Below, one piece after another: positions 1 to 64,000 of a DNA stretch of 64,000 bases; within the stretch, counting starts at the first letter, position 1, and each line of letters opens with the position of its first letter. A program made the translations under genes and the position numbers. Below the pieces are notes generated by a model that was not told the DNA's origin, made no database searches, and worked only from the letters and a program-made list of their open reading frames with translations. The stretch is from NCBI GenBank assembly GCA_949297015.1, contig CASFRF010000012.1, positions 1 to 64,000 on the forward strand, written 5' to 3'. The DNA comes from an uncultured bacterium. GTDB taxonomy: Bacteria; Verrucomicrobiota; Lentisphaeria; Victivallales; Victivallaceae.

Positions 1-389
1 ATGATGTTTTTGCTTCCGCTCAAAGTCAGAAGGAAGAGAAACCGGAAGGAAATCAGGATCGGGAAGATGGGAAAAATCGGAAGAAACAAAAACAATATCA
101 GCATTCATTCATGGAAATCGGATTTCATCGCGACAGAAAGAAGGGGCTTCCCTTGTTTTTAAGGAAAATGACAATTCTCTTTTTGCAAGGTAGAATGAAA
201 GCAACCGCTGTTTATTCGTAAAAAGACGGGAAAAGGGCTGGATTTGAAGAACAGGAGAAAGTATATTGTCAGGCAGCCCGTAAACAGATGTTTTTCTCCG
301 CATACCAGACAAATTGCCGAAATTTGAAAATTCAAAGAGAAAAGTGCAATGAAAAGATTTCACTGCCGTCCTGTACATCTGTGCTCGTC
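1..389. other. AT-rich stretch, no convincing gene
   Basis: This stretch is visibly richer in A and T than the rest of the window. An open frame runs from base 1 on the plus strand for about 53 codons, and a 123-codon frame exists on the minus strand at 109-480. Neither shows recognisable protein features, and the second overlaps a better-supported gene remnant in another frame. I see no RNA gene or repeat here. With the remnant at 390-758 it looks like accessory DNA lying beyond the 3' end of the tRNA-Val gene. Confidence 0.5.
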
Positions 390-758
390 TTACTCGGCAG
401 GTGATAAAATGCTTTTTGCAGATTCGGAAAAAACGAAAGGTATCTCTCGACACTCTTCCCCGCATTCTGTTTTTTTGCAATACTCCCGGACGTCAGTCCG
501 TTGCGCCGTTGGGTCGTAGAACATATCTGACACTTTCTTCGCTATAGTTTCAATATCTTGGACAAGTTCTTCCGGAATCTGCTGCAGTTGCCAAAAGAGA
601 ATAAAATCAACAGGACAGCCTTGTTGCTCACCTTCATAGACTAACTTGGAGAAAGTATATGTCGTTATTTGCGCAAGATTCCCTTTCTTCTGAATATACC
701 AGCCGCAACGCCCAATGGTGTCCTTTATTTTTTTGTAAAGTAGAGCTGAAACACACCG
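390..758 (-). pseudogene. C-terminal gene remnant, AIPR (abortive infection)-like
   Basis: The frame opens directly after a stop (TGA at 759-761) and runs 122 codons to TAA at 390-392 with no usable start near its beginning, so it is the tail of a broken gene. The translation looks like real protein: mixed hydrophobic and charged composition, a DFILFWQLQQIPEEL segment, and near the end YDPTAQRTDVREYCKKTEC. That last stretch resembles the end of AIPR-family abortive-infection proteins, which as I recall finish with a VTEWCKKxxCW-like motif. The assignment is from memory of the family and is tentative. It could be the end of another restriction or defence-island protein. Base composition is lower in GC than the neighbours, consistent with transfer. 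Confidence 0.45.
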
Positions 759-831
759 TCATAAGAGAAAAGTGGAGATTCTCCGCTTTCGGGCAAAACG
801 CGAGTTGAGCTCAAATTTACCCCCCGAAACG

Positions 832-857
832 AAAAAACCGACCAGAAGACCGGTCGG
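832..857 (-). terminator. Rho-independent terminator after tRNA-Val
   Basis: On the minus strand an 8-bp stem (850-857 with 838-845, one G-T pair) around a TCTT loop is followed directly by six T. It lies 17 bases beyond the encoded CCA end of the tRNA. Confidence 0.8.
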
Positions 858-873
858 CGGAGAATTTTGAAAA

Positions 874-950
874 TGGTGGGCGATGGGGGACTCGAACCCT
901 CGACCCCTACCGTGTGAAGGTAATGCTCTAGCCAGCTGAGCTAATCGCCC
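874..950 (-). tRNA. tRNA-Val (anticodon CAC)
   Basis: Cloverleaf on the minus strand: acceptor GGGCGAT pairs with ATCGCCC, followed by discriminator A and an encoded CCA. The D arm contains AGCTCAGCTGGCTAGAGC, the T arm GGTTCGAGTCC. The seven-base anticodon loop TTCACAC gives anticodon CAC, which reads GUG (valine). The gene has its own promoter (964-991) and terminator (832-857). Its 3' end faces the AT-rich accessory strip. Confidence 0.95.
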
Positions 951-963
951 GGGTCAATACTTT

Positions 964-991
964 ACTATAGCATCGAAGCCCGGATTGTCAA
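964..991 (-). promoter_or_regulatory. Promoter of tRNA-Val
   Basis: Minus strand TTGACA (986-991), 16-base spacer, TATAGT (964-969). It ends 13 bases before the tRNA 5' end and sits just beyond the prfB stop codon. Confidence 0.75.
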
Positions 992-993
992 GC

Positions 994-2091
994 TCAACTC
1001 TTCGATTTTTTCAAAAAAGCTTCGATAAATTCGTCAAGATCTCCATCCAGCACCGCCGCCGTATTGCTGGTTTCCACCTCGGTCCGCAGATCCTTCACCA
1101 GCTGATAGGGCTGCAACACATACGAACGTATCTGACTGCCCCAGCCGTTCTCCGCTTTTTCCCCACGAATCGCGTCAGCTTCCTGACGGCGCTTCTCCTC
1201 CTCGTGCTCGTAGAGCCGGGCCTTCAACATCTTCATGGCCGTGGCCCGGTTCTTGTGCTGAGAACGCTCGTTCTGACAGCATACCACAATGCCCGTCGGC
1301 AGGTGGGTCAGCCGAATCGCACTGTCGGTGGTGTTCACATGCTGGCCCCCCGCGCCACTCGAGCGGTAGGTGTCGACCCGCAGATCCTTCTCGTCAATTT
1401 CAATGTCGATGTCATCGTCCAGCTCCGGAAACACATCCACCGAGACGAACGACGTGTGCCGCCGGGCGTTGCTGTCAAACGGCGAAATCCGCACCAGCCG
1501 GTGCACCCCTTTCTCGCCCTTCAAATAGCCGTACCCGAACTCTCCTTCCACCCGCAACGTGACACTTTTTACCCCCGCTTCGTCGCCGGGCTGGAGATCC
1601 ATCACCTCATCCTTCCACCCCCGCCGCTCAAAATACCGCCGGTACATGCGCAACAACATCGACGCCCAGTCGCAGGACTCCGTGCCGCCGGCTCCGGCGT
1701 GAATCGAAAAATAGAAGTTGTTCCGGTCAAACCGGCCCGAGAGAAAACTCACGATCTCCATCCGGTCCAGCGCCTTGCGCAGCCGGTAAAAGGCCCCCTC
1801 CGCCTCTTTCAGCATCCCCTCGTCCTCCGCCGCAAACTCCACGTTCACCGCGAAATCCTCCGCCTGACGACTCAGCTGCTGATAGGGTTCGAGCACGTTG
1901 CGGCAGGCGCTCAGCGCCGCCACCGTCTGCTGCGCCTCCTCCTTCCGGTCCCAGAAATCCGGGGCGCTCATCTTCTTCTCGATTTCCACCTGCTTCGCCC
2001 GAAGTTCGTCAAGTTTCAAAAAGGCCCCGAGCTGAGCAACCCGGTCCTGAAGGTTGGCATTTTCCTGCTTCAATTCATCCAAAGTCATCAT
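994..2091 (-). CDS. prfB: Peptide chain release factor 2
   Basis: Release factor 2 recognises UAA and UGA stop codons and triggers peptide release on the ribosome. The 365-residue product has the class-I RF catalytic GGQ at 248-250 (context SSGAGGQHVN) and SPF at 203-205, the stop-reading motif that marks RF2 rather than RF1. Length matches the family. In many bacteria prfB carries an in-frame UGA near codon 26 that is bypassed by +1 frameshifting. Here the corresponding place reads CTT GAC (codons 27-28) without an interrupting stop, so the gene is continuous and lacks that autoregulation. It is the last gene of the Tad operon, 8 bases after the PEGA lipoprotein stop, whose final codons supply GAGG as a possible ribosome site. 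Confidence 0.97.
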   Translation of the reverse strand: MMTLDELKQENANLQDRVAQLGAFLKLDELRAKQVEIEKKMSAPDFWDRKEEAQQTVAALSACRNVLEPYQQLSRQAEDFAVNVEFAAEDEGMLKEAEGAFYRLRKALDRMEIVSFLSGRFDRNNFYFSIHAGAGGTESCDWASMLLRMYRRYFERRGWKDEVMDLQPGDEAGVKSVTLRVEGEFGYGYLKGEKGVHRLVRISPFDSNARRHTSFVSVDVFPELDDDIDIEIDEKDLRVDTYRSSGAGGQHVNTTDSAIRLTHLPTGIVVCCQNERSQHKNRATAMKMLKARLYEHEEEKRRQEADAIRGEKAENGWGSQIRSYVLQPYQLVKDLRTEVETSNTAAVLDGDLDEFIEAFLKKSKS

Positions 2092-2099
2092 GCGATTAT

Positions 2100-3422
2100 C
2101 TATTCCTCATTTTTCAGTTTCTTGATATAGACCAGATTGCTGCGCCGATGGTATTCGGTGATCGCCGGTTCCGGACTGAAAATGATCGTATCCTCTCCTT
2201 CCGCCCGCAGCACCCCGGTGTAAACTCTTCCGTCGGAACGTAATTTGATTTCGGCATTGGCCACCCAGAGCTCCAACGGCTCCGGCCGGGCGATCTCTCC
2301 CTTGTTGACCTGCACTTTGATCGTCACCCGTTCGGGCCGCGCCCGCTGGTGCACCGCCTGAATCTCATACTCTCCCGGCTCCAGATCGCGCAACTCCATT
2401 ACGCCGGAGCGACCCGAGGTATTCCCCTCCTGCGCGACGCCGATCCGTTTCCGGTTGAGATAGACGACAGCTCCCGGCGGATTGACCACCAGATCGATGC
2501 CGCCGCTGCTCTTTTCCAGCTCAAACGCCAGCTGGGCCCGATTCCCGGGCACCACCTCGACCGTCTTCGTCTGCGGCGTGTAGCCCGCCAGCTCCAGCCC
2601 CACCTGGTAGTTCCCGGTCTCCAGTTCGGGAATCTCCAGCGGCGTCGAGCCGTACCCTTTGCCGTTCAGCCGGACCACCGCCCCGGAGGGCGTCGAGGTC
2701 ACCTCCAGACTGCCCGGTTTCAGCGAGAACTCGTGCCGGTAGGTGAGCTTGCGGTCACGCTCAATCTGGATGGTGTCCTCCCGCGTCCGGAACCCCGGCT
2801 TCTCCAGCCGCACCCGGTGGCTACCCTCTTCCAGCTCGCCGCGGTACGGCGTATCGCCCAGCAGCCGGTCATCCACATACAGTTTGGCGGCGACCGGATT
2901 GGTGATCACCTCCAGCTGCCCGACGTTCGATTCCAGCGAAATCGTGATCGCCTGCGGCCGGGCCTCGGTGATCTCCCACTCCACCACCCGCGGGGTGACG
3001 CCCGCTTTTTCCGCGCGCAGCGTGTACTTGCCGATCCCGAGATTGTTCAACACCAGCGGGGTGGTGCCGCGCAGCTGCTCGTCCATCAAGATCCGGGCCC
3101 CGGCGGGTTTGCTGACAATCAGCACCGAAGCGGTGATCGGGCGGAGCTCCACCGCCAGCGGCAGAGTCTGGTCTGCCGCCACCGTCAGCGCCCGCCACTC
3201 CGGCTGATAGCCCGGCGCCGAAAATTTGATCAGATAATCGCCCGGGCGGACCTGAAAACTGGCCGGAGCCGCGCCGAGTTCCCGGCCGTTTATGCAGAGT
3301 TGTGCCCCCGCCGGACGGCTGGAGAGTTCCAAGCGTCCGCGCGGTTCAGCCGAACTCTGCCGACCGCAGCCGGAGAGCAGCATCAACATCACTCCGAAAA
3401 ACAGAACCCCAAGTCGCTTCAT
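2100..3422 (-). CDS. PEGA-repeat lipoprotein
   Basis: 440 residues. The N-terminus is a lipoprotein signal (MKRLGVLFFG...) with lipobox LSGC and acylated Cys19, so the protein should be anchored in the envelope. The rest is a chain of about five PEGA-type beta repeats of roughly 70 residues. Each has a pattern such as SxPxGAxVxxNGxxxGxTPL followed by xGxYxVxxxxxGY (near residues 33, 103, 172, 242 and 313). PEGA repeats are surface-domain modules whose binding partners are mostly unknown. It starts 3 bases after the FHA gene stop and lies in the Tad operon, so I infer a role in the same secretion or envelope machine. No enzymatic motif is seen. Confidence 0.85.
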   Translation of the reverse strand: MKRLGVLFFGVMLMLLSGCGRQSSAEPRGRLELSSRPAGAQLCINGRELGAAPASFQVRPGDYLIKFSAPGYQPEWRALTVAADQTLPLAVELRPITASVLIVSKPAGARILMDEQLRGTTPLVLNNLGIGKYTLRAEKAGVTPRVVEWEITEARPQAITISLESNVGQLEVITNPVAAKLYVDDRLLGDTPYRGELEEGSHRVRLEKPGFRTREDTIQIERDRKLTYRHEFSLKPGSLEVTSTPSGAVVRLNGKGYGSTPLEIPELETGNYQVGLELAGYTPQTKTVEVVPGNRAQLAFELEKSSGGIDLVVNPPGAVVYLNRKRIGVAQEGNTSGRSGVMELRDLEPGEYEIQAVHQRARPERVTIKVQVNKGEIARPEPLELWVANAEIKLRSDGRVYTGVLRAEGEDTIIFSPEPAITEYHRRSNLVYIKKLKNEE

Positions 3423-3425
3423 CCC

Positions 3426-4901
3426 TTACTTCCTCCGCGGCTGGTTGAGATAACTGTCCAGCTTGAGCAGCCGGGTCCGGGCCAGATCGTACTCCCGGGA
3501 ATCCGGATCCGTCAACTCCATGGTCTTCAGGAACACCTGGCGCATCTGGTTGAAGTCCCGGAAATTGCTGCACCGGATCCGTTCTCGCTCCAGCTCCTCC
3601 AACGCTTGCTTGCGCAGCCGCTCGGCCTCCTCCAGGCGTTTGCGGGCGCGGTCCCACAACTCCGGTTTGGGCGAGAACTGCTCCAGGTAGCCCACCGCCA
3701 CCTGATAACGCCGGATGGCCTTGGGCAGATTGCCCAGCTCCGCTTCGCGGTTGGCGAACAGATCCTCGGCCTTGTTGAAGTTGTCGATCGCCTGCTGGCG
3801 CAATTGCTCCGGCGTGAGGGCAATGGTCTGCATGCCGTAATAGTCGGCAAAGCCGTTGATGGCAAATTCAATGTCCTCGAACGCCTTGGGTGCAAAGTTG
3901 TTGATGATCTCCACCCGGTTCAGCCGTCCGTCCTGGGCCACGGTCAGCACCCGGCGATTCTGCTGGTTGTTGACCGCGGCTCCCTCCGGCTGCGGTTCCA
4001 GCTCCAGAATGCCGCTGCTGCTCACCGCATGGTGCAGCTCCTCCAGATGCGACTGGCTGATCTGTTTGATCTCCTTGCGGTAGTGCCGCCCCGATTGCAG
4101 GTCGTCGATCAGGAACACCGCGCCTCCGTTCTCGATGGAGAGCAGAAAGTAGAAGACGTTGTCATCTCCGGCCAGCTCTTTTTCGTAACGCAACAGAAAC
4201 CGCCCGACGTCGAAGGCGGGCGCGGTCGCATTCGGTTCCACCGTCGCAGTCGCATTCCCGCTCATCAGTTTGTAGGTCACCGCCACCAGAATCACCAGCA
4301 CCGAAATCGTCACTGTGAAAAAGACCCGGTTGGAGAAGATCCGCCGGTTGCCGGCGCCCGGCTCCGCCCCGCCGCGGCTCCGTTTCTTCTGATCTCCGAA
4401 CAGCTTCCCGCCGTGTTGCAGCAACACCGACTTCAGATCCGTCGGGGAGGGGGCATCCTCTGCCGGCGGGGGGACCGGTTCCGCCGCCGTGGGGGCGGAG
4501 CCGACCTGCGAAGTGACCGGTTCCGCCGTCACCGGCGGGGTGACCGGTTCCGCCGCCACCGGGACCGGATCCGGGCTGGTCAGCGGTGTGAAAATCACCG
4601 GCTGGGCCTGACTGGCCAGTTCGGTCAGGCGCAGCAGCTGGTCGCCGAAGGTGACCAGATCGCCTTCATGCAGTTCGCCCGGAGCCGTGAGCTTGACGCC
4701 GTTGAGTTTGATGCCGTTGGTGCTGCCCAGATCCTCGAGCAGCCAGCGCTCGCCTTCGCGCCGGAACCGCCCGTGATAACGGGAGACGCTTTCGGTGGGC
4801 AGTTCCACCAAATTGTCCGATTCCCGCCCCACAGTGATCACCGGTGAAGCCAGAACCAGCTCCTCCCCGGATCTGACTCCCTGCATAAACGATATTTTCA
4901 T
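3426..4901 (-). CDS. FHA-domain membrane protein
   Basis: 491 residues. An FHA domain fills residues 1-95, with the phosphothreonine-binding signature intact: GR at 25-26, SVSRYH at 38-43 and STNG at 60-63. A Pro/Val/Ala-rich linker (about 100-155) leads to a basic patch and one membrane segment at about 192-212. The remaining 280 residues are probably extracytoplasmic: a globular part, then a charged helical segment (about 375-490) rich in Glu, Arg and Leu. FHA domains dock onto phosphothreonine, so the protein can connect a cytoplasmic Ser/Thr kinase signal to the envelope. The Ser/Thr kinase at 35744-38308 is the only candidate partner kinase here. Its start overlaps the DUF192 stop (ATGA). 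Confidence 0.85.
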   Translation of the reverse strand: MKISFMQGVRSGEELVLASPVITVGRESDNLVELPTESVSRYHGRFRREGERWLLEDLGSTNGIKLNGVKLTAPGELHEGDLVTFGDQLLRLTELASQAQPVIFTPLTSPDPVPVAAEPVTPPVTAEPVTSQVGSAPTAAEPVPPPAEDAPSPTDLKSVLLQHGGKLFGDQKKRSRGGAEPGAGNRRIFSNRVFFTVTISVLVILVAVTYKLMSGNATATVEPNATAPAFDVGRFLLRYEKELAGDDNVFYFLLSIENGGAVFLIDDLQSGRHYRKEIKQISQSHLEELHHAVSSSGILELEPQPEGAAVNNQQNRRVLTVAQDGRLNRVEIINNFAPKAFEDIEFAINGFADYYGMQTIALTPEQLRQQAIDNFNKAEDLFANREAELGNLPKAIRRYQVAVGYLEQFSPKPELWDRARKRLEEAERLRKQALEELERERIRCSNFRDFNQMRQVFLKTMELTDPDSREYDLARTRLLKLDSYLNQPRRK

Positions 4902-5344
4902 TCGGTCCGTCCTGTGTTTTCCGTCGGAGTCTGATAAAAGGCGTTGACCGAGGCCGGAAGCAGCCCGGAGCGGATGCGCTCCGCCGTCTCCGGCGTCAGA
5001 TTGGCATTGAGATTGACCCGATGTCCCACCCGGGTCCCGCTGCGGGCGATGGCGCCCGTCGGGAGTTCGATCACGGTGGTGCTGCCGCGCGCCAGCAGCA
5101 ACGGCCGCCAGGGGCGGACGTCGGGATACAGCGCCGTGACCTGCTGGGCGGCGTCGAGAAACACCACATCGATCCGGCAGCGCATGAAGAAGGTGTGGAT
5201 CGCCCGGCAGCGGTGAAAGATCATGGCGTCAAAGTCGGTATGGGCGAAGTCGCGCCCGATCATGCCGCGCATGCGCTCCCATTGCCGGAGCGCCACCCGG
5301 GGATTCCGGGCCAGATAGCGGCGGGTATCAAGATTGAAGATCAT
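4898..5344 (-). CDS. DUF192 family protein
   Basis: 148 residues matching the small DUF192 fold: RMRGMIGRDF near the start, then FHRCRAIHTFFMRCRIDVVFLD, a long beta-rich middle, and VIELPTGAIARSGTRVGHRV. That order (M-G-L/M, then H/Y-T-F-M-x-x-x-I-D-V-V-F, then V-I-E-L-P-x-G) is diagnostic for the family. Members occur near secretion and pilus genes but have no established biochemical function. There is no signal peptide here, although many homologues have one. The ATG overlaps the tadC stop by one base and the stop overlaps the FHA start (ATGA), so translation is coupled within the Tad operon. Confidence 0.8.
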   Translation of the reverse strand: MIFNLDTRRYLARNPRVALRQWERMRGMIGRDFAHTDFDAMIFHRCRAIHTFFMRCRIDVVFLDAAQQVTALYPDVRPWRPLLLARGSTTVIELPTGAIARSGTRVGHRVNLNANLTPETAERIRSGLLPASVNAFYQTPTENTGRTE

Positions 5345-6231
5345 CAGAAGAACCTCGCGATTTGCATGAACATCGGCAACCCGAGAATGATCAGTACCGA
5401 GGGGAAGATGAACAGGATAATCGGCAGAATGATCTTGACCGGCGCCTCGTTAGCCAGCTTTTCCGCCCGGGTAAACCGTTTGTTGCGCAGCGCGTCGCCC
5501 TGAATCCGCAGCAGATTGGCGATGCTGACCCCCATCTCCTCGGCCTGAATCACGGCGTTGAGCGTGGAGGTCAATTCCGGCTGCCGCACGCGCTGCGCCA
5601 TCTCCCGCAGCGCCTCGGTCCGTTTCTTGCCCAGCTGGATCTCCTGAAAGGTGCGCATGAACTCCTCGCCCAGCGGGTCGAGTCTGCGCCGGGCCAGAAT
5701 GTCGCGCAGCGAGGAGACGAAGTCCTTCCCCGCCTCCACCGACAGCGTCAGCAAATCGAGCATGTTGGGCAAGGCCTTCAGAATCGACAAATGCCGGCGG
5801 TTGATCTGGCTGGTGAGCCAGACCCCGGGATAGATCGCCAGCACCGCCGCCAGCGCCAGCCCCGAAAACCACCGGCCGCTGAGAATGCCCAGCGCCAGCA
5901 GCAGCAGCGAGGCGAGGACAAAGGCGATCCGCAGCGCGGTGAAATCCGTGGGGGAAAAGACCTCGCTGTAACCGGCCATCGTCAGCTTGACTTCGTCGGT
6001 CTGGCGGAGCGAGGCGCAGAAGTCGTGCCGGGCGAGCCGCCGGGTGTAGGGCAGCAGCAACAGCAGCAGCCGGAACAACAGCGGCAGCCGTTTCTTCTCC
6101 TCCGGCGGCAGATTGAGGTTCATCGTGTCCAGCTCGGTGGTGTCGAACAGCTGGCGCAGCAGCAGATAACTCAGAATCCCCACCGAGATGGCGGCCGAGA
6201 TGGCGGCGATGAACGTGATGATCTGATTCAT
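5344..6231 (-). CDS. tadC: Tad platform protein TadC (T2SS F family)
   Basis: 295 residues. Inner-membrane platform protein of the tight-adherence (Tad) apparatus, which works with TadB and the TadA ATPase to assemble or move pilins. It has an N-terminal membrane helix (residues 7-25), two adjacent helices around 115-150, the cytoplasmic T2SSF helical bundle (MLDLLTLSVEAGKDFVSSLRDI, then LRxMAQRVRQPELTSTLNAVIQAEEMG) and a C-terminal helix (about 268-290, IILPIILFIFPSVLIILG). The layout and the order tadA-tadB-tadC are typical. It follows tadB by 9 bases. Confidence 0.9.
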   Translation of the reverse strand: MNQIITFIAAISAAISVGILSYLLLRQLFDTTELDTMNLNLPPEEKKRLPLLFRLLLLLLPYTRRLARHDFCASLRQTDEVKLTMAGYSEVFSPTDFTALRIAFVLASLLLLALGILSGRWFSGLALAAVLAIYPGVWLTSQINRRHLSILKALPNMLDLLTLSVEAGKDFVSSLRDILARRRLDPLGEEFMRTFQEIQLGKKRTEALREMAQRVRQPELTSTLNAVIQAEEMGVSIANLLRIQGDALRNKRFTRAEKLANEAPVKIILPIILFIFPSVLIILGLPMFMQIARFF

Positions 6232-6240
6232 GGTCGGCTC

Positions 6241-7131
6241 CTACACATCGATGGTGGTGATTTTGCGGATGATGAGATAACCGACCCCGATCAGCACCGC
6301 GGCCGTCGCCAGCATCAGGTAGCCCAGCGTGGTGTGGAAGGCGGCGGAGGTGACCTCCGGCGTCACCTTGTACATGCCCAGCAGCAGCAGGGGCGGCATC
6401 AACGCGATCACCCCGGCCTGCATCCGGCCCATGGCCGTCATCGAGCTCAATTTGCCGTTGATCCGGACCCGTTCGCGGATCAGGGCGGCCAGCCGCTCCA
6501 GCGTGGTGGTGAGTTCCCCCCCGGTCTGACGCGCGGTGATGATGGCGGTGGTCACCAGTTCAAAATCGTCCGACCCCAGCCGTCGGTTCATGTTCTCCAG
6601 CGCCTGCTCCAGCGGCACGCCCAGCTGGATCTCCTGCAGCAGCAGCCGGAATTCGACGGAGATCGGGTGGCGGTTCTCCGAAGCCACCTCCTCCAGCGCC
6701 TGATTGATGCTGAATCCGGCTTTGAGCGCGCTGGAGATCGAACCGAGGGCGTCCTCCAGCTGCAAATTGAATTTCTGCAACCGGCGTTTGCGCAGAATCT
6801 TGAGAACTTTCCGCGGCAGCAGGAACGCACCCACCGCCAGCGCTCCGCCCACGACCAGCCCGGCGCGCCAGCCGCCCGGATTGCCGATGCTGGTCACCAG
6901 CATGGTGAGCAGAAAGGCCAGCGCGCTCAAACCCAGACTGAGATCCAGAATCCGGCCCGCCGGCATCTGAATCAACACGTCGTCCAGTTCCAGCGTGGCC
7001 TCCTCCAGAAAGCGGGCCCGGTAGCGGCTGGAGACGTACCCGGCGAAGTCGAGAATCACATACGCGGCCATCGAGACGCTGACCAGCGCCAGCAGACTCG
7101 GCAGGATCGGACTGTTCAGAAATTCGCTCAT
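6241..7131 (-). CDS. tadB: Tad platform protein TadB (T2SS F family)
   Basis: 296 residues starting [12 protein letters not shown]. The ATG at 7129-7131 overlaps the tadA stop (ATGA). The open frame extends further upstream, but that part is only a shadow of tadA. Membrane segments lie near the N-terminus (about 9-30), as a pair around 68-110 (LSLGLSALAFLLTMLV and the following GLVVGGALAVGAFLL), and at the C-terminus. The cytoplasmic T2SSF domain carries the expected LEDALGSISSALKAGFSINQALEEV and GGELTTTLERLAALIRERVR patterns. Second platform component of the Tad machine. Confidence 0.9.
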   Translation of the reverse strand: MSEFLNSPILPSLLALVSVSMAAYVILDFAGYVSSRYRARFLEEATLELDDVLIQMPAGRILDLSLGLSALAFLLTMLVTSIGNPGGWRAGLVVGGALAVGAFLLPRKVLKILRKRRLQKFNLQLEDALGSISSALKAGFSINQALEEVASENRHPISVEFRLLLQEIQLGVPLEQALENMNRRLGSDDFELVTTAIITARQTGGELTTTLERLAALIRERVRINGKLSSMTAMGRMQAGVIALMPPLLLLGMYKVTPEVTSAAFHTTLGYLMLATAAVLIGVGYLIIRKITTIDV

Positions 7132-8846
7132 CGCTCCTCTTTCCGCGGTTTGAAGATGGAGATGTCCAGCGGCAGTTTGGCCCGCTCGATCTCCTCCAGA
7201 AAGGTCGGTATGCTGCCGGTCGGAACATGTTCGCCGAGAATGCGGTTTCCCGCATCCCAGCCGGTCTGACGGAAGACGAAAAGATCCTGCATGGTGATGA
7301 TTTCGCCCTCCATTTTGGTGATCTCGCTGACGTGGGTGAGTTTGCGCGACCCGTCCCGTTCCCGGCTGATCTGGACCACGATGTGAATGGCCGAGGCGAT
7401 CTGTTCGCGGATCGCCCGCAGCGGCAGGTCGAAGCCGGCCATCAGCACCAGCGTCTCCAGCCGGGCCAGCGCGTCGCGCGGACTGTTGGCGTGGATGGTG
7501 GTCAAGCTGCCGTCGTGACCGGTGTTCATGGCCTGGAGCATATCCAGCGCCTCGCCGCCGCGGCACTCGCCGACCACGATGCGGTCCGGCCGCATCCGCA
7601 GGGCGTTGCGGACCAGGTCGCGGATGGTGATCTCGCCTTTGCCCTCCACGTTGGGCGGGCGCGACTCCAGCCGGACCAGATGCTCCTGATGCAGCTGCAG
7701 TTCCGCCGCGTCCTCGATGGTGACGATCCGCTCGCGGTTGGGCAGGAAGGAACTGAGCACATTGAGGAAGGTCGTCTTGCCCGAGCCGGTGCCGCCGGAG
7801 ATCAGAATGTTTTTGCGGACCTTGACGCAGCGGTCGAGAAAGGTCATGATCTCCGGCGAGACCGATCCGAACCGGATCAGATCGGCCGCGCTGAACGGCT
7901 TCTTGGAAAACTTCCGGATGGTGATGCTCGGCCCCACCAGCGACAGCGGCGGAATCACCGCGTTGACGCGCGAACCGTCGGGCAGCCGGGCGTCGACCAT
8001 CGGCGAGCTTTCATCGATCCGCCGCCCCAGCGGCGAGACGATCCGTTCGATCGCCGAGAGCACCTGATTGTTGTCGGCAAAAGCGGTGTCGGTCCGGTAG
8101 AGCACCCCCTTTTTTTCCACATAGACTTGCTCCGGCCCGTTGACCATGATCTCCGTGATGTCGTTGAGTTCGAGCATATACTCCAGCGGCCCGAGCCCGA
8201 TCGCCTCCTGCAGCAGCTCCTTTTCCAGCACCTCGATTTTGATCGAGGGCGGCAGCTGAATGGTCAGTTGCGAGAGAATTTCGCGGATCGTCTCCTCGGC
8301 CTTCCGCTTCAGCGCCGGACCGGTGATTCCGGCGAGGGCGAGTTTCTTCAGGTTCAGGCGGGTCAGCAACTCCCGGTGCGCCTGCTTTTTCAGCTCCTGG
8401 AGCAGGGGGCGCACCTCGGGCGGGACACCCGAGATCTTCAGAATCGGAATCGGCTCCTTGTCCACGCCGCCCCAGGTGGCGGCGGTCTTCGGCGCCCCCG
8501 CCACCGGCGCGGCCGTCGCCGGAGCGGCTGTCGTGGCCGGAGCCGGAGCAGCCGGCGGTTTCAAGGTGATGCTCACCTTGCCGATCTGAATCGGCTGCCC
8601 CGGCGGCACTTCGCAGGGGGTGTGCGCAAAGAGCGGATTGCCGCCCACCGTGGTCCCGTTGCTGCTGCCCAGGTCCATCACCACCAGCGAGTGATCGCGC
8701 ACCACGAACTGGGCGTGGCGACCCGAGATTTCGGGCCGCGGCAGCCGGATCTGGCACTCCTTCCCGGAGCCGATCAGGTAGGCGCCGGGGGCCAGCTGCG
8801 CCGCCGCATCGGGCTGGCCGGGTTGATGGATGATGATCTGGATCAT
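7128..8846 (-). CDS. tadA: Tad secretion ATPase TadA/CpaF with N-terminal FHA domain
   Basis: 572 residues. Hexameric secretion ATPase that powers Tad pilus assembly. The C-terminal two-thirds is a standard CpaF core: Walker A GGTGSGKT at 351-358, the Asp-box region [12 protein letters not shown] (374-385), Walker B RIVVGE at 422-427 and a His box TTIHAN at 449-454. Unusually, residues 1-97 form an FHA domain ([19 protein letters not shown] at 41-47, SSNGTT at 61-66), joined by an Ala/Pro/Thr linker. FHA-CpaF fusions are known but not the norm. They suggest docking to a phosphothreonine protein or kinase control. It starts 16 bases after cpaB. Confidence 0.93.
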
Positions 8847-8862
8847 AGGCTTGCGCGGACTC

Positions 8863-9654
8863 CTATTGCTGCAGCCGGTTGCGGATCCGGTAGGTGTTGT
8901 ATTCCGGAATCATCCGGTTCAGCTTGGCGAAATCGACCTGGCGAAGTTCCTGGTCGTCGACCACCACCTTGTCGTCGAAGTTGCGCAGACTCAGCGAGAG
9001 TCGCCCCTTCTGGCTGGCGAAGATCAGCATCTCGGCCTCGCTCGGGTAGACCAGCAGCGTTACGGTGGCGTAGCTGCCGCGCCCGGTGGTGTCGCTGACG
9101 TAGTTGTCCCAGCGGCTGCCCACGGCCAGAACCTTGACGCCCTGAAGCATGGTCATGGTCACGGTGTCGAGCGCCGAGTCGCCCCGGGCGTCGGGGAAGC
9201 GGAAGGTGCCGATGATGTCCACGTCGTCATTGGGTTTGATCAGGTTGTTGACCGCCGACACCAGATCCACCGGAATGGAGATGGCGCGCATGCCGCGCTG
9301 AATTTTGCGGGTGAACCCCTGCTGCTGCGACAACGGCTGCAGATCGGAGTACTGCAGATTGTGACCGGCTCCCAGCGACGTTTCGAGTTTCCGGCCGATG
9401 CACATTTGATGCTGCTCCCAGGGAATCTCGCGCGCGACTCCGGCGTGCTGACGGCTGCGCTGAACCGCATCCCGGGCGAGGTCGTCGCGTTTGAGCTCCT
9501 CACCGGCGGCGACGTTGCGGGTCAGGCGGATCAGGTAGACGGTTTCAAACTCCCCCAGCGCCTTGTTCCGCTCCGACTGAATCTGCTGATAGGCCAGAAT
9601 AAAGGCCAGAAAGCCGAAGAACAGTGCGCCGAGCAACAGCATCTTTTGTTTCAT
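8863..9654 (-). CDS. cpaB: Flp pilus assembly protein CpaB/RcpC
   Basis: 263 residues. An N-terminal membrane helix (about 5-22, LLLGALFFGFLAFILAY) is followed by an SAF-like domain (TRNVAAGEELKRDDLA) and the RcpC/CpaB domain (GMRAISIPVDLVSAVNNLIKPNDDVDIIGTF). This periplasmic protein is thought to link the Tad pilus to the outer-membrane secretin. It is the first gene of the eight-gene minus-strand operon, with a candidate promoter at 9696-9724 and AGGAAGGGA as ribosome site. No secretin (RcpA/CpaC) or Flp pilin is encoded in this window. Confidence 0.9.
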   Translation of the reverse strand: MKQKMLLLGALFFGFLAFILAYQQIQSERNKALGEFETVYLIRLTRNVAAGEELKRDDLARDAVQRSRQHAGVAREIPWEQHQMCIGRKLETSLGAGHNLQYSDLQPLSQQQGFTRKIQRGMRAISIPVDLVSAVNNLIKPNDDVDIIGTFRFPDARGDSALDTVTMTMLQGVKVLAVGSRWDNYVSDTTGRGSYATVTLLVYPSEAEMLIFASQKGRLSLSLRNFDDKVVVDDQELRQVDFAKLNRMIPEYNTYRIRNRLQQ

Positions 9655-9695
9655 GCCGATCCCTTCCTGGGTTGAGAATAGAACTTTTTATTGGC

Positions 9696-9724
9696 AATAT
9701 ATACCCGGTTCCCCTGCTTTTCCA
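9696..9724 (-). promoter_or_regulatory. Candidate promoter of the Tad operon
   Basis: Minus strand TGGAAA (9719-9724), 17-base spacer, TATATT (9696-9701), about 40 bases upstream of cpaB. The -35 box is a weak match and the -10 is good. Confidence 0.5.
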
Positions 9725-9733
9725 GTAAAAACT

Positions 9734-10489
9734 TCAAAAAATATCGGTCTGCCGGGGCGCGGCTCCGAGGACTCCGGCGGCCTGAAAGACCACCCCCCCG
9801 GCGGGCAGGTGGCCGGAAAGCTGAAATCCGCCGTCCGGGGTCGCGGCGCCGGTCAGGATGACGTCCTCTCCGGCACCCAGCGCGTGCAGGAAGTTGAGCT
9901 GAAGCTCAGCCACCGGCCGCCCCGGCGCCAGGCGTTGCAGCAGATCGGCGACAAAACCGAAGTATTCGGCGTTGTTCAAGTGACCGTTGACGTCGATCTG
10001 GCTTTCGTGCACGGTCCGGCGTTCCAGTTCCGGCAAGCCGTCGAAGGCGAGTTTGTCGAGTTCGGCGAAGTGGCGGGGCCGGTCGTCGTTGGCGGGCAGC
10101 AGCCGGGCCAGTTCGGTCAGGCGCTCGGGGCGCAGCCGGGGCGCGCGCAGCAGCAGCCAGTAACTGGAGCCGACGGCGACGGCGTGTCCGGCCGCAGCGG
10201 TCAGTTCGTATTCGCGGCGGGCGAACAGACCCTGTTCCGCGCCGCGCGGATAGGTGGTCAGGGTCAGCCGCTCGCCGATTTCCGGGTAGCGGTCGATTCG
10301 GAAGCGGAGCCGGGAAAGGACCCAGAGTTTTCCCTCCCGCCGCAGATAGTCAAGCCCGCAGCCGAGTTCATCGGCGTGTCGCGCCGCCGATTCCTGAAAA
10401 TAGTCGGCCAGGGCCCGGAGTTTCAGATAACCGCGGCGATCGCCCTCGCTGTGCCGGACGCGGTATTGATCCTGATGACTCGGATTCAT
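9734..10489 (-). CDS. Acyl-ACP thioesterase (FatA/FatB family)
   Basis: 251 residues, the usual size for bacterial acyl-ACP thioesterases. It has a tandem hotdog layout. The N-terminal half contains the acyl-binding pattern HSEGDRRGYLKLRALADYFQESAARHADELG and WVLSRLRFRIDRYPEIGERL. The C-terminal half carries VHESQIDVNGHLNNAEYFGFVADLL, matching the catalytic Asp-x-Asn-x-His-x-x-N of the family (DVNGHLNN). The enzyme releases fatty acids from acyl carrier protein. The gene stands alone on the minus strand, divergent from tRNA-Pro, with GGGAGAG before the ATG. Confidence 0.88.
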   Translation of the reverse strand: MNPSHQDQYRVRHSEGDRRGYLKLRALADYFQESAARHADELGCGLDYLRREGKLWVLSRLRFRIDRYPEIGERLTLTTYPRGAEQGLFARREYELTAAAGHAVAVGSSYWLLLRAPRLRPERLTELARLLPANDDRPRHFAELDKLAFDGLPELERRTVHESQIDVNGHLNNAEYFGFVADLLQRLAPGRPVAELQLNFLHALGAGEDVILTGAATPDGGFQLSGHLPAGGVVFQAAGVLGAAPRQTDIF

Positions 10490-10532
10490 GATCTCTCCCG
10501 TATAAAAAACTGTGATTTTGCCCGTTCCGGGG

Positions 10533-10561
10533 TTGCTTTCCGCCGCACTCCGCGCTATTGT
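10533..10561 (+). promoter_or_regulatory. Promoter of tRNA-Pro
   Basis: TTGCTT (10533-10538), 17-base spacer, TATTGT (10556-10561), ending 14 bases before the tRNA. Confidence 0.7.
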
Positions 10562-10575
10562 ATGATCCCGACAGC

Positions 10576-10653
<78 letters not shown>

Positions 10654-10716
10654 GTTTTCAGGTAAGATACTCTCTCTCGGAAGAAAAGCAAATCTCCGCG
10701 AAGATCCCGGCGTCCC

Positions 10717-12051
10717 CTATTTCCCGATGCAGAAGCGGCTGAAGATGTCCGCCAGCAGATCCGGATCCGCCGTTTCCCCGGTGATCCGGCCCAGTTCCGC
10801 CAGCGCCCGGCGCAGGCCGACGGCCGCCAGCTCCCACTCCTCCCGCTGCAGGTGGGCGACCACCGGCTCCAGTTCGGCCAGCGCGCTGAGCAGCAGCGCC
10901 CGGTGACGGCGATTGACGCCGAGTTCCGGTTCCGGTACGGTTCCGTCCTGCCAGATCAGCTGCCGGAACGCCCGGCGCAGCTCCTCGAGCCCGGCGCCGG
11001 TCCGGGCCGAAATCCGCACCGTCGGCCGGGGCAGGGGGGGCAGCGCCTCCGGATCCGGGCAGCAATCCAGTTTGTTCCAGACGGCAATGGTGTTTCCCGC
11101 CGGAGCGAGCCGCCGCAGTTCGGCGCACTCCAGTTCCCGCTCCGGCGTGGCCGCGTCGAGCACCCAGAAGCGAACTTCGGCACTGGCCAGCGAGCGGCGG
11201 CTGCGTTCCATGCCCAGCTGTTCGACTTGGTCGCCGCCCTCGCGCAAGCCGGCGGTGTCGGTCAGCCGGACCGGGATGCCGTCCAGATTCACCAATTCTT
11301 CAAGCGTGTCGCGGGTGGTGCCCGGAATTTCGGTGACGATCGCCCGGTCGTAGCCCAGCAACGCGTTGAGCAGACTGGATTTCCCGGCGTTGGGGCGGCC
11401 GCAGATCACCACGGTCACGCCTTCGCGCCAGAGCTGTGCCGCCTCTGCGGTGGCGGCCAGTTCCCGCAGCCGGTCCCGGACCGCCAGCACCGGTGTTTCC
11501 GGTTCGCTCTCCCAGTCCAGTTCCTCCTCCGGGAAGTCGAGCCGTGACTCACACTCGGCCAGACTCCGGAGCAGCCGCTCGCGCAGCTCCGCAAGGGCCG
11601 CCCCGAGCCGCCCGGCCAGTTGATTTTCGGCCAGTTTCCGGGCCTGTTCGCTGCGGGCGGCGATCAGATCGCCCACCGCTTCTGCCTGCGTCAGCTCCAG
11701 CTTGCCGTTGACGAAGGCGCGGAAGGTGAACTCCCCCGGCTCCGCCGGCCGTGCTCCGGCGCGGAAACACCCCTGCAACGCCGCACTGACCGCCAGCGGC
11801 GAGCCGTGGAGCTGGAGCTCCACCACATCGTCCCCGGTGTAGCTGTGCGGTCCGGGCATATAGACCGCCAGCACCGGTTCCCGGTCGAGCTTGCCGTAGA
11901 GCAGCTGCCGGGCGTTCTCCCGCGCCAGCGGTCGGCGGCCGCGCCACAGCGCATTGCCGACCGTCAAGGCGTCGGGTCCGGAGATCCGGATGATGCTCAC
12001 CGCGCCGCCGACGCCGGTGGCCGGAGCCGCGATGGTGTCGGTCGTGTTCAC
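10717..12051 (-). CDS. mnmE: tRNA modification GTPase MnmE (TrmE)
   Basis: 444 residues from a GTG at 12049-12051 that overlaps the wbuC stop (GTGA). This start gives the family N-terminus NTTDTIAAPATGVGGAVSIIRISG. MnmE with MnmG installs cmnm5 groups on U34 of several tRNAs. The inserted G domain has GRPNAGKSS (218-226), the switch region GTTRDT, DTAG (265-268) and NKLD. The C-terminus FCIGK carries the conserved cysteine (Cys441). Length is close to the E. coli protein (454). It is the last gene of a six-gene minus operon. MnmG is not in the window. Confidence 0.96.
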   Translation of the reverse strand: MNTTDTIAAPATGVGGAVSIIRISGPDALTVGNALWRGRRPLARENARQLLYGKLDREPVLAVYMPGPHSYTGDDVVELQLHGSPLAVSAALQGCFRAGARPAEPGEFTFRAFVNGKLELTQAEAVGDLIAARSEQARKLAENQLAGRLGAALAELRERLLRSLAECESRLDFPEEELDWESEPETPVLAVRDRLRELAATAEAAQLWREGVTVVICGRPNAGKSSLLNALLGYDRAIVTEIPGTTRDTLEELVNLDGIPVRLTDTAGLREGGDQVEQLGMERSRRSLASAEVRFWVLDAATPERELECAELRRLAPAGNTIAVWNKLDCCPDPEALPPLPRPTVRISARTGAGLEELRRAFRQLIWQDGTVPEPELGVNRRHRALLLSALAELEPVVAHLQREEWELAAVGLRRALAELGRITGETADPDLLADIFSRFCIGK

Positions 12052-12440
12052 AGCCAGGGCGCGTTTTCCGGCGGGGTGTAGGGGCCCGGCTTGATCTCCA
12101 GAAACGCCGAACTGCGCCGGGCGAGGAAGCGGTGGAAGACCGTCTCCGGGAGCTCCAGCGCCGAGAGGTCTCCCTCCGGAGTCAGCACGTAGGAGGCGAG
12201 CTGTTTCCCGGTCTCGTCGAAGGTCTCCACCTCGATTTCGCCGCGCAGCATCACCACCAGCTCCCATTTCCCGGGGTGGCGATGAGGCGTCACCACGGTG
12301 CCGGGTTCGGCCGCCACGCAGAAACGGTGAATCGGATCGCTCATTTCGGTGTGCAGCATGTGGTGGGCGCGCAGCCGTTCCGAGCTCCGGGCCTGTTCCG
12401 CGAGTTGATCGAGCAAAGCTTTGCCGACGGTTTTGATCAT
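12048..12440 (-). CDS. wbuC: WbuC-family cupin metalloprotein
   Basis: 130 residues. Cupin fold with metal ligands TPHRHPGKWE (His53, His55, Glu60), then GEIEVETFDE, and the family tail FLEIKPGPYTPP, a pattern I associate with WbuC, a protein often encoded in O-antigen or polysaccharide clusters. Its reaction is not established; a role in sugar modification is assumed. Both ends overlap neighbours by four bases (GH63-like gene upstream, mnmE downstream), so it is translationally coupled to them. Confidence 0.8.
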   Translation of the reverse strand: MIKTVGKALLDQLAEQARSSERLRAHHMLHTEMSDPIHRFCVAAEPGTVVTPHRHPGKWELVVMLRGEIEVETFDETGKQLASYVLTPEGDLSALELPETVFHRFLARRSSAFLEIKPGPYTPPENAPWL

Positions 12441-14737
12441 GCCGACACCTCCATAGTCTGCGGCGTTGCCGCAACCGGCAGCGTCTGATTCAGGGTCTGA
12501 GTCCCGGAGCGCAGCGTGAGCCGGGCGCCGCGGGGGGCGCGGTAGCGGAAGCTCCAGCGACCGTCACGTTTCCGGAATTCGTAGAATTTGACCGGCGCGT
12601 CGGTGCTCAGTTCAAAGTCGTCGCCGATCCGCAGCCGGACGCCCTCCGGCCCGGCCTCGATGCTGCCGGCCTTGCCGTGGTAACGGAAGTTCCGCCAGCT
12701 GCCGAAACTCTTCTCCTCCACCGCGCCGAAGCGCAATCCCGGCGCGGTATCCTCCACGCTGAACAGCTCTTCCAGCGCCAGCACCGGCAACAGTCCGGCC
12801 CAGATGTAGTGCGGATCGCGCCCGCCGTTGCCGCTGAACATGTGGGTGGAGTCGGTCCGGCCGAAGGGCGGATAGTTTTCGTTGGCATGGTGGAAGTCGA
12901 TCCAGTCGTCCAGAAACAACCGCCGCGACCGGGCGCAGAATTCGGCGGTGGTCTCCGGCCAGTCGGCCTTGCGCAACGCCAGGTAGGTGATGTAGTTGGT
13001 CGGCGCCCAGACGTTGCCGCGCCAGTAGTTGCCGCGCCAGTAGGGGCTGCGGAAGGGTTCGTCGCCGAACGCCGGGTCGTCGTAGCTGACGGTCGGAATC
13101 ACGTTCTCGCCCCAGAACTGCTTCGGGTCGAGCAGAATCCGGTGCAGCCGCTCGCGGGTCTCCGGGTCGGGCAGCTCGGCGGTGAGGGGGCTGAAGATGT
13201 CCGGCGTCTTCACCGGCGAGAAGGTTCCGTCGAAAAAGCGGTTCAAATAGATTCCGCTGGCCGGATCGTACAGCCGTTCGCGGATCCGCCCCGCCACGCG
13301 TTCGGCTTCGCTCCGCAGCCAGCGGGCGTCTTCGTCGGCGTCGAGTTCGTCGGCCAGCACCGCCAGCGCCCGGCAGCCGGCCACATAGAGCGAGTTCTGG
13401 CCTATCAGCGTCAGATTCAAGGTGCCGCGTTCAAAGTCGAACCGGATGCCGTCGGCGGGCAGCGCCCGGCGTTCGTAGGCGAACCCGGCGGAGTACATCG
13501 GACTGTCGTCGTAGCCGGTCTCATCCATGGCGTCGGAGACCAGCCGTCCCAGCGTGACGCCTGACTCGGGGCGCAGGCAGGTGCCGGATTCGATCAGCCC
13601 GTCGTCGTTGCCGTCGCGCCAGGGGTGACCGTCGCCGCGGTCGGCGAACCAGAAGTGCATGAAGGCCATCATCGCCGGGAAGGAGCGGCGCGCGAACTCC
13701 TCGTCCCCGATGAACCGGACCAGTTTGGAGTAGACGATCGGAATCACCAGATTCCGCTGCGGCGGGGCTCCGGTGATGCCGCGCTCGGCGATGACGTTCA
13801 GAATGTGACTCAGCGACTCCCGGGCCAGCTCCGGATGGCTGAAACACCCTAAATAGGAGTCGAAGAAGTTGTCCCACATGAAGATGGCGGGCAGCGAGTT
13901 GGGACCCGCCCAGTCGCGATTGACCGGCAGATAGCGGAGCTGGTTGCGTGGATCGTAGGCGGCGCTGTAGCCGATCAGCCGTTCGAGGGCGTCGGCGCAG
14001 CCGTCGGCGGAGCCGGAGCTGGTCATCAGCCCGGCTTCGAGCTGCCGGAGCCCGGCTTCCAGCCGCGCGTCGAGCACCTCCGGGAGCGGTTCCGCCCCGG
14101 TTTCGGAGAGCGTCAGATAGAGCGGCGTTTCCGGTTTCAGCCGCAGCCGGACTCCGGCCAGCGTGCCGGCGGCGGCGGGGGCGGCGGGCAGGAACCCGCG
14201 CAGTTCCGACTCCAGCGCCTCCAGCTCTCCGGCGGTCGCCACAGAGGCCGCCGGAAGGGACCAGCGGAAATGGACGGAGAACTCCTGCTGCGCCAGTTCC
14301 ACCCCGGTGGGGGTCAGACTCCGCACCGTGGCCTCCTGCACGCAGCCGTTGAAGAGCAGCATCAGCTCCAGTTCCCGGTCGGTGCTCAGCCGGACGCCGC
14401 CGGTGAGCCCGTCGAAACACCACTCCAGAACCAGTTCCGCCGCCTCTCCGGCGGGGTAATCGGGCACCGGAATCGCATTTTCGCGGTAGAGTTCGGTCCG
14501 GAGGCAGCGGCGCAGCGCGGCGGTGCTCACCGGCACGGTGAAGCTCACGCGGTTGTAGAGCCCTTCCGGATCGTAGGGGCCCAGCCGTTTCAGGTGGCCG
14601 ATCAGGATTTTCCCGTCGAACCGCCCGTAATCGGGCAGCAGCGGGATCGCCCGGAAGCCGATCGCGTGCTCGCCGCGCGCCAGGGCCAGACCGTTGACTC
14701 CCAGAGCTTCGATCGGGAGACAGATCAGATTGCTCAT
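12437..14737 (-). CDS. GH63/MGH1-like glycoside hydrolase
   Basis: 766 residues with no signal peptide, so probably cytoplasmic. The C-terminal half is an (alpha/alpha)6 barrel of the GH63/mannosylglycerate-hydrolase type: FMWDNFFDSYLG (Trp288-Asp289 as candidate substrate/acid region), HILNVIAERGITGAPPQRNLVIP, DGNDDGLIESGTCLRPESG, then YWRGNVWAPTNYITYLALRK and a closing beta region. The N-terminal ~230 residues form a beta-rich domain. Substrate cannot be read from sequence; alpha-glucoside or alpha-mannoside cleavage is the family norm. It sits 40 bases after the AsmA-like gene and overlaps wbuC. Confidence 0.75.
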   Translation of the reverse strand: MSNLICLPIEALGVNGLALARGEHAIGFRAIPLLPDYGRFDGKILIGHLKRLGPYDPEGLYNRVSFTVPVSTAALRRCLRTELYRENAIPVPDYPAGEAAELVLEWCFDGLTGGVRLSTDRELELMLLFNGCVQEATVRSLTPTGVELAQQEFSVHFRWSLPAASVATAGELEALESELRGFLPAAPAAAGTLAGVRLRLKPETPLYLTLSETGAEPLPEVLDARLEAGLRQLEAGLMTSSGSADGCADALERLIGYSAAYDPRNQLRYLPVNRDWAGPNSLPAIFMWDNFFDSYLGCFSHPELARESLSHILNVIAERGITGAPPQRNLVIPIVYSKLVRFIGDEEFARRSFPAMMAFMHFWFADRGDGHPWRDGNDDGLIESGTCLRPESGVTLGRLVSDAMDETGYDDSPMYSAGFAYERRALPADGIRFDFERGTLNLTLIGQNSLYVAGCRALAVLADELDADEDARWLRSEAERVAGRIRERLYDPASGIYLNRFFDGTFSPVKTPDIFSPLTAELPDPETRERLHRILLDPKQFWGENVIPTVSYDDPAFGDEPFRSPYWRGNYWRGNVWAPTNYITYLALRKADWPETTAEFCARSRRLFLDDWIDFHHANENYPPFGRTDSTHMFSGNGGRDPHYIWAGLLPVLALEELFSVEDTAPGLRFGAVEEKSFGSWRNFRYHGKAGSIEAGPEGVRLRIGDDFELSTDAPVKFYEFRKRDGRWSFRYRAPRGARLTLRSGTQTLNQTLPVAATPQTMEVSA

Positions 14738-14777
14738 ACCTACTCCTGTTGTGTTGTAAGGATTTTGAAATTCAGTT

Positions 14778-15674
14778 TTATCGCTTGCCCGGCAGCCCTT
14801 TCAGCAGCCCCTCCACCGCCGAAACGGCGTCTTTGACGGTCGATTCGCCACTCTTTCCGAGCTCTTGGCCCACCTGGTTCAGCCCCGCGCCCAGATTCTG
14901 CCCGATTTCGGAGAGTCCGGCGCTGAGTTTTTCCAGACTCTCGCCGAGCGCCTCATCCAGATTGCTCTGTTTGACCGCCTCCAGAACCGCCAGCAGGATT
15001 TTTTCATACACAAAGGCGAGCATCTCCGAACGGGTGGTCTCCTCGTCGCCGAGATTGGTCAGGTGGATCTCCGGCAGCGGCAGCACAACGGATTGCTTCA
15101 GCAGCGCCGAGCTCAGCGAAAATTCGGTGTTGACCAGCCGGAAGTCGCGGATCAGCACGGTCTGGGCCGCCTCCGGCTCGGCAGCTGGGGCCTCCGCCAC
15201 CGCTTCCGGTTCGGTGGCGGGCTCGGGCTCGGGGGGCTCCGGCGCAGCTGTGCCGCCCCCCAGATTACGCTCCAGATTGTGCTGCAGATCGGTCAGGTTG
15301 CTGGTGCCGCGCAGCGTCGCTTCAAAATCGATGTGAAGTCCGTCGATGAGAATCTCCTCGATCACCAGCTGCGGCTCGAAGATCGAAGCCAGGTCCACTT
15401 TGACCCGGAACTGCTGGAAGGAGAACGCCTCTGGCGACTGGTACCCCTGCGGATTGGCCACGACCAGCCCATCGAGCCGCACCTCTCCGGCCAGCAGCCG
15501 GGTGCGGAAGTCCCGGACCTCCACCCGGGTGCCGAAGGCCTGGCTGCCGAAATTGACGATCGCCGAGCGGATCATCGCATCGAGCCAGAAGTAGCCGGCC
15601 ACTCCCAGGATCACAATCAACCCCAGAATGCTCCCCAGACTCCAGAACAGAATTTTTTGGGCGCGTGGTTTCAT
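14778..15674 (-). CDS. AsmA/DUF748-like membrane-anchored protein
   Basis: 298 residues from ATG at 15674 (GGGAGGT ribosome site seven bases upstream; an upstream in-frame ATG is less likely). One membrane helix near the N-terminus (about 8-31, ILFWSLGSILGLIVILGVAGYFW). Then an AsmA-type beta strand region (VNFGSQAFGTRVEVRDFRTRLLAGEVRLDGLVVANPQGY, FSFQQFRVKVDLASIF), an Ala/Glu/Pro-rich insert (about 155-180) and an amphipathic Ala/Glu/Leu helix at the end. AsmA relatives span the periplasm and affect lipid and outer-membrane assembly. That fits the lipid acyltransferase two genes upstream. The ATG overlaps the preceding ATPase stop. Confidence 0.65.
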   Translation of the reverse strand: MKPRAQKILFWSLGSILGLIVILGVAGYFWLDAMIRSAIVNFGSQAFGTRVEVRDFRTRLLAGEVRLDGLVVANPQGYQSPEAFSFQQFRVKVDLASIFEPQLVIEEILIDGLHIDFEATLRGTSNLTDLQHNLERNLGGGTAAPEPPEPEPATEPEAVAEAPAAEPEAAQTVLIRDFRLVNTEFSLSSALLKQSVVLPLPEIHLTNLGDEETTRSEMLAFVYEKILLAVLEAVKQSNLDEALGESLEKLSAGLSEIGQNLGAGLNQVGQELGKSGESTVKDAVSAVEGLLKGLPGKR

Positions 15675-16669
15675 GACAGACCTCCCTCTCGACTTGAACA
15701 CGGTTCGGTGGTTAACGGGTGAAAACAGGCCACGGCCCGGCCGTGGTCGTCGGCTCTCAATTCCGGTCGCTCGCGGCGGCAGCGCTCATCGGCCTGCGGA
15801 CAGCGCGGGTGAAAGGCGCAGCCTGCCGGCGGATCCAGCGGCGAGGGCACGTCGCCTTCCAGTACGATCCGTTGTTTTTTGCCGTCGGGATCGATCACCG
15901 GCACCGCCGAAAGCAGCGCGGCGGTGTACGGATGGCGCGGCCGGGCGCAGACTTCGTGGGAAGGACCGGATTCGACCAGCCGCCCCAGATACATGACCAG
16001 AATCCGCGCGCTGATGTGTTCAACCACCGCCAGATCGTGGGCGATAAATAAAAAGGCGACCCCGGTCTCGCGCTGCAGCTGCTGCAGCAGGTTGATGATC
16101 TGCGCCTGAACACTCACGTCCAGCGCCGAAACCGGTTCGTCGGCCACGATCAGCTTCGGTTCCGCGGCCAGCGCCCGGGCGATGCCGATCCGCTGCCGCT
16201 GACCGCCGCTGAATTCGTGCGGATAGCGATCCAGCGCCTCGGCCCGGAGTCCGACCTGTTCGAGCAACGCCGCCGCCCGGAGCCGGCGCGCCGCCGGAGA
16301 CAGCGCCGTGTGCAGCGCCAGCACTTCATCCAATGCCCGCCCGATCCGCAGCCGCGGATTCAGCGACCCGTAGGGATCCTGAAAGATCATCTGGAAATTC
16401 TTGCGGGCGCGCCGCAACTCCGCGCCGTTCAGGCGCCCGAGGTCGCGCCCCGCCAGCCGGATGGATCCAGCACGCGGCGTCTCCAGCCGCACAATCGCCT
16501 TGCCCAGCGTGCTCTTGCCGCAGCCGGACTCCCCGACCAGACCGACGGTTTCTCCGGACTCCACGTCAAAGGAGACGCCGTCCACCGCGCGGACATATCG
16601 ACGGGCTCCGAACCACCCGGAACGGACCGGATAGTAGATTTGCAGATCCCGGACTTCGAGCAAGGCCAT
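15671..16669 (-). CDS. Oligopeptide ABC transporter ATP-binding protein (OppF/DppF type)
   Basis: 332 residues with a complete nucleotide-binding domain: Walker A GESGCGKST (46-54), signature SGGQRQRIGIARAL, Walker B LIVADEPVSALD. The C-terminal oligo_HPY extension is present (RPRHPYTAALLSAVPVIDPD, then CAFHPRCPQADERC, the cysteine motif). That extension marks the peptide/nickel subfamily, where OppF pairs with OppD and two permeases. None of those partners is encoded in the window, so this is an orphan subunit placed between an acyltransferase and an AsmA-like gene. Confidence 0.9.
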   Translation of the reverse strand: MALLEVRDLQIYYPVRSGWFGARRYVRAVDGVSFDVESGETVGLVGESGCGKSTLGKAIVRLETPRAGSIRLAGRDLGRLNGAELRRARKNFQMIFQDPYGSLNPRLRIGRALDEVLALHTALSPAARRLRAAALLEQVGLRAEALDRYPHEFSGGQRQRIGIARALAAEPKLIVADEPVSALDVSVQAQIINLLQQLQRETGVAFLFIAHDLAVVEHISARILVMYLGRLVESGPSHEVCARPRHPYTAALLSAVPVIDPDGKKQRIVLEGDVPSPLDPPAGCAFHPRCPQADERCRRERPELRADDHGRAVACFHPLTTEPCSSREGGLS

Positions 16670-16673
16670 GCCA

Positions 16674-17609
16674 CTACCTGCGGGCCGGACGGTTGATGTT
16701 GAGCCAGCGGCGCGGGGCCCAGAGCCATTGCTCGGGGCACTCCGCGATCAGTTTTTCCAGGGCGGTGGTGCAGAGCTGGGTGACGGCCTGAACATCGTGC
16801 TCCTTGTCGCCGGTCGGCGTGTAGACAATCGGATCTCCAAGCACCAGTTCAAATTCAAAATTGTCCCCGACCCGCCGGGTCACCTCCGGCAGGATCGGAA
16901 TGCCGGTCTTGAGATGGAGCAGGGCGGGCGTCTTGTGGGTCCGGCAGGGCTGCCCGAAGTAGACGGTCTCCACGCCTTCGTTGCTGGAGGCGTGCTGGTC
17001 GATCAGGATCGAGACGTTTTTCCCGGCCTGCAGCGCTTTCAGAATCGGGCGCAGGCCGTTGGCCTTGTCCACCACTTCGTGAACCGTGCTGCGGCGGTGG
17101 TTGAGAATCAGTTCGCCGATTTTGGGGTTGCCGAAGGGCCGCATGATCGACAGCATCCGGAGCCGCGCCTTGTCCGAAAACGCGGTCCCCGCCACCTCCC
17201 AGTTGCCGTAGTGGGCGGTGACGATGATCACGTTGTGGTTGGGGTGGTCCTGACTCAGCGCCAGATCGATGCCCGCGATGGAGCCTGCGACGCGGATTTT
17301 GGCCGGATCGTAACACTGATCCATCTTGACGATCTCGACCAGGAGCTTGCTGAACTCCCGGAACGACTTGCGGGCGAGCCGGGCCGCGGCGCGGCGGTCG
17401 GCGGCGATTCCGGCATGGAGCACATGGTCGATCGCCCGCCGCCGGTGCTTGCCGTCCACCCAGTAGAGCAGTGCGAACAACACGGCGGAGAGGTGGTAGG
17501 CCTGTTTCAACGTGAGCCGGTGCAGCAAGCGGTAGAGCAGCAGAAAGGGGAGGTACTCCAGATTGATCCGGAACGCGGATTTCTGATGTTTGGCACGTTT
17601 GTCCGACAT
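16674..17609 (-). CDS. Lipid A biosynthesis-type acyltransferase (LpxL/HtrB family)
   Basis: 311 residues. An N-terminal hydrophobic segment (about 18-50) leads to the LpxL-type acyltransferase core with the catalytic HX4E motif HYGNWE at 133-138 (context VIIVTAHYGNWEVAG), then IDQHASSNEGVETVYFGQPCRTHKTPALLHLKTG, which aligns with the second conserved block of the family. It transfers acyl chains in lipid A maturation at the inner-membrane face, implying a lipopolysaccharide-type outer membrane. First gene of the six-gene minus operon, with a candidate promoter at 17651-17678. Confidence 0.87.
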   Translation of the reverse strand: MSDKRAKHQKSAFRINLEYLPFLLLYRLLHRLTLKQAYHLSAVLFALLYWVDGKHRRRAIDHVLHAGIAADRRAAARLARKSFREFSKLLVEIVKMDQCYDPAKIRVAGSIAGIDLALSQDHPNHNVIIVTAHYGNWEVAGTAFSDKARLRMLSIMRPFGNPKIGELILNHRRSTVHEVVDKANGLRPILKALQAGKNVSILIDQHASSNEGVETVYFGQPCRTHKTPALLHLKTGIPILPEVTRRVGDNFEFELVLGDPIVYTPTGDKEHDVQAVTQLCTTALEKLIAECPEQWLWAPRRWLNINRPARR

Positions 17610-17650
17610 GGCGCGGAGCTCCCCTGTTCTTCGTTAAAAATTACGTTGGT

Positions 17651-17678
17651 AATATAGTGCGTTTTCAGACGATTGCCA
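17651..17678 (-). promoter_or_regulatory. Candidate promoter, acyltransferase-to-mnmE operon
   Basis: Minus strand TGGCAA (17673-17678), 16-base spacer, TATATT (17651-17656), about 40 bases before the acyltransferase start. Confidence 0.5.
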
Positions 17679-17709
17679 GTGAAGGGGCGAGTTTTTCCGG
17701 GATTCGGGG

Positions 17710-17738
17710 TTGAAAAAGATTTTTTTCTGAATTATATT
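17710..17738 (+). promoter_or_regulatory. Promoter of the GH130 gene
   Basis: TTGAAA (17710-17715), 17-base spacer, TATATT (17733-17738). It is followed about 62 bases later by the GH130 start, which has GAGGAG as ribosome site. Confidence 0.65.
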
Positions 17739-17800
17739 GAGCTCCGGAGGGCAGGGGTGTGCCCGGTAAAAAAACATATTTGAAGAGGAGAAACCGTCCG

Positions 17801-18838
17801 ATGCAGATCAATCGTTTTCCCGGCAACCCGCTGCTGCGGCCTGCCGATCTGAAGCCGAGCGAACCGGATGTTGTGGTGGAGTGCGTGCTGAATCCCGGAG
17901 CCTTCCGCTATCGGGACCGGATCGGTCTGGTGCTGCGGGTTGCGGAAAAACCCCGGACCGACGACCGGACTGCGGTGGCGGTCTGGCGCGACCCCGAGCG
18001 CGGCTATGTGCAGCTGCGGGTGGACCGGGACGATCCTGAGCTGGATTTTTCCGATCCCCGGGTCTTCACCTATCGCAACCGCTGCTATTTGAGCACCATC
18101 TCGCATCTGCTGGTGGCCTGGAGCGACGACGGCGGGCGGACCTTTGTGCCCGACTATTCGCTGAGGCTCTTCCCGGCCACGACGCATGAGACCTACGGCA
18201 TCGAGGACTGCCGGGTGCAGGAGATCGACGGCGTCTATCACTTGACCTACACCGCCGTTTCCGAATTCGGCGTGGCGGGCGGGCACTGCACCACCACCGA
18301 CTGGAAGCACTTCTCCGAACGTGATCTCATTCTGCCGCCCCATAATAAGGATATTGCCCTGTTCCCCCGTCGCGTCAACGGCCTGTACTACTGTTTCCAC
18401 CGGCCGAGCGGCCTGGGGCTGGGCGGGAATTTCCTCTGGCTGGCGGAGTCGCCCGATCTGCGGCACTGGGGCAACCATCGCTGCGTGGCCGTGACCCGCC
18501 CCGGCAGCTGGGATTCCGAACGACTCGGCGCCGGTTGCGCCCCGATCGAGACTCCTGAAGGGTGGCTGGAGCTCTATCACGGCTCCGACGGCAAAAGCTA
18601 TCGTCTGGGCCTGATGCTGTTCGATCGCAACGATCCGGCAAAGCTGCTGGCCCGCAGCACCGAACCGATCATGTCGCCGATCGAGGGCGTGGAGACCAAC
18701 GGCTTCTACGGGAACTGCATCTTCACCAACGGTCAGGTCTTGGACGGCGATCGGATTCTGATGTATTATGGCGCCGCCGACACGGTGGTCTGCGGCGCCG
18801 AATTGTCGCTCCGGGAGCTGCTTGCCTCGTTGCGCTAG
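17801..18838 (+). CDS. Glycoside hydrolase family 130 (beta-mannoside phosphorylase type)
   Basis: 345 residues from the ATG at 17801, preferred over an in-frame upstream ATG because AAGAGGAG lies at proper spacing and the protein then begins FPGNPLLRPADLKP, the family N-terminus. GH130 enzymes split beta-mannosides (mannosyl-glucose, mannobiose, Man-GlcNAc) by phosphorolysis, usually in the cytoplasm. Five-bladed propeller features are seen: NPGAF (31-35), LDFSDPRVF (81-89) and GIEDCRV (133-139), where Asp136 is the expected proton donor. PGSWDSERLGAGCAPIETPEGWLELYHG also fits. A single-gene unit closed by the hairpin at 18851-18877. Confidence 0.88.
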   Translation: MQINRFPGNPLLRPADLKPSEPDVVVECVLNPGAFRYRDRIGLVLRVAEKPRTDDRTAVAVWRDPERGYVQLRVDRDDPELDFSDPRVFTYRNRCYLSTISHLLVAWSDDGGRTFVPDYSLRLFPATTHETYGIEDCRVQEIDGVYHLTYTAVSEFGVAGGHCTTTDWKHFSERDLILPPHNKDIALFPRRVNGLYYCFHRPSGLGLGGNFLWLAESPDLRHWGNHRCVAVTRPGSWDSERLGAGCAPIETPEGWLELYHGSDGKSYRLGLMLFDRNDPAKLLARSTEPIMSPIEGVETNGFYGNCIFTNGQVLDGDRILMYYGAADTVVCGAELSLRELLASLR

Positions 18839-18850
18839 GTGAGGCGACGG

Positions 18851-18877
18851 CCCGGAACCGGCGACTCCGGTTCCGGG
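18851..18877. terminator. Bidirectional GC hairpin between convergent genes
   Basis: A perfect 11-bp inverted repeat (CCCGGAACCGG at 18851-18861 with 18867-18877) around a five-base loop, between the GH130 stop and the rubrerythrin stop. There is no T run, so its action as a terminator is inferred from position. Confidence 0.55.
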
Positions 18878-18885
18878 TTCGGAAC

Positions 18886-19422
18886 TCAGTAGTTCTGCGC
18901 CTCGAGCTCAAAGTAGGCGCGGGGGTGCTTGCACACCGGGCAGGTCTGCGGCGCCTCCTTGCCGATGTAGACATGGCCGCAGTTCCGGCACTCCCAGCGG
19001 TTTTCGCCGGTGCGGACGTAGACTTCGCCGCTCTCCACATTCTGCAGGAGCTTCCGATAGCGCTCCTCGTGGCGCTTCTCGATGGCGGCGACGCCCGCGA
19101 ACTGTTCGGCAAGTTCCGCAAACCCCTCCTTTGCGGCAACTTCGGCGAACTCCTTGTACATTTCGGTCCACTCCTCGTGCTCCCCGGCCGCGGCGGCCTT
19201 CAGATTCTCCACCGTGTCGCCGAGTCCGCCGAGCGCCTTGAACCAGAGTTTCGCGTGCTCCTTTTCGTTGTTGGCGGTCGCCTCGAACAGCGCGGCGATC
19301 TGCTCAAAGCCCTGCTTGCGGGCGACACCGGCAAAGTAGGTGTACTTGTTGCGGGCCATCGACTCCCCGGCAAATGCGGTCATCAAATTCCGGGCGGTCT
19401 GACTCTCTTTCAATTCGGCCAT
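18886..19422 (-). CDS. rbr: Rubrerythrin
   Basis: 178 residues from ATG at 19420-19422 (AAGGAG seven bases upstream). Rubrerythrin is a di-iron peroxidase that removes hydrogen peroxide in anaerobes and microaerophiles. The ferritin-like part has the iron ligands in [11 protein letters not shown] (Glu20) and NNEKEHAK (Glu53, His56), and a second ExxH in [12 protein letters not shown]. The C-terminal rubredoxin-like domain has two CxxC pairs, WECRNCGH and TCPVCKHP. Presence supports an anaerobic lifestyle. A promoter (19487-19514) and a palindrome (19468-19480) lie just upstream. Confidence 0.96.
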
Positions 19423-19467
19423 GATCTTCTCTCCTTGCGTTGATTGACATCCCTGAAAACTAAAATC

Positions 19468-19480
19468 AGGAATTATTCCT
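19468..19480. promoter_or_regulatory. Palindromic operator candidate of rubrerythrin
   Basis: AGGAAT-T-ATTCCT, a perfect 6-1-6 inverted repeat immediately downstream of the -10 box of the minus-strand rubrerythrin promoter, where a repressor would block initiation. The sequence is not a textbook PerR or Fur box. Regulator unknown. Confidence 0.4.
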
Positions 19481-19486
19481 ATTTTT

Positions 19487-19514
19487 AACATAACCCGCCG
19501 GCGTACGAATACAA
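19487..19514 (-). promoter_or_regulatory. Candidate promoter of rubrerythrin
   Basis: Minus strand TTGTAT (19509-19514), 16-base spacer, TATGTT (19487-19492). The transcript leader would be about 58 bases and include the palindrome. Confidence 0.5.
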
Positions 19515-19630
19515 GAGGAGGAATGCAAAAAAGGGGAAAAAAAGTCGAAAGCGGGGAAACTGGGAGTTGCGCGGATTTCGGGCGGCAAGTTGATTGTTGG
19601 AAAAAAGTTGCAAAAAAGCCGGGGAACGGC

Positions 19631-19658
19631 TTGCGAAAAGGTATTCAGGGGATATATT
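19631..19658 (+). promoter_or_regulatory. Promoter of the rpsP operon
   Basis: TTGCGA (19631-19636), 16-base spacer, TATATT (19653-19658). It gives a 5' leader of roughly 155 bases before rpsP. Confidence 0.6.
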
Positions 19659-19823
19659 AGTAAGATACGAGTGGATCGGCCGCCGGATGTTTTGCGGTAA
19701 AAGGTCCCGGACGGGAAATGAAAATCGTGGCTGTCCCGCCTGGCGGACCGGAACCAGCGACGGCCGATCCGGTGAAGCAAAGGCGGGTGGACCCGCGCCG
19801 CAACAGCAAGGTTTGGAGAGAAG
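19659..19823 (+). promoter_or_regulatory. Structured 5' leader of rpsP operon
   Basis: A 10-bp perfect long-range stem GGATCGGCCG (19673-19682) with CGGCCGATCC (19761-19770) encloses nested pairs GGTCC/GGACC (19703-19707 with 19745-19749) and CGGGA/TCCCG (19712-19716 with 19734-19738). Such a nested fold directly upstream of a ribosomal-protein operon suggests an autoregulatory or riboswitch-like leader. I do not recognise a known class. Downstream of the fold is the ribosome site GGAGAGAAG of rpsP. Confidence 0.4.
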
Positions 19824-20162
19824 ATGGTACGAGTCAGACTGAAGAGGACCGGAACGCGCAATGCCCTGTGTTTCCGGGTGGTGGTGATGGATCAGAAGTC
19901 GAGTCGCGACGGCAAGGCGATTGAGGAGCTGGGGTACTACGATCCGCGCCGCAAGCAGGAGAAGATCAATCTGGAGCGCGTCGCCTACTGGCGCGGCGTG
20001 GGTGCCTCTTTTTCCGAGACGGTTCAGGACATTGTGGACCGGGCGGAGAAGGGGATCCAGCTGAAGGATCGGGTGCGCAAGCCCTCTTTGTCGAAGAAGG
20101 CCCAGGCCAAGGCCGCCGCGGCGGCCAAGCAGGCCGAGGCGGGCGCCGAGAACGCTCAGTAA
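19824..20162 (+). CDS. rpsP: Ribosomal protein S16
   Basis: 112 residues. Small-subunit protein with the family N-terminus MVRVRLKRTGTRNALCFRVVV followed by DQKSSRDGKAIEELGYYDPR. The conserved body ends near residue 80 and a Lys/Ala-rich tail (KKAQAKAAAAAKQAEAG) extends beyond typical S16, a common lineage-specific addition. First gene of the rpsP-khpA-trmD-rplS cluster. Confidence 0.97.
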   Translation: MVRVRLKRTGTRNALCFRVVVMDQKSSRDGKAIEELGYYDPRRKQEKINLERVAYWRGVGASFSETVQDIVDRAEKGIQLKDRVRKPSLSKKAQAKAAAAAKQAEAGAENAQ

Positions 20163-20250
20163 GGGTTGGAACGGGGCGGACGGGTGCGGTGGCGAGGTGG
20201 AAGGCCCCGCGCGGTGTGCCCGACTGTCCGGAGTGTGAGGAATAGACAAA

Positions 20251-20574
20251 GTGCTGAAAGCCTTATTGAAATTTTTCATCGGCGGCGAGGAGAATTCGGC
20301 GGAGGCGTCGATCTCCTGCCGGGCGACCGGCGGCATCGGCGACCTGGAAAAGTTCGTCGAGTTCGTGGTCGGGTCGCTGGTTGACGCGCCGTCCGAGGTG
20401 AAGTTGGCGACCGAGGAGGTCGGAGACGGGTATGTGATCCGGATCCGCTGCCGCAAGGACGACATCGGCAAGATTGTCGGCAAGCGCGGCAAGACGATTA
20501 TGGCGATCCGGGCGCTGGTGAGCGGCGCGGCCGGTCGGCTGCGCAAGCATGTTTCAGTCGAAGTGCTCGATTGA
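20251..20574 (+). CDS. khpA: KH-domain RNA-binding protein KhpA
   Basis: 107 residues from a GTG at 20251 (TGAGGA ribosome site). A single type-II KH domain holds the GxxG loop in DDIGKIVGKRGKTIMAIRALV, preceded by the charged strand VGDGYVIRIRCRK. KhpA (YlqC) binds RNA and acts with KhpB/Jag in cell-envelope and division control in other bacteria. Position after rpsP is the usual one. The N-terminal 20 residues (LKALLKFFIGGEENSAEAS) are longer than in Firmicutes. Its stop overlaps the trmD start (TTGA). Confidence 0.88.
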   Translation: MLKALLKFFIGGEENSAEASISCRATGGIGDLEKFVEFVVGSLVDAPSEVKLATEEVGDGYVIRIRCRKDDIGKIVGKRGKTIMAIRALVSGAAGRLRKHVSVEVLD

Positions 20575-21284
20575 AAATTGAGGTGCTGACGCTTTTTCCG
20601 GAGGCATTTCCGGGGCCGTTGGGCGAGAGCATCACCGGTCGGGCGGTGGAGTCCGGACTGGTGACGGTCTCGGCGGTGAATCTGCGGGACTTCGCCCACG
20701 ATGCCCGGGGCACGGTGGACGACAAGCCCTACGGCGGCGGTCCGGGAATGCTGATGAAAGTGGAGGTGCTGTTTGAAGCGGTGGAGGCGTTGCGCCGGCC
20801 GGAGACGGCGGTGATCTTCCCGACGCCGCGGGGACGAAAGTTCACCCAGGCGCTGGCCCGGGAGTGGAGTACGCGCGAACATTTGCTGTTCGTCTGCGGG
20901 CACTACGAAGGGATGGACCAACGGGTGTACGACCGGCTGGCCGATTACGAGGTCTCGATCGGAGACTATGTGTTGACCAGTGGGGTGTTGCCGGCGATGG
21001 TGATGGCCGATGCGGTGATCCGGCTGCTGCCGGGGGCGCTCGGCAGCGGCGAATCGAGCGAACAGGAGTCGTTTTCGGAGTCGCTGCTGGAGTATCCGCA
21101 GTACACCCGGCCGCCGGAGTTCCGGGGGCTGAAGGTGCCGGAGGTGTTGCTCTCCGGCGACCATGGCCGGATTGAGCGCTGGCGGCGGGCGGAGTCGGAA
21201 CGGTTGACCCGGGAACGGCGGCCCGATTGCTGGCGGGAATATTTGAGAGATCGCAACAAAAAATCTGGAGGCAGACAGAGATGA
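20571..21284 (+). CDS. trmD: tRNA (guanine-37 N1)-methyltransferase
   Basis: 237 residues from a TTG overlapping the khpA stop. TrmD methylates G37 next to the anticodon and prevents +1 frameshifting. The trefoil-knot SAM site is clear: [49 protein letters not shown], and the C-terminal tRNA-binding part with [12 protein letters not shown]. The usual neighbour rimM is missing between khpA and trmD. The stop overlaps the rplS ATG. Confidence 0.97.
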
Positions 21285-21622
21285 ACATACTCGACAAGAT
21301 TCGTATGGAGCAGGTCAAGGCGGATCGTCCGGACTTCAAGGTCGGCGACACGGTCAAGATCTATGTGAAGATCGTGGAGGGATCCACCGAACGGATTCAG
21401 ATGTTTCAGGGCACGGTGATCGCCCGGCGCGGCGAGGGGATCGAAGAGACCTTCACCGTGCGGCGGGTGGTGTCCGGCATGGGCGTGGAGCGGGTGTTCC
21501 CGCTGAATACGCCGCGGATCGACCGGATCGAAGTCACCCGGCGCGGCGATGTCCGCCGGTCCAAGCTGTTCTATTTGCGGGATAAAATCGGCAAGGCGGC
21601 CCGGGTCAAAGAGGCGCGTTAA
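21281..21622 (+). CDS. rplS: Ribosomal protein L19
   Basis: 113 residues from the ATG at 21281 (TGGAGG ribosome site), overlapping the trmD stop. Family features: [58 protein letters not shown] and the C-terminal [19 protein letters not shown]19 sits at the 30S-50S interface. Confidence 0.97.
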
Positions 21623-21628
21623 GTCACC

Positions 21629-22285
21629 TTGCAGGTGTTGTCCGAAGACGACGAACTCCTTCGACCGGAACGCGAAGCCCGGGCGGAGGGGTTTTGTTTT
21701 GTGGCCGGAATCGATGAGGTCGGGCGCGGTCCGCTGGCCGGTCCGGTGGTGGCCGCCGCGGTCGCCTTTCCGGTCGCGGCGGCGGTGCCCCGGGTCAACG
21801 ATTCCAAGCTGTTGAGCCCGGCGGCGCGGGCTGAATTGTGCGCGGCGGTGCTGGCGGTACCCGGGGTGCGGGTGGCGCTGGCGGTGGTCTCCGCACCGGA
21901 GATCGATCGGTTGAATATTTTGCGGGCCACGGATCTGGCCATGCGCCGGGCGGCCGCCGCGCTGGCGCGGGAAGGGGTCGATTTTCTGCTGGTGGACGGG
22001 CGGCCGGTGCCGCAGTTGCCGCTGCCCTCGCGGGCGCTGGTCAAGGGTGACCGGCGTTCGGCGTCGATCGCGGCCGCTTCGATCGTGGCCAAGGTCTGGC
22101 GCGACCGCTGGATGGAGGAGCAGGAGTCCCGGTATCCGGGGTACGGCTTCGGGGAGCACAAGGGGTACGGTACGGCGGCCCATTTGGCGGCGCTGCGGCG
22201 GCTTGGGCCGTGTCCGCTGCATCGGCGGACGTTTCGACCGCTGCGGGATTGGTTGTCGAACGTGGAGCAAGGCGAACTGTTCTGA
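21629..22285 (+). CDS. rnhB: Ribonuclease HII
   Basis: 218 residues. RNase HII removes ribonucleotides from DNA and RNA primers. Catalytic acidic residues lie in AGIDEVGRGPLAGPV (Asp29, Glu30) and FLLVDGRPVP. The family block VKGDRRSASIAAASIVAKVWRD and GYGFGEHKGYGTAAH is complete. The start is set at TTG 21629; a GTG two codons later is equally possible and no strong ribosome site decides it. It follows rplS by six bases and joins the ribosomal cluster to thrS. Confidence 0.95.
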   Translation: MQVLSEDDELLRPEREARAEGFCFVAGIDEVGRGPLAGPVVAAAVAFPVAAAVPRVNDSKLLSPAARAELCAAVLAVPGVRVALAVVSAPEIDRLNILRATDLAMRRAAAALAREGVDFLLVDGRPVPQLPLPSRALVKGDRRSASIAAASIVAKVWRDRWMEEQESRYPGYGFGEHKGYGTAAHLAALRRLGPCPLHRRTFRPLRDWLSNVEQGELF

Positions 22286-22435
22286 AGAGGACGGGTGAGA
22301 AATTGAGTACGGATTGGTCGGAAAGGAGGACACCCCGCGCAACCGGCGCGGGCGGGACTCGCCGCTGAATCGGTTGCCCGCCGGCTGCCGCCGGAGGGAG
22401 AAGAGAACTTTTTCAGCGAGAACACAGGTGAAATC
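22286..22435 (+). other. rnhB-thrS spacer with hairpin, no T-box
   Basis: 150 bases with a purine-rich AAAGGAGGA and a 7-bp hairpin (CCCGCGC/GCGCGGG, 22334-22352). I searched for the T-box specifier layout and its conserved antiterminator bases and found none. A leader role for thrS is possible but unproven. Confidence 0.25.
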
Positions 22436-24166
22436 ATGAGTGAGATGGATTTGCAGACACGGCGCCACAGCGCGGCGCACATCATGGCCGCGGCGGTGCA
22501 GCAGTTGTTCCCCGGCGCCCGGTTCGATATCGGCCCGGCCACGGAGAACGGATTTTATTACGACTTCGACCTCGATCGCCGGTTGACCCCGGAGGATCTC
22601 AAGGAGATCGAGAAGACGATGAGGAAGTTGATCGGGCGGAAGATTCCGTTCGAGAGCTTCGAGCTGTCGCGCTCCGAGGCCGAGGCCCGGTTGCAGGCGG
22701 CCGGGCAGACCTTCAAGCTGGAGCGGCTGAAGGATATTCCGGAAGGGGAGGCGATTCGCTTCTATCGCTGCGGGGAGTTCTGCGACCTCTGCCGGGGGCC
22801 GCACGTCGAGCACGCCGGGCAGATCGGCGCGATCAAGCTGATGTCGGTGGCCGGGTCCTACTTCCGCGGCGACGAGAAGCAGCCGATGCTGCAGCGGATC
22901 TACGGAACCGCCTTCGCCACCGAGGAGGAGTTGCAGGCCTATCTCAAGCAGCTCGAGGAGGCGGCCAAGCGCGACCATCGCAAACTGGGGCAGGAGCTGG
23001 ATCTCTTCGGCTTTTCGGAGAACGTCGGTCCGGGGCTGGTGCTGTGGCATCCGCGGGGCGCGTTCATCCGGAATCTGATCGAGACCTTCTGGCGCGCCGA
23101 GCACTACGCCAACGGCTATGAGTTGCTGTACACGCCGCATATCGGGCAGAGCATTCTCTGGGAGACCAGCGGCCACCTTGACTTTTACAAGGACGGTATG
23201 TACGCGCCGATGCAGATCGACGAGAAGGACTATTTCGTCAAGCCGATGAACTGCCCGTTCCATATCGAGATTTACCAGTCGCGGCTGCGCTCCTACCGGG
23301 AGCTGCCGCTGCGCTGGGCGGAGCTGGGAACGGTCTACCGGTACGAGAAGTCGGGGGTGCTGCACGGCCTGTTGCGGGTGCGTGGATTCACCCAGGACGA
23401 TGCGCACATCATCTGCACTCCGGAGCAGATCGAGGATGAGATCGCCGAGGTGCTGCGCTTCAGTCTCTCCATCTGGAAGGCCTTCGGCTTCACCCGGATC
23501 AAGCCCTATCTGGCGACCCGTCCGGCCAAGGCGGTCGGCGCGCCGGAGCGCTGGGCCAAGGCGCTGGATTCGCTGGAAAAGGCGGTGAAGAAGGCCGGGC
23601 TGGAGTGCGAGGTGGACGAGGGCGGCGGCGCCTTCTACGGGCCGAAGATCGACCTCAAGGTCCGCGACGCGATCGGCCGGGAGTGGCAGACGACCACCAT
23701 TCAGTTCGACTTCAACCTGCCGGAGCGGTTCAATATGACCTACATCGGCGAGGATGGCCGGAAGCATCAGCCGTACATGGTGCACCGGGCGCTGTTCGGG
23801 TCGCTGGAGCGCTTCTTCGGGATTCTGGTCGAGCACTACGCCGGGGCGTTCCCGCTGTGGCTGGCGCCGGAGCAGGCGCGGATTCTGCCGGTTACGGAAA
23901 AGCAGCTGGCGTACGCCCGGTCGCTCCGGGAGGAGTTGCGCCGTCATGGCCTGCGGGTCGAGGTGGATGAGCAGGCCGCCGGACTGGGCGCCAAGATCAA
24001 GGATGCGCGCCGGGCGCGGATCCCCTATTTGCTGGTGGTCGGCGAGCGGGAGGTCGAAAGCGGCACCGTCGGGGTCCGCAGTCGGCGGGAAGGGGAGCTC
24101 GGGGCGATGGCGCCCGCAACCCTGATTGAAAAAATGCAGCTTGAAATTTCCGACAAAGTCTGCTAA
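22436..24166 (+). CDS. thrS: Threonyl-tRNA synthetase lacking the TGS domain
   Basis: 576 residues against about 640 in most bacteria. Residue 1 begins almost at the editing domain (RRHSAAHIMAAAV, HxxxH at 11-15) with its HV/C site RCGEFCDLCRGPHVEH. The N-terminal TGS (N1) domain is absent and the 150-base upstream spacer is too short to hold it. The class-II core is complete: motif 1 region, the zinc/threonine site MNCPFHIEIY, motif 2 WAELGTVYRYEKSGVLHGLLRVRGFTQDD, motif 3 with RALFGSLERFFGILVE, and the anticodon-binding tail. It charges tRNA-Thr. Confidence 0.96.
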   Translation: MSEMDLQTRRHSAAHIMAAAVQQLFPGARFDIGPATENGFYYDFDLDRRLTPEDLKEIEKTMRKLIGRKIPFESFELSRSEAEARLQAAGQTFKLERLKDIPEGEAIRFYRCGEFCDLCRGPHVEHAGQIGAIKLMSVAGSYFRGDEKQPMLQRIYGTAFATEEELQAYLKQLEEAAKRDHRKLGQELDLFGFSENVGPGLVLWHPRGAFIRNLIETFWRAEHYANGYELLYTPHIGQSILWETSGHLDFYKDGMYAPMQIDEKDYFVKPMNCPFHIEIYQSRLRSYRELPLRWAELGTVYRYEKSGVLHGLLRVRGFTQDDAHIICTPEQIEDEIAEVLRFSLSIWKAFGFTRIKPYLATRPAKAVGAPERWAKALDSLEKAVKKAGLECEVDEGGGAFYGPKIDLKVRDAIGREWQTTTIQFDFNLPERFNMTYIGEDGRKHQPYMVHRALFGSLERFFGILVEHYAGAFPLWLAPEQARILPVTEKQLAYARSLREELRRHGLRVEVDEQAAGLGAKIKDARRARIPYLLVVGEREVESGTVGVRSRREGELGAMAPATLIEKMQLEISDKVC

Positions 24167-24169
24167 AGT
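24141..24169 (+). promoter_or_regulatory. Candidate internal promoter for infC-rpmI-rplT
   Basis: TTGAAA (24141-24146), 17-base spacer, TAAAGT (24164-24169), overlapping the end of thrS. It would allow independent control of the IF3-L35-L20 genes. Confidence 0.5.
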
Positions 24170-24186
24170 ATGGGAATGATGAACGG

Positions 24187-24212
24187 GCGGTGGAAGCGGG
24201 GGCTTCCGCCGC
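24187..24212 (+). promoter_or_regulatory. Stem-loop in the infC leader
   Basis: An 11-bp stem (24187-24197 with 24202-24212, one G-T pair) capped by GGGG, between the candidate promoter and the infC ribosome site. No T run follows, so I read it as a leader structure rather than a terminator. Confidence 0.4.
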
Positions 24213-24244
24213 GCTTGAAAAAACTCTAAACGGAGGATACGGCT

Positions 24245-24754
24245 ATTGCTAAGTTGCTGAAACCCAATGACCGCACGTTCACGGCCGAGCAGGTTCGCCT
24301 GATCGGGGTGGACGGGGAGCAGTTGGACATTGTGTCGCTGGCCCGGGCGCGCGAAATGGCGCAGAACGCCGGGCTGGATCTGGTGCTGGTGTCCGATCGG
24401 TCGGTGCCGCCGGTGGTGCGCATCATGAACTTCGGGAAGCTCCAGTACGAGCAGAAGAAGAGTCTGAAGACGCAGCGCCGGAACAATCTCGCTCAGAAAC
24501 TCAAAGAGATCAAGTACCACATCAATATTGATCAGAACGATTACAATATAAAGATGAAACGGGCGCTTGACTTTTTGGAAAAAGGGTATAGATTAAAGCT
24601 TACGCTGGCGCTGCGGGGACGTGAAATGTCCCATCAGGACTTGGCGTACAGTCTCATGGCCCGGGTGCTCGGCGATCTGGCTCCCTATGGGGATCCGGAT
24701 GGAACGCCCAAGCTGCTCGGCCGGAGCATTACGGTGAATTTCGCCCCCAAATAG
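24245..24754 (+). CDS. infC: Translation initiation factor IF-3 with AUU start
   Basis: 169 residues. IF3 blocks premature subunit joining and proofreads the initiator tRNA and start codon. The frame has no ATG near its beginning. The best-placed ribosome site GGAGGA (24232-24237) is seven bases before an ATT (24245), giving [M]AKLLKPNDRTFTAEQVRL. A TTG three codons later is 16 bases from the site and less likely. An AUU start is the known hallmark of infC, letting IF3 repress its own translation. Domains: N-terminal AEQVRLIGVDGEQLDIVSLARAREMA, linker KSLKTQRRNN, C-terminal KEIKYHINIDQNDYNIKMKRALDFLEKGYRLKL. Confidence 0.95.
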   Translation: MAKLLKPNDRTFTAEQVRLIGVDGEQLDIVSLARAREMAQNAGLDLVLVSDRSVPPVVRIMNFGKLQYEQKKSLKTQRRNNLAQKLKEIKYHINIDQNDYNIKMKRALDFLEKGYRLKLTLALRGREMSHQDLAYSLMARVLGDLAPYGDPDGTPKLLGRSITVNFAPK

Positions 24755-24836
24755 GCCGGGGGCGACCCGGAGGAGGTGCTGGCATCGGCCCTCCCCGGAG
24801 TGTGGTTTAACCTAGAAACAGGGAGATAAACGAACG

Positions 24837-25037
24837 ATGCCCAAGCTGAAGACCAGAAAGTGCGCCGCCAAGCGGCTGAAGATGACCGGTACCGGCAAGT
24901 ACCGTCACAACAAGGCGGGGGGCCGCCACCTGAAGTCGGTGAAGAACGCCAAACGCAAGCGTCGTCTGCGTCAGGACGGAGCCGTTTCGGCCGCCGAGAG
25001 CCGTCGGATCAAGGTCGCGTTGCCCTACGGGCTGTAA
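24837..25037 (+). CDS. rpmI: Ribosomal protein L35
   Basis: 66 residues, very basic, with the family start MPKLKTRKCAAKRLKMTGTGKYRHNKAGGRH. GGGAGAT precedes the ATG. The 82-base spacer after infC is the place where L20 binds the messenger in other bacteria, though I cannot identify a specific fold. Followed 18 bases later by rplT. Confidence 0.96.
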   Translation: MPKLKTRKCAAKRLKMTGTGKYRHNKAGGRHLKSVKNAKRKRRLRQDGAVSAAESRRIKVALPYGL

Positions 25038-25055
25038 TTAGAAAGGATCAGTAAA

Positions 25056-25406
25056 ATGTCCAGAGCTACTTATGCCGTCCCGTCGCGCAAACGCCGCAAG
25101 CGGGTTTTGGAGCGGGCCAAGGGTTTCTACGGCTGCTCGAGCAAGAACATCCGCACCGCTTATGATGCCGTGGACAAGGCGCTTGTCCACTCCTATCGCG
25201 GTCGCAAACAGAAGAAACAGCAGTATCGGGCGCTCTGGGTGGTGCGGATCAACGCCGCCTGCCGTGCGCTCAACACCAACTACAGCCAGTTCATGAACGG
25301 CCTGAAAAAGGCCGGAATCGAGCTTAACCGCAAGGTCTTGGCCGACCTCGCGGTGACGGAGCCGCAGGAGTTTAAGGCCCTGGTGGAAAAAGTCACCCAG
25401 GCCTGA
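25056..25406 (+). CDS. rplT: Ribosomal protein L20
   Basis: 116 residues. Classic L20: [65 protein letters not shown]. Large-subunit assembly protein and translational repressor of infC-rpmI-rplT operons. The operon ends at the hairpin terminator 25431-25480. Confidence 0.97.
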
Positions 25407-25430
25407 CCCTCGTTCCTCTGAATTGACGCA

Positions 25431-25480
25431 ACAGCTTGAAGGCGGTGACTTGAAGTCCGGCTTTCAAGCTGTTTTTGTTT
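25431..25480 (+). terminator. Rho-independent terminator/attenuator between rplT and pheS
   Basis: A perfect 10-bp stem ACAGCTTGAA (25431-25440) with 25463-25472, loop of 22 bases, followed by a T-rich run (TTTTTGTTT). It ends the IF3-L35-L20 unit. Because pheS starts only 43 bases later with no clear separate promoter, partial read-through or attenuation is likely. Confidence 0.8.
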
Positions 25481-25522
25481 TCAGCGGTAGACGTTCCAGT
25501 CGAAAATCGTGGAGCACATGTC

Positions 25523-26536
25523 ATGAATCAGATTATTGAGAAAATCCATACCGCGCTGGCCGCGGCCGAACAACGGCTGACCGCAGCCGACGCCGCGGAG
25601 ATCGAAGCGGTCCGGATCGAACTGGCGGGACGCAACGGACTGTTCCCCGCACTCAGCAAGGAGATGGGATCGGTGCCGCCGGAGGAGCGGCGCGAGGTCG
25701 GAAGCGCCTTCAACGAGGGCCGCCGGAAACTGCAGGAGCTGCTGGACGCCGCCCGTGCCCGGCTCGAAGAGCGCGGCAGCACCGCCGAACAGCTCGATCT
25801 GACCTTGCCCGGACGGCGCCGCTCCATGGGCCACAAGCATCCGGTGACCCGGATGATCGACGAGTGCGTGGCCATCTTCCGGCGGATGGGTTTTACCGTG
25901 GCCGAGGGACCCGAGATCGAGGACGTCTATCACAACTTCGATGCGTTGAACACCCACGCTGATCATCCCTCGCGCGATCCCGGCGATACCTTCTACTTTG
26001 CGGACGGGCGGATTCTCCGGACCCAGACTTCTCCGGTCCAGATCCGGGTGATGGAAAATCACGAGCCGCCGGTGCGCATTGTGGCGCCGGGCCGGGTTTT
26101 CCGGCGCGATACGCCGGACGCCACCCACGGCATGAACTTCCACCAGATCGAAGGTTTGTACGTCGATCGGGGGGTGTCGCTGGCCGATCTCAAGAGCGTG
26201 TTGCAGACCTTCGCCACCGAGATGTACGGCCCCGGCGCGAAGATCCGGTTGCGCCCGCACTTCTTCCCCTTCACTGAGCCGAGCGTGGAGTACGACTTTT
26301 CATGTATGATGTGCGGCGGCAAGGGGTGTCCGGTGTGCAAGCACTCCGGCTTTATCGAGATCGCCGGAGCGGGGATGGTGGATCCGGCGGTGCTGAAGAA
26401 CGTCGGTTATGATCCGGAAGTGTGGTCCGGCTTCGCCTTCGGCATGGGCATTGAACGGCTGGCGATGCTGCGCTATCGGATCGGGGACATCCGTTGGCTC
26501 TACGAGAACGATGTCCGTTTTCTGGAACAATTCTAA
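25523..26536 (+). CDS. pheS: Phenylalanyl-tRNA synthetase alpha subunit
   Basis: 337 residues from ATG 25523 (GGAG eight bases upstream); an in-frame start 48 bases earlier lies in the terminator tail and is rejected. The N-terminal coiled coil binds tRNA-Phe. The catalytic core shows motif 2 ATHGMNFHQIEGLYVDRG, the FPFTEPSVEYDF block, and motif 3 GFAFGMGIERLAMLRYRIGDIR. Forms an alpha2-beta2 enzyme with PheT, which starts 20 bases after its stop. Confidence 0.97.
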   Translation: MNQIIEKIHTALAAAEQRLTAADAAEIEAVRIELAGRNGLFPALSKEMGSVPPEERREVGSAFNEGRRKLQELLDAARARLEERGSTAEQLDLTLPGRRRSMGHKHPVTRMIDECVAIFRRMGFTVAEGPEIEDVYHNFDALNTHADHPSRDPGDTFYFADGRILRTQTSPVQIRVMENHEPPVRIVAPGRVFRRDTPDATHGMNFHQIEGLYVDRGVSLADLKSVLQTFATEMYGPGAKIRLRPHFFPFTEPSVEYDFSCMMCGGKGCPVCKHSGFIEIAGAGMVDPAVLKNVGYDPEVWSGFAFGMGIERLAMLRYRIGDIRWLYENDVRFLEQF

Positions 26537-26556
26537 TCGGGAAAGGCTGGGATAAA

Positions 26557-28965
26557 ATGATTATTTCCCGTGATTGGCTGGGAGCGTACGTCGGAATCGA
26601 CTGCTCGCTGGCGGAGCTTTGCGCCAAGTTGACCGCGGCCGGAATCGAGGTGGAGGCGGTGGAGACCGCTCAGCGAGTCCCCGCCGGAGTGGTGGTGGCC
26701 CGGATTCTGGAGCGGAAACCGCACCCGGATCCGGCGGTCACCCATCTTTCGGTGTGCCGGGTGTTCGACGGCGCGAACGAGGTGCAGATCGTCTGCGGCG
26801 CCCCGAACTGCGACGCCGGCAAAACCGTGCCGCTGGCGACCATCGGGACGGTGTTCAAGGACGGCGAAGGCGAGTTCCGGATCAAGAAGGCGAAGCTGCG
26901 CGGAGTCGAATCCTGCGGTATGATGTGCAGCGCCCGCGAGCTCGGACTCGGCAACGATCATGACGGACTCTTGGAATTGGATCCGGAGCTGAAGCCGGGG
27001 ACGCCGCTGACCGAGGTCTTCCGCGGCGACAGCGCGATCGAGATCGAAGTGACGCCGAACCGGCCCGACTGGCTTTCGCACTGGGGCGTGGCCCGCGATG
27101 TGGCCTGCTTGCTCAACACCACGGCGCAGCTGCCGGAAATTTCGGTTCCGGCCGTCGAGCAGCCGGAACCGGCGGCCGATCTGGTGACGGTGGAGGCCCC
27201 GGAACTCTGCACCCGGTATCTCGCCCGGGTGATCCGCGGAGTGCGGATCGCGGAGAGTCCGGAGTGGCTGAAACAGCGGCTGCTGGCGGTGGGGCTGCGC
27301 CCGATCAACAACGTGGTCGATGTGACCAACTTTGTGTTGATGGAGCTGGGACAGCCGCTGCACGCCTTTGATCTTGACCGGCTGGCCGGACACCGGGTGG
27401 TGGCCCGGCGGGCCCGCAGCGGGGAGTCCATCACCACGCTGGACGGCAAGACGCTGACCCTCGAACCGCGCCATCTGGTGATCGCGGACGCCGAAAAGCC
27501 GATGGCTCTGGCCGGGGTGATGGGCGGCGAGGCCAGCGGCGTGAGCGATGACACGGTGAATCTGCTGATCGAAAGCGCGGTGTTCGATCCCTCCAACATC
27601 CGCGCCACCAGCCGGGAGCTGGGGATCTCCAGCGATTCGAGCTATCGCTTTGAGCGCGGCGTGGATTTCGATATGGCGCGCACCGCGGCCGACCGCGCGG
27701 CACAGCTGATTCTGGCCACCGCGGGGGGGAAACTGGCCACCGAGCTGGTCGAGGTGAGTTCCGGCCGTCCCGCCGAGCCGGTGATCCGGTGCCGTTTCGA
27801 CCGGGTCCGGAGCTTGATCGGCGTGGAGATCGCCAATGCCGAAATCGTCGATATTTTCCGGCGGCTCCGGCTGCGGGTGGAGGAGATCACCGAGGAGTCC
27901 TGCCGGGTGACGGCGCCGCTGTTCCGGCTCGATCTGACCCGCGAGGCCGACCTGATCGAGGAGGTGGCGCGGATTCACGGACTGGACCGGATTCCGTTGA
28001 AACCGGTGGTCGGGACGCTGGTCGGCTCTGCCGCCGAGGACGCCCACTACAAGCCGCAGGCGCTGCGGGATGATCTGATTGCGCTGGGACTGGATGAGTG
28101 CATGCACTACAGCACGGTCAGCCCGCGTTCCGCGCTCTCCGACGAGCGGTTCAGCGAGGCGGCGCTGGTCCGGCTGGACAATCCGCTGAGCGCGGATCTG
28201 GCGATTCTGCGGCCGTCGCTGTTCGGCGAGATGATGGAGACGGTGGCGCGCAATGTCTCGCGGCGCAATCTCGATTTGCGGCTCTGCGAGCTGAGCCGGG
28301 TGTTCTGCGCCGATCCGAAGCTGTTTCCGGAGGAGCGTTTCGCCTGCTGTCTGGTGCTCTCCGGGCGGCGGCATCCGGAGCGCTTCTCGGCGGAGCTGGC
28401 CGAGGTGTACGACTTCTACGATCTCAAGGGGTTGCTGGAGAGTCTGCTGGTGCACCGCGACTACGCCGACTGGCGGTTTGAAGCGGCCTCCGATGCGCGG
28501 TTTGAGCCGGGGCGCTGTCTGGCCATTCTGCTGGACGGTCGGATCGCCGGTTATTGCGGCGAGGTGGCGCACCGGAAACTCAAGGGGCTGCGGACGCCGT
28601 ATCCGGTCTTCTACGCCGAGCTGGAGGCCGCGGAGCTGGAGCGGGCCCGGCGCGGGGCCGTGGAGTATCAACCCTTCTCCCAGTTCCCGGCGGTGAGCCG
28701 CGACGTGGCCTTTGTGGCGCCGAAGGCGTTGCAGCACGCGGAGGTGCTGACCTTCATCCGGCGGTCGGGGCTGAAGTTCCTGGAGGAGGTGACGTTGTTC
28801 GACGTCTTCGAGGATGAGAAGGCGCTGGGGGCCGGGCGGCGGAGTCTGGCCTATCAGGTGACCTTCCGCCATCCGGCCCGGACCCTGACCGATCAGGAGG
28901 TCAACAAGGAGTTTGAAAAACTGCGCAACCGTCTGGTTCGCGAACTCAAGGTGGAATTGCGATGA
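26557..28965 (+). CDS. pheT: Phenylalanyl-tRNA synthetase beta subunit
   Basis: 802 residues from ATG 26557. Starts MIISRDWLGAYVGIDC. An OB-fold tRNA-binding domain follows (PAGVVVARILERKPHPDP, VQIVCGAPN), then the B3/B4 editing region (RYLARVIRGVRIAESPEWLKQRLLAVGLRPINNVVDVTN), B5 (SSYRFERGVDFD and following), a class-II-like core, and the C-terminal FDX-ACB anticodon-binding domain (YQPFSQFPAVSRDVAFVAP). Length and order are standard. The stop overlaps the nadA start (ATGA). Confidence 0.97.
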   Translation: MIISRDWLGAYVGIDCSLAELCAKLTAAGIEVEAVETAQRVPAGVVVARILERKPHPDPAVTHLSVCRVFDGANEVQIVCGAPNCDAGKTVPLATIGTVFKDGEGEFRIKKAKLRGVESCGMMCSARELGLGNDHDGLLELDPELKPGTPLTEVFRGDSAIEIEVTPNRPDWLSHWGVARDVACLLNTTAQLPEISVPAVEQPEPAADLVTVEAPELCTRYLARVIRGVRIAESPEWLKQRLLAVGLRPINNVVDVTNFVLMELGQPLHAFDLDRLAGHRVVARRARSGESITTLDGKTLTLEPRHLVIADAEKPMALAGVMGGEASGVSDDTVNLLIESAVFDPSNIRATSRELGISSDSSYRFERGVDFDMARTAADRAAQLILATAGGKLATELVEVSSGRPAEPVIRCRFDRVRSLIGVEIANAEIVDIFRRLRLRVEEITEESCRVTAPLFRLDLTREADLIEEVARIHGLDRIPLKPVVGTLVGSAAEDAHYKPQALRDDLIALGLDECMHYSTVSPRSALSDERFSEAALVRLDNPLSADLAILRPSLFGEMMETVARNVSRRNLDLRLCELSRVFCADPKLFPEERFACCLVLSGRRHPERFSAELAEVYDFYDLKGLLESLLVHRDYADWRFEAASDARFEPGRCLAILLDGRIAGYCGEVAHRKLKGLRTPYPVFYAELEAAELERARRGAVEYQPFSQFPAVSRDVAFVAPKALQHAEVLTFIRRSGLKFLEEVTLFDVFEDEKALGAGRRSLAYQVTFRHPARTLTDQEVNKEFEKLRNRLVRELKVELR

Positions 28966-29876
28966 ACGAAACCGAGGCGTTGAAACAGCGGATCGACCGC
29001 CTGCGCCGCGAGCGCAAGGCGGTGATTCTGGCCCACAACTATGAGCTGGGGGAGATTCAGGACATCGCCGATTTCTGCGGCGATTCGCTGGAGCTCTCGG
29101 TCAAGGCGGCCGAGACTGCGGCCGAGGTGATCGTGTTCTGCGGGGTGCGGTTCATGGCCGAGACCGCCAAAATCCTCTCGCCGGATAAGACCGTGCTGCT
29201 GCCGGTGGAGCACGCCCCCTGTGAAATGGCCGATATGGCGGAGGCCGCGGCGTTGCGGGAATACAAGGCGCGCCACCCTGAGGCGCTGGCAGTCTGCTAC
29301 GTCAACACCACCGCCGCTGTCAAGGCCGAGTGCGACTGGTGCGTGACCAGCGCCAACGCGGTGCGGATCGTCGGTTCGTTGCCGGAGGAGCGGCCGATTC
29401 TGTTCGTGCCGGATCGGAATCTGGGCAGCTACTGCGCGGAGCAGACCGGACGGAACCTGATCCTCTGGGAGGGGTTTTGCCCGGTCCACGAACGGATGAC
29501 TCCGGAGCAGGTGGAGCGCCGCCGCCGGGAGTATCCGGAGGCCGAAGTGCTGATGCATCCGGAGGCTCCCGCCGCCACCGTGGCGCTGGCCGACCGGGCG
29601 CTTTCCACCGGCGGCATGTTGCGGTATGTCCGGGAGTCGAACCGGCGGGAGTTCATCATCGCCACCGAGCTGGGCATTCTGCACCGGCTGGCGGCGGAGA
29701 GTCCCGATAAAAAGCTGATCCCGCTGACCGAACAGGCGATCTGCCCCTGGATGAAGGTGATCCGGCTGGCGGATGTCTGCCGGGCGCTGGAGACCATGCA
29801 GTTCCCGATCGAGCTGGATGAGGAGTTGCGGCGGCGGGCGGAACTGCCGATCCGCCGGATGCTCGAATTCCGCTAA
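28962..29876 (+). CDS. nadA: Quinolinate synthase
   Basis: 304 residues. NadA condenses iminoaspartate and dihydroxyacetone phosphate to quinolinate in NAD synthesis, using an oxygen-sensitive 4Fe-4S cluster. The three cluster cysteines are in place: Cys87 (APCEMAD), Cys173 (GFCPVHE) and Cys261 (AICPWMK). Other family blocks: ILAHNYELGEIQDIADFCGDS, VNTTAAVKAECDWCVTSANA, MHPEAPA. It is translationally coupled to pheT by an ATGA overlap; no other NAD gene (nadB, nadC) is nearby. Confidence 0.96.
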   Translation: MNETEALKQRIDRLRRERKAVILAHNYELGEIQDIADFCGDSLELSVKAAETAAEVIVFCGVRFMAETAKILSPDKTVLLPVEHAPCEMADMAEAAALREYKARHPEALAVCYVNTTAAVKAECDWCVTSANAVRIVGSLPEERPILFVPDRNLGSYCAEQTGRNLILWEGFCPVHERMTPEQVERRRREYPEAEVLMHPEAPAATVALADRALSTGGMLRYVRESNRREFIIATELGILHRLAAESPDKKLIPLTEQAICPWMKVIRLADVCRALETMQFPIELDEELRRRAELPIRRMLEFR

Positions 29877-29887
29877 GGCGCAGCAGT

Positions 29888-29912
29888 CGGCGGTTCCGAA
29901 CCGGAACCGCCG
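29888..29912. terminator. Bidirectional GC hairpin between nadA and xer
   Basis: A perfect 10-bp inverted repeat CGGCGGTTCC (29888-29897) with 29903-29912 around five bases, between convergent stops. No T run. The core GGAACCG is also present in the hairpin at 18851-18877. Confidence 0.55.
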
Positions 29913-29921
29913 GGCAACGCT

Positions 29922-30860
29922 TCATTTGGCGCGGGGGTGGGCCTTGCGGTAGACGTTCTTCATCCGCTCGGCGCTGACGTGGGTGTAGATCTGGGTGGTG
30001 CTCAGATTCTCGTGCCCCAGCAGCTCCTGCACACTGCGCAGATCCGCCCCCGCATCCAGCAGATGGGTGGCGAAGGAGTGGCGGAGTTTGTGCGGCGTCA
30101 GGTCGGCGGGCAAACCCGCTTCGGCCAGGTAGTCCTTGAGATTGCGCTGGAACGAGCGGGCGGTCAGCCGCCCCCCCTGATGATTCAGAAAGACCGGCGC
30201 GTCGGGCAGCCGACCGCCGCCGACTGCGCTGCGCAGTTGCAGATAGCTCCGGAGCGCCTCCCGGGCCGGAGTGCCCAGCATCCCCAGGCGTTCCTTTTTC
30301 CCTTTGCCCCGGAGCTTCAGAATGCCCGCGCCCAGATCGAGATCGCCGTAATTGAGCCCCACCGCCTCGCTGATGCGCAGACCCCCGCTGTAGATCACTT
30401 CGATCAGCGCCCGGTCCCGGGCAGCGGCGAACTGCGCGCCCTCTTCACTTTTGATGGTACCGGCGGCAATCCGCGCCTCCCAGCAGGCGCCGACCGCGGC
30501 GGAGAGGCGATCCACCGCGGTCACGCTCATCACCTGCGGCAGTTTTTCCTCGACCTTCAGCGCCGGCAGCCGCAGAAAGGGGTTCCCCGAGACCACGCCC
30601 TCGCGCAGCAGAAAACGGAAAAACGAGCGCAGCGCCGACAGCTTCCGCAGGATGGAGGATTTGGCGGTCCCGCGCCGATGCAGTTCGTAGACGAAGGTGC
30701 GGGCGTCCTCGGCGGTGATGGTGGCCCAGTCGTCAAAATCCCCGGCGCCGCGCAGCAACTCCGCGAACTGCCGGAGATCCCGCGCATAGTTGTCGAGCGT
30801 GTGCTCGCTGGCCTGGCGTTCGTGTGCCAGATAGGTCAGAAAATTCTGCAGTCGACTCAT
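29922..30860 (-). CDS. xerC: Tyrosine recombinase XerC/XerD
   Basis: 312 residues from ATG 30860. Site-specific recombinase that resolves chromosome dimers at dif. The N-terminal SAM-like core-binding domain (residues 1-100, FLTYLAHERQASEHTLDNYARDL) and the catalytic domain carry the full set: Arg162 (GGLRISEAV), Lys in LRGKGKKER, His257 and Arg260 (HKLRHSFATHLLDAG), His283 (LGHENLSTTQ) and Tyr292 nucleophile (IYTHVS). Whether it is XerC or XerD cannot be decided from one protein. It stands alone and is transcribed toward nadA; nothing suggests it is a mobile-element integrase. Confidence 0.9.
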   Translation of the reverse strand: MSRLQNFLTYLAHERQASEHTLDNYARDLRQFAELLRGAGDFDDWATITAEDARTFVYELHRRGTAKSSILRKLSALRSFFRFLLREGVVSGNPFLRLPALKVEEKLPQVMSVTAVDRLSAAVGACWEARIAAGTIKSEEGAQFAAARDRALIEVIYSGGLRISEAVGLNYGDLDLGAGILKLRGKGKKERLGMLGTPAREALRSYLQLRSAVGGGRLPDAPVFLNHQGGRLTARSFQRNLKDYLAEAGLPADLTPHKLRHSFATHLLDAGADLRSVQELLGHENLSTTQIYTHVSAERMKNVYRKAHPRAK

Positions 30861-30889
30861 ATTCAAAAACCCCCGGATCCTATCCAAGC

Positions 30890-30918
30890 AACATACCTTC
30901 ATCTGTGGAAAATGTCAA
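30890..30918 (-). promoter_or_regulatory. Promoter of the xer gene
   Basis: Minus strand TTGACA (30913-30918), 17-base spacer, TATGTT (30890-30895), about 30 bases before the ATG. Confidence 0.65.
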
Positions 30919-30927
30919 GTTTCCGGA

Positions 30928-30956
30928 TTGCATTTTGTCCCATCTGGAACTACATT
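30928..30956 (+). promoter_or_regulatory. Candidate promoter of the SH3b protein gene
   Basis: TTGCAT (30928-30933), 17-base spacer, TACATT (30951-30956), divergent from the xer promoter and 35 bases before the start. Confidence 0.5.
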
Positions 30957-30991
30957 ATTCCCGATCGAAGAGGGAAGGAGAAAGCTGGAAA

Positions 30992-31591
30992 ATGGGAATC
31001 CGCAAATTCTGCGTGCCGATGCTGTTGTGCTGTTGCTGGCCGGGCTGGCTGGCGGCTGAACGGGTGGTGACCGCCAGTGTGCTGAACGTCCGTTCTCAAC
31101 CTTCGACTTCCGGCGAGGTGTTGGCGAAGTTGCGCCGCGGCGATCCGGTGGAGGTGATCGGAACCGAGAAGGATTGGTACGAGATCAAACCGCCCCGGGG
31201 CGTCACCCGGCGCTGTTTCGTCTCGAAAAGCCTGATCGCCGAAGTCCGGCCGGAGCCGAAATCCCCGGCCCGGGGCAAGGCCGCCGCCGGCCCCTCGGCC
31301 CGCGAAATCCTGACCTCGGTCGGCGCGAAAAAACTGAAGGATTCGGTGACCTTCCGCGGTCGCTTCTTCGCGCTGCCCAAAGAGCAGGCCGCAACCGGGA
31401 TCCCCTATGCCGTGCTGAAGATCGTGGGGGATCGTTATGTGATCGATTGCTTCGCGCTGGGAGATCCGGAGGATAAGCTGCCCTCCTTCGTCGATCGCGA
31501 AGTCCGGGTGGTCGGCGAATATTACCAGATCCCGAACTGGAAGACCCGGGTCGTCTACATCAAATCGATCAAGGAAAACGAACCGCAATGA
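30992..31591 (+). CDS. Secreted SH3b-domain protein
   Basis: 199 residues from ATG 30992 (GGAAGGAG ribosome site). Signal peptide MGIRKFCVPMLLCCCWPGWLAA with likely cleavage near residue 22. A bacterial SH3 domain follows at about 25-85 (ASVLNVRSQPSTSGEVLAKLRRGDPVEVIG, DWYEIKPP), typical of cell-wall or peptide binding. The rest (about 105-199) is a conserved-looking beta domain (VTFRGRFFALP, IPYAVLKIVGDRYVIDCFALGD, REVRVVGEYYQIPNWKTRVVYIKSI) that I do not recognise; it resembles an OB-like fold. Single-gene unit ended by the hairpin at 31687-31714. Confidence 0.7.
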   Translation: MGIRKFCVPMLLCCCWPGWLAAERVVTASVLNVRSQPSTSGEVLAKLRRGDPVEVIGTEKDWYEIKPPRGVTRRCFVSKSLIAEVRPEPKSPARGKAAAGPSAREILTSVGAKKLKDSVTFRGRFFALPKEQAATGIPYAVLKIVGDRYVIDCFALGDPEDKLPSFVDREVRVVGEYYQIPNWKTRVVYIKSIKENEPQ

Positions 31592-31686
31592 GCCGCCGGC
31601 TCCGCCGTCGCGACCGCTGACGTGCGCGATGTTCCTCCCGGCTCCCCGTCGCCGCGACCTGCCGCCGGGTATGAAGAGCCGGACCG

Positions 31687-31714
31687 GGCGGCGGGGCCGA
31701 CCGGCCCCGCCGCC
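31687..31714. terminator. Strong GC hairpin between convergent genes
   Basis: A perfect 12-bp stem (GGCGGCGGGGCC at 31687-31698 with 31703-31714) and GACC loop, six bases before the stop of the minus-strand DUF4139-like gene. It probably ends transcription from both sides. Confidence 0.6.
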
Positions 31715-31719
31715 ACTCC

Positions 31720-33732
31720 TTACAGCGCCAGATTCCGGAGATAGTTCTCCAGCTGGGTCTGGGCTTCAAGACTCTGCTGTCGGGCGGTTTTGCGCTGCTG
31801 TTGCAGCGCGTCGAGCTGCTGAATCTCCTGATTGAGGCGGCTGACCAGCTGCTGCCGGAAGTCGTCGTTGCTGCGAAGCGCGTTGATGTTGTTCCGGGTC
31901 CGGGAGACGTTTTGATCCATCTCCTTGAGCTCCTGCTCCAGCGCCGCCACCTTGCGCTCGCTCAAGGTGAATTCCTGATAACGGCGGCTCGCCTCCTGCC
32001 AGGCTTCACGCTGTTCGGGAGTCAACTGCGCCGTGCTGAGGATGCCGCTGAACTGGTTCCAGTCCTGAGGACGCAGGGTGAACTTTTCCTCGATCACCCG
32101 GCGTTGCTCCACCGGAAACACCAGCGTTTTTTTGGGCTCCAGCGTCAGGCGGAACCGGTAAAAACCGTTTTCCGTTTTCCAAGGCTTCAATTCCGGCGCC
32201 AGCTGCCACTGCGGCTCTTCGCGGACATAGAGCAGCAGCGTCTGCGGCTTCTCCCCCTGATTGATGAATTGATACTCCACCACGTTGCGCAGGGTTTTGG
32301 CCGCCTCCAGCGTGCCACGGAGAAATTTCACGCTCTGATATTCCTGTTTCTGGACGAGGTCTTTGACTTCGGTCTTGACATCCAGCGCCAGACTGTAGCG
32401 GATCACCGCGTCACCGGAAGCGACCAGATTCGGCAGTTCGGAGTCGCCGCCGTAGGCATTCTGATCGTAGACCGCCAGCGGTCCCCGCAGCAGCAGTTTG
32501 TTGCTGGAGTTGGTCAGCAGCGCTCCGTTGTAGGGATAAGTCTGACCGTCTTCGCGATTGAAGAGCAGCAGCTTCTCCGCCGGGATCGCCTCCGAGATCA
32601 GCTCGAGCATGGTGGATTGACGGCGTTCCAGCGAGACCGGGTGTTCGATCTTGTATTCAAAGAGTTCCCCCAGTTCGGAGCCCGCCACCGCCGGAACTCC
32701 CGCCCCGGCTTTCCGGCCCCAGCTTTGCTGCTCGTACGCGACTTCTGCTTCGCGTTTGCGGTCGGCATCCGCCGCGGCCAGTTGCTTGTTCGCCCGCGAC
32801 AGTACCTGGGCCGGAGCCGGGGCCGCGCTCACGGCATTGAGAAAAAAGCTGTTGCCCTCGGCCAGCGCCCGCTCGCGCAGCACCGGCAGCGTGGGGCGGT
32901 AGCGATATTGGGACTGGTAGAGGTTCTGAAGCAGGAATACCGGATCCCCGGAGACCAGCGAAAGCTCCAGCCCGTTCCAGTCGCTGTCGGTCTGGTTTTC
33001 CACGATCGCCCAGCCCTGCAGCAGAGCCCGGTCCTTGAGTTCGGGGTCGAAGACCAGGCGGTAACTGGTCTTCCAGATCGGCGTCTCCATGGTGTAGCCG
33101 AAGCGGACCCGGCGGCGATTCTGCCCCAGAAACTCGATGGTGAACGGTTTGCGGTTCCCATTGCGGTCGGAGGCGAGGACTCCGAGCGCCTTATGCAGCT
33201 CCTGCAGCACCTTGGCGTCGGTCGGCGCAAAGGTGCGGATCGACTCCAGCGGCAGCATCTCAATGCCGCCGGAAGTGAGCAGACTGACGCTCTCGACCGG
33301 CAGCTGATTCTGAGAGCTTTTGGTCTCCACGCCGAGTACGGTGCCGGTGAATTGGCGATTGGTCACGGTGTGGAAGGCAACTTCGGCGCCGCGCAACTGG
33401 CGCAGCAGATCGGCGGCGGTCAGATTCCCGGAGACGTTGATCGGAAACGCTTCGAGCGCCTTGTTCAGCGGATTCTGCGCGGGGTAGCGGATCAGCCCGA
33501 TGCTGCCGCCGTCCAGATCCTGAATGACCAGCGTTTTGAGCAGATCGTTCAGCTGTTCTGCGGTGAAATTGAGCGTGCAGCGGTCATTGCCTTCGACCGT
33601 TCCCTCGTGCTCGAAAAAGCCGACCCCCGAGGTGTACAGCACCAGTCGTTTGACCGGAATTTCCGCCGCTCCCAGGCCGCTCCCCCAGAGCAGCAGCCCC
33701 GACAGCACCAGACTCGAAACCGACACTTTCAT
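31720..33732 (-). CDS. DUF4139-like exported protein
   Basis: 670 residues from ATG 33732 (AGGAGGT ribosome site). Signal peptide (MKVSVSSLVLSGLLLWGSGLGAAE). The N-terminal region (LVLYTSGVGFFEHEGTVEGND) and the later beta sandwich (FGYTMETPIWKTSYRLVFD, WAIVENQTDSDWNGLELSLVSGDPV) fit the DUF4139/mucoidy-inhibitor-like family, whose function is unknown. A C-terminal coiled coil (about 580-665, rich in Gln, Arg, Leu) follows KFTLRPQDWNQFSG. It has its own candidate promoter (33765-33792), so it may be independent of the kinase operon directly upstream. Confidence 0.6.
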   Translation of the reverse strand: MKVSVSSLVLSGLLLWGSGLGAAEIPVKRLVLYTSGVGFFEHEGTVEGNDRCTLNFTAEQLNDLLKTLVIQDLDGGSIGLIRYPAQNPLNKALEAFPINVSGNLTAADLLRQLRGAEVAFHTVTNRQFTGTVLGVETKSSQNQLPVESVSLLTSGGIEMLPLESIRTFAPTDAKVLQELHKALGVLASDRNGNRKPFTIEFLGQNRRRVRFGYTMETPIWKTSYRLVFDPELKDRALLQGWAIVENQTDSDWNGLELSLVSGDPVFLLQNLYQSQYRYRPTLPVLRERALAEGNSFFLNAVSAAPAPAQVLSRANKQLAAADADRKREAEVAYEQQSWGRKAGAGVPAVAGSELGELFEYKIEHPVSLERRQSTMLELISEAIPAEKLLLFNREDGQTYPYNGALLTNSSNKLLLRGPLAVYDQNAYGGDSELPNLVASGDAVIRYSLALDVKTEVKDLVQKQEYQSVKFLRGTLEAAKTLRNVVEYQFINQGEKPQTLLLYVREEPQWQLAPELKPWKTENGFYRFRLTLEPKKTLVFPVEQRRVIEEKFTLRPQDWNQFSGILSTAQLTPEQREAWQEASRRYQEFTLSERKVAALEQELKEMDQNVSRTRNNINALRSNDDFRQQLVSRLNQEIQQLDALQQQRKTARQQSLEAQTQLENYLRNLAL

Positions 33733-33764
33733 AACGGACCTCCTGTATTTGATGTTGCCAGTAG

Positions 33765-33792
33765 ACTGTAGCATCAGATCGAAGCAATGCAA
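33765..33792 (-). promoter_or_regulatory. Candidate promoter of the DUF4139-like gene
   Basis: Minus strand TTGCAT (33787-33792), 16-base spacer, TACAGT (33765-33770), in the gap after the ABC-F stop codon. Confidence 0.5.
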
Positions 33793-33794
33793 GG

Positions 33795-35747
33795 TCAGTC
33801 CTGATGAATCCGGGCATTTTCGGCCAGAATCTCCTCCAGCCGGGCCGCCGCCCGCTCCCACTGCTTCATGGTCGACTCGAGCTTGTTCTGGATTTCAAAC
33901 AGTTCGCGGTTGATGGTGGCGAAGTCGGGCCGGGAATTGACCGTCAGCTCCTGCGTGATCTCCTGCTGCCGGGCCTCCAGCCGGGCCATCTCCGCTTCGC
34001 AGCGGGCGACCGCCTGCTCGGTTTTCCGGCGCTCGGCGGCCAGTTCGTTGCGTTTCCGGGCCCGCTCCTGCCGCCGGGCCCGGGCCGCGTCCACGCTGAC
34101 CGTCTCGGGCTTCTTCGTCTCCGGTGCGGCGTTCGCGGCCGACTTCTCCAGATAGTAGTCGTAATTGCCGAAGTATTTGCGGATCCGCGGGGGCTCCATG
34201 GCGATGATGCCGGTGGCGACGTTGCGGACGAATTCGATGTCGTGACTGACCACGCAGACCGTGCCTTCGTAGCGGCGCAACGCCTCCTGCAGCAGCTCCC
34301 GGGCCGCCACGTCCAGGTGGGTGGTCGGCTCGTCGAGCAGCAGCAGATTGGGGGGATTGACGAAAATCCGCCCGAAACAGAGCCGGATCTTCTCGCCGCC
34401 GGAGAGCACTTTGCAGGGTTTGTGCATCGCCTCGCCCGAGAAGCCGAAGGACCCCGCCACATTGGGCAGCTCCTTCAGACTCGCGCCCGGCGGCAGCGCC
34501 CCGCGCAGCACGTCGTAGACCGACTGCTCCGGCGGCAGAATGTCGGCGAACTCCTGCGCCTGATAGCCGATCACCGTGTGGTGCCCCGGAATCACCCGTC
34601 CGGTCTGCGGACGGAGCACGCCGGCCATCAGCTTCAGCAGCGTGGTCTTGCCGGTGCCGTTGTAGCCGACAAAGGCGAGCTTTTCGCCGCGCTCGATCCC
34701 CAGTGAAATGTCCCGCAACACCGGCTCGGTCTTGCCGGGGTAGGTGAAACTCACGTCCTCCAGCCGGATCGCCTCCGCGCCCGAGGGGGGAGGGGGCGGA
34801 AACCGGATCGCACCCTGATAGCCGAGTTCGGGCGGCAGCTCGATGTCCTCGATCTTGTCCAGCGCCTTCTGCCAGCTCCGGGCCTGGGCGGCCTTGGTGG
34901 CCTTGGCCCGGAACCGTTCGATGCCCCGGGCCAGATGCTCCTTTTTGCGATCCTGATTGCGTTTTGCCGCCTCCAGCGCCCGGCGGCGGTTTTCACGCTC
35001 GGTCCGGTAGTAGTCGTAGTCCCCGGCGTAGCGGGTGGCGGTGCCGCCGTTGATTTCGAGCGTCAAATTGGTCAGTTTCCGCAATAGATAGCGGTCGTGC
35101 GAGATCAGCAGCAGCGTTCCGGCGAATGATTTCAGGAAGCGACAGAGCCACTCCACCGCCGGGATGTCCAGGTAGTTCGACGGTTCGTCCAGCAGCAGGA
35201 TGTCGGGCTGCGCGATCAGCACCCGGGCCAGCGCTGCGCGCATCTGCCAGCCGCCGCTGAAGGCGGACAGCGGCCGGTTCAAGGCCTCCGGCGCGAAGCC
35301 GAGGTTGCCCAGCGCCGCCTCGGCCTCCACCCGGAGCCGATAGGCCCCCAAGTGTTCGATCCGGGTCTGAAGTCGTCCGTGCCGCTCCAGCAGCGCTGCG
35401 GCCTCGGGCGCACCGGGTTGCAGTTCGGACATCCGGTGTTCCAGCTCCTTGAGCTCGGCAATCATCATCTTCAGCTCGGGAATGGCGTCGGCGGTGAAGT
35501 CGATCAAACTCCGTTCGAGGTGGTCGGCAGGCAGCTGCTTGAGGTAGCCGATCCGGTGATCGCGGGGCACGATCACCGTCCCCCGGTCCGGCAGCCCCTC
35601 GCCGGTGATCAGACTGAAAAAGGTACTCTTCCCGGCGCCGTTGGGGCCGACAATACCGATCCGGTCGCCCGGATTGATCCGCAGCGTGGTCTCCTTGAAG
35701 ATCTCTTCGCCGCCGAAACTCTTGCAGACATTCTGAAACTCAATCAT
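33795..35747 (-). CDS. ABC-F family ATPase
   Basis: 650 residues, two fused nucleotide-binding domains and no membrane part. Walker A motifs GPNGAGKST (N-domain, about 36-44) and GYNGTGKTT (C-domain). Signatures LSAFSGGWQMR and VLSGGEKIRL, Walker B LLLDEPSNYLD and LLLDEPTTHLD. Between them is the ABC-F linker, and a basic coiled coil ends the protein (ARRQERARKRNELAAERRKTEQ). ABC-F proteins bind the ribosomal E site and relieve stalled translation or antibiotic blocks. The start overlaps the kinase stop (ATGA), so it is coupled to a signalling gene, which is unusual. Confidence 0.9.
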   Translation of the reverse strand: MIEFQNVCKSFGGEEIFKETTLRINPGDRIGIVGPNGAGKSTFFSLITGEGLPDRGTVIVPRDHRIGYLKQLPADHLERSLIDFTADAIPELKMMIAELKELEHRMSELQPGAPEAAALLERHGRLQTRIEHLGAYRLRVEAEAALGNLGFAPEALNRPLSAFSGGWQMRAALARVLIAQPDILLLDEPSNYLDIPAVEWLCRFLKSFAGTLLLISHDRYLLRKLTNLTLEINGGTATRYAGDYDYYRTERENRRRALEAAKRNQDRKKEHLARGIERFRAKATKAAQARSWQKALDKIEDIELPPELGYQGAIRFPPPPPSGAEAIRLEDVSFTYPGKTEPVLRDISLGIERGEKLAFVGYNGTGKTTLLKLMAGVLRPQTGRVIPGHHTVIGYQAQEFADILPPEQSVYDVLRGALPPGASLKELPNVAGSFGFSGEAMHKPCKVLSGGEKIRLCFGRIFVNPPNLLLLDEPTTHLDVAARELLQEALRRYEGTVCVVSHDIEFVRNVATGIIAMEPPRIRKYFGNYDYYLEKSAANAAPETKKPETVSVDAARARRQERARKRNELAAERRKTEQAVARCEAEMARLEARQQEITQELTVNSRPDFATINRELFEIQNKLESTMKQWERAAARLEEILAENARIHQD

Positions 35748-38308
35748 TCATGCAAATCCATCATGGTTCCCGGCTCTTCTGCCGCCGGATTGCGGGAGGG
35801 AAACTCCACCACATAGCGGAATCCGAGATCCGGCCCGGGTTCCGCCGTGTAATCGGTGTGGCCGCACCGGGCCAGCACCGGCGCGGTGGCGAACGAACCG
35901 CCTTTGATCGCATAGTAACCGGGCCCCAGCTCCGGCTCGGTGACCAGTTCGCGAACATTCCCGGTCAGGTCGGAGACGCCCGGCCGCGAGGTGTCCTCCG
36001 GGAAACTCCCCGGCGCCGCGCCCGCCGGATGACCGGCCGCTTCCGGATGGTCGGCCAGCAGGGCCTTGCCCGGAACGTATTCGTCGCCCCAGACGTACTC
36101 CCGGCTGTCGCTGCCGCGGGCCGCTTTCTCCCATTCGGCGGCGGTCGGCAGCCGACAGGTCAGGCCGAGTCGTTCGCCGAGATAGCGGCAGAAGGCCGCT
36201 GCCGCCTCGCCGGTGATCCCGACCACCGGCAGTTCCGGGCGGTAGGGGGCGCGGAGGCGGCCCTGATCATCCCAGAGCTCCACCACCTCCCCGGTGTCGC
36301 GGTCGACGATCCGGGCGCGATAGCGGTTGCGCTCCGCCGGGGTCTTCAACTGCCGCCAGAAGGGGAGATAGTCGCCGAAGGTCACCTCGTTCCGGGCGAT
36401 GAAAAAGCCGGGGAGCCGCATCTTTTCCAGCACTCCGAGACTCCGGTTGGTCAAGTAAAATTCTCCCGCCGGAATGTAGACGGTCCCCGCCGGAATGGTG
36501 TTCGGCAGCTCCAGCTCAATCCGGTTTACCGCTCCACTGCGGATGGACAGCGGCGTCTGAATCGGCGGATAGCCCGGCGCCGACGCGCTCAAGCGGTAGT
36601 TGCCGGCGGGAATTTCGGCGGTCAGCGGCGATTCGCCGAGGGGACGGACCCGGCCCTCCTCATCCTGAAGCAGCAATTTGGAGGGCGGGATGGTGGTGAT
36701 CTCCAGCGTGCCGGTGGCGTTGCGGAGCTGGCGGATCTTCTGGCGCAATGCCGGGTTGAAGGCGATGATCTGATTGAAAGCCACCTGCCGGCGGCTGCGG
36801 GCCTGTTGCAGCCGACTTTCCAGCATCGAGTAGTTTTCCGTCTTGAGGAAGAATTCGAGCTCGCGATCGATGATCCGGCCGATCAGCCGGTGGATCCCGG
36901 GCAGGTCATAGCCGAGTCTCTCCGCCTGACTGAGCAGCTCGAAAGCGGCATCGTCGTAGTTGATGAACTCATTGCTGAAGCGGAGCAGTTCGGTCGCCTG
37001 ATCCGGATTGCGGTTCAACTGTTGGTAGGCCCGTTCCGCAGCCCGGAGATTCAGTTCGCCCTTTTCCATGCTGTACTCGGCCATCTGCAGCAAGGACCGG
37101 CCCTGATAGTAGGCGTCGATCTTCTGAAAGACGGCGAACCCGCCCAGAATCAGCCCCGCCATCAGCATGGTCATCGGAATCAGAGGGTGGCGGCTGCACA
37201 GTTTGATCAGTCGGTAGAAGGGCGGCGGCGAGTAGGCGCTGACCGGGTATTTGTCCATGAAGTTGCGGACATCTTCGAGCATCGCCTCCACGCTGGGGTA
37301 ACGGTCCTCCTTGTGCCGGGCCATCGCCTTGAGCACGATCGCTTCGAGCTCCCGGGGAATTTTCAGCTTCGGCGCGCGGCGCCGGGGCGGCACAAAGCGA
37401 CCGTTGATCACCTGTTTCAGCAGCGCCGAAGTTTTCAACGAGGCGTCGAAGGGAGCGTTTTCCAGCGTCAGCAGCGAATAGAGAATCGTGCCCAGCCCGT
37501 ATTGGTCGCTCTTTTCATCCACCTCGTTCTCCAGCCCCAGCGCCTGTTCCGGCGCCATGAACGCAGGGGTGCCGCTGATCCGGGCTTGGCTGGCGGGGAG
37601 CTCCTCTTCGTCCGGAACATCGATTTCGGCGTCGAGTCGGAGTCGGCTGATCCCTTCGGAAGTGTCCTTCTCCGCGCGGTACTGCGCCAGCCCCCAGTCC
37701 ATGACCAGCACCTCGCCGTAGTCCCCGAGCATGATGTTGCTCGGTTTGAGATCGCGGTGCAGAACGCCCCGGCTGTGGGCATAGGCCACTCCCTGACCGA
37801 TCGCCAGAAAGATCTCCAGCCGCCGGTTCAGCGAGTACTTCCGCCGATACTCCGGATCTCCGTTCTGGAGTTTCTTGAGCATGGAGCGGAGTGTCTCTCC
37901 CTCCACCCGCTTCATGGTGAAGTAGACTCCGACGTCGTCGAAAATCCCCAGATGATGCACCGGAATGATGTTGGGGTGCCCGATCTGGGCGGTGATCCGG
38001 GCCTCGCGGATGAAGCTTTCCAGATAACGGGGATTGCCCCGGAACTCCGGGCGCAGAATTTTCAGCGCCACCTCCCGGTTCAACCCCGGTTCCCGGGCCG
38101 CGAAGACCGCTCCGTGGCCTCCGAACCCGATGGTGGAAAGCGTCCCGTAGGCGTTGATCCGGTTGCCGTCGGTCAGATCCAGAATCTGCCGCAGCTCCTC
38201 GATGCTGAGTTGGTCTTCTCCCGATAGGTCTCCCGTCACATAGGTCCGGTCATCCCCGCCGCAGGTGCTGGAGGTTCTGGCTTCGTCAGCGGAGGAATCG
38301 GTCTTCAT
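35744..38308 (-). CDS. Ser/Thr kinase with PEGA and formylglycine-enzyme-like domains
   Basis: 854 residues. A Hanks-type kinase fills about 55-352: Lys83 (VALKIL), HRDLKPSN at 184-191 with Asp186, DWG at 204-206 in place of DFG, and APE at 252-254. One membrane helix follows at about 376-396. Outside are a helical segment, a PEGA-like repeat (about 550-625, LTAEIPAGNYRLSASAPGYPP), and a C-terminal SUMF1/FGE-sulfatase domain (PAGEFYLTNRSLG, FFIARNEVTFGDYLPF, CRLPTAAEWEKAARG, SDLTGNVREL, GGSFATAPVLARCGH). The FGE-like domain in kinases is usually a sensor or ligand-binding module, not an enzyme. It overlaps the coiled-coil gene upstream by 23 bases and the ABC-F gene downstream. Confidence 0.88.
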   Translation of the reverse strand: MKTDSSADEARTSSTCGGDDRTYVTGDLSGEDQLSIEELRQILDLTDGNRINAYGTLSTIGFGGHGAVFAAREPGLNREVALKILRPEFRGNPRYLESFIREARITAQIGHPNIIPVHHLGIFDDVGVYFTMKRVEGETLRSMLKKLQNGDPEYRRKYSLNRRLEIFLAIGQGVAYAHSRGVLHRDLKPSNIMLGDYGEVLVMDWGLAQYRAEKDTSEGISRLRLDAEIDVPDEEELPASQARISGTPAFMAPEQALGLENEVDEKSDQYGLGTILYSLLTLENAPFDASLKTSALLKQVINGRFVPPRRRAPKLKIPRELEAIVLKAMARHKEDRYPSVEAMLEDVRNFMDKYPVSAYSPPPFYRLIKLCSRHPLIPMTMLMAGLILGGFAVFQKIDAYYQGRSLLQMAEYSMEKGELNLRAAERAYQQLNRNPDQATELLRFSNEFINYDDAAFELLSQAERLGYDLPGIHRLIGRIIDRELEFFLKTENYSMLESRLQQARSRRQVAFNQIIAFNPALRQKIRQLRNATGTLEITTIPPSKLLLQDEEGRVRPLGESPLTAEIPAGNYRLSASAPGYPPIQTPLSIRSGAVNRIELELPNTIPAGTVYIPAGEFYLTNRSLGVLEKMRLPGFFIARNEVTFGDYLPFWRQLKTPAERNRYRARIVDRDTGEVVELWDDQGRLRAPYRPELPVVGITGEAAAAFCRYLGERLGLTCRLPTAAEWEKAARGSDSREYVWGDEYVPGKALLADHPEAAGHPAGAAPGSFPEDTSRPGVSDLTGNVRELVTEPELGPGYYAIKGGSFATAPVLARCGHTDYTAEPGPDLGFRYVVEFPSRNPAAEEPGTMMDLHE

Positions 38309-40127
38309 TCCGTTCGATTTCCCTGGTCACGGCGCGGGCCCGGCTGCCGAATTCCTCGTAGATGCCTTCCGCGTTGGCGGGCGTGAAGGGGAGTGCGGTC
38401 ATTTGCTTCCAGTTCAGTTCTGTCGGCAGCACGGCGCAACGGGCCTCCTGACGGCGACCGAGATCGAAGTTCTCCTGGGAGACGATCACCCCCACCAGCT
38501 GCCCCTGTTTGGTCAGCACCAGATCGCCGATCTCCGCCCGGAGCTCACTGCCGGTACCGCGCGCGGCATTGCGGATGTACAACGCCTCGTCCCCAGCCGA
38601 AAAGTTGATCGAGCAGCGACCGTTCAGCAGCGCGCTCTCCTTGCCGAAACTCTCGGTTTTGAACAAGTACAGATCCTGAATTCCCCGCTGTTTGAGCTCC
38701 TCCCAGCCGAGGACCGGCAGCGGTTTGCGATCCAGCTCCGGCAGCGGCAGCAAGGCGATTCGCGGATCGCCGGGGAGGATGTACAGCGGCCCCGGTACCG
38801 GTCCGCCGTTGCGGCCCTCCGCCAGTTCCGGCACCGAGCACAGATAGCTCAGTCGGCTGACCCGCTCAAAGGTGAGATTCCCCGCCTGATTCCCGGTCAG
38901 CAGCCGGGTGTCGCTGACCAGCACGTTGCGGTCGCCGATCCGCACCAGCGGCAAATAGAGTTTCGGTTCGCTCTTGACGTCGAGCACCAGCCGCCGCTCG
39001 TGGATCGCCAGACTCAGCTCCACCACCGCCTCGGCGTAACTTTCCAGCACATTGTCGCGCAGCTTTTCCTCGGCCTCCTGCAGCAGCTCCTGCGTATGGG
39101 CCAGCTTCTGTTCGGCGGCTCCGGCGCGGGTCTGCTGTTTGGTCAGTTCCGCGGCGGTGGCGGTCTCGCGTTTCCGCGCCTCCTCCAGCTCGCCCTTGGC
39201 GCGGGAGAGGTCGCTGACCGCGTTTTTCACCACCAGCTGGAGATTGCCGACCTGCTTGCGCGCCTCGGCCAGCTCCAGTTCGCGGGCCTGAATCTGGCGC
39301 TGCGCCCGTTCGTAACGGCTCTGCGCCTCGGCCAGCTCCTTTTCCGCGGTGGTGGCCCGGCCGCGGACAAACGCCAGATCGGTCTGCACCGTCTGAATTT
39401 GTCGTTGCAGCTGCTGGGCGCTCTGCTGCGCGCTGGTCAGCTGAGCCCCGCGCTGCTGCAGGTCCCCCTGCAACTCGGTCAGGCGCGCATCGCGTCCGGC
39501 CAGCTGTTCCTGAGTCCGGGTCAGCTGTTCGCGGGTCCGGGTCAGCTGTTCTCCGGCCTGCGCCAGCTCGCGGGTCTTTCCGGCCGCCTCCTGCCGGGCC
39601 TGATCCAGCGACTCACGGGTGCCGGAGAGCTGTTCCTGCGTCCGGGCCAGGCTTTCGCGGGCGGCGAGCAGCTGGGAGCTGGTCTCCTGCTGCAACCGGC
39701 GGAGCTCTTCGAGCTCGTAACGGGCCGACTCATTGCGGACCTTGAGCAGGGCCCGGCGTTGGATCTCCTCTTCCAGCTGCTTTTGCAGTGCCTCGGGCGA
39801 GAGGGCTCCGGCGTTCTCCGGCCGCAGGGACCGGCGTTGCTCGAGGAACTCAACCTTGGCCTGGGTTTCGGCCAGTTTTCGCTCCAGTTCCTGGAGCTGG
39901 GCCGAGGAGTCTGCGTTGCGCTGCTCCCGGATCAACTGCACGCGGGCGGCCTCCAGTTTCTGTTGTTCCTGCCGCAACTCCGCGGCCAGCAGCCGCAGCG
40001 CGGGCTCGTCGATCACCTGCGAGCCACCGGCTCCGAACGGACTGTCCGAGGGCACCAGCCCGGTGCTCAACGTGAGCATCGAGGAGACGATGAAGTCGCA
40101 GATGACGATCAGAATCGAGCGGTTCAC
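38286..40127 (-). CDS. Membrane-anchored coiled-coil protein, MotB/ExbD-like N-terminus
   Basis: 613 residues of no family I can name. Residues 4-22 (SILIVICDFIVSSMLTLST) form a short membrane helix with a buried Asp11, as in the channel helix of MotB (YADFMTAM) or ExbD. About residues 45-360 are a continuous coiled coil, extremely rich in Gln, Glu, Arg and Ala, with near-heptad repeats such as REQLTRTQEQL. The C-terminal ~230 residues are globular. IGDLVLTKQGQLVGVIV there resembles the region after the active-site serine of trypsin-like folds, but no catalytic serine is visible. The start overlaps the ExbB/MotA-like gene stop (ATGA), implying a complex. Ion-channel stator partner is my inference. 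Confidence 0.6.
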   Translation of the reverse strand: MNRSILIVICDFIVSSMLTLSTGLVPSDSPFGAGGSQVIDEPALRLLAAELRQEQQKLEAARVQLIREQRNADSSAQLQELERKLAETQAKVEFLEQRRSLRPENAGALSPEALQKQLEEEIQRRALLKVRNESARYELEELRRLQQETSSQLLAARESLARTQEQLSGTRESLDQARQEAAGKTRELAQAGEQLTRTREQLTRTQEQLAGRDARLTELQGDLQQRGAQLTSAQQSAQQLQRQIQTVQTDLAFVRGRATTAEKELAEAQSRYERAQRQIQARELELAEARKQVGNLQLVVKNAVSDLSRAKGELEEARKRETATAAELTKQQTRAGAAEQKLAHTQELLQEAEEKLRDNVLESYAEAVVELSLAIHERRLVLDVKSEPKLYLPLVRIGDRNVLVSDTRLLTGNQAGNLTFERVSRLSYLCSVPELAEGRNGGPVPGPLYILPGDPRIALLPLPELDRKPLPVLGWEELKQRGIQDLYLFKTESFGKESALLNGRCSINFSAGDEALYIRNAARGTGSELRAEIGDLVLTKQGQLVGVIVSQENFDLGRRQEARCAVLPTELNWKQMTALPFTPANAEGIYEEFGSRARAVTREIERNEDRFLR

Positions 40128-40672
40128 TTCTCAACTCCGGCGGTGAGATTCAGCAGCTTCTGGCGGAACGGGAAGAGCAGCGTCACCCGCAGCGCCAGGC
40201 TGAAGATGATGCCGATCAGGGTCGAGGAGTAGGCGATCAGTCGCGCGCTCTGGGGCGAGAAGGTCATGACCAGGAAGGAGGACACGGTTCCGAACAACCC
40301 GATGTAGAGCGGCACGTCGAAGAAGATGTCCGCCCCCTCCAGCTGACGCAGTTTGAATTCCGGCGCCACCGCGTTGCGCTTGATCCGGCGGAGGACGGTC
40401 AGCGCGAGGAAGAAGGCGAGAAACTGCATGGCGGTCACCACCGCGAAGATGTACATGGAGATGCGTCCGGCCAGCTCCACCCGGGCGGCCAGCGTCTGCT
40501 GCGAGGCCGGATCGACCCGGCCGATCACGCCATTCCCGGCGCTTTCGCCGCAGAACAGCACCCGGCAGTACTCGGAGTGATCGAACAGTTGTGCCATGCC
40601 GTAGATGAAGGCGGCGGCCAGCACCAGCAGGAGAATGCCCAGTAGGAGGTTGGATTTGAAGTTCTTCTTCAT
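40124..40672 (-). CDS. Small membrane protein, ExbB/MotA/TolQ-like
   Basis: 182 residues from ATG 40672 (GAGGAT ribosome site), downstream of a strong promoter. Four membrane helices are predicted by eye: 9-29, 71-94, 118-138 and 144-166. The third contains PLYIGLFGTVSSF, close to the PLLGLLGTVxG channel motif of ExbB/TolQ, and the fourth (YSSTLIGIIFSLALRVTLL) matches the place of the ExbB partner helix. There is a periplasmic loop with two Cys (residues 36 and 41) between helices 1 and 2. The next gene encodes a protein with an Asp-bearing single helix, so the pair has the logic of a proton-driven stator. Family assignment is inferred from short motifs. Confidence 0.55.
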   Translation of the reverse strand: MKKNFKSNLLLGILLLVLAAAFIYGMAQLFDHSEYCRVLFCGESAGNGVIGRVDPASQQTLAARVELAGRISMYIFAVVTAMQFLAFFLALTVLRRIKRNAVAPEFKLRQLEGADIFFDVPLYIGLFGTVSSFLVMTFSPQSARLIAYSSTLIGIIFSLALRVTLLFPFRQKLLNLTAGVEK

Positions 40673-40721
40673 GTTGCAGATCCTCACTGATTGCGTTGTT
40701 TCCGGATAATTCACTGAAGTA

Positions 40722-40750
40722 AATATAACACCGGTTGATAACGTTTGCAA
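40722..40750 (-). promoter_or_regulatory. Promoter of the ExbB-like/kinase operon
   Basis: Minus strand TTGCAA (40745-40750), 17-base spacer, TATATT (40722-40727), 49 bases upstream of the first gene. Confidence 0.7.
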
Positions 40751-40761
40751 GTTTCCGTTTC

Positions 40762-40790
40762 TTGACAAGCGGGAGTGGGCGGGGTATTGT
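40762..40790 (+). promoter_or_regulatory. Promoter of the GH36/31-like gene
   Basis: TTGACA (40762-40767), 17-base spacer, TATTGT (40785-40790), divergent from the kinase-operon promoter with only 11 bases between the two -35 boxes. Confidence 0.7.
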
Positions 40791-40846
40791 ATTTCCGACC
40801 GGGATTGTGAGCGGATCCCGCAGAAAAAACAAACGGAGCGTAGTCG

Positions 40847-42526
40847 ATGTTGCATGTCACCTTTACCCGGGATTTCCGGGAGCCCGGCGCGCCGCTGGGG
40901 TATGTCGCGGTTCAGGCCGAAAAGTACTTCGCCGCCTGGCAGCATTTTGAACCGGATACGGTGGCCATTCACCGCGCTGACGGCGACGGTCTGGCGCTGC
41001 TCACGCTGAAACTCGGCGGCGAACTGGAGTTCGACGACGGTTCCCGGCTGGAGCTCGGGCCGGTCACGCCGGTCAACCTCGACGAGCTGCGTCAGGAGGA
41101 GACTTCGCGGGACTGGGCCGGGTCCGGCAGCTGCCGGGAGCAGCTGGCGATGCGCTTCGCCGGAGCCTCACCCGAGGTGGAGCTGGAGCTGCGTTTCCAT
41201 GCCGACCGGGTGGAGCTCAACTGGAGACAGCAGTTCAATCCTCCCTGCCGGGTGCGGGAGATCAAGCTGGCCGCCGGGACCCGGATCGAGGCCGCCGAGG
41301 TGGTCAACGCCGGTTCCAACTCCACCGGCATCCACCGCTACGCGTTGAATCGGCCCTTGTACATTCGTCCGGACTGGTTTACGCCGCCGCCCTTCTGCTA
41401 CGCTTATCGGCTCCGCGAGGGCGGCGCCCTGGGCGTTTCGGTGGAGGAGGGGCCCGGTTGCATGGCCTTCACCCGCTTTCTGACCGATCCGGATTGCTGC
41501 GGGGCTCAGGCCTGGCGGATCCGCTTCGATTCCGCACCCCGGTTCAGCGGCGCGTGGAGTTCGCCGACACTGGTCTTCCGGTTCGGCGCGACCGACGCCT
41601 ACGACGCCTTCCGGGGCTATGCCGAGGGCATGGTCGCCGCAGGCAAGGCGCAACGCCCGCTGCGGCGGATCCTCGACTGGTGGCGCGGGGTGATGCTCTG
41701 CGGCTGGCTCTATCAGTGCTATGACGCGCGCGGGCGGGAGCTGTCGGGTTCGGTCAACTGTACGGAGGAGCTCTACCGGCGGCTGATCCGCCGGGTGGAG
41801 GAGCAGGGGATCGACTACGATATTCTGACTGTGGACGCCTGGTGGGGCGAGGTCTTCGGCCTCTGGCGCGAGGATCGCCGGCGGTGGCCGGATCTGAAGG
41901 GATTCATCGCCTCCGAGCACGCCCGCGGCAAGCATGTGCTGGTCTGGCTCTGCCCCAACGTGCCGGGATTGCCGGAGCAGGAGACCTACGTCGACGACAC
42001 CGGAAAGGTGCTGGCCGATCCTCTGAATCCGGCTTGGCAGCAGCGGGTCCGGGAGTCGCTGCGCTATCTGCTGGCGGAGCTCGACTTCGACGGCATCAAG
42101 TTCGACTTCACCGAGGTCATGCCCGGCGGCTTGATGCGGCAGGGCACGCGCGAACTGCACGGACTCGATTATCTGTACGAGCTCTTCCGGCTGATGCACG
42201 ACGCGGCCCGCGAGGCCAAGCCGGAGGCGCTGCTCGATTTTCAGGTTGCGCATCCGGTCTTCGCCGGACTCCACGACATGAGTCGTCTGAACGACTACTT
42301 CATGGCGCCGGAGCAGGCGTTGCGGGTGATGCGTCACCGGGCGGAGGTGGCGCACGCGGTGACCTTCGGCGCGCTGGTCGATACCGACTGCCCCTGTTCC
42401 GCCGACTACTTCCGCCGGAGCTGGGAATTCGGAAACGTGAGCATGTATTTGTCCGAGGAGGAGTTGCGCGATCCCGAGCTGTGCCGGGCGCTGCGCGAGG
42501 GCATCGCCGCCTCCCGTCGGCGCTGA
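40847..42526 (+). CDS. Clan GH-D glycosidase (GH36/GH31-like)
   Basis: 559 residues with no signal peptide. An N-terminal beta-sandwich domain (about 1-265) precedes a (beta/alpha)8 barrel. Barrel features: YDILTVDAWWGEVFG (about 324-338), GKHVLVWLCPN, and DGIKFDFTE (415-423), where Asp420 is the expected nucleophile. The acid/base is probably in the DTDCPCSADYF region. This order is that of alpha-galactosidase-like or alpha-glucosidase-like enzymes, but the substrate cannot be fixed from sequence. Short for GH31. A metallo-hydrolase gene starts 12 bases after the stop, suggesting joint sugar processing. Confidence 0.7.
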   Translation: MLHVTFTRDFREPGAPLGYVAVQAEKYFAAWQHFEPDTVAIHRADGDGLALLTLKLGGELEFDDGSRLELGPVTPVNLDELRQEETSRDWAGSGSCREQLAMRFAGASPEVELELRFHADRVELNWRQQFNPPCRVREIKLAAGTRIEAAEVVNAGSNSTGIHRYALNRPLYIRPDWFTPPPFCYAYRLREGGALGVSVEEGPGCMAFTRFLTDPDCCGAQAWRIRFDSAPRFSGAWSSPTLVFRFGATDAYDAFRGYAEGMVAAGKAQRPLRRILDWWRGVMLCGWLYQCYDARGRELSGSVNCTEELYRRLIRRVEEQGIDYDILTVDAWWGEVFGLWREDRRRWPDLKGFIASEHARGKHVLVWLCPNVPGLPEQETYVDDTGKVLADPLNPAWQQRVRESLRYLLAELDFDGIKFDFTEVMPGGLMRQGTRELHGLDYLYELFRLMHDAAREAKPEALLDFQVAHPVFAGLHDMSRLNDYFMAPEQALRVMRHRAEVAHAVTFGALVDTDCPCSADYFRRSWEFGNVSMYLSEEELRDPELCRALREGIAASRRR

Positions 42527-42538
42527 GGAGCCCGGAGC

Positions 42539-43261
42539 ATGGAGCTGACCTGGCTGGGGCAGGGCGGATTCCTGCTGGTCGAGGCGGGGTTCCGGCTGGC
42601 GGTCGATCCCTATTTCAGTTCCCGGGTCGAGGAGCTCGAACAGCTGACCCGGCTGCTGCCGCCACCGTTGACGGCATCGGAGCTGCGTCCGGATCTGCTG
42701 ATCTGCACCCACGACCACCTCGATCATTACGATGAGCCGCTGGTGCTGGAGCTGTTGACCCGCTTCCCGGGGTGTCGGCTGGCCGGTCCCCGGAGCGTGG
42801 AGCGGAAGTTCCGCGCCGTTCGGCCGGATGTCGCCGCCTTTCTGCGGCTCGACTCCGGGGCGGCCGCGACGTTCGGCCCGTTCCGGCTGCGCGCGGTGGC
42901 GGCGTATCACTCCGATCCGGCGGCGATCGGGCTGGTGATTGCGGTCGCCGGGCGGGTGGTGTATCTCACCGGCGATACGCTGTGGCGTGAAGAGCTGGCA
43001 ACAGCGGTCCCCCGGAACGTCGATCTGCTGCTGGTCTGCATCAACGGCAAACTCGGGAATATGAACGACCGCGAGGCGCTGGCGCTGGCGGCGGCGCTCC
43101 GGCCGCGACTGGCGGTGCCGATGCACTACGGGCTGTTTGCCGAGAACACCGCCGATCCCGATCGTTTTCTGAAGGGGTGCGCCGCACAGGGCATCGCGGC
43201 CCGGACTTTGACGCCCGGCGTCGCGGTGCCGCTGTTTGAGGAAACTCAGGGCTCGAGATAG
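42539..43261 (+). CDS. Metallo-beta-lactamase-fold hydrolase (UlaG-like)
   Basis: 240 residues. Complete zinc motif THDHLDH (His58, His60, Asp62, His63), an upstream WLGQGGFLLVEAGFRLAVDPY typical of UlaG-type lactonases, a VYLTGDTLW strand with the bridging Asp, and a final histidine in AVPMHYGLFAENTADP. UlaG relatives hydrolyse sugar lactones such as L-ascorbate 6-phosphate; other relatives act on different substrates. It lies 12 bases after the GH36/31-like gene and probably shares its transcript. Its 3' end overlaps the convergent GH43 gene by 16 bases. Confidence 0.8.
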   Translation: MELTWLGQGGFLLVEAGFRLAVDPYFSSRVEELEQLTRLLPPPLTASELRPDLLICTHDHLDHYDEPLVLELLTRFPGCRLAGPRSVERKFRAVRPDVAAFLRLDSGAAATFGPFRLRAVAAYHSDPAAIGLVIAVAGRVVYLTGDTLWREELATAVPRNVDLLLVCINGKLGNMNDREALALAAALRPRLAVPMHYGLFAENTADPDRFLKGCAAQGIAARTLTPGVAVPLFEETQGSR

Positions 43262-44649
43262 CGCCCGAAGACGGTGAAGTCGGTGACTCCCGCCGGTGTC
43301 TCCGGCGGCGTCCCGGTGATCCGCAGCCGGACCAGCCGGGCCGGACGCGGCGTCCAGCTGTCAAACCGGATGTGGCCGTCGAAATCATCGTCGCGATGAT
43401 CGCTCAGCACGAACCATTCGGTGCCGTCTTCCGAGCCTTCGATCCGATACTGGAAGACGGCCGGAGCGGGTTCCCCCGCGCACAGCCGCTCCTGAAAGAT
43501 GATCCGTGCCGCAGCCAGTTCAAAGCGGGCCTGCAGAGTCACGGTCAATTCCTGCGGCAGCTCCGGACCGGCGGCCCGCCAGTAGCTGCGCACGTAACCG
43601 TCGAGCGCCTGCGCCGCCGGATAGTCGGGGTGCTCGGAACTGGCCCTAACCGGCTGGTTGCAGGTCAGCGGCAGCCAGTCGGGCGAGGAGCCGTCCAGAA
43701 AGCGCGGAGTTTCGCTGGGCCCGTCGACGTAAAGTTCGCCGTCGGCGGTGAAGCGGACCGGATCCATGGCGATCCGCCGTTCCAGCCCCCGGAAGCGCCG
43801 GAACAGGACGGTGTAAAACGCCCAGAGTCGGCCGTCCGGCCCCTCGACCACCGAGTGGTGGCCGCAGCCGTTGAGCATGCCGCCGCGCTGAATCAGCACC
43901 GGATTGCGCTGCTGCGGGGTGAACGGCCCCAGCGGCGAACTCCCGCGATAACAGCCGACGGCGTAGTTGCGCCACTCCGCCCCCGCGGCACTGTACTGAA
44001 GATAGTAATTCTCTCCCACGCAGGTCATCTGCGCCCCCTCCAGATGGGAGAAGGCCTGATTCTGCTGAAATTCTCCGAAGCGCTCCCAGGGGTGTTCCGG
44101 GTGATAGGCGAAACAGTGGGTCGGCGCCCCGGCGAAGCGGCAGGGGTGCTCCGGATCGAGCCGAACCCCGTAGACGCCGCGATTGACCCCGAGCGAGTAG
44201 TAAGCGTAGAGCTCGCCGTCGTGCGGATCGGCAAACAGCATCGGATCGCACCAGGCCAGCTCCCGGCCCTGCTCATCGCACACCGGGCCGAGGTCGCGCC
44301 ATTCGCCGAGCGGATCCTCGGCGCACCACAACCGGGTCCCCTCCCAGGAGGCGGTCAAATAGAGCTTGCCCCGCCATTCGACCACGCTCGGGGCCCAGCC
44401 CACGTCGTAGAGATTGATCCGGTGAAATTCCCAGTTCCGGAAATCGGTCGATTTCCAGACCATGCCGCAGGAGGGGAACAAATACCAAGCCTCCTGAAAT
44501 TTGATCACCGTCGGATCGCCGAACTCCCGCCACCAGACTCCGGTGTACCCCCGGTCACGGGAGTTGCGGCCGACCGGAATCGCCGGAATCGGCAGCGGAT
44601 TGCAGTACAGCGGCGGAGTTCCCGCCGCCGGGAAACGGTCGGGACTCAC
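43246..44649 (-). CDS. GH43-type glycosidase with C-terminal F5/8C-like domain
   Basis: 467 residues from a GTG overlapping the pseudopilin stop (GTGA). The N-terminal ~320 residues form a five-bladed propeller with a GH43-type triad: Asp45 (FGDPTVIK), Asp135 (AWCDPMLFADP) and Glu204 (SHLEGAQMT). Repeated propeller phrases include WAPSVVEWRGKLYLTASW and GRLWAFYTVLF. Residues about 335-467 look like a discoidin/CBM32-type carbohydrate-binding domain (VRASSEHPDYPAAQALDGYVRSYWRA, WTPRPARLVRLRITG). No signal peptide. Typical substrates are arabinosides or xylosides. Last gene of the GntR-led operon. Confidence 0.78.
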   Translation of the reverse strand: MSPDRFPAAGTPPLYCNPLPIPAIPVGRNSRDRGYTGVWWREFGDPTVIKFQEAWYLFPSCGMVWKSTDFRNWEFHRINLYDVGWAPSVVEWRGKLYLTASWEGTRLWCAEDPLGEWRDLGPVCDEQGRELAWCDPMLFADPHDGELYAYYSLGVNRGVYGVRLDPEHPCRFAGAPTHCFAYHPEHPWERFGEFQQNQAFSHLEGAQMTCVGENYYLQYSAAGAEWRNYAVGCYRGSSPLGPFTPQQRNPVLIQRGGMLNGCGHHSVVEGPDGRLWAFYTVLFRRFRGLERRIAMDPVRFTADGELYVDGPSETPRFLDGSSPDWLPLTCNQPVRASSEHPDYPAAQALDGYVRSYWRAAGPELPQELTVTLQARFELAAARIIFQERLCAGEPAPAVFQYRIEGSEDGTEWFVLSDHRDDDFDGHIRFDSWTPRPARLVRLRITGTPPETPAGVTDFTVFGRYLEP

Positions 44650-45317
44650 GCGTCGGGTCCTCCCAGCCAGAAGCTCTGCTTCAATCCGGAGTTGAATTTG
44701 GGCGCCTCGGAGGGGGTGATCGTCGTCACATGACCATCGGCCATGATGAGATTGGCCTTCCCGTCCTCATGCCGTCCGGCGATCCGGCCCGGGTCTCCGG
44801 GAAGATCCCGGGCAGTGGCGTCGACGAAGAGCATGCACTTGTTGGGTTGGGCGATCGTCGTCACCTGATGGGGCTGGAAGAATTGATTGCCCGGAACTCC
44901 GGCCAGCACCAGATTGATGCCGTAGGAGATCGGAACCCAGCCGCCGCGCCGGTCCGGCAGCAGCACCCAGAACTTGTTCGCGCCATCCTGCCGCTGATCG
45001 ATTCCGAGCTGGTCGGAGGGGCAGAGAAAGAACTCCGGGTTGCGCGAAGGCTCGCTGCCGCTGAGCCAGGCGTTGAGGTACTGCCCCAGCAACTGCTTCT
45101 GGTGCCAGTCCAACCCGGGGAAGGGGAGGAAGTGGTCATTGTCCTCGCCGTACATCATGGTGGCAACCCCCAGTTTCTTGAGCTGATCCCGGCATTTCTG
45201 CTGCTGGTCGGAAGCCGACAGCTGGGCGGTGGCGCCGATGGAGAGAACCGCCAGCAGTCCGGCGCAGACGACGATGACCACCGCTTCCGGCAGTGTGAAC
45301 CAATGACGTTGTTTCAT
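44646..45317 (-). CDS. Type II secretion-like pseudopilin, atypical cleavage site
   Basis: 223 residues from ATG 45317 (AGGAGGAT ribosome site). The N-terminus MKQRHWFTLPEAVVIVVCAGLLAVLSI is a prepilin leader and helix, but the residue before the cleavage site is Trp instead of Gly and Pro replaces Ile before the conserved Glu5. The body follows the pattern of PVC pseudopilins: [41 protein letters not shown], and the C-terminal ANLIMADGHVTTI. Function is unknown; such proteins may form short pseudopili or surface-bound scaffolds. Sits between the GH71-like and GH43 genes. Confidence 0.85.
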   Translation of the reverse strand: MKQRHWFTLPEAVVIVVCAGLLAVLSIGATAQLSASDQQQKCRDQLKKLGVATMMYGEDNDHFLPFPGLDWHQKQLLGQYLNAWLSGSEPSRNPEFFLCPSDQLGIDQRQDGANKFWVLLPDRRGGWVPISYGINLVLAGVPGNQFFQPHQVTTIAQPNKCMLFVDATARDLPGDPGRIAGRHEDGKANLIMADGHVTTITPSEAPKFNSGLKQSFWLGGPDA

Positions 45318-45343
45318 GGAAATCCTCCTGGTTGATTGAGTTT

Positions 45344-46849
45344 TCAAGGTTGCACGGTGGCGTAACCGGTGGTCGGCCAGTAGCTGTAGAACCGGATCGA
45401 ATCCACCACCGGCGCACCCTCGGTTTTCAGAATCTCCCGGCCGTCACGCCACAGCGAGAAGCGTTGCGGTCCGGCCTGAAACGGAACCACGGTCTGGGCG
45501 ATTCCCGCCGGAACCGGGTGCTCGGTAATCCGGTCTCCGGACTGAACTTTCAAGGTGGCGGGCGCAGTCAGCGCGGTGGTCAAATAGAGGTCGTCACCGG
45601 CCGGTTCGTTGCCGACTTTGACCGGCGGGCGCGGATCCTCCGAAGCCTTCAGTTCCCGGCTGCTGGTCCGATAGCAGTAGAAGAGGCTGTCGGCGGTGAT
45701 CTCCGGCTGCACGCCGGTCTTGTACCACTGGATGTAATAGCGGTTGAGCTCGCCGAGTCCGACCATCGGCTGGTACCAGCCGCGCGGCGCGTCGGAGGCG
45801 CCGTTGGGATAGTTTTTGTAGTCGTCGATCGGCTCGATGTAGGATTCGTTGAAGTCGTTCCAGGTCAGGATCATCACCCATTCCGGATGCTGCGTTTCGA
45901 GGATCGACTTCCACTGCAGCTCCAGACCTTTGCCGCCGCCGTGCTCGTAGTAGGTGCCGTTGGTGGCGAATTCCGGTTTCAGCTCTTTGCCCGGCATCCA
46001 CAGCCAGGAGGTCGGCACGCTGCGGTTTGAAGCCCACCAGTAATGGAAGGAGATGGTCGTCATCCAGGTCTTTCCCGCCCGGTGCTGGGCCTGAGCCTGA
46101 CGCTCCAGCAACTTCAGTCCGCCGCCGAACGGCGAAAGCTGAATCTGCCAGATCGACATCCCCTGCGCGATGTCGCGCCACATCTCGACCGCCTGATCCA
46201 CCGCCTCCTGACTGCCGCCCTTGCGTGCCTGCATGAAGGTGGTCGGAATGAAGAAGATATCCAGCTTCGCTTCGCGCAACGCCGGGATCACGGTGTCGCG
46301 CCACCAGGCGACGCTCTTCTCCGGATTGTCCTCGATCACCAGATCGACGCCGTAATAACCGACCAGCGGTCGCCCCTGATAGAGTTCATAGTTCTCATGG
46401 GTGCCGTACTCTTTGAGCAGTTCCACCATGTTGGCCACCTGCTCCTGGTGCATCCGGTTGCCGTAGTCGAACTCAAAGAACAGTTTGAAGCCGCTGTTCA
46501 GCTCGCGCGCCGCCTGAAAGATCTTGGCGATCGCATCGCGATACTGCTGATCCGGCCGCATGACATCCAGCCCGAATCCGTCGATGCCCATCGACTGCGC
46601 GATCCGGATCTGTTTCTTGTACTCCTCGACCGGCGCGTCCCAGCCGCCGTTGTAGGGGCCGATGCAGACCATGTACCAGGCGAACACCTTGCGCCCGGGC
46701 TGAAAGTTGCGGTCGGGCTTGAAAAAAGTCCGCTCGGGGAGCCGGAAATCCCGTTCCGGGGTCTCCGGGGTGGATTCCGCCGCGGTCCCGGCGATTCCGA
46801 GGATCAATGCCGCGCTCAGCAGCAGGCGGCGACAACTTGGGATCAACAT
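45344..46849 (-). CDS. GH71/GH99-like secreted glycosidase
   Basis: 501 residues. Signal peptide 1-24 (CRRLLLSAALILGIAGTAA). The barrel begins KVFAWYMVCIGPYNGGWD (about 54-71), with YKKQIRIAQSMGIDGFGLDV containing candidate Asp95, then KLFFEFDYGN and a C-terminal WVMILTWNDFNESYIEP. This order (opening F-A-x-Y/F-M-V, A-x-x-x-G-I-D-G/A-F, closing W-N-D-F-x-E) recalls GH71 alpha-1,3-glucanases and the related GH99 endo-mannosidases. A short beta domain ends the protein (GDDLYLTTALTAPATLKVQSG). Acts outside the cytoplasm, unlike the GH43 enzyme in the same operon. Confidence 0.72.
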   Translation of the reverse strand: MLIPSCRRLLLSAALILGIAGTAAESTPETPERDFRLPERTFFKPDRNFQPGRKVFAWYMVCIGPYNGGWDAPVEEYKKQIRIAQSMGIDGFGLDVMRPDQQYRDAIAKIFQAARELNSGFKLFFEFDYGNRMHQEQVANMVELLKEYGTHENYELYQGRPLVGYYGVDLVIEDNPEKSVAWWRDTVIPALREAKLDIFFIPTTFMQARKGGSQEAVDQAVEMWRDIAQGMSIWQIQLSPFGGGLKLLERQAQAQHRAGKTWMTTISFHYWWASNRSVPTSWLWMPGKELKPEFATNGTYYEHGGGKGLELQWKSILETQHPEWVMILTWNDFNESYIEPIDDYKNYPNGASDAPRGWYQPMVGLGELNRYYIQWYKTGVQPEITADSLFYCYRTSSRELKASEDPRPPVKVGNEPAGDDLYLTTALTAPATLKVQSGDRITEHPVPAGIAQTVVPFQAGPQRFSLWRDGREILKTEGAPVVDSIRFYSYWPTTGYATVQP

Positions 46850-46898
46850 AGTTTATTCTCCTGCGTTTGGGGTAAAGTCAAAAAGCTGCGCGCCGGAA

Positions 46899-47591
46899 TT
46901 ACCAGGTTTCCGACCCTTTGCCGAAATAGAACAGCTGAAAGTCGTGGTATTCGGGGATCTCCTCGGTCTGGTAGGCCTTGGCGTGGCCGTCGACAAAGAG
47001 GAAGTTGCCCCGCTCATTGTGTCGGAACGCCATCGACTTCTTGATGCTGGCGCCCGAACTCAGCGAACGCTGCAGGGCGTCGGCCATCAGCATGGTCTTG
47101 CTGGCCTGCATCAGCTGGGAGATCTTGTGCGGCGCGGAGTAGGGATTGCCCGACTCCACCGCGCCGGCGATACACTCATTGATGCCGTAGGAGATGGGCA
47201 CATATTCCCACTTTTCCGGCTCTCCGACCTTGGCCCAGATGGTGTCGACGCTGTCAGTGCGCTCCTCCAGCGTGTCGGCGGGGCAGCGGAAGAACTTGAC
47301 GTTGTGACTGGCCGGTTCTCCGGTGCGGATCTGCAGCGAAGCGCCGAGATCCCGGCCCAGCTTCTCCGGCGTGTACCACTCCGTGCCCTTGAACGGGAGC
47401 CAGCCGTCGTAGGAGTCGATGTAGCTGTTCGCCGCCAGACCGACCTGCTTGAGTTTGTTCAGGCAGCTGGTGGCCTGGGCCTTGCTGCGGGCCGAGTTCA
47501 GCGCGGGCAGCAGCATGCCCGCCAGAATGGCGATAATCGCGATGACGACCAGCAGCTCGATCAGGGTAAAATTTCTCTGTCGTTCTCTCAT
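46899..47591 (-). CDS. Type II secretion-like pseudopilin
   Basis: 230 residues, ATG overlapping the GntR stop (ATGA). Canonical prepilin start with N before the cleavage site: [22 protein letters not shown], giving a 20-residue membrane helix. Body features of PVC pseudopilins: [50 protein letters not shown], and [21 protein letters not shown] (the H-x9-DG motif). No pseudopilin assembly genes accompany it, so it must use a shared secretion system elsewhere. Probably part of the sugar-degrading operon's envelope apparatus. Confidence 0.9.
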
Positions 47592-48715
47592 GATCTCCTC
47601 TCGTTTGATGGTGTGAAACTGCGAACTTCGGGAACGATGACGACTTTGCGCGGGGGCAGTCCTTCAAACCCCCGGCGCAGATTTTCAATCAGGGCCGCGG
47701 CGACCGCGGCAATGGAAACTCCGACCTGCCGGCAGGGGGTCAGCAGGGTCCGGCTGATCTCCCAGTTGCGGTGGATCACCAGTTTGAGTTCGCCGGGCAC
47801 GTCGATCCGGTGCTGCAGCAGCGAGAACATCAGCCCGGTGCTCAGCTGATCAGGAATGACCAGCAGTCCGTCGGGCCACTCCTGCCGGGGGCGGGAGAAC
47901 AGCCGCTCGCACTGCTCGTAGGCGAAGTCGGTGTTGGAGTCGCTGGAGCGCAGATAGTCGGCGGCGGTACGGATTGCGAACACCAGTTCCGGCGGCGCCT
48001 CCAGCCCGAGCCGGGCCGCCTCGCGGTGATAAAGCCGGTGATAGGCGCTCAGCACCCCGTCGGCGGCGAAGCGCTCGGAGGAGGTCAGAAAACCGATCCG
48101 GGTTGCCCCTTGTTCCTTCAGCGCCTGCAACCCCAACCCCAGCATGGCGCGGTGATCGAGGTCCACCCGCCCGCAGCTGGTGTTGTCCTCGGTGGCCGAG
48201 AGCAGCACCGGCAAGGCCCGCAGCCGGTCGAAAACCTCCCGGTTGCGGTTGTGGAAGGGGAGCAGCACGCCCTGAATCTGAGCGCTTTCGGCCCAGCTCC
48301 TGAGTTGCCGGTAACCGTATTGCAGATCGTTGTCGGTGACCAGCCGCGGTTCGATGTTCCGCTGCTCCAGCCCGACCCGGAGCAGCTCGATCAGGGTGCG
48401 CTGAAACGGCGGTAGATCGTCGAGACTGGAGTGGTGAATGTAAATCGCCACACAGCGCAGCTGCCGGGGCCGCTCCGCCACCACGGTCCCGTTCTTGCGG
48501 TCGCGGTGAATCAGTCCCTCCTTGAGCAGCGGCGACAAGCCGGCGTGAATATTCGGCGCACTGGTCCCGAGCAGTGCCGCCAGCTCCCGGTTGGTCGGCA
48601 GCCGCTCCCCGGGGTGCAGTTCCCCCCGGCGGATCCGGTCCCGGAAGTAGCTGGTCACCGATTCCCGGAGATTCCCCGGGCAGAGCCCGGTTATGTCGGA
48701 GGCCTGAATATTCAC
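47588..48715 (-). CDS. GntR-type regulator with LacI-like sensor domain
   Basis: 375 residues from GTG 48715; no ATG is available nearby and the frame further upstream is only a shadow of the opposite-strand transporter. A GntR winged helix fills about 14-75 ([54 protein letters not shown]). The rest is a periplasmic-binding-protein-like sugar sensor as in LacI or AraR ([82 protein letters not shown]). It heads the operon with the pseudopilins and GH71/GH43 genes, so it should be their repressor, released by a product sugar. Confidence 0.88.
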
Positions 48716-48729
48716 GGTTTTTTTGTTTT

Positions 48730-48747
48730 GGTTATCACGGTTACCAC
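48730..48747. promoter_or_regulatory. Operator candidate of the GntR regulator
   Basis: Two tandem 9-mers, GGTTATCAC (48730-48738) and GGTTACCAC (48739-48747), also readable as an imperfect palindrome TGGT...ACCA. They lie just downstream of the -10 box of the regulator's own promoter, as expected for autorepression. Confidence 0.5.
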
Positions 48748-48755
48748 AAAAGATA

Positions 48756-48784
48756 ATTATAGCGCATAAGTTTCCAATTGTCAA
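48756..48784 (-). promoter_or_regulatory. Promoter of the GntR-GH operon
   Basis: Minus strand consensus TTGACA (48779-48784), 17-base spacer, TATAAT (48756-48761). The closest match to consensus in the window. Confidence 0.85.
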
Positions 48785-48823
48785 GGGCCGGGATCTGAAA
48801 AAACGGGAAAAGGTGAATCCCGG

Positions 48824-48852
48824 TTGCAAAGGTCGGGTCCGAGTGGTATAGT
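48824..48852 (+). promoter_or_regulatory. Promoter of the MATE transporter gene
   Basis: TTGCAA (48824-48829), 17-base spacer, TATAGT (48847-48852), 22 bases before the ATG. Divergent from the GntR promoter. Confidence 0.65.
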
Positions 48853-48874
48853 AGGAAATTTGAGGAATGGAAAA

Positions 48875-50326
48875 ATGATGAAATGGCTGCGATCGATGTT
48901 CGGCTGGCGGAGCTGGTACGGGCACGGGGGTTACCTGGAGATCCTGCGGGTGGCCTATCCTCTGGTCATCATGTGCGCGAGCAACACGGTGATGCAGTTT
49001 GTGGACCGGAAGTTTCTGGCCGCCAATTCGACGCTGGATGTGGCGGCGGCGCTGCCGTCGGGCGTGCTCTATTTCACCATGTTCTGCTTTTTCATGGTGA
49101 CCTGCAACTTCACCTCGGCGCTGGTGGCGCAGCTGGTCGGTTCGGGGGATCGCCGGGGGGTGCTCACCGCGGTCTGGTCGGGATTTCAGCTCGCCGTCAT
49201 CGCGGGGGTGCTGCTGACCTTTGTGCTGCCGTTCCTGGGGGCGTGGCTGATCACGCTGGGCGACCACCCGCCGGAGTTGATGGCACGTGAAAAGGAGTAC
49301 TTTCAGGCGCTGTTGCCGAGCGGGGTTTTCGTCTGTTTCGGGGCGCCGTTTTTCGCGTTTTTCAGCGGTCGCGGGAAAACCGTCCCGGTGGCGGTGATCA
49401 ACTCGGCGGCCTGCCTGCTGAACATTCTGCTCGACTACGTATTCATCTTCGGCAAGTGGGGGGTACCGGCGATGGGAATTTTCGGCGCGGGGATCGCCAC
49501 TTCGCTCTGCAGTTTCTGCTCGATGGCCGCCATTATGATCTGTTTCCTCTGCGTCGATCAGCGGAAGTATCCGACCCGGCGCCACTGGCGGGGCAGCTGG
49601 AGCTACTTCAGGAAACTCTGGCTCTTCGGCACGCCCGCCGGGCTGCAGTGTCTGTTCGACACCGGTTCCTTCACGCTGGTCACGTTTCTGATCGCAGCGC
49701 TGGGCACCGACGCGCTGGCGGCCACGGTGATCGCGCTTTCGGTCAACAACATGTTCTTCATTCCGCTGACCGGACTGGCCGACGCCACCTCGATTGTGGT
49801 CGCCCAGAACATCGGCCGGGAACGGGCCAATACCGCCTGCGCCGCAGCGTTCCGGGCTTGGCGGATCAGCGCGGCCTACATGCTGCTGGGGGCGATCGTC
49901 TACACCGTCTTTCCGGTGCAGCTGGCGGAGTTTTTCTCCCCGCAGGATCGGAGCGGGGACTATGCGCGAATCGTGGAGATTTGCCGCTGGATCTTCCTGA
50001 TGGCGGTGTTTTTCAACAGCTTCGACGCGGTGAAGTTCGTGTTCATGGGGGCGCTGCGCGGGGCCGGAGATACCCGGGCCATCTTCCTGATCACCACCTG
50101 CTGCGCCTGGTGCGGGTTGGTGCCGATCGCCTTTTTGTTCACCCGGGTCTGGCCGCTGCCGGTGGTACAGTTCTGGATGGTGCTGACCGCCTACTATGTG
50201 GTTGAGGCGATTCTGATGGTGTGGCGGTTCCGCTCCGGGAAATGGCGTCAAATCCGGCTGGTCCACACCCGCACCGAAGTCCGCGCCGAAGCGGAGGGGA
50301 CCGCGAAAAAATACCGAATTGCCTGA
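48875..50326 (+). CDS. MATE-family multidrug/organic-cation exporter
   Basis: 483 residues from ATG 48875 (GAGGA eight bases upstream), the start that fits the promoter. About twelve hydrophobic helices arranged as two MatE repeats: VAYPLVIMCASNTVMQFVDRKFLA begins the first, LWLFGTPAGLQCLFDTGSFTLVTFLIAALGTDALAAT the second, each followed by the family GRG or NIGRERA loop (FFAFFSGRGKT; TSIVVAQNIGRERANTA). MATE proteins export drugs or metabolites in exchange for sodium or protons. The closest subgroup is the NorM/DinF-like one. Divergent from the GntR operon, but not clearly linked to it. Confidence 0.88.
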   Translation: MMKWLRSMFGWRSWYGHGGYLEILRVAYPLVIMCASNTVMQFVDRKFLAANSTLDVAAALPSGVLYFTMFCFFMVTCNFTSALVAQLVGSGDRRGVLTAVWSGFQLAVIAGVLLTFVLPFLGAWLITLGDHPPELMAREKEYFQALLPSGVFVCFGAPFFAFFSGRGKTVPVAVINSAACLLNILLDYVFIFGKWGVPAMGIFGAGIATSLCSFCSMAAIMICFLCVDQRKYPTRRHWRGSWSYFRKLWLFGTPAGLQCLFDTGSFTLVTFLIAALGTDALAATVIALSVNNMFFIPLTGLADATSIVVAQNIGRERANTACAAAFRAWRISAAYMLLGAIVYTVFPVQLAEFFSPQDRSGDYARIVEICRWIFLMAVFFNSFDAVKFVFMGALRGAGDTRAIFLITTCCAWCGLVPIAFLFTRVWPLPVVQFWMVLTAYYVVEAILMVWRFRSGKWRQIRLVHTRTEVRAEAEGTAKKYRIA

Positions 50327-50335
50327 CTCTTTGAC

Positions 50336-50364
50336 TTGCAAGTTGGCCATTCCGGGGTTATCTT
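50336..50364 (+). promoter_or_regulatory. Promoter of the yebC-ruvC operon
   Basis: TTGCAA (50336-50341), 17-base spacer, TATCTT (50359-50364), about 43 bases before the yebC ATG. Confidence 0.55.
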
Positions 50365-50406
50365 ATGCGACAATGATTTGTGGAGCAACAGAGGAGAACC
50401 GTTTCG

Positions 50407-51165
50407 ATGTCCGGACATAGCAAGTGGGCCAATATCAAACACCAGAAAGCCGCCGCCGACAAGGTGAAGGGCAAGATTTTCTCTCGTCTGGCCAAGGAGA
50501 TCATGGTCGCCGCCAAGATGGGCGGGGGCGATCCCAACGGCAATCCCCGGCTGCGCTCGGCGCTGACCGCGGCGCGGGCGGCGAACATGCCCAACGTCAA
50601 CATCGACCGGGCGATCAAGAAGGGCTTGGGCGAACTCGGAGACGTGACCTTCGAGGAGATCGTCTACGAGGGCTACGGCGCCGGCGGCGTGGCGGTGCTG
50701 GTCGAGTGTCTGACCGACAACCGCAACCGCACCACCAGCGAGGTCCGCATGGTCTTCGACCGGGCCAACGGCAATATGGCCGGGGCCGGTTCGGTGGCCT
50801 GGATGTTCAAACGTCAGGCGCGGTTTGTGGTCTCCGGCGAGTGGGCCGACGAGGACAAGCTTATGGACGTGGTGCTCGAGGCCGGAGTCAACGACATTTC
50901 GGTCGATGACGGGGTGGCCGAGCTGTGGGCCGATCCGGAGTGCTTCGAGCCGGTGATGCAGGCGCTGAACGCCGCCGGAATCACCCCCGACGAGGCGGAG
51001 CAGACCCGGCGTCCGGACAACGTCACGGCGATCACCGATGTCGGGACCGCCCGCCAGGTGCTGCGTCTGATCGACCGGCTCGAGGAGCTCGATGACGTGC
51101 AGCTGGTGACCGCCAACTTCGAGATCGACGACGCCATCGCCGAGCAGCTGGAGGAAGAAGCGTAA
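50407..51165 (+). CDS. yebC: YebC/TACO1-family protein
   Basis: 252 residues from ATG 50407 (start MSGHSKWANIKHQKAAADKVKGKIFSRLAKEI is diagnostic); an in-frame ATG nine codons earlier is disregarded. Other family blocks: NPRLRSALTAARAANMPNVNIDRAIKKG, YEGYGAGGVAVLVECLTDNRNRTTSEVR and MFKRQARF. YebC proteins were annotated as transcription regulators and more recently linked to relief of ribosome stalling at proline-rich stretches. Commonly found just before ruvC, as here, with one base between stop and start. Confidence 0.95.
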   Translation: MSGHSKWANIKHQKAAADKVKGKIFSRLAKEIMVAAKMGGGDPNGNPRLRSALTAARAANMPNVNIDRAIKKGLGELGDVTFEEIVYEGYGAGGVAVLVECLTDNRNRTTSEVRMVFDRANGNMAGAGSVAWMFKRQARFVVSGEWADEDKLMDVVLEAGVNDISVDDGVAELWADPECFEPVMQALNAAGITPDEAEQTRRPDNVTAITDVGTARQVLRLIDRLEELDDVQLVTANFEIDDAIAEQLEEEA

Positions 51166-51166
51166 G

Positions 51167-51676
51167 GTGATCATTCTGGGGCTGGATCCGGCGATCCGGG
51201 TGACCGGATACGGGGTGGTCCGGTTTCATTCCGCCTCCCGGTTTGAGATTCTGGACTGCGGCGTGATCGTCAATCAGGCCCGTCTGGCCCACACCGAGTG
51301 CCTCCGGCGGCTGGCCGGGGGCGTTCGCGAACTGATCGCCGCCTACCATCCCGACGTCGCCAGTTTGGAGTCGCCGTTTGTCGGGCGCAACGCGTCGACG
51401 GCGATCATTCTGGGGATGGCGCGCGGCGCCATCCTGACCGCTTTGGCCGAAGCGGAGATTCCCGCCTACGCCTATGCCCCGACCAGTGCCAAACGCGCGG
51501 TGGTCGGCCGGGGCGGCGCAACCAAGGAGCAGGTGGCCATGATGATGGCCGCCGAACTGGGAATCGGGGTGGAGCGGATCCCGCTGGACAGCACCGACGC
51601 GCTGGCGCTGGCGGTCTGTCACGGTCAGCTGGCGGTCCGCTCCGCCGGCGCGGAATGGTTGGGCAAACCGCTTTGA
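51167..51676 (+). CDS. ruvC: Holliday junction resolvase RuvC
   Basis: 169 residues from a GTG immediately after yebC. The RNase-H-fold catalytic acids are all present: Asp7 (LGLDPA), Glu68 (SLESPF), Asp141 and Asp144 (LDSTDALALAVCH). It nicks Holliday junctions in homologous recombination together with RuvAB. ruvA and ruvB, often next, are not here. The stop overlaps the tatD start (TTGA). Confidence 0.97.
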   Translation: MIILGLDPAIRVTGYGVVRFHSASRFEILDCGVIVNQARLAHTECLRRLAGGVRELIAAYHPDVASLESPFVGRNASTAIILGMARGAILTALAEAEIPAYAYAPTSAKRAVVGRGGATKEQVAMMMAAELGIGVERIPLDSTDALALAVCHGQLAVRSAGAEWLGKPL

Positions 51677-52278
51677 ACTACTTCGATTTTCATACCCACA
51701 ACACCGGGCCGGAGCCGGGCGTGACGGCGCTGATCTCCAGCCCGACGGTGCGGCCGGGGCGGTTTTCGCTGGAGTTGCATCCGTGGTCGCTGCCCCCGGA
51801 GTACACCGGAATCTCCGCCGCTTGGCGGAGGGCGTTGCCGCTGGCGGCCGCGGTCGGCGAAATCGGGCTGGACCGGTTGCGCGGACCGGAGCTGTCGGTG
51901 CAGGCGGCCTGTTTTCACGAGGCGCTGGCGCTGGCGGCGGCGGCGGAGCTGCCGGTGGTGATTCACGCGGTCCGGGCGACCGGACCGGTGTTGAAGGCCG
52001 TGGCGGCCTATCCCCGGATGCGCAAAATGCTGCACGGGTTCCGCGGCTCCGGGCGCAAACTGGAACCCTTTCTGGAGGCTGGATTCCTGATCAGTTGTGT
52101 GGAGGTGCCGCCGCCGGAGTTGCCGCTCGACCGGCTGGGGTTGGAAAGCGATGAGCACCCGGAGCGTCTGCTGGAGTTGTATGACCGGACCGCCGCCGCC
52201 CGCGGCCTGACGCTGACGGCGTTGCAGCAGGCCATGGCGGCGAATTTTCAACGCTTTCTGGGCGTGGAGGTGCTGTGA
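51673..52278 (+). CDS. Short TatD-family metal-dependent hydrolase
   Basis: 201 residues from TTG 51673, overlapping the ruvC stop. Compared with about 260 residues in TatD it is short, but the metal ligands are recognisable: FDFHTHN (HxH, residues 7-9), AVGEIGLDR, VVIHAVRAT, MLHGFRGS and GLESDEHPE. Family members are 3'-5' DNA exonucleases or other phosphoesterases. It may be a compact subgroup lacking the loop regions. In the yebC-ruvC-tatD-tcdA transcript it may work on recombination or repair intermediates, though that is inference from position only. Confidence 0.75.
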   Translation: MNYFDFHTHNTGPEPGVTALISSPTVRPGRFSLELHPWSLPPEYTGISAAWRRALPLAAAVGEIGLDRLRGPELSVQAACFHEALALAAAAELPVVIHAVRATGPVLKAVAAYPRMRKMLHGFRGSGRKLEPFLEAGFLISCVEVPPPELPLDRLGLESDEHPERLLELYDRTAAARGLTLTALQQAMAANFQRFLGVEVL

Positions 52279-53036
52279 ACCACTCCGATTTTCTGGATCG
52301 TACCGAGTTGCTGCTGGGGGCGGAGGCGCTGGCCCGGCTGCGGCGCTCCCGCGTGTTGGTGCTGGGCTTGGGCGGGGTCGGCTCCTGGTGTGCCGAGTTC
52401 CTGATCCGCGCCGGGATCGGGAGTTTGATGGTGGTCGATGGCGACCGGGTTGAATCCAGCAATCGCAACCGCCAGCTGCCCGCGCTGATGTCGACTCTGG
52501 GCCGGCCCAAGGCCGAGGTGTTGGCGGCCCGGCTGCGCGACATCAATCCAGAGGCGCGGATTGAACCGGTGGTCCGCTTTTTCGACGAAACGACGGCTGC
52601 CGAGCTGCTCACGCCGGATTTCGACTACGTGGTCGATGCCATTGATTCGCTTTCGGCCAAGGCCTATTTTCTGGCGCACGCCCTTCGGCTGGGGGTGCCG
52701 CTGGTCAGTTCGATGGGCTCCGGAGGACGGTTGGATCCGGCGGCAATCCGGATCGGCAAACTGGCCGAAACCCACGGTTGCCGGCTGGCCCGCGCCGTTC
52801 GCAAGCGTTTGCAGCGGCTGGGAGTGTCCGGGACGGAACTGGAGGTGGTCTATTCGCCGGAGCCGGTGCCGGAAGCGGCGGTGCGCCCGCCGAGCGGGGA
52901 GGGGGGGCGTTCCACCGTCGGCACCATCTCCTATTTGCCGGCCCTGTTCGGGGGTTTTCTCGCCTCGGTGGTGATCCGGCGCCTGAGCGGAGTCGGACTC
53001 CCGGACCGGAATCGTTACAAGAGTCCGGAGCTGTAG
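52275..53036 (+). CDS. tcdA: tRNA threonylcarbamoyladenosine dehydratase (TcdA/CsdL)
   Basis: 253 residues from GTG 52275, overlapping the tatD stop. E1-like fold: FLDRTELLLGAEALARLRRSRVLVLGLGGVGSW with GxGGxG at 31-36, VVDGDRVESSNRNRQLPALMSTLGRPKAEVL (nucleotide-binding Asp and the N-R-Q motif), and DYVVDAIDSLSAKAYFLAHALRLGVPLVSSMGSGGRLDP. TcdA dehydrates t6A37 to the cyclic form ct6A in tRNAs. The C-terminal part (VYSPEPVPEAAVRPP, GTISYLPALFGGFLASVVIRRL) matches this subfamily. Its end overlaps the convergent hydrolase gene by 22 bases. Confidence 0.92.
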   Translation: MNHSDFLDRTELLLGAEALARLRRSRVLVLGLGGVGSWCAEFLIRAGIGSLMVVDGDRVESSNRNRQLPALMSTLGRPKAEVLAARLRDINPEARIEPVVRFFDETTAAELLTPDFDYVVDAIDSLSAKAYFLAHALRLGVPLVSSMGSGGRLDPAAIRIGKLAETHGCRLARAVRKRLQRLGVSGTELEVVYSPEPVPEAAVRPPSGEGGRSTVGTISYLPALFGGFLASVVIRRLSGVGLPDRNRYKSPEL

Positions 53037-54151
53037 ATCCGGCCCGCCTCGTCGTACAAATTGAAGTAGGCCGCGCGGGTGTGGGGCGGCAGCTTGGCCT
53101 GTGCCCGACCCGGTTCTGAGAGTTCTGCCGGGAGGGTGTTCCAGACCCGGTCGGAACTGTAGCCCGTAGCGCGCGTGAAATTCAGTTCGGCGCGGACGAT
53201 CGGCGCCGCGCTCGCAAAGGTGACGCGGACCCGGTCGCCGTGCCGCCGTTGCTTGAGTATGGTCAGCGGCAGCGTTCCCCGGCGGACGCAATCGGCGAAC
53301 CAGGGGATCTCCCCGGGTTTTTCGCTGACCTCGCCGTGCGCATGGAGCAGGTTGACTTTGACGCTCCGGCAGCAGGGGCCGCCGGAGGCGGCGATGGAGC
53401 GTTCCAGCGCGGGGAGGGGAAAGGCGAAGTCGTTGGTCCCGGTCAGAAACAGCAGCGGGATTTTGACCTGCGGCAGATAGTGAGCCGGATCCCAGCGCCG
53501 GAGCCATTCTCGCTTCGCCCGTTCGGGCAGGGAGTCGTTGGCCACAATTCCCCCTTTGGTACCCAGAAAACCGCAGCCGTAGACCGGGGCCGCCCAGCGG
53601 AAGCGCGGATCGAGCCCAGCCGCCAGACAGCTGAGCACGGCGCCCCAGGAGACGCCGGTCAGGCCGACGTCGCGGTCCTTGACTTCGGGCAGCGAACGGA
53701 TCAGGGAGTGGGCCAGAATCACCGCCGAGACCGCATGCAACGGCCACTGGTCGGCGAGGGGTTCGGCAATGGAGGAGGTCTTGGTATCGGCCGCGGGGCC
53801 GGCATCCGGGTGGCGGGGCCAGTCCCAGGTGCCTTCGGGTTTGCGAGCCTCGTCCGGAACCGCGCCGTTGGTGTCGATGGCGATTGCGGCGTAGCCGCGG
53901 TCGACCCAGAGCCGGACCCAGTCGGCAAAGGCGGTACCCAGCCCGCCGTGAACCAGCACCACCGCCGGACAACTCTCGGGCCGCGCCTGACGTGGTACGC
54001 CCAGCCAGGCGAAAACCCGGGTCGGTTTGCCCCGGTAGGGGAGGCTGTCGAAGAAAATCGCCTTCAAATCGGGGGCGGAGACCAGGTCGGTTTCCGCATA
54101 CCGGGGCGGAGTGAACAGTTTTTCCAGATCAAATTGCTTACGGACTTTCAA
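53015..54151 (-). CDS. Alpha/beta hydrolase, acetylxylan esterase-like
   Basis: 378 residues, no clear signal peptide. Alpha/beta hydrolase core: oxyanion HGG (68-70, VVLVHGGLGTAF), nucleophile Ser168 in LTGVSWGAVLS, acid Asp in LLFLTGTNDFAFP, and catalytic His probably in LLHAHGEVSEKPGE. A C-terminal beta extension (VTFASAAPIVRAELNFTRATGYSSDRVWNTLPA) is also seen in PhoPQ-pathogenicity-related and acetylxylan-esterase-type enzymes. Substrate unknown; in this CAZyme-rich organism deacetylation of polysaccharide is a reasonable guess. It shares an operon with coaB (one base after its stop). Confidence 0.72.
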   Translation of the reverse strand: MKVRKQFDLEKLFTPPRYAETDLVSAPDLKAIFFDSLPYRGKPTRVFAWLGVPRQARPESCPAVVLVHGGLGTAFADWVRLWVDRGYAAIAIDTNGAVPDEARKPEGTWDWPRHPDAGPAADTKTSSIAEPLADQWPLHAVSAVILAHSLIRSLPEVKDRDVGLTGVSWGAVLSCLAAGLDPRFRWAAPVYGCGFLGTKGGIVANDSLPERAKREWLRRWDPAHYLPQVKIPLLFLTGTNDFAFPLPALERSIAASGGPCCRSVKVNLLHAHGEVSEKPGEIPWFADCVRRGTLPLTILKQRRHGDRVRVTFASAAPIVRAELNFTRATGYSSDRVWNTLPAELSEPGRAQAKLPPHTRAAYFNLYDEAGRIYSSGLL

Positions 54152-54152
54152 G

Positions 54153-54791
54153 TCACACCTCCGGCAGAATGTGGTTCAGAATTTGCTCGGCGAGTTCGGT
54201 CTTGGGCGCGAGCGGCAACCAGATCCGGTCGCCACGCGCGTTTAGCAGCAGCACTTCATTGTTTTCGGAAGCAAAGCCGCGGTCGGCACGGCTGACATCG
54301 TTGGCGACAATCCAATCCAGATTTTTCCGACGAAGTTTGTCTTCCGCATGAGCCCGCAGCTCCTCGGTTTCGGCGGCGAATCCGACCAGCAACTGACCGG
54401 GGCGCTTCCGGCTCCCCAGCGAGCCGAGGATGTCTTCGGTACGTTCCAGTTCCAGCATCAGGGTGCCGGGACTCTTCCTGATTTTCTGCGCCGCCACCCG
54501 GACCGGGCGGTAATCGGCCACCGCCGCCGCCATGATCACGCAGTCGGCGGCGGCGGCCCGTTCCCGGATGGCGGAGGCCATCTCCGCCGCCGACTCCACC
54601 GCGACGAACTCCGCCAGAGCCGGAGGCGGCTCCAGCGCCACCGGTCCGGAGACCAGGGTCACCGCCCAGCCGCGCCGCGTGGCGGCGGCGGCCAAGGCGT
54701 ACCCCATGCGCCCGGTGGACCGGTTGCTGAGGAACCGCACCGGGTCGAGCCGCTCGCGCGTCGGCCCGGCGCTGATCAGGATCCGCTTCAT
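54153..54791 (-). CDS. coaB: Phosphopantothenate-cysteine ligase (stand-alone CoaB)
   Basis: 212 residues. Matches only the C-terminal CoaB half of the usual bifunctional CoaBC (Dfp): RILISAGPTRERLDPVRFLSNRSTGRMGYALAAAA, MAAAVADYRPVRVAAQKIRKS, VGFAAETEELRAHAEDKLRRKNLDWIVANDVS. CoaB couples phosphopantothenate to cysteine in coenzyme A synthesis, using CTP. The flavoprotein half CoaC, normally fused at the N-terminus, is not in this window. It begins three bases after the stop of the giant surface protein gene and precedes the hydrolase. Confidence 0.92.
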   Translation of the reverse strand: MKRILISAGPTRERLDPVRFLSNRSTGRMGYALAAAATRRGWAVTLVSGPVALEPPPALAEFVAVESAAEMASAIRERAAAADCVIMAAAVADYRPVRVAAQKIRKSPGTLMLELERTEDILGSLGSRKRPGQLLVGFAAETEELRAHAEDKLRRKNLDWIVANDVSRADRGFASENNEVLLLNARGDRIWLPLAPKTELAEQILNHILPEV

Positions 54792-54794
54792 TCC

Positions 54795-56710
54795 TCAGAG
54801 CGAGGGCACCGCGAAGATGCTGAACGAATAATCGCTCATGTACTTCTTTTCGTTGGTGCTGGTGATCGCCGCGTAGTAGGAGACCCCGGCCTCCAGTTCC
54901 TTGGTCAGCAGCGTGTTCCCCTTGAGGATCGCCGAGGAGCTCAGGCTGCCCATCGAGCGGCCCTTCTCGTCGTAGACGGTCAACTTCAGGTTCTGCTTGG
55001 CGGCCACGTTGGTCAAACTCAGCAGCGCCTTGCCGTCGCTGTCGAGCTGGAACTTGTAGTAGTCCGCCGCGTCGCTGAATCCGACCCAGCCGGTAACCGA
55101 GTCGCCGGACTTCATCGCCTGCTGCGTCGAAGCCTGCGCCAGGGTGTCGTTGGTGTGATCCGCCTTGGTGTAGTCGTTGGCGGTGATCACCAGCTCGTAG
55201 GAGCTGTTGCGCTCCGGCCGGGTGGCCGACTGGAAGAGGTAGGGCGAGTAGACCTTGATCATGTAGGTTTCGCCCTCCTTCAGCGTATCGCTGGTCTTGA
55301 GGTCGTACCCGGAGATCGCCACCTGCCCGGCGGCGCTGTCCACCTTGCCGCTCTTGAGCGTGCGGAAGGTACCCTTGGCGCTGACGATGCCGATCTTGAA
55401 CCGGAGATTCTTGGCGTTGAAGGCGAAGTCCGGATCGTCCGGATTCTGCAGCGTGAAGGTGAAGTTCCCCGCGAAGTCATCCACCGTGAAGGCGTAGTAG
55501 TCGACCTTGTCGCCGTAGCCGATCCAGCCCACCGTCTCCGAGCCCTTGGCGAGCGGCGTCAGCTGCATCGCCTCCAACGTGGTGTCGTTGTTCCGGTTGG
55601 CCAGGGTGTGATTCTGACCTTCGACCGTCAGCTCGTAGGTGCTGTTCTTCTTCTTGCCGTTGTCGGAGGAACGGACCTTGATGAAGTAGGTTCCGGTCTC
55701 CAGCTGGCGATCCAGCTCGATGGTGCCGGTCTTGCTGCTGTACTTGCCGGTGGCGACGGTCTTGAACGCGCCGGTACGGCCCTCCGTGCCGATGTAGAGC
55801 TTGAGGTTTTTCGGCAGATAGGCCAGCGACTGGTTCTGCGGATCGGTGATGGTGAAGGAGTAGCTCCCGGAGACCGCGGTGACCTCGAACCGGTAGTAGT
55901 CCAGCGCGTCGCTGTACCCGACCCAAGATTTGAGGTTGCTGCCGATGGTCAGCGCCGGGTTCTTCTTGGCTTCCGCCAGCGTGTTGTTGTCCAGATCGGC
56001 CAAGTCGAAGTAGCCGCCGTCGACCGACAGCGTGTAGGTGCTGTTCTTCTTCTTGCCGTTGTCCGCGGAGTAGACCTTGAGGTAGTAGGTGGTGTTCGCG
56101 TCGAGAAGCTGCGTGGTCGTCAGGTCACTGAGCGAACTGACCGTCTTCTTGGCCACAAAGGTCCCCTTGGAATTTACGGTGCCGAAGGCGAGGCGCAGAT
56201 TCTTCTCGTTGTAGGCCAGCCCCTCCAGATCACCGGCGCTGAGCGAGAAGGTGAACTCCCCGGCCAGATCGCCCGTGGTGAACTTGTAGAAGTCCACCGC
56301 GTCGGTGTACCCCACCCAGTCGGAGGCCGATTCCCCGAGGTTGATCGCGGTTGCGGTCCCCGGCTGGTTGTCGCTGAGGTCGCTCGGGAAGTAGGCGCCG
56401 GTGGCGGTGAAGGTGTAGTAGTCCTGCGACTTGTCACCGCTGGTGATGGCGACGTAGTAGGTCCCCTTGTCGAGCTGGATCTCCGCGCCGTTCTTGTAGC
56501 TGATCTTCTTGGTGTCGGCCCGGTACAGAGTCAGATTCACCTTGCCGGTGGAAGCCGTGGCGGTGAAGCGGAACAGCCCCGCCTCCTCCTCGTCGAGCGT
56601 GAACTTGAAGTAGTCCGCCGCATCGCCGGCGCCGCCGACGTCCTCGATGATCGTCTGATTCGGGGACACCTCCTTGGCGTTGCCGAAGTCGTTGCCGGAG
56701 TCGACCAGCG
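54795..56710 (-). repeat. Five PPC-like C-terminal repeats of the giant protein
   Basis: Encodes five related beta units of roughly 110-150 residues. Each opens with a polar D-N-x-T-x-x-A motif, continues with WVGYSDAxDYYxFxV, and ends with a T-Y-x-I/L-x-V strand (as in NSTYELTVEG). PPC domains are common C-terminal extensions of secreted bacterial proteases and glycosidases and may help secretion or surface attachment. Unit boundaries are approximate. Confidence 0.7.
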
Positions 56711-59700
56711 GCATGAAGCTGCTGGGCGTGCGCGGCGCCTCGCTGACGTTGCCGGCGCCGTCGACGGCCCGGACCCGCCAGTAGTAGGTCTTCATCGGCT
56801 CCAGATCCTCGAGCACCAGCGTGGTGTCCTCGGTCTGGATCTGCGTGAATTCGCTGAATTTGCGGTCGAAGGAGTATTCCACCACATAGTAGGCGATTCC
56901 GGACTTGTCGTCGGTGGAGGCGCGCCAGCTCAGCGTGGCGGTCGTCTCGTTCAGCGAGGACTGCAGCGACCGCGGCGTCTCCGGCGGAATCAGGTCCCCG
57001 GTGGTGAAGCTCTGACCGGTCACCGCCGTGGAGGCGTTCTGATTCTCCGAGGTGTCGATGGCCCGGACCCGCCAGTAGTAGGTGGTGGTGTCGCCCAGCC
57101 CGTCGATCGTGCAGCTCAAGTCGCTGGTAGTGGTGCTCTTGAAGATCCGGCTGAACTGCGGATCGGTCGAGAGCTCGACCAGATACTCCACGCCGGAATG
57201 GGCGTCGGCGGAGGCGCTCCAGCTCAAGGTCACCGCGTCCCGGTTGAGTTCGGCACTCAGGCCGGAGGGCTCGCTCGGCGGCGTGATGTCGTAGGTGGTG
57301 AAGTTCTCGCCCTGAACCGTCTGGCTCCGGTAGCCGTACGAGTTGACCGCATAGAGCCGCCAGTAATAGGTGGCGCACTCCTGCAGGTCGCTGTAGGGCA
57401 GCGCGGTGCCGCTGGAGACCTGAATGGATGTGCTGTCGAGGAAGGAGGCGTCGGTCGCGATCTCCACCACATAGTAGTCCACCGGCCAGCCGCTCTTGAC
57501 CACCGAGGGGCTCCAGCTGAAATAGGCCAGATTGGAATTAGAAACCACCGTCACGCTCAACTCATCCGGCTCGCCGGGGGCGGTCGGGAAGTTGGTCGTG
57601 AAGCTGCCGGTGATCCACGAAGAGGCGCGGTCGTCATCCGGTTGGAAGACAATGGTACGGACCCGCCAGTAGTAGGTGGTCAGATCCTCCAGCCCCGAGA
57701 CGCTGACGGAGAGATCGGTGGTCCCGCCGCCCCAGAGCATCGTACCCGCCGTGCCGCCGTCAACGGTGAAGGCCGCGTCGGAGAGTTGCCACTCGTACCC
57801 GAGGATGTCGGTATCCTCCGCCGAGGGCGAAGCTCCCCAGCTCAGGAGATAGGACTTCTGCTCGTCGCTTTCCAGCGTGGCCGCCGGGTTGAGCGTGACC
57901 GGCGGCAGCAGCGGCGTGACGGTGAAGGAGTCGACCGTGCTTTCGGGGCCGATGTTGCCCGCCTGATCGACCGCCTGGACCTTCCAGTAGTAGGTGGTGG
58001 CCTCGTCGAGCGGGGAGCCCCAGACGCTGTAGAGTTCGTCCTGCGTCACGCCCGTCGTGCTGACCGTGATGCTCACGCACTTGGAGGCGCCGTCCTCGGT
58101 GGTGGTGAAGTTGGCGTTGTCGGCGAAGGTGAAGAGGTAGTCGCAGGGATTGGACTTGTTGTCGATCACCTCGTCCCAGACGAAGTTGTAAGGACCGATC
58201 GCCGCCGGTCCGACCACGCCGGTGACGGCCCCCGGCAACGTGTCGTCCACAAGGTCGACGGCGGTGGTCCCCTCAAGGGCCGGCGTCACGTTCTCCCGGG
58301 CATCGGTGGCGGTGACCTTCCAGTAGATGGTCTTCAAATCGACCTCTTCGGTGGAGAAGGACTGACTGTAGGAGTTGGTCGTTCCTTCATAGGTGCCGAG
58401 CACGTTGCTGAAGTCCGCCGTATCGGAGAAGGTCAGGTTGTACACCACGTCGCCGGGCCGGTTGTCGGTCGCCACATCCCAAGTGAAGTCCAGCGTGGCG
58501 CCGGTTTCGGTGGAGCCCGTGACGGTCAGCGTCGCGTTATTCAGCCCTTCCGGGGGAATGGTATCGACGTAGAAGGAGTCTCCCGTCGTTACCGCGCTGA
58601 CGTTTCCGGCCCAGTCGATCGCCTGCAGCGTCCAGTAGTAGGCTTCGACGTCGTTGCTGAGGTTCTCCAGCGTGTAGCTGGTGGGCGCTTCGGCGCCGAA
58701 TTCGTCGGCGGTGACCGAAATGATGATCTCGTTCTCGAAGGCGGCATTGTCGGCGTAGGTCAGGATGTAGCCCTTGAGTCCGCTCTGATACTTGTCGCCC
58801 GCTTCCGGATCGCCGTCGCTGCTCGGGGTCCAGCTCAACGTGACGTTGAGCTGATCGGGGGTGGCCAGCAGATCCGAGGGCGCGCTCGGGCCGGACTCGT
58901 CCTTGACGTAGACCAGGAAGGAGTCGCCGTAGACCCAGTTGCTCTGATTGCCCTGATTGTCAACGGCTTTGACCCGCCAGTAATAGAAGGAGTAGTTGGT
59001 CAGGCCCGAAGCGATCAGCTCGTTGCCGGTGACCTCCTTGCGGATGACGCCGCTCCGGAATTCGGAATCCTGCGAATATTCGATCAGGTACTTCCGGATG
59101 TTGTTGGCCGGATTGCCGTTGTCGTCCTGCACGGCACTCCAGGTCAGCGTGGCGACGGACCCTTCCAGATCGAACCGGGCGTTGCCCGGATCGTTGGGCG
59201 CCGCGCTTTCCTCATAAGTGAAGTCGTCGCCATAGGCCCAGTTGCCCTCGTCGCCGGCGCCGTTGCCGTTGCAGTCAACGGCCTTGACCCGCCAGTTATA
59301 GCTCTCGCCGCTTTCCAGCAGCGAACCGTCCAGCACCACGCTGCTGACGACGCGTGAACTCTCATAGACCGCGCCCACGGTCTTGGTGGTGACCACTTCG
59401 GTCGCGGTCACTTCCAGCGACTGCGCGTTGCTCCAATCCGCGTCGGAGGCGAGTTTCCACTCCACGACGTAGGCTTTGACCCCGCTGGCGTCGGTGACGT
59501 CGCTCCAGTCCAGATAGACGCCCTCTCCGCACGAACCGGCGTTCAGGAGGTCGGCTCCGGTGCCGTCCGCTCCGGCTTGGCTCATGCCCGTGAGAATGCT
59601 CGGCGCCGTCGGAGCGGTGGTGTCGGCGGCGGTGTCGACCAAGAAGCTTTCGGGGAGGGCCTTCCAGTCGCTGCGCTGACCGTCGGCGGTCACCGCCATC

Positions 59701-62700
59701 ACCCGGAAGTAGTATTCTTCCCCGGAATTGAGCTGCAGCTGAGCACGGTTCAGGTTCCCCGCCGCCTCGCGGTTCGTGGTGTACTGGAGCGCGTCGGAGA
59801 AATCCTCGTTGGTGGCGTACTGCAAGGTATAGGCCACCGCATTGGGAACCTCGCTCCAGGTGACCGTAACCAGCCCGTTGTTATTGACTGGAGTGTCAAT
59901 CCCGGCGACCTCTACGGCGCTGCTTCCGTCCGCCGCGGTGACGACCAGCTGGATGGACTCCCGGTTGATCAGGTTATACGGCCCGTCGATGTCGACGAAG
60001 ATCGCGCTGACCCGGGTGCCGTCGCTGAAGGTGTACTCGTCGCCATTGATCTGGACATGGGCGATCTCCCCTTTGTAGTACAAAGAGACGTCGCGCCAGA
60101 CCCAGCCGTCGGTCAGGTAGCCGTCGATCAGAACGTAGGTGCCGGCCTGGGTGATCAGATCGGGATCTTCCGGCTCTTCGGTTCCGGTTCCGGCGATCGT
60201 CTCCAGATCGACGGTGAAGGTGGTGACGCTCTTTTCGGTGACGTTCTGTTCGCTGGTCGCCCCGTAGTTGCGATTGGTCGAAATGATCGCCCCCGGCGAG
60301 ATGTCGCCGCGCAGATTGAACTGAACGTTCAACGTTCCGAAGCTGGCCGAGAGGTCGCCGAACAGCTGGGCCCGGCTGTCGATGTCGATGAAGTTGTTCC
60401 CGGCCTGCAGATCCACATTACCCCACAGGACAGCGGTTTTGGTCAGCTCCACCTCATCCCGCACAGCGGTGAAGGTCGTATCTCCATCGTCCGCCAATTT
60501 GTAGGTGTTCAGCGCTTCCCCGGTGCCGGCGCTGTTCAACTCGTTGCGCAGGTCGATGGCCGCGGTGTCCGTGTAGTCATAACGCTGCGTGCGGTAGAGA
60601 TCGAGCTTGTTCAACAACTCGTTCATGGTGAGATTGGAGTTTCCGGCGAACAGGGTCCCGGAAATTTTGAGATTTACTCCCTTCTGGCCGCCCACGATGG
60701 CGTGAGTCATACCCCATGAATCATTATCGGTCAGACCGACGATCCGGGCCGATTCGGCGATTTCCAGCGCTTTGATGGTGGAGGTACCGTCCTCATTTTC
60801 GACCACTCCGCCGTTGATGACGCCATCCCCGCTGTCGTCAACGTAAATGGCGTTGGAAACGATTTGGCCGCCGGAGCTGTTTCTGACCCAGGAGGTAACG
60901 GTGCCGGTGATGGCTCCCACCTGCAAGGAGGCGGTACGCAGACCGCTCGACCAGAAAAGATTGCTGTCTTCGGATCCGGCTCCGGACTCAAGTTCGATGT
61001 CATAGAGCTCCGCCTGAATCAGGCCGCCGAGTTCACCTCCGGTCCCCTGTTCGGGGTCGCCCGTCACCAGCAGCTGGTTTTTCGCCCAGATGCCGTAGGC
61101 TTCCACCAGATTGTTACCCACTGTAATTTCAGAACTCGGGCCGCTTATAGAATATTGCTGATCCAGGGAGCTCGAAGCCCGGATTGTTCCGGCATAGTTT
61201 CCGGAAATTGAAATCTCGTCCGCCAGCAACCCCACTGCCGAGGCGGTATTTTCGGAAAGGTCAAGCGAAGCGGTTTTGTTTTTCTGGCTGTCGCCGGTAT
61301 TGTTGTAGCCGCTGGCTCTCGCCGAAAGCTTTCCTTCCGTTTGGGCGGTCAGGGTTCCGGTGAAGTTATTCTGGAACACAATTTTGGTCCCGCTGATGCC
61401 GACCGCAGAAAACGTGTTGTTGCTGTTATCCACACTGCCGGCCCCCGCGGCGCCTTCGCTTTCCTCCGGATCGCTGTTGGGCAGGGCGGAACCGCTGACG
61501 CTGCCGGTGGTCGTGACGTCGATCGAACCGGCGAACTGGCCGTTCAGGGTGATCTCTCCGGCGGCCTGGAGTCCGTAGGCCTCAAAGGTGTTGCCGGAAG
61601 CGTTGACCGAGGCGTCTCCCTTCACGATGGTATTCGAGACTCCGCTCACTGTGCCGCTGGTCGCGACCGAGATAACACTTTCCTCGGAAATTTCATTGCC
61701 GGTGACGATGCTGGCTGCGGCGATGCCGGCGGCCGTAAAGGTGTTGCCGCTGACGTCGGCGGCGCCCTTCTTGGTCTGGTCGTTGTTCTTCTTTTCGGCG
61801 TCTTCGTACAGATCGGCGGTGTTTCCGGTAATGGAGTTCCCCAAGTTTTTAGCCGTCAGGGTCCCCGAAAGCCGCCCGATGGTGGAGAATTCGCCGTCGA
61901 CCCGGATCGCCGCGGCGTCCACCACATTGTCTTTGGCCGTGGCGTCGTTGAATCCCGCGGCGACCAGTTTGGTCGAGGAATTCATAACCCCGCTCAGTTC
62001 TCCGGTAACCGTCAGACTGCTGTTCCGGAAGCCGTAGGCCGAAACTTTGTTGGAGCTGGCATTGTCGAGGGGTTTTTCCCAGTCACCGAACTGATGGTAG
62101 CCGGTTACGCCGAACACGGAGGTGGCGGTAACATTTCCGGAAAGCGAACCGTTGACCGTCATCGCCGCGGTGGAGTAGACCCCGGTCGCGGAGCATTCAG
62201 TGCGGGATTTGATAGAGGTGTTATGAGAAGGGTTGGAGAAATTGGGATCGAGATAGGCGTTGGTGGCCGTGATGTTGACCGGAACATCCGCGCCGGTGCC
62301 GGCGCCGCTGGCGGCGGAGAAGGCCACCGTGCCGGAGTTTCCGCCGAAGTCGATGGCTTTGACCATGTCGGCGGCATCGGACGGATTGACGAGGCTCTGG
62401 ATTCCGTTGATGCTGACATTGCCCCCCACCGTAACCGTCCGGTTGTTCGAGATGATGGCCAACGCATAGTCCGCCCCGCTCTTTCCCGAGGTGTTGTTGA
62501 TAGAGCCGCGGTCGGTGAAGTTCGGCGGCGTTCCGGCGAAGATCACCACGTCATCTTCGGAACTGAGAGCGAAGATGGGTTTGTTGACGTTGATCAGGGC
62601 GCAGTCGGCCAGCGTCCCGGTGGTTTCCCGGTGGCGGAAGCCGAGCAGATGCCGGCTCTCGTGCGCGATGACGCCGGAGAGCTCGGCACGGGTCAGCTTG

Positions 62701-63059
62701 TGCGCCAGCACAAAGGCCTGCCCGCCGTCGATTTCCGCCAGCCCCAGAAAGTCGCCGTACCGGTCGAAGTCCGCGGTTTTGCCCACCTGCACCGTGGCGT
62801 ACTCCCCGGCGACCGGGCGCCGGGCGGTGAAGGTCACGGCGTTGGGCGCAAATTCCTCGTTCAGTTCAGAGACGATCCCGGCAATCTCGCGCGCGCTGAG
62901 CGCCGCGGGTTCAATCCTGATTCCCCGCACGGTCTCCGGACCGTGAAACGTCCGATTCTCAGCTCCGGCAAAATTCAGAAAAATCGTCCGGTTGAATCGC
63001 CGACCCCAGTCGCCGACCAGAAGTTCCGAGACCGTACCGCGGGTTGTTTGCTCCGTCAT
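54795..63059 (-). CDS. Giant surface protein: metzincin motif, Fn3 and PPC-like repeats
   Basis: 2754 residues from ATG 63059 (GGAGGAAAGAC ribosome site). No Sec signal is visible (MTEQTTRGTVSELLVGDWG). Residues 1-150 hold VIAHESRHLLGFRH, a full HExxHxxGxxH metzincin zinc motif at 133-143. About 200-1000 is Asn/Ser/Gly-rich and repetitive, like autotransporter passengers (see 61000-62060). About ten Fn3 domains follow at roughly 1045-2115 (each with WSxxxD and YYWRVRAVD), then five PPC-like beta repeats at roughly 2118-2754 (each WVGYSDAxDYYxF). There is no autotransporter barrel, LPxTG or dockerin. Likely an exported adhesin or protease held at the surface by an unknown route; the metal site suggests proteolysis, but activity is unproven. 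Confidence 0.85.
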   Translation of the reverse strand: MTEQTTRGTVSELLVGDWGRRFNRTIFLNFAGAENRTFHGPETVRGIRIEPAALSAREIAGIVSELNEEFAPNAVTFTARRPVAGEYATVQVGKTADFDRYGDFLGLAEIDGGQAFVLAHKLTRAELSGVIAHESRHLLGFRHRETTGTLADCALINVNKPIFALSSEDDVVIFAGTPPNFTDRGSINNTSGKSGADYALAIISNNRTVTVGGNVSINGIQSLVNPSDAADMVKAIDFGGNSGTVAFSAASGAGTGADVPVNITATNAYLDPNFSNPSHNTSIKSRTECSATGVYSTAAMTVNGSLSGNVTATSVFGVTGYHQFGDWEKPLDNASSNKVSAYGFRNSSLTVTGELSGVMNSSTKLVAAGFNDATAKDNVVDAAAIRVDGEFSTIGRLSGTLTAKNLGNSITGNTADLYEDAEKKNNDQTKKGAADVSGNTFTAAGIAAASIVTGNEISEESVISVATSGTVSGVSNTIVKGDASVNASGNTFEAYGLQAAGEITLNGQFAGSIDVTTTGSVSGSALPNSDPEESEGAAGAGSVDNSNNTFSAVGISGTKIVFQNNFTGTLTAQTEGKLSARASGYNNTGDSQKNKTASLDLSENTASAVGLLADEISISGNYAGTIRASSSLDQQYSISGPSSEITVGNNLVEAYGIWAKNQLLVTGDPEQGTGGELGGLIQAELYDIELESGAGSEDSNLFWSSGLRTASLQVGAITGTVTSWVRNSSGGQIVSNAIYVDDSGDGVINGGVVENEDGTSTIKALEIAESARIVGLTDNDSWGMTHAIVGGQKGVNLKISGTLFAGNSNLTMNELLNKLDLYRTQRYDYTDTAAIDLRNELNSAGTGEALNTYKLADDGDTTFTAVRDEVELTKTAVLWGNVDLQAGNNFIDIDSRAQLFGDLSASFGTLNVQFNLRGDISPGAIISTNRNYGATSEQNVTEKSVTTFTVDLETIAGTGTEEPEDPDLITQAGTYVLIDGYLTDGWVWRDVSLYYKGEIAHVQINGDEYTFSDGTRVSAIFVDIDGPYNLINRESIQLVVTAADGSSAVEVAGIDTPVNNNGLVTVTWSEVPNAVAYTLQYATNEDFSDALQYTTNREAAGNLNRAQLQLNSGEEYYFRVMAVTADGQRSDWKALPESFLVDTAADTTAPTAPSILTGMSQAGADGTGADLLNAGSCGEGVYLDWSDVTDASGVKAYVVEWKLASDADWSNAQSLEVTATEVVTTKTVGAVYESSRVVSSVVLDGSLLESGESYNWRVKAVDCNGNGAGDEGNWAYGDDFTYEESAAPNDPGNARFDLEGSVATLTWSAVQDDNGNPANNIRKYLIEYSQDSEFRSGVIRKEVTGNELIASGLTNYSFYYWRVKAVDNQGNQSNWVYGDSFLVYVKDESGPSAPSDLLATPDQLNVTLSWTPSSDGDPEAGDKYQSGLKGYILTYADNAAFENEIIISVTADEFGAEAPTSYTLENLSNDVEAYYWTLQAIDWAGNVSAVTTGDSFYVDTIPPEGLNNATLTVTGSTETGATLDFTWDVATDNRPGDVVYNLTFSDTADFSNVLGTYEGTTNSYSQSFSTEEVDLKTIYWKVTATDARENVTPALEGTTAVDLVDDTLPGAVTGVVGPAAIGPYNFVWDEVIDNKSNPCDYLFTFADNANFTTTEDGASKCVSITVSTTGVTQDELYSVWGSPLDEATTYYWKVQAVDQAGNIGPESTVDSFTVTPLLPPVTLNPAATLESDEQKSYLLSWGASPSAEDTDILGYEWQLSDAAFTVDGGTAGTMLWGGGTTDLSVSVSGLEDLTTYYWRVRTIVFQPDDDRASSWITGSFTTNFPTAPGEPDELSVTVVSNSNLAYFSWSPSVVKSGWPVDYYVVEIATDASFLDSTSIQVSSGTALPYSDLQECATYYWRLYAVNSYGYRSQTVQGENFTTYDITPPSEPSGLSAELNRDAVTLSWSASADAHSGVEYLVELSTDPQFSRIFKSTTTSDLSCTIDGLGDTTTYYWRVRAIDTSENQNASTAVTGQSFTTGDLIPPETPRSLQSSLNETTATLSWRASTDDKSGIAYYVVEYSFDRKFSEFTQIQTEDTTLVLEDLEPMKTYYWRVRAVDGAGNVSEAPRTPSSFMPLVDSGNDFGNAKEVSPNQTIIEDVGGAGDAADYFKFTLDEEEAGLFRFTATASTGKVNLTLYRADTKKISYKNGAEIQLDKGTYYVAITSGDKSQDYYTFTATGAYFPSDLSDNQPGTATAINLGESASDWVGYTDAVDFYKFTTGDLAGEFTFSLSAGDLEGLAYNEKNLRLAFGTVNSKGTFVAKKTVSSLSDLTTTQLLDANTTYYLKVYSADNGKKKNSTYTLSVDGGYFDLADLDNNTLAEAKKNPALTIGSNLKSWVGYSDALDYYRFEVTAVSGSYSFTITDPQNQSLAYLPKNLKLYIGTEGRTGAFKTVATGKYSSKTGTIELDRQLETGTYFIKVRSSDNGKKKNSTYELTVEGQNHTLANRNNDTTLEAMQLTPLAKGSETVGWIGYGDKVDYYAFTVDDFAGNFTFTLQNPDDPDFAFNAKNLRFKIGIVSAKGTFRTLKSGKVDSAAGQVAISGYDLKTSDTLKEGETYMIKVYSPYLFQSATRPERNSSYELVITANDYTKADHTNDTLAQASTQQAMKSGDSVTGWVGFSDAADYYKFQLDSDGKALLSLTNVAAKQNLKLTVYDEKGRSMGSLSSSAILKGNTLLTKELEAGVSYYAAITSTNEKKYMSDYSFSIFAVPSL
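56710..59920 (-). repeat. About ten Fn3 domains of the giant protein
   Basis: Encodes consecutive units of about 100-110 residues, each starting with a proline-rich turn (for example PPSEPSGLSAEL, PPETPRSLQSSL, GPSAPSDLLATP), a VTLSWSxSxD strand, and a closing YYWRVRAVD strand: the Fn3 pattern. Divergence between units argues against recent duplication. Confidence 0.75.
61000..62060 (-). repeat. Imperfect passenger-like repeats
   Basis: Encodes at least five imperfect units (about 50-75 residues) with the recurrent core N-T-F/A-x-A-x-G-I/L-x-A-x-x-I-x-x-x-x-x-F/Y-x-G-x-I/L, e.g. NTFEAYGLQAAGEITLNG and NTASAVGLLADEISISG. The pattern is like beta-helix passenger domains of AIDA-type autotransporters. 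Boundaries approximate. Confidence 0.6.
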
Positions 63060-63143
63060 GTCTTTCCTCCACACCTGTGTTGACAATGCCTGATCCCCCC
63101 GGATTGCGGCATTGATGTCGGTTAAAAATACACTTCCAATCGT

Positions 63144-63172
63144 ATTTTAAATCAGGTTAGCTTAAAAAGCAA
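63144..63172 (-). promoter_or_regulatory. Promoter of the giant surface protein gene
   Basis: Minus strand TTGCTT (63167-63172), 17-base spacer, TAAAAT (63144-63149), leaving a leader of about 78 bases. Confidence 0.6.
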
Positions 63173-63179
63173 TAGCCTG

Positions 63180-63202
63180 AACCAGAAAAAACTGGTTTTT
63201 TT
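63180..63202 (+). terminator. Terminator-like hairpin with no upstream plus gene
   Basis: Plus strand AACCAG-AAAAAA-CTGGTT followed by a T run. It would stop plus-strand transcripts, yet no plus-strand gene precedes it. It may insulate the divergent apiosidase promoter from antisense transcription. Confidence 0.5.
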
Positions 63203-63245
63203 GCGAAAATCATGCCCTTTGTAATTTTTTTTCAGTCTCCAGCCA

Positions 63246-63274
63246 TTGACAAAACGGTCTTCGCGGCGTATTGA
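63246..63274 (+). promoter_or_regulatory. Promoter of the apiosidase-like gene
   Basis: TTGACA (63246-63251), 17-base spacer, TATTGA (63269-63274), 47 bases before the ATG. Confidence 0.7.
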
Positions 63275-63321
63275 ATACCGTCTGACCCGCAACCGGAATT
63301 GACAAGATGGAGGTCACCACC

Positions 63322-64000
63322 ATGAGCTTGCCCCGACTTCAGATTTCCGCGGATGGTCGTCGCCTGTGCCGGGCCGACGGCAGTCCCTTTTTCTATCTGG
63401 GCGACACCGCGTGGGAGCTGTTTCACCGGTTGAGTCTGGAAGAGGCCGCGTGCTACTTGTCCACCCGGGTCCGACAGGGCTTTAACGTGATTCAGGCCGT
63501 GGCGCTGGCCGAGGAGGACGGGCTCGACGCTCCCAACGCCCGCGGCGACCTGCCGCTGGCCGACCACGACCCCGAACGCCCGCTGGAACCCTACTGGGAG
63601 CAGGTGGACGAGATCGTCCGGATGGCCAATCAACAGGGGCTCTATCTCGGCTTTCTGCCCACCTGGGGCGACAAGTGGAACCGGCTCTGGGGCGTGGGCC
63701 CCGAAATCTTCACCCCCGAAAACGCCCGGAACTACGGTCGCTGGCTGGGCCGTCGCTATCGCGAAGCCGGACTGATCTGGATTCTGGGCGGCGATCGCCC
63801 GGTTCAGACCGAGCGGCAGCGCCGGATTCTCCAAGCTCTCGCCGCCGGCTTGCGCGAGGGCGACGACGGCAGCCACCTGATCACCTTCCACCCCGCCGGG
63901 GGCGACCGCAGCTCCGCGTTGACCATGCACGCCGAACCCTGGCTGGACTTCCATTTGCTCCAGACCGGCCACGGCCGCGACAACGCCTGCCGGGTCTGGT
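63322..64000 (+). CDS. Apiosidase-like glycosidase (DUF4038/GH140-like), partial
   Basis: The first 226 residues; the gene runs off the window. The ATG at 63322 has GGAGGT seven bases upstream. No signal peptide. The sequence matches the apiosidase-like (DUF4038) barrel: [98 protein letters not shown]140 members remove apiose from rhamnogalacturonan II; the wider family contains other specificities, so the substrate is open. It has its own promoter, divergent from the giant protein gene. Confidence 0.85.

Follow-up and report, generated by a model that had tools for sequence, protein, structure and literature searches.

A conserved gene pair of Verrucomicrobiota that probably works like an ion-driven stator

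Introduction

Do four overlapping genes in an uncultured Victivallaceae bacterium encode an ion-driven stator, and is a protein kinase part of it? Known ion-driven stators are few (flagella, Ton, Tol, gliding, and Zorya). TolQ-TolR and ExbB-ExbD are 5:2 ion-driven motors, and MotB binds its ion at a conserved Asp halfway through the membrane, a residue also present in TolR and AglQ/S (PMC9389320). PMC12204202 describes a ring of Thr residues around the partner Asp as an essential common feature of MotAB, ExbBD, and TolQR, and reports TolQ-like/TPH-vWA pairs in Verrucomicrobia. An account of the diversity of generic ion transporters (PMC12505986) is also among the closest literature.

The cluster lies in a 64,000-nucleotide stretch of DNA, the window. 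A first-pass annotation made from the sequence proposed that the first two genes, termed A and B here, form a divergent proton-driven channel linked to the kinase encoded by the third.

Results

Organization of the locus

The cluster is made up of the following features.

40124..40672, minus strand: gene A, 182-residue four-helix membrane protein, putative MotA/ExbB/TolQ-like channel subunit (ORF and homologues)
38286..40127, minus strand: gene B, 613 residues, GTG start; Asp helix, coiled coil, and globular carboxyl terminus; follows A nearly everywhere
35744..38308, minus strand: transmembrane Ser/Thr kinase, 854 residues, with PEGA and FGE-like domains (Pfam)
33795..35747, minus strand: ABC-F ATPase, 650 residues, last of the overlapping set (NCBIfam ribo_prot_ABC_F, above cut-off)
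40722..40750, minus strand: promoter-like site upstream of A, TTGCAA-17-TATATT (consensus match only)

All four minus-strand ORFs described in the first-pass annotation are present, and they overlap by 4 (A/B), 23 (B/kinase), and 4 bases (kinase/ABC-F). The first overlap had been read as ATGA and is GTGA, with GTG as the start codon of B. The site upstream of A matches the promoter consensus at 9 of 12 positions and carries a TG before the second hexamer. It had been called a strong promoter; the site stands and the adjective does not, because shuffled sequence yields 0.9 sites of this quality on average. The A/B arrangement is not a chance one, since the two genes are conserved and adjacent in more than 100 genomes.

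A 671-residue protein with weak DUF4139/mucoidy-inhibitor-like matches (31720-33735, minus strand) begins 60 bases after the ABC-F gene. It was rejected as a fifth member of the cluster on finding no homologue at the other loci. Elsewhere in the window, an ORF of 2763 residues (54795-63086, minus strand) contains several fibronectin type III domains and likely encodes a very large surface protein, and an ORF of 1184 residues (20966-24520, minus strand) matched nothing in Pfam at E ≤ 0.001.

A and B are a strict pair

Homologues of A are present as a single copy per genome in 37 of 61 relatives. A profile search detected A in single copy in 55 of 58 genomes of the same family and, among 388 genomes drawn from across the phylum, in 125. 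Of the three same-family genomes without A, one (G011) retains the B gene and the ABC-F gene in a locus that is cut off at the contig end, and the absence of A there is therefore probably a matter of assembly. When about 85,000 species were scanned with a sequence pattern, nearly all named matches came from Lentisphaeria, including Victivallis vadensis DSM 14823. Among the genomes surveyed, several families of the same order lack the pair. Neither A nor B was found in the plasmid collection, and A, the only one of the two searched there, was not found in the phage and viral collections. Single-copy, near-universal within its family, and missing from these collections, A is inherited like a core gene. 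Over the range covered by these searches, the A-B family is probably specific to Verrucomicrobiota.

At 202 of 206 A loci, the next gene on the strand of A is an ORF of at least 150 residues; the B helix with its Asp is seen in 196 of those 202. Some of the remaining A loci lie at contig ends, and at others the ORF had been chosen in the wrong frame. The genes are clearly unlinked in one genome (G355), where the B homologue lies about 70 kb from A on the same contig and keeps the CDF motif with the Asp. The first-pass annotation would have been refuted had the two genes never been neighbors in homologues; they are neighbors almost everywhere. These results identify A and B as a strict pair.

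Conserved positions of A

Two sites of A recur in the comparisons below.

40283..40300, minus strand: GLFGTV motif of A, residues 125–130; Thr129 aligns to E. coli TolQ T145 (hhalign)
40220..40222, minus strand: Thr151 codon of A (AYSST), aligned to TolQ T178 (hhalign)

As first described, the 182-residue product has four hydrophobic helices with GLFGTV in the third. Tyr123, Gly125, Ala147, Tyr148, and Gly154 are each invariant in 140 of 140 unique homologues. In the same set, position 129 is occupied by Thr (124) or Ser (16), and position 151 by Thr (113) or Asn (27). With these positions aligned to the TolQ pore threonines, A shows the pore-type Thr residues in its last two helices that mark MotA, TolQ, and ExbB. 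These proteins also have a sizeable cytoplasmic domain between the helix pairs, which A does not; in the fold model and the alignment, about 25 cytoplasmic residues link helix 2 to helix 3.

More distant Verrucomicrobiota often carry the A domain as the carboxyl-terminal part of a longer protein, mostly of 520–610 residues. Most of loci L181–L200, from other Verrucomicrobiota, have an amino-terminal region of about 400 residues ahead of the A domain. This region has no Pfam match; kinase fusions were considered for the longer proteins and ruled out, as the region lacks a Pfam kinase match.

B combines an Asp helix, a coiled-coil rod, and an HtrA-fold end

B contains an amino-terminal helix with Asp11, a coiled coil, and a globular end, as had been read from its translation.

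40095..40097, minus strand: Asp11 codon of B, candidate ion-binding residue; Asp in 196/196 loci
39048..39785, minus strand: heptad coiled coil of B, residues 115–360
38388..39026, minus strand: HtrA/trypsin-fold domain of B, predicted to be catalytically dead, about residues 368–580 (AlphaFold2 and Foldseek)
38523..38528, minus strand: Gly534-Asp535 of B, remnant of the G(N/D)SGG hairpin with SGG missing

Asp11 sits in the single amino-terminal helix of B. To guard against circularity, the Asp column was masked when the profile of the B helix was made, and with this blind profile the Asp is present at all 196 loci and in 140 of 140 unique pairs. A single amino-terminal helix with an invariant Asp, encoded beside the channel subunit, is a feature of MotB, TolR, and ExbD, and B has it beside A. 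Residues 115–360 have a heptad period of 3.5 with a power of 22.8, whereas none of 300 shuffles exceeded 7.5. A straight rod of about 245 heptad residues would measure about 36 nm. This is long for the periplasm, and the rod may therefore bend or run along the wall. The start codon of B is GTG or TTG in 80 of the 140 unique pairs, mostly from Lentisphaeria, and is mostly ATG in distant Verrucomicrobiota homologues. The GTG and TTG starts may keep the output of B below that of A and so set a low B:A ratio.

Residues 352–613 of B were modeled by AlphaFold2 with a pLDDT of 93 and a pTM of 0.91. Foldseek matched this model to DegP, HtrA1, DegQ, Deg1, and DegS with E values down to 4e-6 and a probability of 1.00. 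Gly-Asp are the only invariant columns in a 53-sequence alignment of the B end (Asp535 in 53/53), and this GD leads straight into the next strand. The consensus is mostly G-D-(F/L/Y)-(V/L)-x-(T/S)-x-x-G-x-(F/L)-(V/I)-G-(V/L), and the equivalent stretch of HtrA is G-N-S-G-G-P-L-V-N-x-x-G-x-(V/I)-(V/I)-G-I. The 53-sequence alignment contains no conserved His, no GxSGG is present among its listed rows, and no PDZ domain was found in B. With Ser-Gly-Gly missing and no conserved His, the modeled end of B is a pseudoprotease with the HtrA/DegP fold. This assignment is new here, and the first-pass annotation had overlooked the most informative part of B. The body of B would lie in the periplasm because it includes the HtrA-fold domain and no basic residues follow the helix.

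Comparison with MotA, ExbB, and TolQ

Neither A nor B has a specific match in Pfam, NCBIfam, or PADLOC. PF01618 (MotA_ExbB) matched neither the A protein of the window nor five Verrucomicrobiota A proteins, and the 25 families listed at E ≤ 1 for 37 A homologues do not include it. For B, neither PF02472 (ExbD) nor the MotB plug gave a Pfam match at E ≤ 1. The searches with ExbB/MotA and ExbD/MotB models that the first-pass annotation had put forward as a check on its stator reading therefore recognize neither protein. Sequence searches of the PDB returned a designed helical bundle and a GPCR for A, both chance matches, and only other coiled coils for B.

Profile–profile alignment was performed with hhalign against 30 ExbB/TolQ sequences of the same order plus E. 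coli. A scored 31.4, compared with 14.8 ± 2.6 for 60 block-shuffles (maximum 20.6) and 12.2 for the reversed sequence; the hhalign probability was 20–42%, with the signal mostly from GLFGTV. The maximum-accuracy alignment, unprompted, placed Thr129 of A on TolQ T145 and Thr151 on TolQ T178 in the helix-3/4 hairpin. The B helix aligned to ExbD/TolR no better than shuffles did. A null of real membrane families from the same loci yielded one unrelated family, 21.5 versus 32.2, which is too few for statistics.

A 1:1 read-through construct of A plus the B helix was modeled with AlphaFold2 using a relative with in-frame genes and the stop read as Gly, giving a pLDDT of 77 and a pTM of 0.64. The best ExbB/TolQ/MotA match of this model in Foldseek had an E of 1.2, without significance, and MotA/PomA/ExbB/TolQ chains made up 14 of the first 50 weak matches; the fold comparison is thus suggestive only. 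Direct couplings between A and B agree weakly with membrane depth in an exploratory, underpowered analysis with too few sequences, about 68 effective (p = 0.01–0.04 over four cut-offs), and the positive control, helix 3 with helix 4, was also without significance; the coupling analysis is a weak hint.

Strict pairing, the invariant Asp, the TolQ-aligned Thr residues, the topology, and the weak but non-random profile match lend good support to the core of the first-pass proposal, a divergent stator-like pair driven by ions. We infer that the pair probably works like a 5:2 stator, and we do not claim its membership in the MotA/TolQ/ExbB family.

Outside the window, in the same genome, a 329-residue ORF (G000:C41:20142-20327) has a weak MotA_ExbB match (E = 1e-5). 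ORFs of about 300 residues in several relatives also have weak MotA_ExbB matches, possibly marking another divergent stator family.

Kinase and ABC-F genes

Pfam detects Pkinase, PEGA, and FGE-sulfatase domains in the third gene product, which has one transmembrane helix near residues 375–395, in line with its earlier description as a membrane kinase with PEGA and formylglycine-enzyme-like domains. Among 84 neighbors, the catalytic Lys, the H(R/C/G)DLK motif, and DWG are conserved, and judged by these motifs the kinase looks active. In the FGE-like domain of the window kinase, a single Cys (Cys815) lies near the GGS...GFR motif; the domain is therefore likely a sensor rather than an enzyme.

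The first set of loci comprised 36 A loci from Victivallaceae-type and allied families. The kinase gene directly follows B in 30 of them, with two of the other six at contig ends, and the ABC-F gene follows in 13. Neither a kinase nor an ABC-F gene was found near the pair at any of 20 loci of other Verrucomicrobiota. The pair is therefore the old unit, and the kinase operon is a later, lineage-specific addition. The proposed tie of kinase and ABC-F to the pair is thus not general; gene order links the kinase to the pair in most Victivallaceae-type genomes.

Discussion

The model we favor starts with several copies of A, five by analogy, that would enclose two Asp helices of B. A periplasmic proton (or Na+) would bind Asp11 of B within a ring of Thr129 and Thr151 of A, and its release to the cytoplasm would turn A against the B dimer. 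A has almost no cytoplasmic domain, and work would therefore be delivered outward. The output would run along the periplasmic coiled-coil rod of B, whose pseudoprotease tip would bind a partner at the cell wall or outer membrane. Victivallaceae-type bacteria appear to have placed the pair in an operon with the transmembrane Ser/Thr kinase, often with ABC-F too, and this kinase would probably regulate (gate) or read out the complex. Ion coupling of the stator kind is the likelier mode of action for A and B, and the explanation as a whole is favored to the same moderate degree.

The pair resembles TolQ-TolR and ExbB-ExbD in being encoded by two genes, in the single partner helix with an invariant Asp, in a helix-3/4 hairpin bearing G-x-x-G-T and Thr residues aligned to TolQ T145 and T178, in an N-in topology deduced from charge, and in a force presumably used in the periplasm. 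It differs in that PF01618 and PF02472 do not recognize it, in the four helices of A, of which the second and third are separated by roughly 25 residues on the cytoplasmic side, in having a heptad coil and an HtrA-fold pseudoprotease in place of the ExbD/TolR periplasmic domain, and in having no TonB/TolA gene nearby. The TPH-vWA systems (PMC12204202) likewise join a TolQ-like pentamer to an unorthodox partner with a helix Asp predicted in a Thr ring; there the partner is a von Willebrand A protein and the A subunit is recognizably TolQ-like, whereas here the partner is a coiled coil with an HtrA pseudoprotease and A is unrecognized by Pfam. The carboxyl-terminal domain of B shares a trypsin-like fold (Foldseek E of 4e-6) and a predicted periplasmic location with HtrA, DegP, and DegS, but it is without the catalytic His and Ser-Gly-Gly, is fused to a coil and an Asp helix, and has no PDZ domain. 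No description of the A-B pair was found in the portions of the open-licence literature searched.

The strongest alternative, although rather unlikely, is a passive membrane scaffold or sensor in which A anchors a B dimer and no ion flows. The pseudoprotease would bind misfolded or unprocessed envelope proteins and pass its state to the kinase or other effectors, and the Asp and Thr would be structural helix-packing residues. A non-catalytic HtrA-fold end points to ligand binding of the kind seen in DegS/HtrA sensing, in one family the pair adjoins a kinase that has a periplasmic part, and known stators have neither a sequence nor a significant fold match to A and B. This alternative leaves unexplained the lone-helix Asp in 140 of 140 pairs, the two polar positions aligned to the TolQ pore Thr residues, and the existence of the pair without a kinase in other Verrucomicrobiota.

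Replacement of Tol-Pal or Ton, with the pair energizing outer-membrane constriction or uptake in this lineage, is very improbable. It would accommodate the periplasmic rod, the Verrucomicrobiota-wide spread, and the motor-like signature residues. However, the genome itself encodes a canonical ExbB (G000:C89) with an adjoining ExbD, as do all tested relatives, and the cluster has no TonB/TolA/Pal-like gene; A-B is therefore an extra. Least credible of all is a Zorya-like anti-phage motor sensing phage entry with the kinase and ABC-F as effectors: a stator-like pair with a long coiled coil and a kinase recalls the ZorAB theme, and the kinase domains match defense kinases such as PD-T4-6 and mad6, as any Hanks kinase would, but the ZorA/ZorB models match neither protein (PADLOC; B gives coiled-coil type matches only), the coil is in B and periplasmic whereas the ZorA tail is cytoplasmic, and the single-copy presence in 55 of 58 same-family genomes, with none found on plasmids, phages, or viral contigs, is not the patchy distribution of a defense system.

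Even granting ion coupling by A and B, functional coupling to the kinase is possible but somewhat doubtful. The most elaborate version, a Verrucomicrobiota-specific rotary motor with a pseudoprotease-tipped rod as axle that is switched by or reports to the kinase in Victivallaceae-type bacteria, is unlikely. If true, it would be either a motor under kinase control or a mechanical sensor of the envelope.

Each new branch of stators is another route for energy from the inner membrane to the envelope. Nearly all sampled genomes of one Lentisphaeria family carry the A-B pair, which is also widespread in Verrucomicrobiota, so that a probable motor of a major phylum has been left unannotated, invisible to Pfam and NCBIfam. 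Its pseudoprotease tip suggests an output unseen in other stators, and the kinase operon of the Victivallaceae-type bacteria offers a testable case of signaling tied to an ion-driven complex.
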